Below are positions 1 to 37,850 of a stretch of 37,850 bases of DNA, piece by piece (position 1 is the first letter of the stretch; every line of letters starts with the position of its first letter). The position numbers and the translations under genes were made by a program. The notes beneath the pieces were generated by a model that had not been told where the DNA came from, made no database searches, and saw only the letters and a program-made list of their open reading frames with translations. The DNA comes from Chloroflexota bacterium (lineage in GTDB: Bacteria > Chloroflexota > Limnocylindria > P2-11E). The DNA lies in contig VBDV01000117.1 in assembly GCA_005882765.1 (NCBI GenBank), forward strand, positions 1-37,850, written 5' to 3'.

Positions 1-2
1 AC

Positions 3-89
3 GGCGGCGATCGCATGAGAGATCGCTTGAGATCGATCCGGAGGGCGCTCGATCAATCTCTCGGCTTCGCCGAGGAGACACGCTCATGA
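3..89 (+). CDS. 3' end of an upstream gene (partial, unidentified)
   Basis: An open frame enters from the left edge and ends at TGA 87-89, which overlaps the ATG of the next gene in an ATGA arrangement. Only 28 residues are visible and they are Arg-rich, ending in GFAEETRS. The 4 bp overlap suggests translational coupling with the transglutaminase gene. In many bacteria this type of transglutaminase follows MoxR and DUF58 genes, so a DUF58 C-terminus is possible, but that is inferred from context and not from the residues. Confidence 0.5.
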
Positions 90-2386
90 CTGGCGGACTC
101 GCTCAGTCGGGCGGAGCCCTCCTTCGCTCGGCCCGGCGAGCCTTATTCCCGCCAATCGACCGTACGAAGCTGCGCTTCCGTGGCGGATGGTTCGCGCTGC
201 CGATCTATCTCGTCGTGATCTCGATGTATCCGCTTTCGTTGCAGCACGCCGACTGGGTCGAGATCAGCTCGCAGTTCTGGTGGATCGCGATCGCCGGGGT
301 GCTCGCCGGCACGCTCCTCGGCAACGGGCAGATCCGGTTCATGCGCGCGGTCCTCGCGGGCGGCACGCTCGGGATGCTGATGATCACCCTCTCCACGACG
401 TTCGCTTCGACAGGCGGCGCCGCCTTCCGCGACAAGCTGACGCATCTGGCGATCCTCGTGAACAACTGGATCACGCAGGTGCTGGCCGGCGAGGCCGCGA
501 GCGATCCGACGGTGTTCGTCCTGTTCCTCGGCGCCTCGGTGTGGTGCGCCACGTTCGTCGGTTCGTTCGTTCTCGCGCGCAGCGGCCGCATCTGGGACGC
601 GGTGATCTTCAACGGCGCGTGCCTGGTGATCAACGTCTCGGTAGCCCTAACGAATCTCTACCCCGACCTCATCGTGTTCACGCTGGCCGTCCTCGTGCTC
701 CTCGTGCGCATCCACATCGTCAACCTGCAAGAGCGCTGGACCCGGCAGAACATCGTGCCGTCCGGCGAGATGGATTGGCGCATTCTGCGTGGTGGGCTGA
801 CCTGGACCGCGGTGCTCGTGATCATGTCACTCGTAACGCCGCGCGTCGGGGCAGCCGAGGTGCTGAACGGAGCATGGAGCACGTTCGAGGGTCCGTACCA
901 CAGCGTCGAAGCCGAGTGGCAGCGGTTCTTTGCGGGTGTATCGGGTCCGAGCCGTCTTCGCGGCGTGTCGTTCTCCGATTCCATCCGCCTCGGGCAGGCG
1001 CCGAACCTCGGCGATCGCGTGGTGATGACCGTCGAGGCGCCGTCGGGCCACTTCTGGCGCGCCGTGACATACGACTTCTACACCGGCGCCGGATGGCGCA
1101 CGACCGAGAGCGACAAGGCCGACAAGATCACGCTCCCGACCGCCGATCGCGAGGCGTTCCAAGCGCGCTTCGACATCATCGTGCCGCACTCGAACATCCT
1201 CTTTGGCGCGAACGAGCCGCAAAAAGTGGATGTGCCCTACCAGTTCTACACGGGCAGCGACAAGACCTATTCGACGTCGCTTCACGCGCTGAACCGGTCG
1301 CAGGCCGCGGGCACGTACACCGTCACAAGCCTCGTCTCGACCGCGGACAAGCAGACGCTGCGAAAGGCCGCGGCGACCTATCCCGACTACATCAAGGCGA
1401 AATACCTACAGCTCCCGTCGACGCTGCCGCCGCGCGTGAAGTCCCTCGCCCACAGCCTGCTCGACAACATCCCCAACGCCTACGACAAGGCGGAGACCCT
1501 CGAGAACTTCCTGCGCAGCCCGCCGTACTCGTACTCGCCCCAGGTGAAGGCGACGCCGCCCGGCAAGGATCCGATCGAGTACTTCCTCTTCGATCTGAGG
1601 CAGGACTTCTGCGAGTACTTCGCGTCGGCGATGGTGGTCATGCTCCGCGAGGCCGGTGTGCCGGCGCGGCTCGTCGAGGGATTCACGACCGGCACCTATG
1701 ACTCGGCGAGCAACGCGTATGTCGTGAAGGAGCAGGACGCGCATGCCTGGGTCGAGGTGTACTTCCCCCAGTACGGTTGGATCGAGTTCGAGCCCACCCC
1801 GTCGCAGCCGCCCTTCCCGCGCGTCGACACCTCGGCGGCGAGCGGCACGGATTCGGGCGATGGGTCGGCGAGCGGCGATTCGAGCTCCAACCCGAACGAC
1901 CCCACAGGTCGAATCAACCGCGCCGAGGACCAGCTCAATCAGGACGACAGCTCGGGCGGGTTCTCCGGCGACAGCGTCGTGGCGGCCGTGCGCTCGCTCG
2001 ATCCGCGCCCCGCACTCGCGTTCCTCGGATTCCTGCTGCTTCTCCTCGTGCTCGCCGTCGTGCGCTTCAACTGGCGGTTCCGCAACTACGGACCCATCGA
2101 GTCGGCGTGGGGAAAGACGCGCCTCCTCGCGAGCTACGTGGGCCATCCGCCGCATCCCTCGCAGACAACGTATGAGTTCGCGAGCTCCCTGGGGACGGCT
2201 ATACCCGAGACGCAGGATCCGGTGCAGAGCCTCGCGGAGGCCCGCGTCGTGGAGCGATACTCCGCGCAAGGCGCCGACGATGATCTGCGTGACGCAGCGG
2301 AGACCGCATGGCATCAGGCCGCGTCGGCCATGGTGGGCCTCCTTCCCGGCCGCGTTCTCCGCGTCATCACGCACCTCTGGCGCTGA
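86..2386 (+). CDS. Membrane-anchored transglutaminase-like protein (TgpA/DUF3488 type)
   Basis: The 766-residue protein begins with about six hydrophobic segments (roughly residues 35-260), followed by a large extracytoplasmic part containing a transglutaminase-like core. The catalytic Cys is Cys509 in the context [11 protein letters not shown] and the His is His553 in DAHAWVEV. The usual third-residue position reads WIEFEPTP, with Glu where many relatives have Asp. A Ser/Gly/Asp-rich linker (about 585-630) precedes a last membrane segment near 645-660 and a cytosolic tail resembling DUF4129. The start is supported by GAGGAG at 72-77, eight bases before ATG 86. The family is usually linked to MoxR/DUF58 genes. 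The substrate is unknown and a role as a surface protein crosslinker or protease is only inferred. Confidence 0.9.
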
Positions 2387-2883
2387 CCGCGGACCATCCG
2401 AAGGTCGCGCGCGTCGTCGCGTACGCCAAGGAGCGCGGCGTCGACATCGATGTGAAGCGTTTCACCGAGACCACCCGAACCGCGGAGGACGCGGCGCGGC
2501 AGATCGGCACCGAGGTCAAGCGGATCGTCAAGTCACTCGTATTCATGGTGAAGTCAAAGCCGGTCGTCGTCCTCTGCTCGGGGGACCGTCGCGTCAGCCT
2601 CGTGAGGCTGGAGGAGATCTTTCGCACGAAAGATGTCCGCCGGGCAACGGCAGAGGAGGCGAAGGCGCACACCGGCTACGCGATCGGCGGGGTACCGCCA
2701 TTTGGATACACGGGAACGGTCGATCTGCTATTGGACGAGGATCTCGTGCGGTTCGAAACAGTCTGGGCCGCGGCCGGTTTACCCGACGCGGTGTTCGAGA
2801 TTTCCGTCAACGACCTGGAGCGGCTGACGGCCGCGGAGTCCGCCGCCATCGCGGCCATCCCCGGGACTCAGTGGGAGCGCTGA
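2308..2883 (+). CDS. YbaK/EbsC-type aminoacyl-tRNA deacylase
   Basis: Members of this family hydrolyse mischarged aminoacyl-tRNAs (for example Cys-tRNA(Pro)). Residues about 28-190 fit the YbaK fold: [15 protein letters not shown] at the start, a KRIVKSLVF segment with the conserved Lys, and the loop [10 protein letters not shown]. The start is uncertain. ATG 2308 has GGAG five bases upstream but lies 79 bases inside the preceding gene and adds about 25 Pro/Arg-rich residues. A CTG at 2383, overlapping the previous stop as CTGA, would give a 166-residue protein nearer the family's usual length. The protein is probably cytosolic and co-transcribed with the transglutaminase gene. The exact amino acid specificity cannot be read. 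Confidence 0.85.
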
Positions 2884-2884
2884 G

Positions 2885-3466
2885 CTAGCCCCCGAACTGG
2901 TAGCGCGTCACGGTCCGCGGAAAACCCCGTACATCCCAGGCGAACACCTTCGCCGGGGTCAGGACGTAACCGCCCTTCTCCCACTGCTCCGGCTTGGGCC
3001 GGTACTTGTACGTGCGTCCGTACTTCACGCCGTACTGCTTCGTGATCCGTTGCGCCGTGGGACGGTCCACCGTGGGCACCCGCTCTGCGCGTCCTTCGAT
3101 CATCACCGCGGTCGTGCCCGACTCGGCGCCCACCGCGATCCGCGGCTCCCGGGCGACGTTCCGCGCCCACTTCGTGTCCTCGCCGCCCTCGAAGTACCAC
3201 CGCTCGTCGATCCACGCACCCCATTGACCGACGAGGTGGGGCTTGCCATCGGCGTCGATGGTGACGAGCCAGTAGGACTGTGCACGCTCGAGCATCTTTC
3301 GCGTCGTCGCCCACGGCATCATGCCGCGCTCGGTCTTCGGAACGCCGTAGCCCTTCGGCATCCGCGGGCGCGTCGCCCGCGGGGCCGCTGCCCCGTCAGG
3401 GCCCCCTGCCCCTGCGCTAGCGCTCTTCTTCGTCGTCTTCGGCTTCGTCGTCCGCCTCGAATTCAT
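2885..3466 (-). CDS. Pyridoxamine 5'-phosphate oxidase family split-barrel protein
   Basis: The core from about residue 36 (MPKGYGVPKT) is a flavin- or F420-binding split barrel: SYWLVTIDADGKPHLVGQWGA, then a strand containing RWYFEGG and a KWARNVAREPRIAVG segment. It is probably a redox or flavin-binding protein of unknown substrate. The longest start (ATG 3466) overlaps the upstream gene by 50 bases and adds a low-complexity Lys/Ala/Gly/Pro tail. ATG 3361 gives a 158-residue protein with no overlap and fits the family better, although neither start has a clear ribosome site. The stop lies one base after the stop of the YbaK gene, so the two converge without a visible terminator. Confidence 0.85.
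   Translation of the reverse strand: MNSRRTTKPKTTKKSASAGAGGPDGAAAPRATRPRMPKGYGVPKTERGMMPWATTRKMLERAQSYWLVTIDADGKPHLVGQWGAWIDERWYFEGGEDTKWARNVAREPRIAVGAESGTTAVMIEGRAERVPTVDRPTAQRITKQYGVKYGRTYKYRPKPEQWEKGGYVLTPAKVFAWDVRGFPRTVTRYQFGG
3397..3413. repeat. G/C-run element, copy 1
   Basis: The 17-base string CAGGGCCCCCTGCCCCT matches bases 29946-29962 at 15 of 17 positions. If the flavin-protein gene starts at 3361, this copy is intergenic, as the second copy is. It may be a dispersed intergenic element or simple G/C-rich convergence; two copies cannot distinguish these. Confidence 0.3.
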
Positions 3467-3737
3467 CCGAGTAGAACCCCAGCTCCTCCGATTTGAAAAC
3501 GGTGACGAGGAAGTCCTCGCGCTCGGGATCGTGGGTCTGCACGAGCTCCTCGTCGATCTGATCGATCAGTTGTTGAAGCTCGTCGTCGGTCAGGTCGACC
3601 TCGAGGAGCAGCGTGCCATGCACCTCGAAGCGGCCATAGTGAAGATCGATGCGACCGACACGGCGCGCACCGCCGTATATCGCGAAGATCTCGCTCGATT
3701 CGGTGCGGACGGTGCGCTCGAAACGAGAGGATTCCAT
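3417..3737 (-). CDS. Small acidic protein of unknown function
   Basis: A 106-residue protein from ATG 3737 (MESSRFERT). It has a compact predicted beta-rich first half (IFAIYGG, RVGRIDLHYG, HGTLLLEVDL), a helix rich in Asp/Glu/Gln, then VTVFKSEELGFYSDEF and a strongly acidic tail ending DDEEER. I do not recognise a family. A longer in-frame ATG at 3827 runs into serA and its extra residues are Arg/Ser-rich, so 3737 was chosen. It lies 19 bases after the serA stop and could be the last gene of the serC-like/serA transcript. The acidic tail suggests a soluble cytosolic protein that may bind a basic partner, which is inference. Confidence 0.65.
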   Translation of the reverse strand: MESSRFERTVRTESSEIFAIYGGARRVGRIDLHYGRFEVHGTLLLEVDLTDDELQQLIDQIDEELVQTHDPEREDFLVTVFKSEELGFYSDEFEADDEAEDDEEER

Positions 3738-3756
3738 GAGGGGCGAGAGGGTACTC

Positions 3757-5277
3757 CTAGACCCCGAGCCGCGCCGTGCGCACCGCGTTGATGTCGGCGA
3801 AGGCGCCGATCCGCGCGCGCACCTCATCCGGGACCGCGTCGTCGACGGTGAGGATCATCAGAGCCTCGCCGCGCGGATGGAGGCGACCGACCTGCATCGA
3901 TGAGATGTTGACGTCGTGCTCGCCGAGGAGCGTGCCCACGCGTCCGACGAGACCAGGCTTGTCCTGATGCTTGGTCAGCAGCAAGTGGCCCTCGACCGGA
4001 ACGTCGACCCAGAACCCGTCGATGAATACGATCCGCGGCTCGCCTTGCACGAGCGTCCCGGCGACCTCCGTCGATCCGACCTTCACCGAAAGGAGCGACG
4101 CGTACCGCGCCGGCTCGGTCTCGCGGCGTTCGGCGATCACGAGGCCGCGCGAGCGCGCGAGATCGAGCGCGTTCACGAAGTTCACGCGCTGCTCGCTGAA
4201 TGTCTCGAGCACGCCCTTCACCGCGGCCGCGCGAAGCGGCTCCGGATCGAGCTCCAGGACCGCCCCGCCGTACGCGAGCGCGAGCTGAGCGGGCCGATCG
4301 TCGAGGAGCTGCGCCGCGAGCGAGCCGAGCCGCTCCGCGAGGCGGAGCCAGGCCATCCCCCCGGCCTCTTCCGATGGCGGACGTGGCGCGTTGACCGCGT
4401 AGCGCGCGGGCTTGCCGTCGAGGACGTCGAGGATCTGCTCGACCACGTCCACCGCGACGTTCGTCTGGGCCTCGGCCGTGGACCCGGCGATGTGTGGCGT
4501 CAGCACCGTGCGTGGAGCGCTCCGGATCTTGGCCTCGGCGGGCAGAGGCTCCGCTGCGAACACGTCGAGGGCCGCGCCGGCGATCGTTCCCTTTTCGAGC
4601 GCGGCCGCGAGCGCGTCCAGATCGACGATCTCGCCGCGCGCCGCATTGACCACCACCGCGGTCGGCTTCATTCGACTCAGCGCCTCGGCGCCGATGAGCC
4701 CGCGCGTCTTCTCGGTGAGTGGCACATGCAAGGAGATGACGTCCGCCGAACGCAGGAGCTCGTCGAGGTCCACGAGCCGGGCGCCGGCGGCCCGCGCGGA
4801 CGCCTCGGTCGCGAACGGATCGTGCGCGATGACCGTCATGCCGAAGGCGCCCGCGCGGCGTGCGACCTCGCCACCGACGCGCCCGATCCCCACAAGGCCG
4901 AGCGTCTTGGCACGGAGCTCGCGGCCGATGAACTTCGAGCGCGTCCACTCGCCGGCGCGGACGCTCCGGTCAGCGTCAACGAGGCGGCGGAGAAGGGCGA
5001 GGGTCAGGGCGACGGTGTGCTCCGCCGCCGCGACGATGTTCCCGAGCGGCGCGTTCACGACGTAGACCCCGCGTGCCGTCGCCGCCGGCACGTCGATGTT
5101 GTCGACGCCGACGCCGGCGCGTCCCACGACCACGAGTTGTTTCGCCGCCTCAAGGATCGGCGCGGTCACTTTGGTCTCGCTGCGCACGATGAGCGCGTCG
5201 ATGTCCGCGACGCGCTGGACGAGGTCAGCCTCTTTCAGACCGGCGGTCTGGCGGATCTCGCAGCGGGCGCGGAGCAA
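3757..5277 (-). CDS. serA: D-3-phosphoglycerate dehydrogenase (long form with ACT domain)
   Basis: Catalyses the first step of serine synthesis, NAD-dependent oxidation of 3-phosphoglycerate. Visible motifs are RAGVGVDNID, the Rossmann loop LGLVGIGRVGG, the NAARGEIVD segment with the catalytic Arg and a nearby Glu, and the active-site His in HIAGSTAEAQ. An intermediate ASB-like domain follows, and a C-terminal ACT domain (about 430-506) suggests serine feedback control. The TTG at 5277 gives 506 residues, but coding similarity continues upstream through VADPLAEEGLA, the expected first strand, with no ATG, GTG or TTG available. ATC at 5317-5319, just after the upstream gene's stop, is a candidate start. 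It lies downstream of an aminotransferase that probably performs the next step. Confidence 0.95.
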   Translation of the reverse strand: MLRARCEIRQTAGLKEADLVQRVADIDALIVRSETKVTAPILEAAKQLVVVGRAGVGVDNIDVPAATARGVYVVNAPLGNIVAAAEHTVALTLALLRRLVDADRSVRAGEWTRSKFIGRELRAKTLGLVGIGRVGGEVARRAGAFGMTVIAHDPFATEASARAAGARLVDLDELLRSADVISLHVPLTEKTRGLIGAEALSRMKPTAVVVNAARGEIVDLDALAAALEKGTIAGAALDVFAAEPLPAEAKIRSAPRTVLTPHIAGSTAEAQTNVAVDVVEQILDVLDGKPARYAVNAPRPPSEEAGGMAWLRLAERLGSLAAQLLDDRPAQLALAYGGAVLELDPEPLRAAAVKGVLETFSEQRVNFVNALDLARSRGLVIAERRETEPARYASLLSVKVGSTEVAGTLVQGEPRIVFIDGFWVDVPVEGHLLLTKHQDKPGLVGRVGTLLGEHDVNISSMQVGRLHPRGEALMILTVDDAVPDEVRARIGAFADINAVRTARLGV

Positions 5278-5329
5278 CGCGAGACCCTCTTCGGCAAGAG
5301 GGTCCGCGACGTGAACGATGCTGCGGCGG

Positions 5330-6562
5330 TTAGCGACGAGTCGCGACCGCGTCGTTCGCCGACCTCGCGGTCGACGAGCTGCGGGCCGCGGGCCGCGACG
5401 TCTGCTGCTGGCTCTCCGCGTACGCGCGAAGCGCCGCGGTCATGGCCACGCCCGGCTCCACGGGTTGGTTGAGGTCCCGCAGCGTGAGCTCGAGCGCGCT
5501 GAAGAACGCGACGATGTCCTGCAGCGTCACGAAGCCCAGGTGGGCGACGCGGACAAGCTGCCCCTCCATCTTGCCTTGACCGCCGGCCACGATCGTGTCG
5601 TGGTCATCGCGGAGGAGGCGGATGAGATTGCGGGCGTCGACGCGTGCCGGGGGACGGAACGCGGTCACCGCCGGAGAGGCGTAGCGCTCGTCGGCGAAGA
5701 TTTGCAAAGAAACGGCCTGAAGGCCGCGCCGCGTCGCGCGCGCCAGATCGCGGTGCCGGCGGATGATCGCCTCGAGGCCTTCCTCGGCCATCAGCCGAAG
5801 CGACTCCTGCAGCGCAATGAACACCGTGACAGCCGGAGTCGCAGGTGTCTGCGCCTTCTCGAGTGACGCCTTGTACGTGGCGAGGTCGAAGTACGCCTTT
5901 GGCAAGTTCGACTTCTCGTACGCCTTCCACGCGCGGGGACTCATCGTGACCATCGCGACACCGGGAGGGGCGCCCCATGCCTTCTGCGACGCGGTGACGC
6001 AGACATCGATGCCCCATTCGTCGATCTCGAGCTCGGTGCATCCGGCGCCGGAAACGCTGTCGACAAGGAAGAGCTTGCCGGAATCACGGACGACCGCCGC
6101 GATGTCCTTCATTGGGTTCAGGACCCCGGTCGATGTCTCGTTGTGGGTGATGAGGACTGCTTTCGCGGCGTCCTTTCCCTTCTCTTTGGCGAGCTCGTCG
6201 CGGACGAGATCGGGCTCGACGGCGCGACCGTACGGAACGTCAACGCGCCGTGCGTCGACGCCATACGCCTTGCAGATCGCGGCGAAGCGCTCGCCGAACG
6301 CGCCGCAGCTGAAGACGAGGGCCTTATCGCCGGACGACAGCGTGTTCGCGACGGCGGCCTCGAGACCCCCCGAGCCGGACGCGCTGAGGAGCAGTACGTC
6401 GTGCTCGGTGCGGAGGAAATCCTGCAGCGCGCGGGTCAAGGCCGCGAGCAACGCAGCGAATTCCGGGCCGCGGTGGTTTATCAGCGGCCTCGCCGACGCG
6501 GCGAGCACCGCCTGAGGAACGAACGTGGGACCAGGGATGCGGAGGTTCTGCGGACGGTACAT
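5330..6562 (-). CDS. Class V aminotransferase, probable phosphoserine (or alanine/serine-glyoxylate) aminotransferase
   Basis: A PLP-dependent class V aminotransferase of 410 residues. The Schiff-base Lys is Lys194 in TASQKAWGAPPG, and the phosphate-binding part includes LLLSASGSGGLEAAV and the substrate segment LINHRGPEF. The sequence is of the alanine/serine-glyoxylate aminotransferase branch, but its position directly upstream of serA, 10 bases before the candidate ATC start, suggests it makes phosphoserine, as class V enzymes beside serA do in other lineages. The ATG is preceded by GGGAGGG at a good distance. The last 25 residues are Ser/Arg/Gln-rich and look disordered. The true substrate cannot be told from sequence alone. 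Confidence 0.88.
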   Translation of the reverse strand: MYRPQNLRIPGPTFVPQAVLAASARPLINHRGPEFAALLAALTRALQDFLRTEHDVLLLSASGSGGLEAAVANTLSSGDKALVFSCGAFGERFAAICKAYGVDARRVDVPYGRAVEPDLVRDELAKEKGKDAAKAVLITHNETSTGVLNPMKDIAAVVRDSGKLFLVDSVSGAGCTELEIDEWGIDVCVTASQKAWGAPPGVAMVTMSPRAWKAYEKSNLPKAYFDLATYKASLEKAQTPATPAVTVFIALQESLRLMAEEGLEAIIRRHRDLARATRRGLQAVSLQIFADERYASPAVTAFRPPARVDARNLIRLLRDDHDTIVAGGQGKMEGQLVRVAHLGFVTLQDIVAFFSALELTLRDLNQPVEPGVAMTAALRAYAESQQQTSRPAARSSSTARSANDAVATRR

Positions 6563-6625
6563 TGAGCGCCCTCCCGGTGTTGATGATGCCAGCCGCTCAT
6601 CGCGGCCACAAGGCGAAAGTCAGAC

Positions 6626-7291
6626 ATGGCTGAACCGAAGTTCGCCCCGTCCATCCTCTCCGCGGACTTTGCCCGCCTCGCCGAGGCGGTCATCGCGGTC
6701 GAGAAGGCCGGCGCGGACTGGATCCACGTCGACGTGATGGACGGTCATTTCGTTCCGAACCTCACGTTTGGGCCAAAGATGGTCGCGGACCTGCGCAAGG
6801 CGACCCGTCTGCCCCTCGACGTCCATTTGATGATCGAACGGCCGGAGGAGTGGGTGGATCGCTACGCCGACGCCGGCGCGACGTACCTGACCATTCACAT
6901 CGAGGCAACACGGGATGTCCTGGGGACGCTCGCCGCGATCCGCGGTCGGGGGGTCCGCCCAGGGCTGACGCTGAATCCGGAGACCGCCGTCGACGTCGTC
7001 ATGCCCTATCTCGGGTCGGTTGACCTGGCTCTGGTGATGAGCGTCCACCCCGGTTTTGGCGGGCAGACGTTCATCGAGAGCGCGCTCGACAAGGTCCGGA
7101 CGATCCGCGAGGCGCTCGACGAGCAGAAGCTCGCGGCCGAGCTCGAGGTCGATGGCGGAGTGAAGCCTGACAACTGCGCTCGCGTTGTCGCCGCGGGGGC
7201 GACCGTCCTCGTCGCAGGGTCGGCGGTCTTTGAGGATCCGGCCGGTCCGCCTGCGGCGCTCCGAAAGTTCAGGCAGGCGTTACGGCGTTAG
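6626..7291 (+). CDS. rpe: Ribulose-phosphate 3-epimerase
   Basis: Interconverts ribulose 5-phosphate and xylulose 5-phosphate in the pentose phosphate pathway. The 221-residue TIM barrel has the family's signature segments: APSILSADFARL at the start, the metal-binding stretch HVDVMDGHFVPNLTFGP, VHLMIERPE, MSVHPGFGGQ and EVDGGVKPDN near the end with the phosphate-binding loop VAGSAVF. Length is normal for the family. It is transcribed divergently from the aminotransferase with a 63-base gap that must hold both promoters; no clear promoter boxes were recognised. It converges on the zincin gene with an 8-base gap. Confidence 0.97.
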   Translation: MAEPKFAPSILSADFARLAEAVIAVEKAGADWIHVDVMDGHFVPNLTFGPKMVADLRKATRLPLDVHLMIERPEEWVDRYADAGATYLTIHIEATRDVLGTLAAIRGRGVRPGLTLNPETAVDVVMPYLGSVDLALVMSVHPGFGGQTFIESALDKVRTIREALDEQKLAAELEVDGGVKPDNCARVVAAGATVLVAGSAVFEDPAGPPAALRKFRQALRR

Positions 7292-7299
7292 TCGCCTCA

Positions 7300-7668
7300 C
7301 TACTCGGCGTCGCCGAGGCCGAGCTCCGTTAGACGCGAGTCGCTGATTCCGAAGTGATGCGCGACCTCGTGCACGACCGTATCGCGCACGATCTCCGCCT
7401 GGCGTCGCGGCGACGCCGTGATCCGTTCGATCGGCCCGCGGAAGATGCAGATACGGTCGGGGAGGTAGGGCTCCTGCGCGCCGCGCTGGGTGAGTGGGAC
7501 TCCTTCGTACAGACCGAGGAGCGTGGCCCCTCGCGGAAGCTGCTCTGGCGCGGGCTCATCTTCGATCACGATCTCGAGATTGCGGATGCGCTCGCGGAAC
7601 TCCGCGGGTAGCTCGTCCAAAGCGTTGCGCACCAGGCGCGCGAAGCGCGCGCGGCGCAGGTCCGACAC
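7300..7668 (-). CDS. Small zincin-like metallopeptidase family protein
   Basis: A 122-residue protein of the compact minimal-zincin family, with the zinc motif HEVAHHFGIS (HExxH followed by His) near residue 100 and the conserved SDSRLTELG tail. Homologues are predicted proteases of unknown substrate, common in Actinobacteria and Chloroflexota. The start is GTG 7668, giving MSDLRRARF. It lies 15 bases after the stop of the sigma factor on the same strand, so the two probably share a transcript. Whether it acts on a regulator of that sigma factor is an untested inference. Confidence 0.88.
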   Translation of the reverse strand: MSDLRRARFARLVRNALDELPAEFRERIRNLEIVIEDEPAPEQLPRGATLLGLYEGVPLTQRGAQEPYLPDRICIFRGPIERITASPRRQAEIVRDTVVHEVAHHFGISDSRLTELGLGDAE

Positions 7669-7683
7669 GACCGCACTGTAGCC

Positions 7684-8277
7684 TCACGCAGCGCATGCCA
7701 AACGCACGCGGGCGAGCGCTCGCGCGCGAAGGCGGCAGACGCCCGACTCGGATAGACCGATCTCGCCGCCGATCTCACGGAGGGTCAGGCCGCGCCCGTA
7801 AGAGAGGACGAGCACTCGGCGCTCGATCGGCGTGAGGTCGCGAAGTGCGCTTGCGACGAGTGGCCAGCGCTCGTCCTGACGCCCCGGAGCAGGTCGTACC
7901 TCGGCCACGTCCCCGATGCGATCGAGCGAGACCTCGACGTACGGCGGGTTCGCCGCCGGCGCGACCGTGCCCTCTTCGCTGGCCCGCTGCGCCGCCCGAA
8001 AGGCTCTGCGCGCGCTGCGAGTCAGCGGATCACGCTCGCGCAGTGCGTCCAGGATCTGCCCGCGAACACGCCGCGCGGCGTATGCCCCGAACGACGCGCC
8101 GCGGTCCCCCCGGTACCGGCGAGCCGCCTGCACGAGGCCAACGAGCCCCCACGCGATGAGGTCCTCACGGTCCGCCCCGCGGCAGCGCGGGTCGATCGAT
8201 CGTGAGGCGACCGCCCGTGCAAATTGCAGGTGCGCGATGATGCGGTCATCTCCAAGAGGAACAGCCGGATCGGCCAT
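7684..8277 (-). CDS. RNA polymerase sigma factor of the FliA/WhiG-like group
   Basis: A 197-residue sigma-70 family protein. Region 2 is the stretch DLIAWGLVGLVQAARRYRGDRGASFGAYAARRVRGQILDALRE (shown here only as its family pattern, with GASFGAYA the key core). Region 4 near the C-terminus has a helix-turn-helix, TLREIGGEIGLSESGVCRL. Architecture resembles group 3 sigma factors. ATG 8277 was chosen because GGGGAGG sits six bases upstream; the upstream ATG/GTG choices run through a promoter-like sequence. No anti-sigma factor or flagellar gene is nearby, so its regulon is unknown. It is divergent from an HD-domain gene. Confidence 0.9.
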   Translation of the reverse strand: MADPAVPLGDDRIIAHLQFARAVASRSIDPRCRGADREDLIAWGLVGLVQAARRYRGDRGASFGAYAARRVRGQILDALRERDPLTRSARRAFRAAQRASEEGTVAPAANPPYVEVSLDRIGDVAEVRPAPGRQDERWPLVASALRDLTPIERRVLVLSYGRGLTLREIGGEIGLSESGVCRLRARALARVRLACAA

Positions 8278-8299
8278 GCGCACCTCCCCTGCGGCGCGG

Positions 8300-8328
8300 A
8301 CCGTAGTCAGGCCCTCGTGCGGTGTCAA
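8300..8328 (-). promoter_or_regulatory. Candidate promoter for the sigma factor gene
   Basis: On the minus strand a perfect TTGACA (bases 8328-8323) is followed after 17 bases by TACGGT (8305-8300), which keeps the key A2 and T6 of a -10 box. The ATG lies 22 bases further on. The spacing is ideal but the -10 match is only 3 of 6, so this is a candidate. Confidence 0.4.
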
Positions 8329-8337
8329 TAGCAGATT

Positions 8338-8349
8338 GACAAAGTTGTC
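8338..8349. promoter_or_regulatory. Palindrome GACAA-AG-TTGTC between divergent genes
   Basis: Perfect 5 bp arms around a 2-base centre lie just upstream of the candidate sigma gene promoter and overlap the possible TTG starts of the HD gene. The site could bind a dimeric regulator of both genes. It is short enough to occur by chance. Confidence 0.35.
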
Positions 8350-8872
8350 CACCAAAGCCGAGGGTTTTTACCGCCGCTATCGCTACCCCGATTGGCTCGA
8401 GAGCCATAGCCGGGTCGTCGGCGCCATCGCCGAGGCGCTCGTTGCCGCAAGGCGGCGAGGAGCTCCCGAAATCGACGCCGAAGCCGTCATTCTCGCCGCA
8501 TACCTGCACGACATCGGGCGGAGCCCGCTGCTCGCCGGCGATCCGCGGGACCACAACATCCTCTCGGGGCTTGTCCTTGCGGCGGAGGGCCTCGACGCCT
8601 GCGTCGAGCCGGCGCGGCGCCACGCCGTCTACACCGTGCTCGATCCGGTGCTCGCGCCGCGCACCGCGGCCGAGAAGCTCGTCTACGTCGCGGATCGGCG
8701 TGGCGGTCAGACCGTCGAGCCGCTCGCGGAACGTGCCCGCGAGACCGCGCGCCGGAACCCGAAATACGCGGCCGAGATCGTGCGCGCGATCCCGCCTGCA
8801 AGAGCCGTCGAGCGCGAGGTCTTCGCCGATGTGTCGTTCGGACCGGACGAGCTTTCGGAGAAGCTGCGGTGA
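8345..8872 (+). CDS. HD-domain phosphohydrolase-like protein
   Basis: A protein of about 175 residues with the metal-binding pattern of HD hydrolases: an early His in ESHSRVV, the HD pair in YLHDIGRSPL, DHNILSGLVL and a later His in ARRHAVYTVLD. Family members cleave phosphate esters of nucleotides or related molecules; this one resembles the small HDIG/TIGR00277-like group, but its substrate is unknown. No ATG or GTG is available near the start of the domain. TTG 8345 or TTG 8336 are the plausible starts, and neither has a good ribosome site. Its TGA overlaps the GTG of the next gene in a GTGA junction, so it is coupled to the amidohydrolase. Confidence 0.8.
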   Translation: MSTKAEGFYRRYRYPDWLESHSRVVGAIAEALVAARRRGAPEIDAEAVILAAYLHDIGRSPLLAGDPRDHNILSGLVLAAEGLDACVEPARRHAVYTVLDPVLAPRTAAEKLVYVADRRGGQTVEPLAERARETARRNPKYAAEIVRAIPPARAVEREVFADVSFGPDELSEKLR

Positions 8873-10071
8873 TCGACCGAGAGCGCCTCGAACGCCGGAT
8901 GACCGAGCTCGCGCGGATCGGCGGCCAGGATACGGCCGTGTCGCGTCTGGGTCTCTCGGCCGACGAGCAGCGAGCGCGCGATCTCGTCGGCGCGTGGCTA
9001 TCCAAGAGAGGCGCGCACGTGCGGCGCGACGCCGCCGCGAATCTCTTCGCGCGATTCGGCGGCGAAGGCAAGGTCATTCTCGTGGGGTCGCATCTGGACT
9101 CGGTACCGGAAGGCGGCCGGTTTGACGGTGCACTCGGCGTCCTCTGCGCGATCGAGGCGGTCGAGTCGCTCGTCGATGCCCACGTGCGCCTGCGCCGCCC
9201 GGTCGAGGTCGTCGCGTGGGCCGATGAGGAGGGTGCGCGGTTCGGTGTGGGCCTCTTCGGGTCCGCGGCGATGTTCGGTCGCCTCGCATCGAGCATCGGG
9301 GATCGTCGCGACCGGGACGGTGTCTCGATCGCCGAGGCGCTGCGCGCGCTCGGCGAGCGTGGAGACCCCGCGGCGGCGCGGCGCGATCCGGCCGAGCTCG
9401 CGGCATACCTCGAGCTGCATATCGAGCAGGGGCCGCGCCTCGAGCGAGCCGGCCTACCGCTCGGTGTCGTGAGCGACATCGTCGGGATCTATCACGCGCG
9501 CGTGACAATCCGAGGCCGTGCCGATCACGCTGGTGCCACGGTCATGACCGCCCGGGCCGATGCCCTCGCGGCCGCGTCCGAGATCGTGCTCGCGGTAGAG
9601 CGCATCGCGCGCGCGCGTCCCGATTCGGTCGGCACGGTGGGGGAGATCGCGGTCCGGCCGGGCGCGAAGAACGTCGTTCCAGGCGAGTCTCTCTTCTCTC
9701 TGGACCTCCGCGCGGCGCGGGATCACGATGGCCTCGTGCGCGAGGTGCTCACTTCCGTGACTACCATCGCCGGCTCGCGCGGCGTCGAGGCGTCCGTGGA
9801 TGAGCTCGCACGGGTGCCGGTCACCTCGCTCGATCCGAAGATCCGCGAAGTCCTCAGGCACGCGACGAGGAGCGTCGGCGTCGACGCGCCTGAGCTTGTG
9901 AGCGGCGCCGGCCACGACGCGCAGAACCCCGCGCTCTCGGGCGTGCCGACGGGCATGATCTTCGTGCGTTCGACCGGCGGATCGCACACCCCGCGCGAGT
10001 TCGCCTCGGTCGACGACGCAGCGCTCGGCGCGCAGGCGCTCGCGAACGCGATCAGGGAGCTCGCGTCCTGA
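8869..10071 (+). CDS. M20-family Zn amidohydrolase (allantoate amidohydrolase / N-carbamoyl-L-amino acid hydrolase type)
   Basis: The 400-residue protein carries the full set of metal ligands of the hydantoinase/carbamoylase branch of M20: GSHLDSVPEGGRFDGALGV, DEEGARFG, the HIEQGPRLE segment with a ligand His, and AGHDAQN with the C-terminal His. A lid domain is inserted around residues 205-320. These enzymes cleave carbamoyl or ureido amide bonds of small molecules in the cytosol. Sequence cannot separate allantoate, carbamoyl-amino acid or ureidoglycine substrates, and no purine or hydantoin genes are near. GTG 8869 overlaps the preceding TGA. Confidence 0.92.
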   Translation: MIDRERLERRMTELARIGGQDTAVSRLGLSADEQRARDLVGAWLSKRGAHVRRDAAANLFARFGGEGKVILVGSHLDSVPEGGRFDGALGVLCAIEAVESLVDAHVRLRRPVEVVAWADEEGARFGVGLFGSAAMFGRLASSIGDRRDRDGVSIAEALRALGERGDPAAARRDPAELAAYLELHIEQGPRLERAGLPLGVVSDIVGIYHARVTIRGRADHAGATVMTARADALAAASEIVLAVERIARARPDSVGTVGEIAVRPGAKNVVPGESLFSLDLRAARDHDGLVREVLTSVTTIAGSRGVEASVDELARVPVTSLDPKIREVLRHATRSVGVDAPELVSGAGHDAQNPALSGVPTGMIFVRSTGGSHTPREFASVDDAALGAQALANAIRELAS

Positions 10072-10508
10072 CCGAGCCGACCGCCTGCGTCTTTTGCCGG
10101 ATCGTCGAGGGTCACGAGCAGGCCAGCTTCGTGGCGCAGGGCGCCGACGTCCTTGCGTTCCTCGATCTCCATCCGATCACTGAGGGCCACACGCTGATCG
10201 TTCCTCGAAAGCACGCGGCCTCGATCGGCGACGTCGACGAGGTCACGGCCGTGGCGATGTGGTCGCTCGCGCGGCGGATCGCCGCCGCACTGCGAACATC
10301 TGGCCTCCGTTGCGAGGCGATCAACCTCTTCGTCGCCGACGGCGCGGCCGCCGGCCAGGAGGTTTTTCACTCGCACCTGCACGTGATCCCGCGCTGGCAG
10401 GGCGACGGTTTCCGGATCGAGTTCCCACCGCATTACGGCGCGGCCGCCCCACGCAAGGAGCTCGATGAGATCGCCGGGCGGCTGCGCAAGCGAATCTCCG
10501 CCAGTTGA
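10068..10508 (+). CDS. HIT-family nucleotide-binding hydrolase
   Basis: A HIT protein with the C-terminal histidine triad in FHSHLHVIPRW and the segment HTLIVPRKHAASI. Family members hydrolyse dinucleoside polyphosphates or nucleotidyl conjugates. The first in-frame canonical start is GTG 10131, but that removes the conserved zinc-type motif CVFCRIVEG found at the N-terminus of the family. The frame stays open upstream to CTG 10068, which overlaps the previous gene's TGA as CTGA, giving 146 residues and the complete domain. CTG is therefore proposed as the start codon. The gene is followed by the MerR regulator, and its stop lies inside the palindrome. Confidence 0.88.
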   Translation: MTEPTACVFCRIVEGHEQASFVAQGADVLAFLDLHPITEGHTLIVPRKHAASIGDVDEVTAVAMWSLARRIAAALRTSGLRCEAINLFVADGAAAGQEVFHSHLHVIPRWQGDGFRIEFPPHYGAAAPRKELDEIAGRLRKRISAS

Positions 10509-10520
10509 CGTAAACTGGCG
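10499..10520. promoter_or_regulatory. Candidate operator upstream of the MerR gene
   Basis: Perfect inverted repeat with arms CGCCAGTT (10499-10506) and AACTGGCG (10513-10520) around GACGTA. The centre reads TTGACGTAAAC, an ACGT-cored sequence reminiscent of sites bound by LiuR-type MerR regulators of acyl-CoA catabolism. It ends four bases before the GTG of the MerR gene, fitting autoregulation. The resemblance is from memory of the family. Confidence 0.55.
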
Positions 10521-10523
10521 AGC

Positions 10524-10919
10524 GTGGCGACGGCGGCGCCCGCGAGCTACCGGATCGGCGAGCTTTCCGCGAAGGTCGGGCTGACCGAGCGGACGATCCG
10601 CTATTACGAGGAGCGCGGACTCCTCGAATCGGTGAAGCGGCTCGACGGGGGCCAGCGCGTGTACACCGACGACGACGTCCGCCGGCTCAAGTTCATTCAG
10701 AAGCTCAAGGTGCTCGGTCTGTCCCTCGCCGAGATGCAGGAGCTCGAGACGCTCTACGGTCGCCATCACACCAATGCCAAAGTGCTTCCGCGCCTGATCG
10801 AATTGCTCGACTCGCATCTCGTCACGGTGAGCGAGCGCCTGAGCGAGCTCGCGGCGCTGCGTGACGAGATCCGTGCGTATCGGCACCACGTCACGAAGCG
10901 CCTCGAGGAAGCGAAGTGA
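10524..10919 (+). CDS. MerR-family transcriptional regulator
   Basis: A 131-residue regulator with the N-terminal winged helix typical of MerR: YRIGELSAKVGLTERTIRYYEERGLL followed by the wing segment GGQRVYTDDDVRRL (family pattern; key residues R-Y-Y-E-E-R-G-L-L). A long C-terminal helix from about residue 75 forms the dimer coiled coil. There is no Cys pair for metal sensing, so it probably senses a small organic ligand, such as an acyl-CoA, by analogy with LiuR-type proteins beside fatty or branched-chain acid genes. It starts at GTG 10524 just after a perfect palindrome and its TGA overlaps the thiolase GTG. It is the likely regulator of the operon that follows. Confidence 0.92.
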   Translation: MATAAPASYRIGELSAKVGLTERTIRYYEERGLLESVKRLDGGQRVYTDDDVRRLKFIQKLKVLGLSLAEMQELETLYGRHHTNAKVLPRLIELLDSHLVTVSERLSELAALRDEIRAYRHHVTKRLEEAK

Positions 10920-12088
10920 GCGCAGTGATCCTCGGCGCTGCCCGGACTCCGATCGGCGCCTTCCTCGGCAGCCTGGCGCCGCTGCCCGCCCCGAAGCTCG
11001 GGTCCATCGCGATCAGGTGCGCGCTCGAGCGGGCAGGCGTGAAGGCAGAACAGGTCGACGAAGTGTTCATGGGAAACGTGGTGCAGGCAGGCGTGGGTCA
11101 GGCGCCGGCGCGGCAGGCCAGCCTTGGCGCAGGGATACCGAACTCCGTCCCGTGCACGACGATCAACAAGGTCTGCGGGTCGGGCCTGAAGGCGGTGATG
11201 CTCGCGGCGTCACAGATCGCAGCAGGCGAGGCGCGGCTCGTCGTAGCGGGTGGGATGGAGTCGATGTCGAACGCGCCGTACCTCGCGCGCGGTCTTCGCG
11301 CGGGGCTGCCACTCGGCGAGCACAACCTCGAGGACGCGAATCTTGTCGATGGCCTCATGGACGCGTACGGCCATGGGCACATGGGGCTCGGCGGCGAGCT
11401 CGTCGCGGAGCAGTGCGGTCTCGGCCGCGCCGATCAGGACCGCTTCGCATTCGGCTCCTATGAGAAGGCGTTGCGCGCGCAGCGCGAGGGGGCCTTCGAC
11501 GCCGAGATCGTGCCGGTCGAGGTGCCGGGTCGAAAGGGCACGGTCAGCATCGTCAACAAGGATGAAACACCGCGGGAGACGAGCCTCGACGCGCTCGCGA
11601 AGCTTCAGCCCGCGTTCAAGCCGGGCGGCACGATCACCGCAGGCAACGCCTCGAAGCTGAACGACGGAGGCGCGGCGGTTATCGTCGCCTCAGCGGAGCG
11701 CGCGGGCGAGCTCGGCGCGAAGCCCATCGCGCGGATCGTTGCGCAAGCGCAGTTCGCGCACGAGCCCGAGCGGTTCCTCGCCGCGCCGAAGGGCGCGATC
11801 GAGCGCTGCCTCGAAAGGGCCGGGTGGGTGATCGGCGACGTCGACCTCTTCGAGGTGAACGAGGCTTTCAGCGGAATCGAGTGCGTGCGGCGCGAGCTCG
11901 ACATCCCCGAAGCAAAGTTCAACGTCAACGGTGGCGCGGTCGCCCTCGGTCATCCCATCGGCGCGTCCGGCGCGCGACTGCTCGTGACGCTGCTCTACGC
12001 GCTGCGAGCGCGCGCGAAGCAGCGTGGCATCGCGTCGCTGTGTCTCGGCGGCGGAGAGGCCGTCGCGCTTGCAGTCGAGCTCCTGTAA
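10916..12088 (+). CDS. Acetyl-CoA acetyltransferase (thiolase)
   Basis: A 390-residue thiolase that cleaves or forms 3-ketoacyl-CoA. The nucleophilic Cys is Cys87 in NKVCGSGLKA. The His is His346 in ALGHPIGASGAR and the second Cys is Cys376 in SLCLGGGEAV. The length and motifs fit the biosynthetic/degradative class (AtoB/PhaA-like) with no obvious truncation. The start GTG overlaps the MerR stop, so translation is coupled. In context it provides the last step of beta-oxidation in the operon, or condensation of two acetyl-CoA in the reverse direction. Confidence 0.95.
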   Translation: MSAVILGAARTPIGAFLGSLAPLPAPKLGSIAIRCALERAGVKAEQVDEVFMGNVVQAGVGQAPARQASLGAGIPNSVPCTTINKVCGSGLKAVMLAASQIAAGEARLVVAGGMESMSNAPYLARGLRAGLPLGEHNLEDANLVDGLMDAYGHGHMGLGGELVAEQCGLGRADQDRFAFGSYEKALRAQREGAFDAEIVPVEVPGRKGTVSIVNKDETPRETSLDALAKLQPAFKPGGTITAGNASKLNDGGAAVIVASAERAGELGAKPIARIVAQAQFAHEPERFLAAPKGAIERCLERAGWVIGDVDLFEVNEAFSGIECVRRELDIPEAKFNVNGGAVALGHPIGASGARLLVTLLYALRARAKQRGIASLCLGGGEAVALAVELL

Positions 12089-13257
12089 TGGTGACGACCG
12101 CAGCCGACACCGGGTTTGATCTGACGCTCACCGAGGAGCAGGAGCTCGCCCAGCGCGCGGCCCGCGACTTCGCGACCGAGAAGATCCTCCCGCGCGCGGC
12201 CGAGATCGACGATCAGGGCAAGCTCCCGCCCGAGCTGCTTCGCGAGATGGCCGGGCTCGGATTCATGGGCACCTACGTTCCCGAGCGGTACGGTGGCTCC
12301 GGCCTCGACGCGGTCTCGTACGTTCTGATCCTCGAGGAGATCAACCGTGCATGCGCGTCGACAGGCGTGATGCTCTGCTCACATGTTTCGCTCGCGGTCG
12401 ACCCGATCATGCACCACGGAAGCGACGCCCAAAAGGAGAAATACCTGCCGAAGCTCGCGCGCGGCGAGTGGATCGGCTGTTTCGCCCTCTCCGAACCAGC
12501 GTCAGGCAGCGATGCCGCCGCGATGCGAACTGCCGCACGACGCGACGGCGACGACTGGGTCTTGAACGGGACGAAGAACTTCATCACCAACGGAGCGATC
12601 GCCAACGTCGCGATCGTCTTCGCGCAGACCGACCCGGCCCAGAAGCACAAGGGCATCGCGGCGTTCATCGTCGAGAAGGGCACCCCCGGGTTCTCGGTCG
12701 GCAAGCTCGAGAAAAAGCTCGGGATTCGTGGGTCGGACACGGCGCAACTCGTTTTCCAAGATGCGCGGGTGCCCGCGGCGAATCTGCTGGGCGAGGCCGG
12801 CGAGGGATTCCGCATCGCCCTCTCGACCCTCGATGGCGGCCGCATCTCGATCGCGGCGCAGGCGGTCGGGATCGCGCGCGCGTGCCTCGAGGACTCCCTC
12901 GCATACGCCAAGCAGCGTGAAGCCTTCGGAAAGAAGGTCGCCGATTTCCAGGCGATCCAGTGGATGCTCGCGGATATGGCCACCGAGATCGACGCCGCTC
13001 GCCTGCTGACGTGGCGCGCCGCGGCATTGAAGGACGCGGGAGAAGACCACATCCTCGCCGCCGCGGAGGCGAAGCTTTTCGCGAGTGACGTCGCCGTCAA
13101 AGCCGCGCGCGACTGCGTGCAGATCTTCGGGGGCTACGGATATCTGAAAGACTTCCCGGCCGAGCGCCACTACCGCGACGCGAAGATCACGGAGATCTAC
13201 GAGGGAACCAGCGAGATCATGAAGCTCGTCATCGCGGAAGAGATCCTCAAAGAGTGA
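12088..13257 (+). CDS. Acyl-CoA dehydrogenase 1 (short-chain type)
   Basis: A 389-residue FAD enzyme that introduces the alpha-beta double bond of an acyl-CoA and passes electrons to Etf. It has the N-terminal helical domain, the central FAD motif FALSEPASGSDAAAMRT, the segment GTKNFITNGAIA, and the catalytic Glu at the usual short-chain position, Glu372 in IYEGTSEIMK. Overall it looks like a butyryl-CoA dehydrogenase class member. ATG 12088 overlaps the thiolase stop (TAATG). Substrate chain length or branching cannot be resolved from the sequence. Confidence 0.95.
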   Translation: MVTTAADTGFDLTLTEEQELAQRAARDFATEKILPRAAEIDDQGKLPPELLREMAGLGFMGTYVPERYGGSGLDAVSYVLILEEINRACASTGVMLCSHVSLAVDPIMHHGSDAQKEKYLPKLARGEWIGCFALSEPASGSDAAAMRTAARRDGDDWVLNGTKNFITNGAIANVAIVFAQTDPAQKHKGIAAFIVEKGTPGFSVGKLEKKLGIRGSDTAQLVFQDARVPAANLLGEAGEGFRIALSTLDGGRISIAAQAVGIARACLEDSLAYAKQREAFGKKVADFQAIQWMLADMATEIDAARLLTWRAAALKDAGEDHILAAAEAKLFASDVAVKAARDCVQIFGGYGYLKDFPAERHYRDAKITEIYEGTSEIMKLVIAEEILKE

Positions 13258-15245
13258 TCGCGCCGACCGGCGGGTTCTACAACGGTGGCGCGGTCCTTCT
13301 GGTGCTCGCGTTCCTCGGCTTCGGAGCGTTCTTCTGGCGAGCGTGGCGCCTCTACGGCTACATGCGGCTAGGCCGCGACGAAGGACGAATCGACCATCCG
13401 TGGCGGCGCGTCCGCGATGAACTCGTCGTCTACCTCGGTCAGCGGAAGCTCCTGAAAAGGCCGTACTACATCCGCGGGCTGGCGCACGCTCTCATCTTCT
13501 GGGGCTTCCTCGTCATCACGATCGGAACGATCGACCTTCTCGCGAATGGCATCTTCGGCTTCCACGTGCCAGGCACAGGCAGCGCCCTGTTCGCCTGGAC
13601 GATTGATATCTTCGCGGTGCTCGTGCTCGCCTCGATCGCGATCGCCCTTGTTCGGCGGATGTTCTTCCGGCCGCCGCGGATGCACGTCGCGCTCGACGGT
13701 TATGTGATCCTCGGGCTGATCGCGATCCTCATGGTCACGCTCCTCGTATTCGAGGGGGCGGGCCTCTCCGCTGGCCTGCTTGAGAAGGGATACACGCCGC
13801 CACCGATCGCTGGCGCGGTCCTCGGCGCCATCTTCAAGGGCGAGGTCTCTGCCGTCATTTTCTACTACGCGTGGTGGCTCCACGTCGTGACGGTGCTCGC
13901 GTTCGCGGCGTACCTCCCGCAATCGAAGCACCTACATATCGTCACCACTCTTCCGAACGTGTTCTTCCGCAAGCAGACACCAAGAGGCGCGCTGTCGCTC
14001 ATCGAGGACATCGAGAACAAGGAGACCTTCGGCGCGGCGTCCATCCGCGACTTCTCGTGGAAGCAGCTGCTCGACGGCTATACCTGTACCGAATGTGGGC
14101 GCTGCTCCGACAACTGCCCGGCGCTCGCCACCGGAAAGCCGCTCGACCCGCAGAAGATCGTCCTCGACATCCGCGATCAGCTGCTCCGCGATGGATCGAA
14201 GCTGCTCGCCGATCCGAAGGCGGACACGGTGACGCCGGCGCATTTCACCGAGAGCAAGCCCGAGGAGCTCTGGGCCTGCACGACCTGCGCCGCGTGCGTC
14301 GAAGCGTGCCCGGTCACGATCGAGCACATCGACAAGATCGTGGACATGCGCCGTCACCTGACGCTCATGGAGGGATCGGCGCCACCCGAGGCGCAGCGCG
14401 CGATGACGAACATCGAACGTGCAGGTAATCCGTGGGGCGAGCCTCGTGAAACGCGCGGTGACTGGGCGAAGGAGCTCGGCGTGCCCACGTTCGCCGACAA
14501 GCCCGATGCGGAGTACCTCTACTTCGTCGGGTGCGCCGCGTCGTTCGACCGCCGCAACCAGAAGGTCGCGCGAGCGCTCGTGCAGGTCCTGCGCGCGGCC
14601 GGCGTCTCCTTCGCCATCCTAGCGTCCGAGGAGACCTGCAACGGCGACCCCGCACGGCGGATCGGCAACGAGTACCTCTGGCAGATCCAGGCTCAGCAGA
14701 ACATCGACACCTTCAAGAAGTACGGGGTGCGCAAGGTGATAGCGAGCTGCCCGCACTGCTTCAACACGATCGCGAACGAATACCCGCAGCTCGGCGGCAA
14801 CTACGAAGTCATTCATGCGCTGCAGCTCGTCGACCGGCTCATCACGGAGGGCAAGCTGAAGGTGGGACGGGGGATGGCCGAGGCGGTCGCGTATCACGAT
14901 CCCTGCTATTTGGGGCGGCACAACGGCGTCTACGACCAGCCGCGCGCGGTGCTCGACGCGATTCCCGGCGTCCAGCGTGTCGAGATCGAGCCGCACAACC
15001 GCGAGCGCGGCTTCTGCTGCGGTGCGGGTGGCGGGCGGATGTGGATGGAGGAGAAGATCGGCCAGCGGGTGAACCACCGCCGGGTCGAGCAGATCCTCGC
15101 CATCAAGAGCGGCGCCACAAAGGTCGCGAGCGGGTGCCCGTTCTGCTTGATCATGCTTGAGGAAGGCGTCGGGGCAAAGGGCGTGCAGGAGCAGATACGC
15201 CCGGTCGACGTTCTGGAGCTCGTCGCGGGAAGGCTGGAGAACTAG
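13254..15245 (+). CDS. Membrane FeS oxidoreductase, Etf:(methyl)menaquinone oxidoreductase-like
   Basis: A 663-residue fusion. Residues 1-230 form about five or six membrane helices resembling a NarI-type cytochrome b anchor. They are followed by two [4Fe-4S] ferredoxin clusters (CTECGRCSDNCP and CTTCAACVEACP) and two CCG domains of HdrD type (SCPHCFNT, DPCYLGRHNG, GFCCGAGGGRMW, SGCPFC). This architecture is that of EMO-type proteins which reoxidise Etf and reduce menaquinone. Position between an acyl-CoA dehydrogenase and etfBA supports that role strongly. GTG 13254 overlaps the previous TGA. The FeS part should face the cytosol, where Etf is. Confidence 0.93.
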   Translation: MIAPTGGFYNGGAVLLVLAFLGFGAFFWRAWRLYGYMRLGRDEGRIDHPWRRVRDELVVYLGQRKLLKRPYYIRGLAHALIFWGFLVITIGTIDLLANGIFGFHVPGTGSALFAWTIDIFAVLVLASIAIALVRRMFFRPPRMHVALDGYVILGLIAILMVTLLVFEGAGLSAGLLEKGYTPPPIAGAVLGAIFKGEVSAVIFYYAWWLHVVTVLAFAAYLPQSKHLHIVTTLPNVFFRKQTPRGALSLIEDIENKETFGAASIRDFSWKQLLDGYTCTECGRCSDNCPALATGKPLDPQKIVLDIRDQLLRDGSKLLADPKADTVTPAHFTESKPEELWACTTCAACVEACPVTIEHIDKIVDMRRHLTLMEGSAPPEAQRAMTNIERAGNPWGEPRETRGDWAKELGVPTFADKPDAEYLYFVGCAASFDRRNQKVARALVQVLRAAGVSFAILASEETCNGDPARRIGNEYLWQIQAQQNIDTFKKYGVRKVIASCPHCFNTIANEYPQLGGNYEVIHALQLVDRLITEGKLKVGRGMAEAVAYHDPCYLGRHNGVYDQPRAVLDAIPGVQRVEIEPHNRERGFCCGAGGGRMWMEEKIGQRVNHRRVEQILAIKSGATKVASGCPFCLIMLEEGVGAKGVQEQIRPVDVLELVAGRLEN

Positions 15246-15364
15246 TGGATTTCACGGATGGCACGACCATCTTCGCGATCGCGTTCACCCTCGTGATGCT
15301 TGCCATCGCATTCGCGGTCGTCGTCTTCGCGCTTTGGTACACCGGGGACCAGCAGGAAATTTGA
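15245..15364 (+). CDS. 39-residue single-pass membrane microprotein
   Basis: GTG 15245 overlaps the last base of the FeS oxidoreductase TAG, and the TGA (15362-15364) overlaps the TTG of etfB as TTGA. The peptide starts VDFTDGTTIF, continues with about 22 hydrophobic residues (AIAFTLVMLA then IAFAVVVFAL), and ends WYTGDQQEI. It has no match to a family I know. The exact fit between two genes, with overlaps on both sides, a single membrane helix and a polar tail, argues that it is translated. It may be a small subunit of the EMO membrane complex, or may only serve translational coupling to etfB. It is too short for most gene callers. Confidence 0.6.
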   Translation: MDFTDGTTIFAIAFTLVMLAIAFAVVVFALWYTGDQQEI

Positions 15365-16128
15365 AGATCCTCATCCCGCTGAAGCAGGTGCCCGACTCGA
15401 CCGTGCGTGTGAAGGTCGGGCCGGATGGGAAATCGATCGTCACCGAGGGCATCACCTGGTCGATCTCGCCGTACGACGAGTACGCGATCGAGATGGCCCT
15501 CGAGCGCAAGGACGCGGATGCCTCGACGGTCGTCGCCGTCGTGACGGTCGGTCCGGCCCGCTCGCGCGACGCGCTGCGCCAGGCTCTCGCGATGGGCTGC
15601 GACGAGGCCTCGCTCGTGACAGCCGATGCGACAACACCACTCGGCGTCGCGCGCGCTCTCGCGAAGGTAGTCGAGGAAACGAAGCCGGACCTTGTGCTCT
15701 GCGGGAAGCAGGCGTCCGATGACGATCAGGGCTTCGTCGGCCCGGCGCTCGCCGAGCTTCTGGGGTGGCCGCACGTGGCGACGATCACGAAGGTCGTTCC
15801 TGTCGAAGGCGGAGTCGAGCTCTGGCGCGAGGTCGAGGGCGGTCACGAGGTCTGGAAGGCTGCGCTTCCCGCGCTTGCGACGGTGCACAAGAGCGAGAAG
15901 GAGCCACGGTACCCGTCGCTTCCCGGGATCATGAAGGCGAAGAAGAAGGACATACCCGAGCGAGCGATCGGTGCGCTCGGCGTCGACGCGTCCGGGCCGA
16001 GCTGGACGATCCTTTCGATGGAGCCACCGGCGGCGCGCGGCGGGGGCAAGATCCTGAAAGACGGAGACAGCAAGCAGATCGCGGAGCAGCTTGCGACTGC
16101 GCTGCGCGACGAGGCGAAGGTCCTGTGA
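15361..16128 (+). CDS. etfB: Electron transfer flavoprotein beta subunit
   Basis: A 255-residue EtfB: KILIPLKQVPDSTVRVKV at the N-terminus (key residues KQVPD), DEYAIEMALE, the nucleotide-binding segment around LCGKQASDDDQG and VEGGHEVW. It binds AMP or FAD and forms a heterodimer with EtfA. TTG 15361 was chosen because it places the conserved KILIPLKQ motif at the start and overlaps the microprotein stop. Electrons from the three acyl-CoA dehydrogenases would be collected here. Confidence 0.95.
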   Translation: MKILIPLKQVPDSTVRVKVGPDGKSIVTEGITWSISPYDEYAIEMALERKDADASTVVAVVTVGPARSRDALRQALAMGCDEASLVTADATTPLGVARALAKVVEETKPDLVLCGKQASDDDQGFVGPALAELLGWPHVATITKVVPVEGGVELWREVEGGHEVWKAALPALATVHKSEKEPRYPSLPGIMKAKKKDIPERAIGALGVDASGPSWTILSMEPPAARGGGKILKDGDSKQIAEQLATALRDEAKVL

Positions 16129-17003
16129 AGACGCTTGTCGTCGCCGAACGCAAAGGCACCGAGCTCCGCCGCGTCACGCTCGAGCTGGCTGCGAAGGCGC
16201 GCGAGCTTGGCGAGGCGGCGGTCGTGGAGATCGCCGGGGAGCGCTACTCGCCGCTGCCGTTCGTGTCGGCGCTCGCGAAAAAGGTGGAGTCCGACAAGCC
16301 GGACCTCGTCCTCCTGGGCGCGACCCTGAACGGGCGCGATCTGGGCGCGCGCCTGGCGGCGCGGCTGGGTCGGGCCTACGCGGCCGACGTGACCGGCCTA
16401 CGTGCGGCCGGGAACGCGCTCGAGGCGGACAAGCCGATGTACGCGGGCAAGGTGCGCGCGAAAGTGCAGCTCGGTCTTCCGGCGGTGGTCTCGGTGAGGC
16501 CCGGCGCTATCCCGCTGAAGAGCGCCGAGGCGCCGCAGGTCGACAAGATCGATGCGGACGGATCCGTCGAGAAGCTCACCTTCGTGAAGCTCGTGGCCAC
16601 GGCGACAGACACGAAGCGCGTCTCGCTGTCGGAAGCACGGGTCGTCGTGTCGGGCGGCCGGGGCCTCAAAGGCCCCGAGAACTGGCATCTCGTCGAGGAG
16701 CTCGCCGATGCCCTCGGCGGCGCCGTGGGCGCATCGCGCGCCGTCACGGACGCCGGATGGCGGCCGAACGAGGAGCAGGTCGGGCAGACCGGGAAGACGG
16801 TGACGCCAGACCTTTACGTCGCTCTCGGCATCTCGGGCGCGATCCAGCACCTGGCGGGCATGACCTCGAGCAAGGTGATCGTCGCGGTGAACAAGGATCC
16901 AGACGCCGACATTTTCAAGATCGCCGACTACGGCGTCGTGGCCGACGTCTTTGAGTTCGTCCCGGCATTTACGGACGCGGTGAAACGGGCTCGAGCGTCG
17001 TGA
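16125..17003 (+). CDS. etfA: Electron transfer flavoprotein alpha subunit
   Basis: A 292-residue EtfA, slightly shorter than typical. The C-terminal FAD domain is complete: VVSGGRGLKGPENW, GASRAVTDAGWRPNEEQVGQTGK (family pattern, key GASR and QVGQTG), YVALGISGAIQHLAGM and the closing INKDPDA-like motif VNKDPDADIF. GTG 16125 overlaps the etfB stop as GTGA. It transfers electrons from acyl-CoA dehydrogenases to the membrane FeS oxidoreductase encoded upstream. Confidence 0.95.
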   Translation: MKTLVVAERKGTELRRVTLELAAKARELGEAAVVEIAGERYSPLPFVSALAKKVESDKPDLVLLGATLNGRDLGARLAARLGRAYAADVTGLRAAGNALEADKPMYAGKVRAKVQLGLPAVVSVRPGAIPLKSAEAPQVDKIDADGSVEKLTFVKLVATATDTKRVSLSEARVVVSGGRGLKGPENWHLVEELADALGGAVGASRAVTDAGWRPNEEQVGQTGKTVTPDLYVALGISGAIQHLAGMTSSKVIVAVNKDPDADIFKIADYGVVADVFEFVPAFTDAVKRARAS

Positions 17004-18148
17004 ACCCGTTCGTCGGGGCGACCGAGCGCGAGCTCGCGGGCGCGGTAGCCGATTGGGCGAAGGGTCTGGCCGGGCGCATACCGGCGGCGGAGAAGGAAGG
17101 CGCGCTTCCCCGCGACGTCATCGCCGACCTCGGGCGTCTCGGCGTCCTCGGAATGACGATCCCGGAAGCCGCCGGCGGGCTCGGCGCGTCGGGCGTCGGG
17201 TTCGCGCTGGTGCTCGAGGAGCTCTCCGCGGCGTGGCCCTCGCTGGCGGTCGGCGTGGCCGTCAACAGCGGCATCGTGGCCGGCTCCATCGTCCGACATG
17301 CGACTGTGGAGCAGCGCCAGCGCTGGCTGCCCAAGCTCATGGATGGCTCCGGGCTCGGCGCGTTTGCGCTGACCGAACCGACGTCCGGGAGCGACGCCGC
17401 GTCGCTGCGGACGGCCGCGCGACGGGAGGGCGGCGGCTGGCGCATCGACGGGCAAAAGCAGTTCATCACGAACGCGCGGTACGCGCCGTTCGCGATCGTG
17501 CTCGCGCGGGTCGGCGAGCTCGACCCAAAGCGAACGGCGGCGGGCATCACGGCGTTCGTCGTGCCGCTCGACGCGCCGGGCGTTTCAGTCGGTAGACCCG
17601 AGCGCAAGCTCGGCCTCCGCGCCTCGGACACGAGTGCCATCGTCATGGACGGCGCCACGATCGGCGCCGACGCGGTCCTCGGCGAGGTCGGCAAAGGCTT
17701 CGCGATCGCCATGAGCGGGCTCGATGGCGGACGCATCGGGATCGCCGCGCAGTCGGTCGGCATCGCGCGCCGGGCGCTCGAGCTCGCGCGCGCGTACGCG
17801 AAGGAGCGGAGGCAGTTTGGCCGCCCGATCGCCGATTTCGAAGGCCTTCGATTCAGCATCGCAAAAGCGGAGAGCGATCTTGCCGCGTCGCGTCTCCTCG
17901 CGCTCCGCGCGGCCTGGCTCCGCGATCGCGGCCGTCCGTTCACGCGCGAGGCCGCCATGGCCAAGCTGTACGCGAGCGAGATGGCACAGCGCGCCACCCA
18001 CGCCGCCGTCCAGATCCTCGGTGGCAACGGCTACATGCGGGATTACGCAGTCGAGCGTTACGCGCGGGACGGCCGCGCGACGACGATCTACGAAGGGACG
18101 AGCGAGATACAGCGCATCGTTATCGCGCGCTCGCTGCTCGCGGCATGA
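17000..18148 (+). CDS. Acyl-CoA dehydrogenase 2
   Basis: A 382-residue member of the acyl-CoA dehydrogenase family. FAD motif FALTEPTSGSDAASLRT, segment QKQFITNARYA and catalytic Glu365 in IYEGTSEIQR are all present, so it should be active. It differs clearly from the other two dehydrogenases of the operon (for example ITNARYA instead of ITNGAIA), suggesting a different substrate. GTG 17000 overlaps the etfA TGA. The gene is followed by a 22-base gap before the mutase large subunit. Confidence 0.94.
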   Translation: MNPFVGATERELAGAVADWAKGLAGRIPAAEKEGALPRDVIADLGRLGVLGMTIPEAAGGLGASGVGFALVLEELSAAWPSLAVGVAVNSGIVAGSIVRHATVEQRQRWLPKLMDGSGLGAFALTEPTSGSDAASLRTAARREGGGWRIDGQKQFITNARYAPFAIVLARVGELDPKRTAAGITAFVVPLDAPGVSVGRPERKLGLRASDTSAIVMDGATIGADAVLGEVGKGFAIAMSGLDGGRIGIAAQSVGIARRALELARAYAKERRQFGRPIADFEGLRFSIAKAESDLAASRLLALRAAWLRDRGRPFTREAAMAKLYASEMAQRATHAAVQILGGNGYMRDYAVERYARDGRATTIYEGTSEIQRIVIARSLLAA

Positions 18149-18170
18149 CGATCCAGAAGGCCGGGACAAA

Positions 18171-19904
18171 ATGAAAGGGAAGCTCGAGCGACGAGCGATT
18201 CACTCGCGACGAGCGAGTCAACCAGCCATGAGCGCGTCTTCGGGCGTCGCCCGAAGATTGAGCAAGCAGCGCTGGCTCGACGACGTCTACAACGCCGCAA
18301 CAAAGAAGCACGCGGAGCGCAAGAGCAGGTTTTCGACGCTCTCCGACGAGGTGATCGAGCCGCTCTACACGGCGGACGATCTCGAAGGGTTCGATCCCGA
18401 CCGCGATCTCGGCTTCCCCGGGGAATTCCCGTACACGCGCGGCGTGCAGCCATCGATGTACCGCGGCCGTCTCTGGACGATGCGCCAGTTCGCGGGGTTC
18501 GGCTCGGCCGAGGACACCAATGAGCGCTTCCACTATCTCCTCAAGCACGGCGTCGACGGTCTCTCGGTCGCGTTCGATATGCCGACGCTCATGGGCCGCG
18601 ACTCGGACGACCCCCTGTCGCGTGGCGAGGTCGGGCGAGAGGGCGTGGCCGTCGACACGCTCCGCGACATGGAGATTCTGTTCAACCGCATACCGCTCGA
18701 CCGCGTGACGACCTCGATGACCATCAACGGGCCGGCCTCGATCGTGTGGGCGATGTATATCGCCGCGGCCGAGAAGCGCGGCATTCCGCTCGACCGTCTC
18801 GGCGGAACGATCCAGAACGACGCGCTCAAGGAGTACATCGCGCAGCGTGAGTGGATCGTTCCCGTCAAGCCGGCGATGGGTCTCGTCGTGGACACGTTCC
18901 GCTACGGCTCGCGTGAGGTGCCGCGCTGGAACACGATCTCGATCTCCGGCTACCACATCCGCGAAGCCGGGGCGACCGCGTTGCAGGAGCTCGCGTTCAC
19001 TCTCATCGATGGGCTCGAGTACGTGAAGTGGGGGGTCGCGGCTGGACTCGACGTCAACGACTTCGTGCCGCATCTCTCGTTCTTCTTCGACGTGCATAAC
19101 GATTTCTTCGAGGAGATCGCGAAGTTCCGCGCGGCCCGGCGCATCTGGGCACGGGAGATCGAGCGCCGCTACCACCCAACGAACGAGCGCGCCCTTCTCA
19201 TGCGCACCCACGCCCAGACCGCCGGCGTTTCGCTCACGGCGCAGCAGCCGTACAACAACGTCGTTCGTGTGACGCTGCAGGCGCTCGCCGCTGTGCTCGG
19301 CGGAACGCAGTCGCTGCACACGAACTCGCTCGACGAGACCTACGCCCTACCGACGGAGGAGGCGGTGACCCTTGCGCTTCGCACGCAGCAGGTCATCGCG
19401 CACGAGTCTGGGGTCGCGGACACGATCGACCCGCTCGCCGGCTCGTACTACCTCGAGTCGCTCACCGAGCGCATGGAGCGGGGCTTCGATCGCTACCTGG
19501 GCGAGATCGAGAAGATGGGCGGGATGGTCGAGGCGGTCGACCGGGGCTTTCCCCAGCGCGAGATCACGGAAGCCTCCTTTCACTTCCAGCAGCAGGTCGA
19601 GGAGGGGGAGAAGATCGTCGTCGGGATCAATAAGTACGCGACGAGTGAGCAAACGACGATCCCGACTCTCGCGATAGACACCGAGGTCGAGCGGAAACAG
19701 ATCGCGCGGCTCGCGGAGACGCGGAAGACGCGGGATCGCGGCCGCTGGAATGAGTCAATTGACGCACTCCGGCACGCCGCCAAGCGCGGGGATGAGCTCA
19801 TGCCCCGCTTTGTCGAGTGCGCCAGGGCAAACGCCAGCGTCGGCGAGCAGGTACTTGTGCTGAAGGAGGTCTTCGGTGAGTACCACGATCCCGGCTACTT
19901 CTAA
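18171..19904 (+). CDS. B12-dependent acyl-CoA mutase large subunit, isobutyryl-CoA mutase-like
   Basis: A 577-residue substrate-binding subunit of a two-subunit adenosylcobalamin mutase. It has the whole TIM barrel (SVAFDMPTLMGRDSDDP, GTIQNDALKEY, SISGYHIREAG, TAQQPYNNVVR, QSLHTNSLDE) but no B12 domain, which is encoded separately downstream. The residue equivalent to Tyr89 of methylmalonyl-CoA mutase is Phe107 (WTMRQFAGFG). The equivalent of Arg207 is Gln225 (KEYIAQREW). That Phe/Gln pair is the isobutyryl-CoA mutase signature, so butyryl-CoA/isobutyryl-CoA interconversion is the better call. ATG 18171 has AGAAGG upstream; ATG 18228 is an alternative that fits the length of relatives. Confidence 0.9.
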   Translation: MKGKLERRAIHSRRASQPAMSASSGVARRLSKQRWLDDVYNAATKKHAERKSRFSTLSDEVIEPLYTADDLEGFDPDRDLGFPGEFPYTRGVQPSMYRGRLWTMRQFAGFGSAEDTNERFHYLLKHGVDGLSVAFDMPTLMGRDSDDPLSRGEVGREGVAVDTLRDMEILFNRIPLDRVTTSMTINGPASIVWAMYIAAAEKRGIPLDRLGGTIQNDALKEYIAQREWIVPVKPAMGLVVDTFRYGSREVPRWNTISISGYHIREAGATALQELAFTLIDGLEYVKWGVAAGLDVNDFVPHLSFFFDVHNDFFEEIAKFRAARRIWAREIERRYHPTNERALLMRTHAQTAGVSLTAQQPYNNVVRVTLQALAAVLGGTQSLHTNSLDETYALPTEEAVTLALRTQQVIAHESGVADTIDPLAGSYYLESLTERMERGFDRYLGEIEKMGGMVEAVDRGFPQREITEASFHFQQQVEEGEKIVVGINKYATSEQTTIPTLAIDTEVERKQIARLAETRKTRDRGRWNESIDALRHAAKRGDELMPRFVECARANASVGEQVLVLKEVFGEYHDPGYF

Positions 19905-21609
19905 AGACACGCTGCGCCGCCAGATCAGCCAGAGCTACCGCGCGCTGCGATCGTCGCTCGAGGCGCTCCCTCGCGACCGATTTACGGAGAAGCTCAGCAC
20001 AGGGTGGTCCCTCAACGAGAACATCGCGCACCTTGCGGCGTGGGAGGAGACCGTGCCGAAGCGCGTCGCCGCGGTGCTCGAGAGCGGAGAGGACCCGAAG
20101 CTCTACGACGATGTCGACGCGTTCAACGCGCGCGCCGCAGCAGAGGCGCAAGGCAAGACGACGGATGAGCTCTTCGCGCGCTGGTCCGCCGCGCACGAGG
20201 CTGTGCTCGAGACGGTCCGTTCGCTCCCCGAGGACGCCGACAAGCTCATGTTCGACATCGTCGAATGGAACACGACGGGCCACTACCCCGACCACTTCGC
20301 CGACATCGACGCGGCGATCCGCACGAAAGACGATCTCTTCGGGCTGGTCCAAACGAACTGGATCGCCTTCCGACTGGCCATCGGCGCGATCGGATTGCCC
20401 GCGCTCGAAAACGCGACCTCGAGCGGCTGGACCTACAAGGACCTCGTCGCGCACGCGGCCGCCTGGGAAGACCACATCGCGATGCGCCTCAAGGGGATGC
20501 GCGAGACAGGTGCGGAGACCTATCCCGGAGTCGACGATGCGGACGCGTTCAACGCCGACGTCGTGGAGCGGACGCGCGGTCGCGCGGCCGCCGACGTGAT
20601 CCGCGAGCTCGACGCCGCCCATGAGCGGATGATCGCCGAGCTCCAGCAACTGACGCCCGAGCGGATCCACGCGAACAACAGCTGGGTCGTCGGCGTCGTG
20701 GCCTCCGACACGTACGGTCATTACGCCCAGCACTTCGACGAGGTCTTCGCTGCCGTTCCGAAAAAGCCGGCGGAGCTCCTCGAGCGCATGCGCGAGGGCT
20801 GGCGCCCGTTCCGCCGCGGTCTGAATCGCCTCGGCCTCGTTCCGCTCTCGGAGAAGACGCCCGCGGGCTGGACCTACAAGGGGATGCTCGGGCACGTCGC
20901 GAACTGGATGGAGAAGATCCCGGACGAGATGCCGAACCGTCTCGCCGGGCGCCGCGGGCCGACGCCAGATGTCGACGCGGAGAACGCGCGTGAGGCGAAG
21001 GAGGGCGAGACGCGCTCAGCGCACGACGCGGTGAGCCGCCTGGATGCCGCGTACAAGACCGTTGTCGATCTCGTCACAGCACTTCCCGCGGACCGCGACA
21101 TCCCCTTCCTCGCGACCCGCCTCGTGGTCGGCGAGACGTACGGCCACTTCGTCGAGCACAGCGGCGAGATCGAGGCGGCGCTGCCCCGCACCGCGGACGA
21201 CTTCATCAAGACCATCGAGAAGGTCTGGAAGCCGTTCCGGGCGGTGATCCGCGAGCGCGGCCGAGCCGGGCTCACCGAGAAGACCTCGACCGGGTGGACC
21301 TGCAAGGACATCGTCGCGCACTCGATCGGCTGGATGGAGCAGACGATCCGCGAGATGCGGAGCGGCGAGCTCAGCACCGGCTGGACGAAGGAAACGATCG
21401 ACGCCTACAACGCACGATCTGTGCGGACGCACGAGCTCGTCGGTCCTGAGGCGATCGTCGACGAGCTCGACACCGTCTATCGCAATCTCGTCGAGACGAT
21501 CCGCGGTCTCGGCGACGGCCCGATCGACGAGCGCTTCGCGAGCACGATGCCCTACTACACGTACCTCCACTGGGAGGAGCACTTCGCGGAGCTCGGCGTT
21601 CCGCTATGA
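19876..21609 (+). CDS. Tandem four-domain DinB-like protein
   Basis: A 577-residue protein made of four copies of a DinB/DUF1706-like four-helix domain. Each copy has a GW motif followed by a helix with His: [48 protein letters not shown] and [16 protein letters not shown]. The Trp residues are at 44, 185, 332 and 474, a period of about 143. Each copy ends with a second motif such as [27 protein letters not shown] or YLHWEEHF, giving the His residues of the usual metal site. GTG 19876 lies 29 bases inside the mutase large subunit gene and its stop overlaps the ATG of the B12 subunit. Function is unknown; DinB-fold proteins include thiol transferases and metal-dependent enzymes. Confidence 0.85.
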
Positions 21610-22019
21610 AGCGACCCATCCGCGTCGTCGTCGCGAAGGCCGGCCTCGACGGTCACGACCGCGGCGCGAAGGTCGTGGCACGCGCGTTGCGCGATGCCGG
21701 GATGGAAGTGATCTACACCGGCGTGCACCAGACACCCGAGCAAGTCGTCGAGACGGCCCTGCAGGAGGACGCCGACGCGATCGGCCTCTCACTGCTCTCA
21801 GGCGCGCACAACTACATCTTCCCGCGGGTCAGCGAGCTGATGAAGGAAAAGGGCCTGGACGACGTGCTTCTCTTCGGCGGCGGCATCATCCCCGAGGCGG
21901 ACTGGCCGGCACTCGCGAGAGTCGGCGTCGAGAAAGTCTTTCCTCCGGGCGCGTCGCTCGAGGAGATCACGACATACGTGCGCGAGGCCGTGCCGCGAAA
22001 GCGTGGGGCCGCCGCATGA
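21606..22019 (+). CDS. Cobalamin-binding small subunit of acyl-CoA mutase
   Basis: A 137-residue B12-binding domain with the classic D-x-H-x-x-G motif (Asp15, His17, Gly20 in [10 protein letters not shown]), the SLLSGAH segment and GGGIIPEAD that cradle the cobalamin tail. Its length matches separate small subunits such as IcmB. It pairs with the large subunit encoded at 18171-19904, from which it is separated by the DinB-like gene. ATG 21606 overlaps the previous TGA (ATGA). Coenzyme loading is probably assisted by the MeaB protein encoded downstream. Confidence 0.93.
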
Positions 22020-22123
22020 CCTACCGCGAGAACCCGTCGTTGCGGCAACCCGTCGAGAGAGAAGTCGGCGAGCAACGAGACAACGAGATAGCGCGCGACG
22101 TCAAGAAAGCGAGGGGGATAAAG

Positions 22124-22504
22124 ATGGCAAAGAAGGACGACAGACCGGTCGACGCAGGACTTGCGGCACTCGTGGGCAAGAGCGAACAGGAGCTCATCGA
22201 TTTTTGGAAGCAACGCTTCGGACTCATCGCGGCGATACCGGTGGATACGGCGCGCGTCGGCGCGCTCACGCCGCAGCTTCGCGAGCTCGTGCGCATCCAA
22301 AATCGCGAGGAGCGCAAGCGTCTCACCGCCGCGCGAATGAAGGCGTTCGTGCAGCTTCCGGGCGACCAACAGGAGCGGATCACGAAGACGCGCCAGGCCG
22401 CGTACAACGTCGACCGAGCCGTCCTCGAGGAGGACCAGCGAATGGTCGATGAGCTCCTGCCGACCATTGCGGAAGCCAGGAACTACCCAACCGCGGCTCG
22501 TTGA
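22124..22504 (+). CDS. Conserved-looking protein of unknown function in the mutase operon
   Basis: A 126-residue, mostly helical, charged protein (MAKKDDRPVDAG; SEQELIDFWKQRFGLI; LRELVRIQNREERKRL; EEDQRMVDELLPTI). I do not recognise a family. ATG 22124 was chosen because GAGGGGG lies six bases upstream. An alternative ATG at 22016 overlaps the B12 subunit stop as ATGA and would add 36 polar residues. No signal peptide or membrane segment is seen. Its place between the B12 subunit and an acyl-CoA dehydrogenase suggests a role with the mutase, such as a helper or regulator, but this is inference. Confidence 0.75.
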   Translation: MAKKDDRPVDAGLAALVGKSEQELIDFWKQRFGLIAAIPVDTARVGALTPQLRELVRIQNREERKRLTAARMKAFVQLPGDQQERITKTRQAAYNVDRAVLEEDQRMVDELLPTIAEARNYPTAAR

Positions 22505-22511
22505 AGTTCGC

Positions 22512-23645
22512 TTGAACTTTTCGTACCGGGACGATCAGCTCCTCGTTCGCGATACGGTCCGCGACTTCGTGCAGTCGCGGATCGTTCCGAACGCCGAAGC
22601 CTGGAACGAGAAGGGCGAATTTCCGCTCGAGATCCTTCCCGAGCTAGCGGCCCTCGGTCTCACCGGACTCGCGGTGCCTCACGAGTACGGCGGCGCCGAG
22701 CTCGACGTGCTGACGATCGCGCTCGTGATGGAGGAGCTCGGCGCGGGCGACGGCTCCATCGCGCTCACTGTCGCCGCCCACAACTCGCTCTGCATCGGCC
22801 ACCTGCTCATGGTGGCGAGCGAAGAGCAAAAGTCGCGCTGGCTTCCACCGTTAACCCGCGGCGAATACCTCGGATGCTGGGCGCTCACCGAGCCATCGTC
22901 GGGCTCCGACGCCATAAGCGTCCAGAGCCGCATCCGCCGCGAGGGCGACGACTACGTGCTCTCGGGGACAAAGCAATTCATCACCAACGGATCGATCGCC
23001 GGATTCGCGGTCATCCTCGCCGGCGCGGGCGAGCGCAAGCTTTCAGCGTTCGGCGTCCCCCGCGGGACCGACGGCTTTCGGGTCGGCCGCCGCGAGGAGA
23101 AGATGGGCCTCCACGCGTCGGATACCGCGCAGCTCGTGCTCGACGATTGCCGCGTCCCGGCAGCGGACCGTATCGGCCGCGACGGGGACGCCTTCACTGA
23201 CGTGAAAGGCGTGCTCGACAAGGGGCGCATCGGGATCGGTGCGCTCGCCATTGGCCTTGGCCGGGCGTCGCTCGACATCGCGATCGGGTACGCGAAGGAG
23301 CGCCGGCAGTTCGGCAGACCGATCGCCGAGTTCGAGATGATCCAATGGCGCCTCGCGCGCGCCCGCACCGAGCTCGACGCGGCTCGTCTTCTCGTTCACC
23401 GGGCCGCGACCCTCGCCGACGCGGGCCTGCGGTTTACCGACGCGGCGTCGAAGGCCAAGCTCTATGCGTCGGAGGCCGCGACGCGTGCCGCCGACTCGTC
23501 GCTTCAAGTACTCGGCGGATATGGATACCTCCAGGACTTTCCGATCGAACGCCACCTGCGCGACGTCCGTCTCATGGAGATCGGCGAAGGCACCAGCGAG
23601 ATCCAGCGGATCGTCATCGCTCGCGAGCTCCTTCACGTCGACTGA
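22512..23645 (+). CDS. Acyl-CoA dehydrogenase 3
   Basis: A 377-residue acyl-CoA dehydrogenase with the FAD motif WALTEPSSGSDAISVQS, the segment GTKQFITNGSIAG and the catalytic Glu359 in IGEGTSEIQR. The residue before the Glu is Gly instead of the usual Tyr, as in a subset of the family. The start is TTG 22512 (MNFSYRDDQLL), the first start in frame with the conserved N-terminus; earlier starts lie inside the previous gene. It is the third dehydrogenase of the operon and, next to mutase and MeaB, may act on the branched product of the mutase. Confidence 0.92.
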   Translation: MNFSYRDDQLLVRDTVRDFVQSRIVPNAEAWNEKGEFPLEILPELAALGLTGLAVPHEYGGAELDVLTIALVMEELGAGDGSIALTVAAHNSLCIGHLLMVASEEQKSRWLPPLTRGEYLGCWALTEPSSGSDAISVQSRIRREGDDYVLSGTKQFITNGSIAGFAVILAGAGERKLSAFGVPRGTDGFRVGRREEKMGLHASDTAQLVLDDCRVPAADRIGRDGDAFTDVKGVLDKGRIGIGALAIGLGRASLDIAIGYAKERRQFGRPIAEFEMIQWRLARARTELDAARLLVHRAATLADAGLRFTDAASKAKLYASEAATRAADSSLQVLGGYGYLQDFPIERHLRDVRLMEIGEGTSEIQRIVIARELLHVD

Positions 23646-24586
23646 TGGCCGCGACGGCGACCGGCGACCTCCTCGCTCGCGCGCGCGGCGGTGACAAGCG
23701 GTCGATCGCGCGGCTTTTGTCGGTCGTCGAGAACGACGGGCCCGGCGCGGCCGAGGCGATGCGCGCGCTCTACCCGCAGACCGGACACGCCCAGATCGTC
23801 GGGATGACCGGCCCACCTGGCGGTGGCAAATCCACTCTGGTCAACCGTCTCGCCGGGATCTATCGCGAACGTGCGCCACGGGTCGCCATCGTCGCGGTGG
23901 ATCCCTCCAGTCCGTTCACCGGGGGTGCGATCCTTGGCGACCGCATCCGCATGCGCGAGCGATTCCTCGACGACGGTGTCTTCATTCGCTCGATGGCGAG
24001 TCGCGGGCACGCCGGAGGTCTGGCTCGCGCGACCGCGCGCGTCGTAAACGTCCTCGACGCCCTCGGGACGGACGTCGTCCTCGTCGAGACCGTGGGCGTC
24101 GGCCAGGAGGAGGTCGACGTCATCCGCGTCGTGGACACCGTCTGTCTGGTGACCGTCCCGGGCCTCGGCGACGACATACAGGCGATCAAGGCGGGGGTCC
24201 TTGAGATCGCCGACGTGCTCGTTGTGAACAAAGCGGATCGCCCCGGCGCCGACGAGACCGCGCGCGACCTCGCGCAGATGCTCTCGCTCGCCAAGGATCG
24301 TCCCTGGAAGACTCCGATTTTGCGGACGTCCGCCCAGTCAGGGGACGGTCTGCCGCAGCTCGTCGAGGCGATCGACCGGCACGGGGCCTGGTCGCGCGAG
24401 TCGGGCGAGTACCAGCGTCGCCAGCGCGCGGCCGCGCGAAGCGAGGTCGAAGCGCTTCTGCAGGAGGCGCTGCTGCGCGAGCTCGCGGGCCGCGTTGGTG
24501 AATCTCGTCTCGACGCCGCGGTCGCTCGTGTCGCGGACCGCTCCATCGATCCGTATGCCGCAGTGGAGGAGCTCCTGCGCGGGTGA
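23645..24586 (+). CDS. meaB: MeaB/ArgK-type GTPase, mutase chaperone
   Basis: A 313-residue G3E GTPase that gates loading of adenosylcobalamin onto acyl-CoA mutases and protects them. The P-loop is GPPGGGKSTL, followed by VAVDPSSPFTGGAILGDRIRM, the Walker B/switch segment VETVGVGQEE and the base-specifying NKAD. The C-terminal dimerisation arm is present. ATG 23645 overlaps the previous TGA (TGATG). Clustering with both mutase subunits fits its known role. Confidence 0.95.
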   Translation: MAATATGDLLARARGGDKRSIARLLSVVENDGPGAAEAMRALYPQTGHAQIVGMTGPPGGGKSTLVNRLAGIYRERAPRVAIVAVDPSSPFTGGAILGDRIRMRERFLDDGVFIRSMASRGHAGGLARATARVVNVLDALGTDVVLVETVGVGQEEVDVIRVVDTVCLVTVPGLGDDIQAIKAGVLEIADVLVVNKADRPGADETARDLAQMLSLAKDRPWKTPILRTSAQSGDGLPQLVEAIDRHGAWSRESGEYQRRQRAAARSEVEALLQEALLRELAGRVGESRLDAAVARVADRSIDPYAAVEELLRG

Positions 24587-25323
24587 TCGAGCTGACGCTC
24601 TTACGGACCGGTCTGATCGATCTGCCGCGCTCGACATTCTTTCCGGAGGGCGGACCCGAGATCATTCGTATTCCGGTGTGGTCGGCACTTCTTCGGACGA
24701 GCGAGGGCATCGTCCTCTTCGATACCGGTCTTCATCCCGTCCATGTCGACCGCCCCGACGCGACGTACGGCCCGAAGAGCTCCGTGAAACCGGTCATGGT
24801 TCGCGATGACGCGATCGTCGCGCGTCTCGCAAGCGTCGGGGTCCGTCCCGACGATGTCGCCATAGTCGTGAACAGCCATCTCCACTTCGACCATGCCGGC
24901 AACAACGGCGCCTTCCCAAAGGCGCGCTTCGTTGTCCAGGGTGAGCATCTCGCGTACGCGAAAGGCAAGCCGAACTTCCCGGGCGTGTATTGGGACATCC
25001 CGGAGCTGAGCTACTTGCCGGTAGCCGGGCGGACCCGCGTCGCACCCGGGCTGGAGGTGGTGCCGACCCCGGGGCACGCACCGGGGCATCAGTCGCTGAT
25101 CGTTGATCTTCAGGAAACCGGACGAGTCGTGCTTTGCGGCGATGCCGCGTTCACGCGCGAGAACCTGGAGCGCGGCGTGATCCAGGCCCAGGATGACGGG
25201 GCCGCGACGGAATCGCTCGCGCTCATCCGCTCCCTCGTCGACGACGATCTCGACCGCGTCTTCCCGAGCCACGACGCCGCCGGTTGGCTGGGCTGGCGTC
25301 ATGCGCCGGAGATATACCGCTGA
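24583..25323 (+). CDS. Metallo-beta-lactamase fold hydrolase (lactonase-like)
   Basis: A 246-residue MBL-fold enzyme with the di-zinc motif SHLHFDHAGN, a later His in TPGHAPGHQS, the bridging Asp in LCGDAAF and a final His in PSHDAAGW. The pattern is that of N-acyl homoserine lactonase-like (AttM/AiiA) proteins. GTG 24583 overlaps the meaB stop. In this operon it could act on a lactone or thioester rather than a quorum signal; the substrate cannot be read from sequence. Confidence 0.9.
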   Translation: MIELTLLRTGLIDLPRSTFFPEGGPEIIRIPVWSALLRTSEGIVLFDTGLHPVHVDRPDATYGPKSSVKPVMVRDDAIVARLASVGVRPDDVAIVVNSHLHFDHAGNNGAFPKARFVVQGEHLAYAKGKPNFPGVYWDIPELSYLPVAGRTRVAPGLEVVPTPGHAPGHQSLIVDLQETGRVVLCGDAAFTRENLERGVIQAQDDGAATESLALIRSLVDDDLDRVFPSHDAAGWLGWRHAPEIYR

Positions 25324-25331
25324 GGACGCTC

Positions 25332-26267
25332 GTGCTCGGAGTGCTCGCGCACGTCAAGTGGTTCACCGACCCGCGGCTACACCCGACCCAGTACGCCATT
25401 CTGCTGAGCGCGCCGGTGATCGCAGCTTTCGTCTTGGCGATCGGAGCGACCGGCGTGGCGTACCTCATCCAACATCGCGTGCCCGAACCGAAGGCGATCC
25501 GCTCGCTGGAGCGCTACGCGAAGACCGGGCCGCTCGCGCTCCGCATCGCGCTCGGCGTCGCTCTCCTCGCCGCAGTTGCCGCGAACTGGCTTTTCGTCCC
25601 GTCGCTTGTACTCCATGACGACTCCGTCGGCGTCGCGCTCCGAGCGGTCGAGACAGCCTGTGGCCTCTTCCTATTGGCTGGGCTGTTCACGCGGTACGCA
25701 GCGATCGTCCTCGCGCTGCTTGGAGTCGTGGCGATGGTGCCGTTCAGCATCGAGAGCATCCTCGAGCAAATCCACATCCTCGGGATTGCCGTGTTTCTCT
25801 TCATCGCAGGGCCCGGCCCTGTTTCTCTGGACGCGCGCCGCGGGGCCGAGCTTGCACTGGACCATCGCAACGCCCCGGCCGTCGCCATCAATTTGCTGCG
25901 GATCGCGATGGGTTTCGGCATCGCGTACGGGGCGTTGACCGAAAAGCTCCTCAACGCAGCGCTCGCGCAGGCACTCCTCGATCAGAGTCCGTTCCTCAAC
26001 GTGCTGCGGCCGTTCGGCGTGAGCGACCCCGTCTTCATCTGGCTCGCCGGTGCGACGGAGCTCGTGATCGGTGTCGTCATTCTGTCGGGTCAGATCACCC
26101 GTCCGGTGATGGCGGTCGGCTTCGCGTTGTTTACGGTCACGCTGATCGTCTTCGGTCTCCCTGAGTTCATCGGCCACCTGCCGTACTACGGGATCATGCT
26201 CACGCTCTTCATCGCACCCGATGCGGACTCGTGGCACGTCCAGCGGGGACTGCGCCGGGCGGCATAG
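25332..26267 (+). CDS. DoxX-like multi-pass membrane protein
   Basis: A 311-residue protein with about eight hydrophobic segments. Segments such as FLLAGLFTRYAAIVLALLG and ELVIGVVILSGQITRPVM resemble the DoxX/DoxD family, which have been linked to quinone-dependent thiosulfate oxidation or general redox roles. GTG 25332 was chosen because GAGGA lies five to six bases upstream. A CTG at 25320 that overlaps the previous TGA as CTGA is an alternative. It is the last gene of the long + strand operon. Its function is unknown. Confidence 0.75.
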   Translation: MLGVLAHVKWFTDPRLHPTQYAILLSAPVIAAFVLAIGATGVAYLIQHRVPEPKAIRSLERYAKTGPLALRIALGVALLAAVAANWLFVPSLVLHDDSVGVALRAVETACGLFLLAGLFTRYAAIVLALLGVVAMVPFSIESILEQIHILGIAVFLFIAGPGPVSLDARRGAELALDHRNAPAVAINLLRIAMGFGIAYGALTEKLLNAALAQALLDQSPFLNVLRPFGVSDPVFIWLAGATELVIGVVILSGQITRPVMAVGFALFTVTLIVFGLPEFIGHLPYYGIMLTLFIAPDADSWHVQRGLRRAA

Positions 26268-26338
26268 CGCCCGTATTGCGACCCGCGGCGGTGGCAGGAA
26301 ACCTAGCCTCACACGATGCCTGCGTTCGGGCCCGCTCG

Positions 26339-27532
26339 ATGTTGAAAGCCGCGATCCGAGTTGTATGGCGCTGTCCGCTTACGTTCCTCGTCGCCACGCT
26401 TCTCGTCGCCGTATTCGCGGTCGAGTCCTATCAGGTCTCATGGCAAACCCTCACGGTGGGTGGTGGTCTGATCACTCCGACACTCGCGCTTCGTGCCGCG
26501 GTCTACCCGCCGTCGATCGAGCACGGTGAGTGGTGGCGCTTCATCACCGCAGGCTTCATTCACTTCAACGTCCTGCATCTCGGTTTGAATCTCATTGGGC
26601 TCATCTACGCGGGCGTCTTCGTCGAGTCGCGCTTCGGACGACTCCGGTTCGCCCTTATCTACTCCGCAGCTCTGCTCGGTGGGAATGTGCTGGCGTACCT
26701 GACAACGATCGGGACGCGCGAGTTCACGGGCGGAGCGTCAGGGGCGATCATGGGTCTCTTCGGCGCGATCGTCGTGTTCGCGATGCGGTTCTGGAGCCAA
26801 CGCGAGGTGGGCGGCTACGCGGCCGGTCCGATCGCCGCGACGCTTGTGAATGGCTTCCTGAGCCCCGGTGTCTCGAACGCCGCACATATCGGGGGCCTCG
26901 TCGTCGGGATCGGCGTAGCCGTCTTGGTGGGCATTAGGACGGGCCTAGCGGAAACCATCCGCGCCGCCGAAGCTGACGTTGTCCGCCGCGCCGAGCTCGA
27001 ACGTGGCCCGACACCGCCGGAAATCTCAAACCTGATCGCGGACGATCCGCTCAACCGTTTGGAGCTCACCCGGTCGCCACTTGCGAGGATCGGCTTCGCC
27101 GGCCTCGGAATCCTCTTCATTCTGGCGGCGGGGATCGGACTTTCCGAGAGCTACGGGTGGTGGGCGGCCTTCTTCCTCGTTCTTGGACTGGCCTTCATCA
27201 ACGGGACACGCCAACGTCTCGTGCTCGACCCGCGCGGCTTTCGGGCGACCGGACTCCCGTGGGGAAGAGGGCTCGTTCGATGGCGTGACATAGACCGGTT
27301 CTTCGTGACCACCATACGAGGCGCGAAGGTTGTCGGCTTCTTATACAGCCCGGCGTACGTGGCTCGGGCGGACGAGCGCGCGGGCCTTCTCGCGAAGCTG
27401 AACCTGGGGCAAATCGGTCAAGCGCCGAGCTTCGGGAATGCGAAGCGCCAGGCGGCGCTGATGGAAGAATGGCGTGTCCGCTGGAGCGGAGGCCGCGCGG
27501 ACGTGTCCGAGTCCCTCGTCTCCGTCGGCTAG
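26339..27532 (+). CDS. Rhomboid-family intramembrane serine protease with C-terminal extension
   Basis: A 397-residue protein. Residues about 1-215 form a rhomboid core: HFNVLHLGLNLIGL, the catalytic Ser134 in GGASGAIMG and His183 in NAAHIGGLVVG. A cytosolic linker is followed by two more membrane helices (about 255-290) and a soluble C-terminal part (RLVLDPRGFRATGLPWGRGLVRW, key residues W-R-D-I) that resembles PH-like/YdbT-type domains. ATG 26339 was chosen over longer in-frame starts, which would run back across the previous stop. Substrate unknown. Confidence 0.85.
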   Translation: MLKAAIRVVWRCPLTFLVATLLVAVFAVESYQVSWQTLTVGGGLITPTLALRAAVYPPSIEHGEWWRFITAGFIHFNVLHLGLNLIGLIYAGVFVESRFGRLRFALIYSAALLGGNVLAYLTTIGTREFTGGASGAIMGLFGAIVVFAMRFWSQREVGGYAAGPIAATLVNGFLSPGVSNAAHIGGLVVGIGVAVLVGIRTGLAETIRAAEADVVRRAELERGPTPPEISNLIADDPLNRLELTRSPLARIGFAGLGILFILAAGIGLSESYGWWAAFFLVLGLAFINGTRQRLVLDPRGFRATGLPWGRGLVRWRDIDRFFVTTIRGAKVVGFLYSPAYVARADERAGLLAKLNLGQIGQAPSFGNAKRQAALMEEWRVRWSGGRADVSESLVSVG

Positions 27533-28005
27533 CCGAACGCGAGCCGAATGTCCGCGCGATCGTCCTCTACGTCGGGGTTGCGCACCAGATCGAGAAGCCG
27601 TGGGTCGTTCGGAAGGACGATGCCCGCGAATCCCTGCGCTTCGCGCTCCGCGCGGAGCGTCTTCCAGTCGGCGCGGCTTGCGGGAATCTCGCAGATCGCC
27701 CAGCGCTCCGTGGTGCCTTCAGCGTCGGCGACCAGGACGGCATCGGCGCTCCGCTCACCGATGAAAAGACGACCGCGCGAGAGGCGATCGAGCGTGACGC
27801 GGACGGCTGCGTGTTCCGTCGCGCCGACGACGACAAGACGAGCACGCCAAGTCGTGGCCGCGAGCGCCGCAGCGAGGATCCAGGGATCCTGATCGTCGCG
27901 CGTGAGGACCCACAGCGAGTCGGCACCCGCCGCCTCGAGCGCGCGAGCATCGGCGAACAGCTCACCGACATCCCCACCGAGCCGGAGCTCGGCCCCGATC
28001 TTCAT
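27529..28005 (-). CDS. Half-length luciferase-like (LLM) protein
   Basis: A 158-residue protein with the start of a luciferase-like monooxygenase barrel: MKIGAELRLGGDVGELFADARALE, AGADSLWVLTRDDQDPW (key AGADSLW) and LSRGRLFIGE. Full-length LLM enzymes have about 300-350 residues, so this lacks roughly half the barrel, including most of the flavin or F420 site. The reading frame is intact and codon use looks normal, so it may be a real short paralogue, not a fresh pseudogene. Its stop overlaps the rhomboid stop by 4 bases in convergent orientation and its start faces fdhD across a palindrome. Confidence 0.65.
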   Translation of the reverse strand: MKIGAELRLGGDVGELFADARALEAAGADSLWVLTRDDQDPWILAAALAATTWRARLVVVGATEHAAVRVTLDRLSRGRLFIGERSADAVLVADAEGTTERWAICEIPASRADWKTLRAEREAQGFAGIVLPNDPRLLDLVRNPDVEDDRADIRLAFG

Positions 28006-28012
28006 GGCAACC

Positions 28013-28037
28013 CGATGCTAGCGAGCGCCTAGCATCG
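28013..28037. promoter_or_regulatory. Perfect 9 bp palindrome before fdhD
   Basis: Arms CGATGCTAG (28013-28021) and CTAGCATCG (28029-28037) are exact inverted repeats around 7 bases. The site lies between the divergent LLM-like gene (start 28005) and fdhD (ATG 28042), only four bases before the fdhD start where a ribosome site would be. It is a candidate operator or RNA hairpin controlling fdhD. Confidence 0.6.
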
Positions 28038-28041
28038 TGCG

Positions 28042-28878
28042 ATGCCTCGTCCACAGGCTCCTCCGGTCCAGATAGCGCGCTGGCGCGCCGGCGACTGGCG
28101 CGACGACAGCGATCAGGTCGCCGCCGAGGAGCCGCTTCAGCTGTCGCTCGATGGCAAGCCGCTATCCATCGTCATGCGGACGCCAGGCAATGACCTCGAG
28201 CTCGCGCTGGGACTTCTGTGGGCCGAGCAGGTCATCCGATCGCTCGACGACGTGGCTCGCGTACGCATCAGCGCCGAGGCACAGGAGAACGAGCCACGTG
28301 TGGCGGTCGCGAACGATCTCGTGGAATCGAATCAGGTCGACGTCTACCTCCGCGGGAGCGCGGGTCGCCGTCCGGAGCGTTCGTTCCTGGCCACGTCGGC
28401 ATGCGGGGTTTGCGGGGCCACGACGGTCGAGTCGCTTGCGCTCGACTTCGCGCCCCTAGCAGCCGGTCCCACGGTCGGCGCGGCGATGCTTCCACGGCTT
28501 TCGGACCGCCTCCGCGTGCAGCAGCGCATCTTCGAGTCGACGGGAGGCCTTCACGCGGCCGGACTCTTCGACGAGCGGGGCGAGCTACAGCTCCTTCGCG
28601 AGGACATCGGCCGGCACAACGCCGTGGACAAGGTCGTTGGGCGCGCGCTGCTCGATGGCCGGCTGCCGCTCGAGCGGTCGGTGCTCGCGGTGAGCGGGCG
28701 CGCCGGATACGAGGTCGTGCAGAAGGCGGTCGCGGCGGGCATCCCGATCCTCGCGGCGGTCGGCGCTCCCTCGAGCCTCGCCGTGGCCACCGCGGAGCGC
28801 TTCGGGATGACGCTCGTCGGCTTCCTTCGGGACGACCGGTTCAACGTCTACACCTCGCCCGAACGGATCGGGAGGTAG
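28042..28878 (+). CDS. fdhD: Formate dehydrogenase accessory sulfurtransferase FdhD
   Basis: A 278-residue FdhD that inserts sulfur into the molybdenum or tungsten cofactor of formate dehydrogenase. The conserved CxxC is Cys121/Cys124 in TSACGVCGATT, and the later motifs FESTGGLHAAGLF, REDIGRHNAVDKV and VSGRAGYEVVQK are complete. ATG 28042 lies immediately after a palindrome, with no visible ribosome site. The formate dehydrogenase genes are 1.5 kb downstream on the same strand, separated by an esterase and a minus-strand gene. Confidence 0.96.
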   Translation: MPRPQAPPVQIARWRAGDWRDDSDQVAAEEPLQLSLDGKPLSIVMRTPGNDLELALGLLWAEQVIRSLDDVARVRISAEAQENEPRVAVANDLVESNQVDVYLRGSAGRRPERSFLATSACGVCGATTVESLALDFAPLAAGPTVGAAMLPRLSDRLRVQQRIFESTGGLHAAGLFDERGELQLLREDIGRHNAVDKVVGRALLDGRLPLERSVLAVSGRAGYEVVQKAVAAGIPILAAVGAPSSLAVATAERFGMTLVGFLRDDRFNVYTSPERIGR

Positions 28879-28882
28879 AAAC

Positions 28883-29806
28883 TTGGCGGTAGCGCAGGAC
28901 AAGCTCCACCCGAGTGCGCGAGCGATCGTGGATCAGCTCGCCGGGCTTCCGCCGCTTCCGACCATGACCCCGGCCGAGGCGCGCGGGCGTCCCGAGCCAC
29001 TCGCGGCGGCGCCCGAGCCGGTGGCGAGCGTAACTGCGCGCACGATCCCGGGTCCCGGTGGGCCGATTGCGATTCGCATCTATCGGCCGAAGGACGCCTT
29101 GCGCGGCGGCCTCATTTACTTCCACGGGGGCGGCTGGGTCGTCGGTTCACTGGAAGGTGCGGACGGCGCGTGTCGTGCGCTCGCGAATCGCTCGCGATGC
29201 GTCGTGATCTCGATCGGCTACCGGCTCGCACCTGAGACAAAGTTCCCTGGTCCGGTCGAGGACGCGTATGCGGCGGTTCGCTGGGTCGCGGACAACGCCG
29301 CGGAGTTGCGGATCGATCCGACGCGCATCGCCGTCGGCGGATCGAGCGCCGGTGGCAATCTCGCTGCCGCGGCCGCGCTCGTCGCCCGCGATCGCGGTGG
29401 CCCGAGGATCGCGTTTCAGTTGCTGACGGTGCCGGCCACGGAGCTCAGCTCAAAGGCCGCATCGCATCGCGAATTCGCGGAAGGCTATGGCCTCACGAGC
29501 GCGGACATGACGTGGTACGGCACGCATTACGTTCGGAGCGCCGCGGACGCTGACGATCCCTACGCGTCGGTCCTGCGCGCGGATCTCCACGACATGCCGC
29601 CGGCCTTCGTGATCACGGCAGAATGCGATCCACTCCGAGACGACGGGGAGGAATACGCCAAGCGTCTCGCAGAGCTCGGGATCGCTGCTCGCTACAAGCG
29701 CTACCAAGGCGTGTTCCATGGATTCATGGGCTTTCCAGGAGCATTGCCGGAAGCCGCGGAAGCATTCGACGACGCTGGCAAAGCGTTGCGAGAAGCGATC
29801 GGCTGA
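28883..29806 (+). CDS. Alpha/beta hydrolase (HSL-type lipase/esterase)
   Basis: A 307-residue hormone-sensitive lipase family esterase. The oxyanion motif is YFHGGGWVVG, the nucleophile Ser lies in GGSSAGGNLAA (here GSSAG), the Asp in ITAECDPLRDDGE and the His in GVFHGFMGF. It is cytosolic with no signal peptide. TTG 28883 is preceded by GGGAGG (28870-28875) and follows the fdhD stop by 4 bases. A functional link to formate metabolism is not evident. Confidence 0.92.
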   Translation: MAVAQDKLHPSARAIVDQLAGLPPLPTMTPAEARGRPEPLAAAPEPVASVTARTIPGPGGPIAIRIYRPKDALRGGLIYFHGGGWVVGSLEGADGACRALANRSRCVVISIGYRLAPETKFPGPVEDAYAAVRWVADNAAELRIDPTRIAVGGSSAGGNLAAAAALVARDRGGPRIAFQLLTVPATELSSKAASHREFAEGYGLTSADMTWYGTHYVRSAADADDPYASVLRADLHDMPPAFVITAECDPLRDDGEEYAKRLAELGIAARYKRYQGVFHGFMGFPGALPEAAEAFDDAGKALREAIG

Positions 29807-29945
29807 GCCGGGATGGGCGCAGCGGGTGGCACGGGGGAGCGGGTTGCGCGCGAGCCGTTGACCGGCCGCGCCGGCGCGCGAGCGGTGGCGAGTGGTGGGG
29901 AGCGGACCGGTAGGCGAGCGCGCGACCCCGACCGCGCTACGCGCT

Positions 29946-29962
29946 CAGGGGCCCCTACCCCT
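29946..29962. repeat. G/C-run element, copy 2
   Basis: CAGGGGCCCCTACCCCT matches 3397-3413 at 15 of 17 bases and includes the 10-base palindrome AGGGGCCCCT. It sits in the 175-base gap (29807-29981) between convergent genes, which otherwise holds only G/C-rich sequence with no gene and no clear terminator. Confidence 0.3.
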
Positions 29963-29981
29963 TGGACAGGACCCGGCGCGC

Positions 29982-30272
29982 CTAACTTGAGTCCGGCCCC
30001 TCGTGTTCGAGCTCTTCCCTGACTTCGCGAATGAATGAAGCGACCTCATCGGCGTCGGCGCCTTTCGACACTCGCAAACGCTCGGCGGCGATCCCTGCCA
30101 TGTAGCTTGCGAGTGGTGCGAAGCGGCGCTCCTTCGTGTGCGCCGCGACGCGAGCGAGCTCGAGGATCTCGGCGGCGACCTTCTCATCAAGCTTCGGCTC
30201 TTCGATTTTCGCGCCGAGGCGCTCTGCCGCGTTCTTCCAGCGCTTGGCCAGAGATTCGAAGAACTCATTCAT
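29982..30272 (-). CDS. DUF6457-type small protein
   Basis: A 96-residue helical protein starting MNEFFESLAKRWKNAAERLG. The segment ILELARVAAHTKERRFAPLASYMAGIAAE (key residues H-x-x-E-R-R-F-A-P-L) resembles DUF6457, a small domain often found beside or fused to molybdopterin-guanine dinucleotide transferase (MobA) and FdhD. That agrees with its place next to a molybdenum or tungsten formate dehydrogenase. It is divergent from fdhA with a 65-base gap. Function unknown; a role in cofactor insertion is inferred from context. Confidence 0.75.
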   Translation of the reverse strand: MNEFFESLAKRWKNAAERLGAKIEEPKLDEKVAAEILELARVAAHTKERRFAPLASYMAGIAAERLRVSKGADADEVASFIREVREELEHEGPDSS

Positions 30273-30287
30273 CAGGCGAGAAATCTA

Positions 30288-30306
30288 GCGTCCGCCTTGC
30301 GGACGC
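30288..30306. promoter_or_regulatory. Perfect inverted repeat upstream of fdhA
   Basis: GCGTCCGC (30288-30295) and GCGGACGC (30299-30306) are exact 8 bp arms around CTT, followed by AAAA. The site is in the 65-base gap between DUF6457 and fdhA, so it could be an operator for both or an RNA hairpin in the fdhA leader. Confidence 0.45.
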
Positions 30307-30337
30307 AAAACCGCCGGAGTAGAACAGCGAGAGTCCG

Positions 30338-33300
30338 ATGCCGGAAATCACGCGTCGTGAGTTCCTGAAGCTCGGAGCCGCCGGCACCGCCGGCATGGCG
30401 CTCGTTCCACTTGCAAATCCCCTTGGGTTCGACCTCGCCCCGGCAAAGAAGCGAGCGCTCGACCTGCGGATTGCCGGCGCCAAAGAAGTCCACTCGCTGT
30501 GTCCGTACTGTGCGGTCGGCTGCTCTCTCATCGCTTACACGAAGGAGATCAACGGAAAGGCCCAGCTTCTCCAGATCGAGGGTGATCCCGACAGCCCGGT
30601 GAACGAGGGACGGCTGTGCCCGAAGGGCGCGACAGCGATGCAGCTCGCCACGAGCTCCCGCCGAGTCGAGAAGCCGCAGTACCGCGCCCCGGGCAGCAGC
30701 AAGTGGGAAGAGAAGTCCTGGGACTTCATGCTCGACAAGCTCGCTCAGAACATCAAGGCGTCACGCGACAACACGTTCGTCGCGCAGGACGCGAACGGGA
30801 ACACCGTCAACCGCACGGAGGGAATCGCGTTCGCCGGGGGCGCCGCGTTCTCGTCGGAGGAGGGGTACTTCGCCACGAAGCTCATGCGGAGCTTGGGCGT
30901 CGTACACATCGAGCAGCAAGCCCGGGTCTGACACGGCCCAACGGTGGTCAGTTTGGCCGCCTCATTCGGACGGGGAGCGATGACGAACCACTGGCGTGAC
31001 ATCAAGCACGCCGATCTCATCCTCATCAACGGCGCCAACCCGGCCGAGGCGCATCCGGTCGGGTTCCAGTGGTTCGTGAAGGCGAAGCTCGACCCGACGA
31101 AGGGACCGGGTGCCGGCGGGGGCGCCAAGATCATTCACGCCGACCCTCGCTACACGCGAACGTCGGCGATGGCCGACATGTACTTACGCATCCGGACGGG
31201 AACCGACGTCGCGTACTTCGGCGGACTGATCAACTACGTCATCCAGAACAAGCTCTATCACGAGGAGTACGTCAAGAACTACACGAATGCGTCATTCATC
31301 GTGAAGCAGGGCTTCGACTTCAATGACGGTCTCTTCACCGGATACAACAGTTCCACGCGCGCGTACGACACCTCGACCTGGACGTACGAGACAGAGGGCG
31401 AGCCGATTGCGGGCGCTCCCGCGGGCACAACGCAGGCCGCCGCGAAGCGCGACAAGACGCTCCAGGATCCGCGGACCGTTTGGCAGCTCATGGCCAAGCA
31501 CTACTCGCGCTACACGCCTGAGATGGTGTCGAGCATCACCGGCATACCGGTCGATCAGTTCAACGCGGTCGCCAAAATGGTCGGCGAGATGGGCAAGCCG
31601 GACAAGGTCATGACCATCGTCTATGCGGTGGGACTCACCCATCACACCACCGGCGGCCAGCTCATCCGCTCGGGCGCGCTGCTCCAGCTCATTCTCGGCA
31701 ACATGGGCCGTCCGGGCGGTGGGATGAACGCCGAGCGCGGCCACGCCAACATCCAGGGCAACACCGACCACGCGATCAGCTGGGAGATCCTGCCGGGTTA
31801 CCTCCGCATCCCCGCTCCGGGTCAGAAGAACCTCGACGACTACGTCCGTCTCAGTGCGCCCAAGAAGAGCGATCCGAACTCGTGGAACTTCTTCGGGACG
31901 AATTACCGCAACTTCATGGTGAGCCTGCTCAAGGGCTGGTACGGCGCGAAGGCCACGAAGGACAACGAGTACGCCTTCGACTTCATCCCGAAGCCAGCCG
32001 TGAACTCCTCGTGGATGTCCATCTACGACCAGGCGCTGAAGGGAAAGATGGAAGGCGTGATCCTCTCGGGTATGACCGCCACCTCCATCGGACCGGATTC
32101 CAATCAGGTCATGACCGCCCTCGGGAAGCTGAAGTGGCTCGTGGTGATGGACCCGCTTCCCACGACGAGCTCGGAGTTTTGGAAGGCGCCGAACGTCGAT
32201 CCGGCGTCGATCCAGACCGAGGTCTTCATGCTGCCGACGACCCACTGGATCGAGAAGGACGGCTCGTTCGTCAACAGCGGCCGCTGGTCACAGTGGAAGG
32301 ATCAGGTCATCCCGCCAGAGGGCGAGGCTAGACACGACCACTGGGTCCTGGCTGACCTCTTCGACCGCGTGAAGACGCTGTACAAGAATCAGAGCGGCAA
32401 ATTCCCCGATCCGTTGATGGCGCTCACGCTCGACTACAAGGATCCGAAGAAGCCCGAGCTCGAGGAGATCGCGAAGGAGATCAACGGAAAGAACCTGACG
32501 ACAGGCGGACAGATGGCGAGCTTCGCTCTCCTGAAAGACGACGGCACGACGACGGCAGGCGACTGGATCTACACCGGAAGCTATCCGGACGCGGGCAACC
32601 TCGCGAAGCGGCGTAACGGAATCTCCAACCCGACGCAGAACGATCCGACGGGCATGGGCTTCTACCCCAACTGGGCCTGGAGCTGGCCCCTCAATCGGCG
32701 AGTCATGTACAACCGCGCATCCGCCGACATCCATGGCAAGCCGTGGGACCCCAAGCGGCCGGGCATCCAGTGGAACGGCACGACGTGGGTAGGCGATGTC
32801 CCGGATTACCCACCCACGATGAGCCCAGAGGATCCGGCGGCGTGGCTGCCATTCATCATGAACGGCGAGGGCGTCGGACGGCTCTTCTCGAACTCGATGA
32901 TCGACGGCCCCTTCCCCGAGCACTACGAGCCGGTCGAGGCGCCCATCGCCAACCCTCTGCACCCGCAGCAATCGGAGGATCCGGTCGCGTTCCTCTACGA
33001 CCAGGCCGCCGGGCGCCCGAATCGCTTTGGGAAGGCCGCGGACTTCCCGTACGTCGCGACGAGCTACCGCCTCACCGAGCACGAGCACTACGTCACGCAA
33101 CACGTCCCGTTGCTGGTCGGCCTCCAGCCGCAGGCGTTCGTCGAGGTACCAGCGGAGCTCGCCGACCAGAAGAGCATCAAGAGCGGCGACCGGGTCCGCG
33201 TCTCAAGCGCAAGGGGCAAGCTCGAGGTCGTCGCCCTCGTGACCAAGCGCCTCGGGCCGATCACGCTCGCCGGGAACAAGACGGTCTATCAGATCGGCAT

Positions 33301-33454
33301 CCCGATCCACTGGGGCTTCGTCGGGGTCTCCGCGGAACAGAACCCCGACCGATCGAAGTACTGGCTTGCAAATGCGCTCACGCCGTTCGTCGGCGATGCC
33401 AACGCGAGGACGCCCGAGTTCAAGGCGTTCCTCGTGAATATCGAGAAGCTCTGA
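30338..33454 (+). CDS. fdhA: Formate dehydrogenase catalytic subunit, selenocysteine-containing, Tat-exported
   Basis: A 1038-residue molybdopterin enzyme oxidising formate to CO2. It begins with a twin-arginine signal (TRREFLKLGAAG), so it should be exported folded. A [4Fe-4S] site follows (SLCPYCAVGCSL) and then the bis-MGD domains, with a beta-barrel domain at the C-terminus (DRVRVSSARGK). The in-frame TGA at 30929-30931 (codon 198) lies in the context QQARV-U-HGPTVVSLA, exactly where FDH-N enzymes carry selenocysteine. Similarity continues without shift beyond it (FGRGAMTNHW, NPAEAHPVGFQW). Read normally the gene would look like two fragments (30338-30931 and 30944 onward); it is one intact gene. 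fdhE, fdhB and nrfD follow. Confidence 0.95.
30943..30961 (+). promoter_or_regulatory. SECIS-like hairpin directing selenocysteine insertion
   Basis: Directly downstream of the TGA, GGUGGUC (30943-30949) pairs fully with GGCCGCC (30955-30961), seven pairs including two G-U, around the loop AGUUU. The loop begins 18 bases after the TGA, similar to bacterial SECIS elements in E. coli formate dehydrogenase genes as I recall them. SelB binding is inferred. Confidence 0.65.
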
Positions 33455-34251
33455 TGACACTGGTAGCGGAGCCGACTACGACGTACGAGCAGCGCCGCGA
33501 GCGCGCACGCGAGCTCGGCGCGCGCCTCGACTTTGCACAGCAGCCGCTCGCGCTCTACCTCGCCATCGTCGATGCGCAGGAGCGCGCATTCGAGCGAGCG
33601 CGGACCGATCGCCCCAATCGCGACGACCTCGTGTCCTATGTCGTTCGCACGGCGCTGCCCGGGGTCATGGAGGCGGCGGTCGCCGCGGGCACTGAGACCT
33701 TGCGTGAGGCGACTTTGCTTCGTTTTCACGAAGCCGACCTCGAGGGGCTGATCGAAGCCTGGCTCGACGGCGACGAGACATCGGGCACGGACACCTTCCT
33801 CGCGCGGGCGAGCACCCAACCGGTGCTCGAGGCGCTGCCCGATCTCGCGGCGGCGCTCCGGAGCAGCGAGATCACCGACGATCGGCATTGCCCACGCTGC
33901 GGGGGCCTTCCGCAGGTCGCGGTGTTCCCGGAGACGGGCGAGGCTCTCTTGACAGCGCAGCGCACCCTCGTGTGCTCGCGTTGCGCCGACGAATGGGTGA
34001 TGAGCCGAATGACTTGCGCGTCGTGCGGCGAGACGTCGGGTGCGAAAATACCGATTCTCTCGGACGTGGACCTCTTCCCGCACCTTCGGATCGACGCGTG
34101 CGAGATGTGCCGGCGCTACCTCATCACGGTCGATCAGCGTAAGGACTCGCGCGCCGTCCCGACAGTCGACGAGCTCGCGGCGCTGCCGCTCGATCTGGTC
34201 GCCGCCGAACGCGGCTACACCAAGATCGCGCGCAATCTGATGGGGTTCTAA
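33454..34251 (+). CDS. fdhE: Formate dehydrogenase accessory protein FdhE
   Basis: A 265-residue FdhE with four CxxC knuckles: HCPRCGG, VCSRCADEW, TCASCGE and ACEMCRRYL, which bind metal. In E. coli FdhE interacts with the catalytic subunits of Tat-dependent formate dehydrogenases and helps their maturation. ATG 33454 overlaps the fdhA stop as TGATG, so the chaperone is made together with its client. Its location between the catalytic and FeS subunit genes is less common than a separate position. Confidence 0.93.
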   Translation: MTLVAEPTTTYEQRRERARELGARLDFAQQPLALYLAIVDAQERAFERARTDRPNRDDLVSYVVRTALPGVMEAAVAAGTETLREATLLRFHEADLEGLIEAWLDGDETSGTDTFLARASTQPVLEALPDLAAALRSSEITDDRHCPRCGGLPQVAVFPETGEALLTAQRTLVCSRCADEWVMSRMTCASCGETSGAKIPILSDVDLFPHLRIDACEMCRRYLITVDQRKDSRAVPTVDELAALPLDLVAAERGYTKIARNLMGF

Positions 34252-34255
34252 AGGT

Positions 34256-35101
34256 ATGGCTGCATTCCAAGAACGCCCGATGGGATTCTTCACCGACACG
34301 TCGATCTGCATCGGCTGCAAAGCCTGCGAGGTCGCGTGTAAGGAGTGGAATCAGCTCCAGGGTGATCCGGCGAAATTTACCGCGGACTCGTACGACAACA
34401 CCGGTCAGCTCGACGCGCAGAACTGGCGGCACGTGCAGTTCATCGAGCAGGTGCCGGACAACAACGGTGTCGTCTTCAACCCGACGCCCATCGCCGGCGG
34501 GCAAGCCTGGCTGATGATGAGCGACGTCTGCAAGCACTGTAAGAACGCGAGCTGCATGGAAGTGTGTCCGACGAATGCCCTCATGCGGACCGAGTACGAC
34601 ACCGTGTACATCCAGAACGACGTCTGCAACGGCTGCCGCAACTGCATCTCTGCCTGCCCGTACGGGGTCATCGGCTTCAACGAGGAAAAGGGCATCGCCC
34701 AGAAGTGCACGCTCTGCTACGACCGTCTGCAGGGCGGCCTCCAACCGGCGTGCGCGAAGGCCTGCCCAACCGAATCGATCAAGTTCGGCTACATCGACGA
34801 TCTGCACAAGGTCGCCGACGATCGGCTCGCCAACTTGAAGACGCAGGGATATGCGAAAGCGCAGCTCTACGGCCGCGATGAGAAGGTGTACGGCGGGCTC
34901 AACGCGTTCTTCCTGCTGATGGACAAGCCCGAGGTCTACAAGCTGCCGAGCGAGGCCAACGCCACCCTTCCCAGCCGCAACAACCTCCCGGGCTATGTCG
35001 GCGGTGTCGCGACTGCCGTCGTCGGGCTCATCGCCGGTCTCCTCGCATTCCGTAGTGGCCGCATGAACGCGAATAACAACACCACGACGACGCCCCGCTG
35101 A
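34256..35101 (+). CDS. fdhB: Formate dehydrogenase FeS subunit
   Basis: A 281-residue protein with four [4Fe-4S] ferredoxin motifs: CIGCKACEVACKEW, CKHCKNASCMEVCP, CNGCRNCISACPYG and CTLCYDRLQ...CAKACP. A single membrane segment lies near residues 247-266 (VGGVATAVVGLIAGLLAF). It carries electrons from the catalytic subunit to the NrfD-type membrane subunit and is probably co-exported with it, having no signal peptide of its own. ATG 34256 follows fdhE by 4 bases, with AAAGGT just upstream. Confidence 0.94.
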   Translation: MAAFQERPMGFFTDTSICIGCKACEVACKEWNQLQGDPAKFTADSYDNTGQLDAQNWRHVQFIEQVPDNNGVVFNPTPIAGGQAWLMMSDVCKHCKNASCMEVCPTNALMRTEYDTVYIQNDVCNGCRNCISACPYGVIGFNEEKGIAQKCTLCYDRLQGGLQPACAKACPTESIKFGYIDDLHKVADDRLANLKTQGYAKAQLYGRDEKVYGGLNAFFLLMDKPEVYKLPSEANATLPSRNNLPGYVGGVATAVVGLIAGLLAFRSGRMNANNNTTTTPR

Positions 35102-35985
35102 TGGAGCACTTCGCTTCGCCGCCGCACTGGGAGTGGTGGATCCTCGGGTACTTCTTCTTCGGCGGCATCTCGGGTGGAAGCTATGCGCTCGGCACGCTTC
35201 TCCGTTTTAGCGGCAATGCGCGGGACGAAAGCGCCGCGCGCGTTGCCTTCATCACGAGCTTCATCGCGCTCGTACCGTGCCCCATTTTCCTCACCATCGA
35301 TCTGGGCCAGCCGCTTCTCTTCTGGCACATGCTCGTGGACACGAGCAACGGCGGGCTTGCATTCAAACCGGACTCGCCGATGAGCCTTGGCTCCTGGGCG
35401 CTCCTCATCTTCGGTGTCTTTTCGTTCGTGTCGTTCCTGGGCGCGATCGCCGAAGTCGGTTGGTTCCGCGCCACGAACGGCATCGGGCGCGCGCTGCGCG
35501 GTGCCGCCGGTCTTGTGTGGAGCGCGATCGGCACGGTGTTCGGGCTATTCATCTGCGCGTACACCGGCGTGCTCCTGGCGGTGTCGAACCAAGCGGTGTG
35601 GAGCGACGCCGGTTGGGCGCTCGGCGGTATGTTCGTCGCGTCGGCCCTCGCGGGCTCCGCGGCTCTCTTGCTGCTCCTCGCTCGTTCGCGCCGTGATGTC
35701 GACGCTGACACCGCCGTTCGGCTTGAATCGGCGGACCGTTACTTCGCGATCCTCGAGACGATCCTGATCGCGATCTTCCTGGTGCTCCTCGCGATCGCCG
35801 GAACCATCGGCAAGGTGCTTGGCGTATGGATCGTGCTCTGGGTCCTCGTGATCCTCGGACTCCTCGCGTCGCTGGCGATGCGTTCTGGCGCCGCACGACG
35901 GTGGCCGCCTGTCGCGGCGCCGATCCTCGCGCTTCTCGGCGTCCTCGCGCTGCGTGCGCTCGTCATCTTCAGCGCTCAGACGTAG
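35101..35985 (+). CDS. nrfD: NrfD/PsrC-type membrane subunit
   Basis: A 294-residue protein of eight or more hydrophobic helices with the family opening WEWWILGYFFFGGISGGSYALG (key GGISGGSYA). This family oxidises or reduces quinone in molybdopterin complexes, replacing the cytochrome b subunit of E. coli FDH-N. It indicates formate-to-menaquinone electron transfer with no b-heme in this subunit. ATG 35101 overlaps the previous TGA. Confidence 0.92.
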   Translation: MEHFASPPHWEWWILGYFFFGGISGGSYALGTLLRFSGNARDESAARVAFITSFIALVPCPIFLTIDLGQPLLFWHMLVDTSNGGLAFKPDSPMSLGSWALLIFGVFSFVSFLGAIAEVGWFRATNGIGRALRGAAGLVWSAIGTVFGLFICAYTGVLLAVSNQAVWSDAGWALGGMFVASALAGSAALLLLLARSRRDVDADTAVRLESADRYFAILETILIAIFLVLLAIAGTIGKVLGVWIVLWVLVILGLLASLAMRSGAARRWPPVAAPILALLGVLALRALVIFSAQT

Positions 35986-36001
35986 CGATCGGCCGCCACG
36001 C

Positions 36002-36439
36002 ATGAAGTGGATCACCCGAGAGCATCCGCGAGTCGACCGCGTGGCCTGTCCCTGGCTCGTCGAGAAGTTCGTCGACAAGAACGCCGAGTTTGTTTATGTG
36101 CCGGCGGATCAGGTCATGGCCGAAGCGCGAAAACAGGGTGCCACGCCATACGACGTGAAGGATGTCGAGCTAGGCCATCGCGGCGCCGAGTGCAGCTTCG
36201 ATGCATTTGTGCGGAAGTACGGACTCGTGACGGATCCGGCCATGGCGTACATGGCGAAGGTCATCCGGGGCGCCGATACCCCGGATAAGACGATCACGCC
36301 CGAATCCGTGGGCATCGAAGCGCTTCTCGAAGGAGTCCGCATCGTCTACCAGCCGAACGATCAAAAGCAGCGCGAGGCATCACGCCCGATCCTCGACGCC
36401 CTCTACGCGTACTGCCAGATGAAAGTCGCGGCCGTCTAG
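36002..36439 (+). CDS. ChrB C-terminal domain protein
   Basis: A 145-residue protein matching the ChrB C-terminal domain: MKWITREHPRVDRVACPWLV, EFVYVPADQV, ELGHRGAECSFDAFVRKYGL (key residues H-R-G-A-E-C) and MAKVIRGADT. In chromate resistance, ChrB is linked to a sensor or oxidoreductase, yet no ChrA transporter is present here. ATG 36002 lies 16 bases after the nrfD stop, so it belongs to the formate dehydrogenase operon. A redox or maturation role is inference. Its stop overlaps the DUF2795 gene's stop by 4 bases. Confidence 0.85.
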   Translation: MKWITREHPRVDRVACPWLVEKFVDKNAEFVYVPADQVMAEARKQGATPYDVKDVELGHRGAECSFDAFVRKYGLVTDPAMAYMAKVIRGADTPDKTITPESVGIEALLEGVRIVYQPNDQKQREASRPILDALYAYCQMKVAAV

Positions 36440-36633
36440 TTAGCCGCGTTCAACGCCCGCGTCAGCTCTTCGGGTGCCGAATATTCGCGATCGGGAAGCT
36501 TTTTCAACGAGTCGAACACCGTCTGATCGATGCTCGCTTCGCGCGCAGCTTCCAAGATCGCGTCCCTGCTGATGGGGTAATCGAGACCATCGACGAACTG
36601 GCTTGCGACTTCGCTCGCGCGCATTTCTTGCAT
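36436..36633 (-). CDS. DUF2795 domain protein
   Basis: A 65-residue protein with the DUF2795 pattern VDGLDYPISRDAILEAARE, then FDSLKKLPDREYSAPEELTRAL (key residues L-P-D-R-E-Y). Members are small soluble proteins of unknown function, common in Actinobacteria and Chloroflexota. ATG 36633 or ATG 36624 are both plausible; longer in-frame starts run through a hairpin element and look artificial. The start overlaps an inverted repeat. Confidence 0.75.
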   Translation of the reverse strand: MQEMRASEVASQFVDGLDYPISRDAILEAAREASIDQTVFDSLKKLPDREYSAPEELTRALNAAN

Positions 36634-36659
36634 GCGACCTGGTAGAGCCAGTCGCATGC
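36630..36659. repeat. 9 bp inverted repeat at the DUF2795 start
   Basis: GCATGCGAC (36630-36638) and GTCGCATGC (36651-36659) are exact inverted repeats with a 12-base loop. The first arm covers the ATG at 36633, so a hairpin or bound dimer could block initiation. Confidence 0.45.
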
Positions 36660-36672
36660 CAGCGCGGTCGGG

Positions 36673-36771
36673 CGCTCGGCCGACCGAGGGCCCCCGCGCG
36701 ACGGGGAGCCGGCCGAGGCGTCCGAGGCCGGGGGGCCCCGACGCGAAAAGAGGGTTTCGGTCGGCCGAGCG
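36673..36771. repeat. 99 bp element with perfect 15 bp terminal inverted repeats
   Basis: CGCTCGGCCGACCGA (36673-36687) and TCGGTCGGCCGAGCG (36757-36771) are exact inverted repeats. The inner part holds further pairing, for example CCGGCC (36709-36714) with GGCCGG (36726-36731). GGG flanks both ends. It lies between divergent genes, DUF2795 and the carboxylase. It may be a MITE-like remnant or a structured leader. Confidence 0.5.
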
Positions 36772-36803
36772 GGGCGGACGCAAGCGCCGCATATCCTGCG
36801 CGC

Positions 36804-37850
36804 ATGAAGATCACAGACAGGCTCGCGGAAATGCGAGCAAAAGCCGCCGTCGGTGGCGGCGAGCAACGGATCGCTCAGCAGCACGCGAAGGGGAAGCTGA
36901 CGGCGCGCGAGCGGATCGATTTGGTGCTCGACGAGGGCTCCTTCAGTGAGCTCGACGCATTCGTCTTGGCGCGTCCGACGGAGCTCATCGCGGATGACGA
37001 GCGCGTGATGGGCGACGGCGTCGTCACCGGGTTCGGGCGGATCGACGGGCGACTCGTGTACATCTTCTCCCAGGACTTCACGGTCTTCGGAGGTTCGCTC
37101 GCCGAGGCGCACGCCGAGAAGATCTGCAAGGTGATGGACCTCGCCGTGAAGACCGGCGCGCCGATCATTGGACTGAACGATTCCGGTGGCGCACGGATCC
37201 AGGAGGGCGTGGTTTCGCTCGGCGGTTACGCCGACATCTTTCTCCGGAACGTGCTGTCCTCGGGCGTCGTCCCGCAGATCTCCGCGATCATGGGCCCGTG
37301 CGCGGGCGGCGCGGTCTACTCGCCCGCGATCACCGACTTCGTCGTGATGGTCCGCGATACGAGCTACATGTTCGTCACCGGTCCCAACGTGGTGAAGACC
37401 GTGACGCACGAGGACGTGACGCTCGACGAGCTGGGGGGCGCTGACGTGCACGCACATCGCTCGGGTGTCGCGCATTTCGAGGCCGATGACGAGGTGAGCT
37501 GCGCGGCCCTGCTCCGACGGCTGGTCGGGTTCCTGCCGTCCAACAATCTCGACGCGGCCCCGATCGTCGCGACCGACGACGCGCCCGGTCGCGAGGAGCC
37601 GTCCTTGGACGGAATCGTCCCCGATGCCTCGAACAAGCCCTACGACATGAAGGAGGTCATCCGCCGCGTCGTCGACGATGAGGACGTGCTCGAGGTCCAC
37701 GAGGGCTGGGCGCAGAACATCATCTGCGCCTTCGCGCGCCTCGACGGCCGTTCGATCGGGGTGGTTGCGCAGCAGCCCATGATCCTCGCGGGCGTTCTGG
37801 ACATCGACGCATCGATCAAAGCGGCGCGCTTCGTGCGTTTCTGCGACGCC
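36804..37850 (+). CDS. Acyl-CoA carboxylase carboxyltransferase (beta) subunit, partial
   Basis: The first 349 codons of a propionyl-CoA carboxylase-type beta subunit, running off the right edge (complete ones have about 510-530 residues). The N-terminal crotonase-like domain is intact: GKLTARERIDLVLDEGSF, GDGVVTGFGRIDGR, SQDFTVFGGSL, the oxyanion segment NDSGGARIQEG and GPCAGGAVYSPAI. The C-terminal half starts with DMKEVIRRVVDD. It transfers carboxyl from carboxybiotin to an acyl-CoA, probably propionyl-CoA. The specificity residue lies beyond the edge. The start ATG 36804 has no strong ribosome site. Confidence 0.93.
   Translation, partial: MKITDRLAEMRAKAAVGGGEQRIAQQHAKGKLTARERIDLVLDEGSFSELDAFVLARPTELIADDERVMGDGVVTGFGRIDGRLVYIFSQDFTVFGGSLAEAHAEKICKVMDLAVKTGAPIIGLNDSGGARIQEGVVSLGGYADIFLRNVLSSGVVPQISAIMGPCAGGAVYSPAITDFVVMVRDTSYMFVTGPNVVKTVTHEDVTLDELGGADVHAHRSGVAHFEADDEVSCAALLRRLVGFLPSNNLDAAPIVATDDAPGREEPSLDGIVPDASNKPYDMKEVIRRVVDDEDVLEVHEGWAQNIICAFARLDGRSIGVVAQQPMILAGVLDIDASIKAARFVRFCDA

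Follow-up and report, generated by a model that had tools for sequence, protein, structure and literature searches.

Does an in-frame TGA in a formate dehydrogenase gene of an uncultured soil bacterium end the protein, or is it read as selenocysteine? The window analyzed here, a stretch of 37,850 nucleotides, belongs to a metagenome-assembled genome (MAG) of 2.75 Mb in 195 contigs, about 87% complete, and carries a gene, fdhA, that is interrupted by a TGA at codon 198 (Table 1). An earlier note on this DNA had proposed a selenocysteine codon at this position. Our data support that reading through the alignment with Escherichia coli FdnG and the recovery of selA, selB, selD, and tRNA-Sec, and we consider it nearly certain, as judged from sequence, that codon 198 is decoded as selenocysteine in FdhA by means of the Sel machinery and a SECIS hairpin.

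Table 1. Features of the formate dehydrogenase locus, in positions of the window
Feature	Position	Strand	Remarks
fdhD, formate dehydrogenase accessory sulfurtransferase	28042..28878	+	upstream of fdhA
fdhA, formate dehydrogenase alpha subunit, predicted as one selenoprotein ORF	30338..33454	+	1038 residues, Sec198
UGA codon predicted to be read as selenocysteine	30929..30931	+	Sec198, equivalent to Sec196 of E. coli FdnG
Bacterial SECIS upper hairpin, GGUGGUC-AGUUU-GGCCGCC	30943..30961	+	covariation, folding, loop conservation
fdhE-like formate dehydrogenase accessory protein	33454..34251	+	FdhE_C 1.3e-9; ATG overlaps fdhA stop
Iron-sulfur beta subunit (FDH-beta/PSR-type)	34256..35101	+	one C-terminal transmembrane helix
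NrfD-type membrane subunit	35101..35985	+	PF03916 5.2e-20; 7 hydrophobic segments (simple scan)

Reading frame and identity of FdhA

The fdhA frame opens with an ATG at 30338 and closes with a TGA at 33452-33454. Its sole internal stop is the TGA of codon 198, in the context QQARV-TGA-HGPTVVSLAASFGRG, and the frame is undisturbed before and after it. Mechanical ORF calling splits the gene into 30338-30931 (197 aa) and 30944-33454 (836 aa), the two false genes that the earlier note had expected from ordinary gene calling. Read through, the product matches TIGR01553, the equivalog HMM for the formate dehydrogenase-N (FDH-N) alpha subunit, with 1270.8 bits over residues 4-1037 (curated cut-off, 814.2). 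It contains molybdopterin, 4Fe-4S, and dinucleotide-binding domains. At its N terminus lies a twin-arginine signal, TRREFLKLG, whose profile match is borderline, lying just under its cut-off. The frame check and the whole-length profile match directly establish what kind of gene this is and bear out the claim that it is otherwise continuous.

The best solved homolog is E. coli FdnG (PDB 1KQF/1KQG), which aligns with residues 3-1037 (E 4.7e-297), and the in-frame similarity said to flank the TGA extends over nearly the whole protein in both comparisons. When the joined protein is set against FdnG, codon 198 falls exactly on Sec196, the crystallographic selenocysteine of 1KQF (X in ARV-X-HGPTV); the UGA therefore stands where a proven homolog has selenocysteine, as had been stated for FDH-N enzymes in general. 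An E. coli fdnG gene has an in-frame TGA at codon 196, and from the TGA onward 34 of 48 nucleotides are identical to fdhA. Besides full-length homology and the equivalent Sec, the two systems share the Tat signal, the ARV-U-HGPTV context, and a SECIS directly 3' of the UGA.

Conservation of the codon in relatives

Since the standard code reads TGA as a stop and the window is part of a draft MAG, the triplet might instead be a true stop: either fdhA is a decaying pseudogene with a nonsense mutation at this codon, or a TGC or TGT was misread in sequencing. Relatives argue strongly against this. TGA occupies the codon-198 site, in the same frame, in 105 of 105 homologous sites at which this codon and its flank were readable; TGC or TGT, either of which would have spoken against the earlier note's reading, occurs in none. 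These sites come from 80 named loci of a species collection and from related genomes; some genomes are present in both collections, and the 105 sites comprise 67 distinct 48-base sequences. They originate from Chloroflexi, Dormibacterota, Eremiobacterota, Rokubacteria, Acidobacteria, and Actinobacteria, in independent assemblies that include cultured strains of Streptomyces, Nonomuraea, Rhodococcus, and Amycolatopsis. The closest relatives are 84-89% identical to FdhA over the full length, and the gene contains no second internal stop. Because the TGA is universally conserved, sequencing error and gene decay are excluded for practical purposes, and a true stop at codon 198 has a negligible probability in our view.

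The distribution of selA follows that of FdhA in one direction. An FdhA homolog was found at E <= 1e-60 in 25 of 151 related genomes, with TGA in every match that spans residue 198, and selA was convincingly matched in 24 of these 25 genomes, all but G027, which is 88% complete. Many related genomes that lack an FdhA homolog also lack selA. The relation is one-sided, as many class-level relatives have selA without an FdhA homolog; these presumably use selenocysteine elsewhere.

Selenocysteine machinery of the genome

The earlier note held that the host must have selA, selB, selC, and selD and that none of them lies in the window. Both statements agree with our results: all four were directly found in the same assembly, on other contigs, whereas an Rfam scan at gathering thresholds and ARAGORN both gave no hit of any kind in the window, which therefore contains no sel RNA gene. 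A tRNA-Sec with anticodon UCA (74 bits) is present on contigs C147 and C174. The two regions (C147:1-642 and the start of C174) are 98.4% identical over 642 bases and are probably strain variants of one locus in the MAG rather than two genes. A third RF01852 match, on contig C122, is an ordinary tRNA-Ser and was rejected. The selA gene lies at C36:2425-3729 (515 bits), and selB starts just downstream at C36:4167; the stretch of it up to the contig end scores 309 bits. The selD gene, at C82:11789-12718 (L018; 340 bits), likewise contains an in-frame TGA (LSTCAG-U-GAKLGPG), which would make selenophosphate synthetase itself a second selenoprotein of the genome. A strong local hairpin is located 3' of that TGA.

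The state of the assembly gives two points against the selenocysteine reading. The sel genes are on other contigs of a MAG, for which misbinning is possible in principle, and the assembly yielded no match to the C-terminal winged helix of SelB (wing domain PF09107), the part expected to bind the SECIS, because contig C36 ends inside selB. In a relative of the same genus, selB likewise adjoins selA and encodes the whole protein (645 aa), wings 2 and 3 included.

SECIS hairpin

Immediately after the UGA, the sequence contains a hairpin that the earlier note does not mention. Its arms (30943-30949 and 30955-30961) form 7 bp around a 5-nt loop, AGUUU, with about -10.7 kcal/mol, a G at loop position 2, and a spacing of 18 nt from the UGA to the apical loop. 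All of these values lie within the published constraints for bacterial SECIS elements, namely, a loop of 3-9 nt, an upper stem of 4-16 bp, a G in the first two loop positions, a distance of 16-37 nt from the UGA, and an MFE of <= -7.5 kcal/mol (PMC13188914).

Single-sequence folding energy of the region is no better than that of shuffled sequences (z -0.41), which counts against the selenocysteine reading, so the structural case rests on covariation and codon conservation. In an alignment of 20 representative sequences, 92.9% of cells are paired and 3 of the 7 pairs show double compensatory changes. The covariation score is 0.431, compared with 0.207 +/- 0.026 for shuffled alignments and with 0 of 500 shuffles as high, a test that is inflated by the relatedness of the sequences; sliding the arms by 1-3 columns lowers the score to at most 0.213, and RNAalifold recovers the same hairpin. 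Across the 67 distinct sequences, the loop G and U never vary. Furthermore, every one of the 74 full-length loci that were readable in the named collection has AGT as the serine codon in the loop, while AGT makes up 2.9% of serine codons elsewhere in those fdhA genes. This conservation acts on the RNA and not on the protein.

That the frame stays open once TGA is given a residue could also reflect reassignment of TGA throughout the genome, for example, to tryptophan, or its reading by some other suppressor. However, among 23 ORFs of the window that were examined, 13, fdhA being one of them, terminate at an ordinary TGA, a codon that is therefore not globally reassigned. The tRNA-Sec (UCA) and selA, selB, and selD of the genome, the selenocysteine at the aligned position of the solved E. 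coli enzyme, and the covarying SECIS after the TGA all argue for selenocysteine instead, and we regard any other decoding as extremely improbable.

Operon and type of complex

The genes are arranged in the order fdhA-fdhE-FeS beta-NrfD, with fdhE between alpha and beta, and this order is kept across phyla in most relatives above about 60% identity; no NrfD match was detected near more distant FdhA homologs (Acidobacteria, Nitriliruptorales). The FDH-N label of the earlier note holds for the alpha subunit, which belongs to that family, but not for the complex: the third subunit is of the NrfD type and no FdnI-like cytochrome b556-type gamma subunit is encoded, so the complex is not a classical FDH-N (FdnGHI). 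In E. coli, by contrast, the gamma subunit FdnI is a 4-helix protein (PMC13332983), and the FdnG system also differs in that fdhE is not inside its operon.

With an FdnG-like A, an FdnH-like B, and an NrfD-like C encoded together, the gene content fits a complex of the FqoABC type with an FDH-N-family alpha subunit. FqoABC was proposed as a formate:quinone oxidoreductase by Calisto and Pereira in 2021 (PMC8076601), in a paper whose excerpted text lists it from Actinobacteria and Chloroflexi, describes the same combination of FdnG- and FdnH-like peripheral subunits with an NrfD-like membrane subunit, treats it as biochemically uncharacterized, and does not discuss selenocysteine, whereas the present alpha subunit has a Sec codon. 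The formate dehydrogenase of Rhodococcus equi (PMC13332983) likewise combines an alpha subunit, a beta subunit with one transmembrane helix, and an NrfD-type third subunit; the text of that publication never uses the word selenocysteine, in contrast to the Sec codon of the present fdhA. OmeA/OmeB of Dehalococcoides (PMC5736913; PMC10772276) also pair a Chloroflexota formate dehydrogenase-like catalytic subunit with a membrane subunit that lacks cytochrome b, but there serine replaces Sec/Cys at the key position and formate dehydrogenase activity is absent, whereas the Sec codon is intact here.

The window has further contents. Directly after the NrfD gene lies a gene for a ChrB C-terminal-domain protein (35954-36439), matched only in L052 among the 80 named loci. 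An acyl-CoA cluster (10916-24586) encodes a thiolase, three acyl-CoA dehydrogenases, EtfA, a large FeS oxidoreductase, the large and C-terminal parts of methylmalonyl-CoA mutase, and a MeaB GTPase; at 24583-25323 it is followed by a metallo-hydrolase that resembles quorum-quenching AHL lactonases with a score below the curated cut-off.

Discussion

Considering these data, we propose a model for FdhA synthesis and function that draws on the families concerned for selenocysteine insertion, the metal, and the direction of electron flow. First, SelA and SelD would serve to charge tRNA-Sec (UCA) and SelB would deliver it, with the hairpin immediately downstream directing it to the UGA of codon 198. 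Selenium would then serve as a ligand of the Mo/W center in a Tat-exported FdhA. By analogy, the complex likely oxidizes formate at the outer face of the membrane, electrons most likely passing through the FeS beta subunit and the NrfD-type membrane subunit to quinone.

Among bacterial selenoproteins, FdhA has the widest distribution (PMC13188914), and 103 FdhA selenoproteins had been counted by 2006 (PMC1794560). As the commonest bacterial case, selenocysteine in this FdhA is textbook and ordinary, a well-supported annotation correction rather than a surprise. We tentatively raise the possibility, which we think has the odds against it, that soil Chloroflexota, Dormibacterota, Eremiobacterota, Rokubacteria, and Actinomycetota share a single Sec-only clade of NrfD-anchored (FqoABC-type) formate dehydrogenases, which may have spread as an fdhA-fdhE-beta-nrfD cassette, with formate oxidation being a main reason for keeping the selenocysteine code in these lineages.

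The correction matters because standard callers split the gene, and the respiratory formate dehydrogenase of this lineage would then be missed or called broken. Read through, the locus links an NrfD-anchored formate dehydrogenase to a selenocysteine trait that is complete in this uncultured soil lineage.
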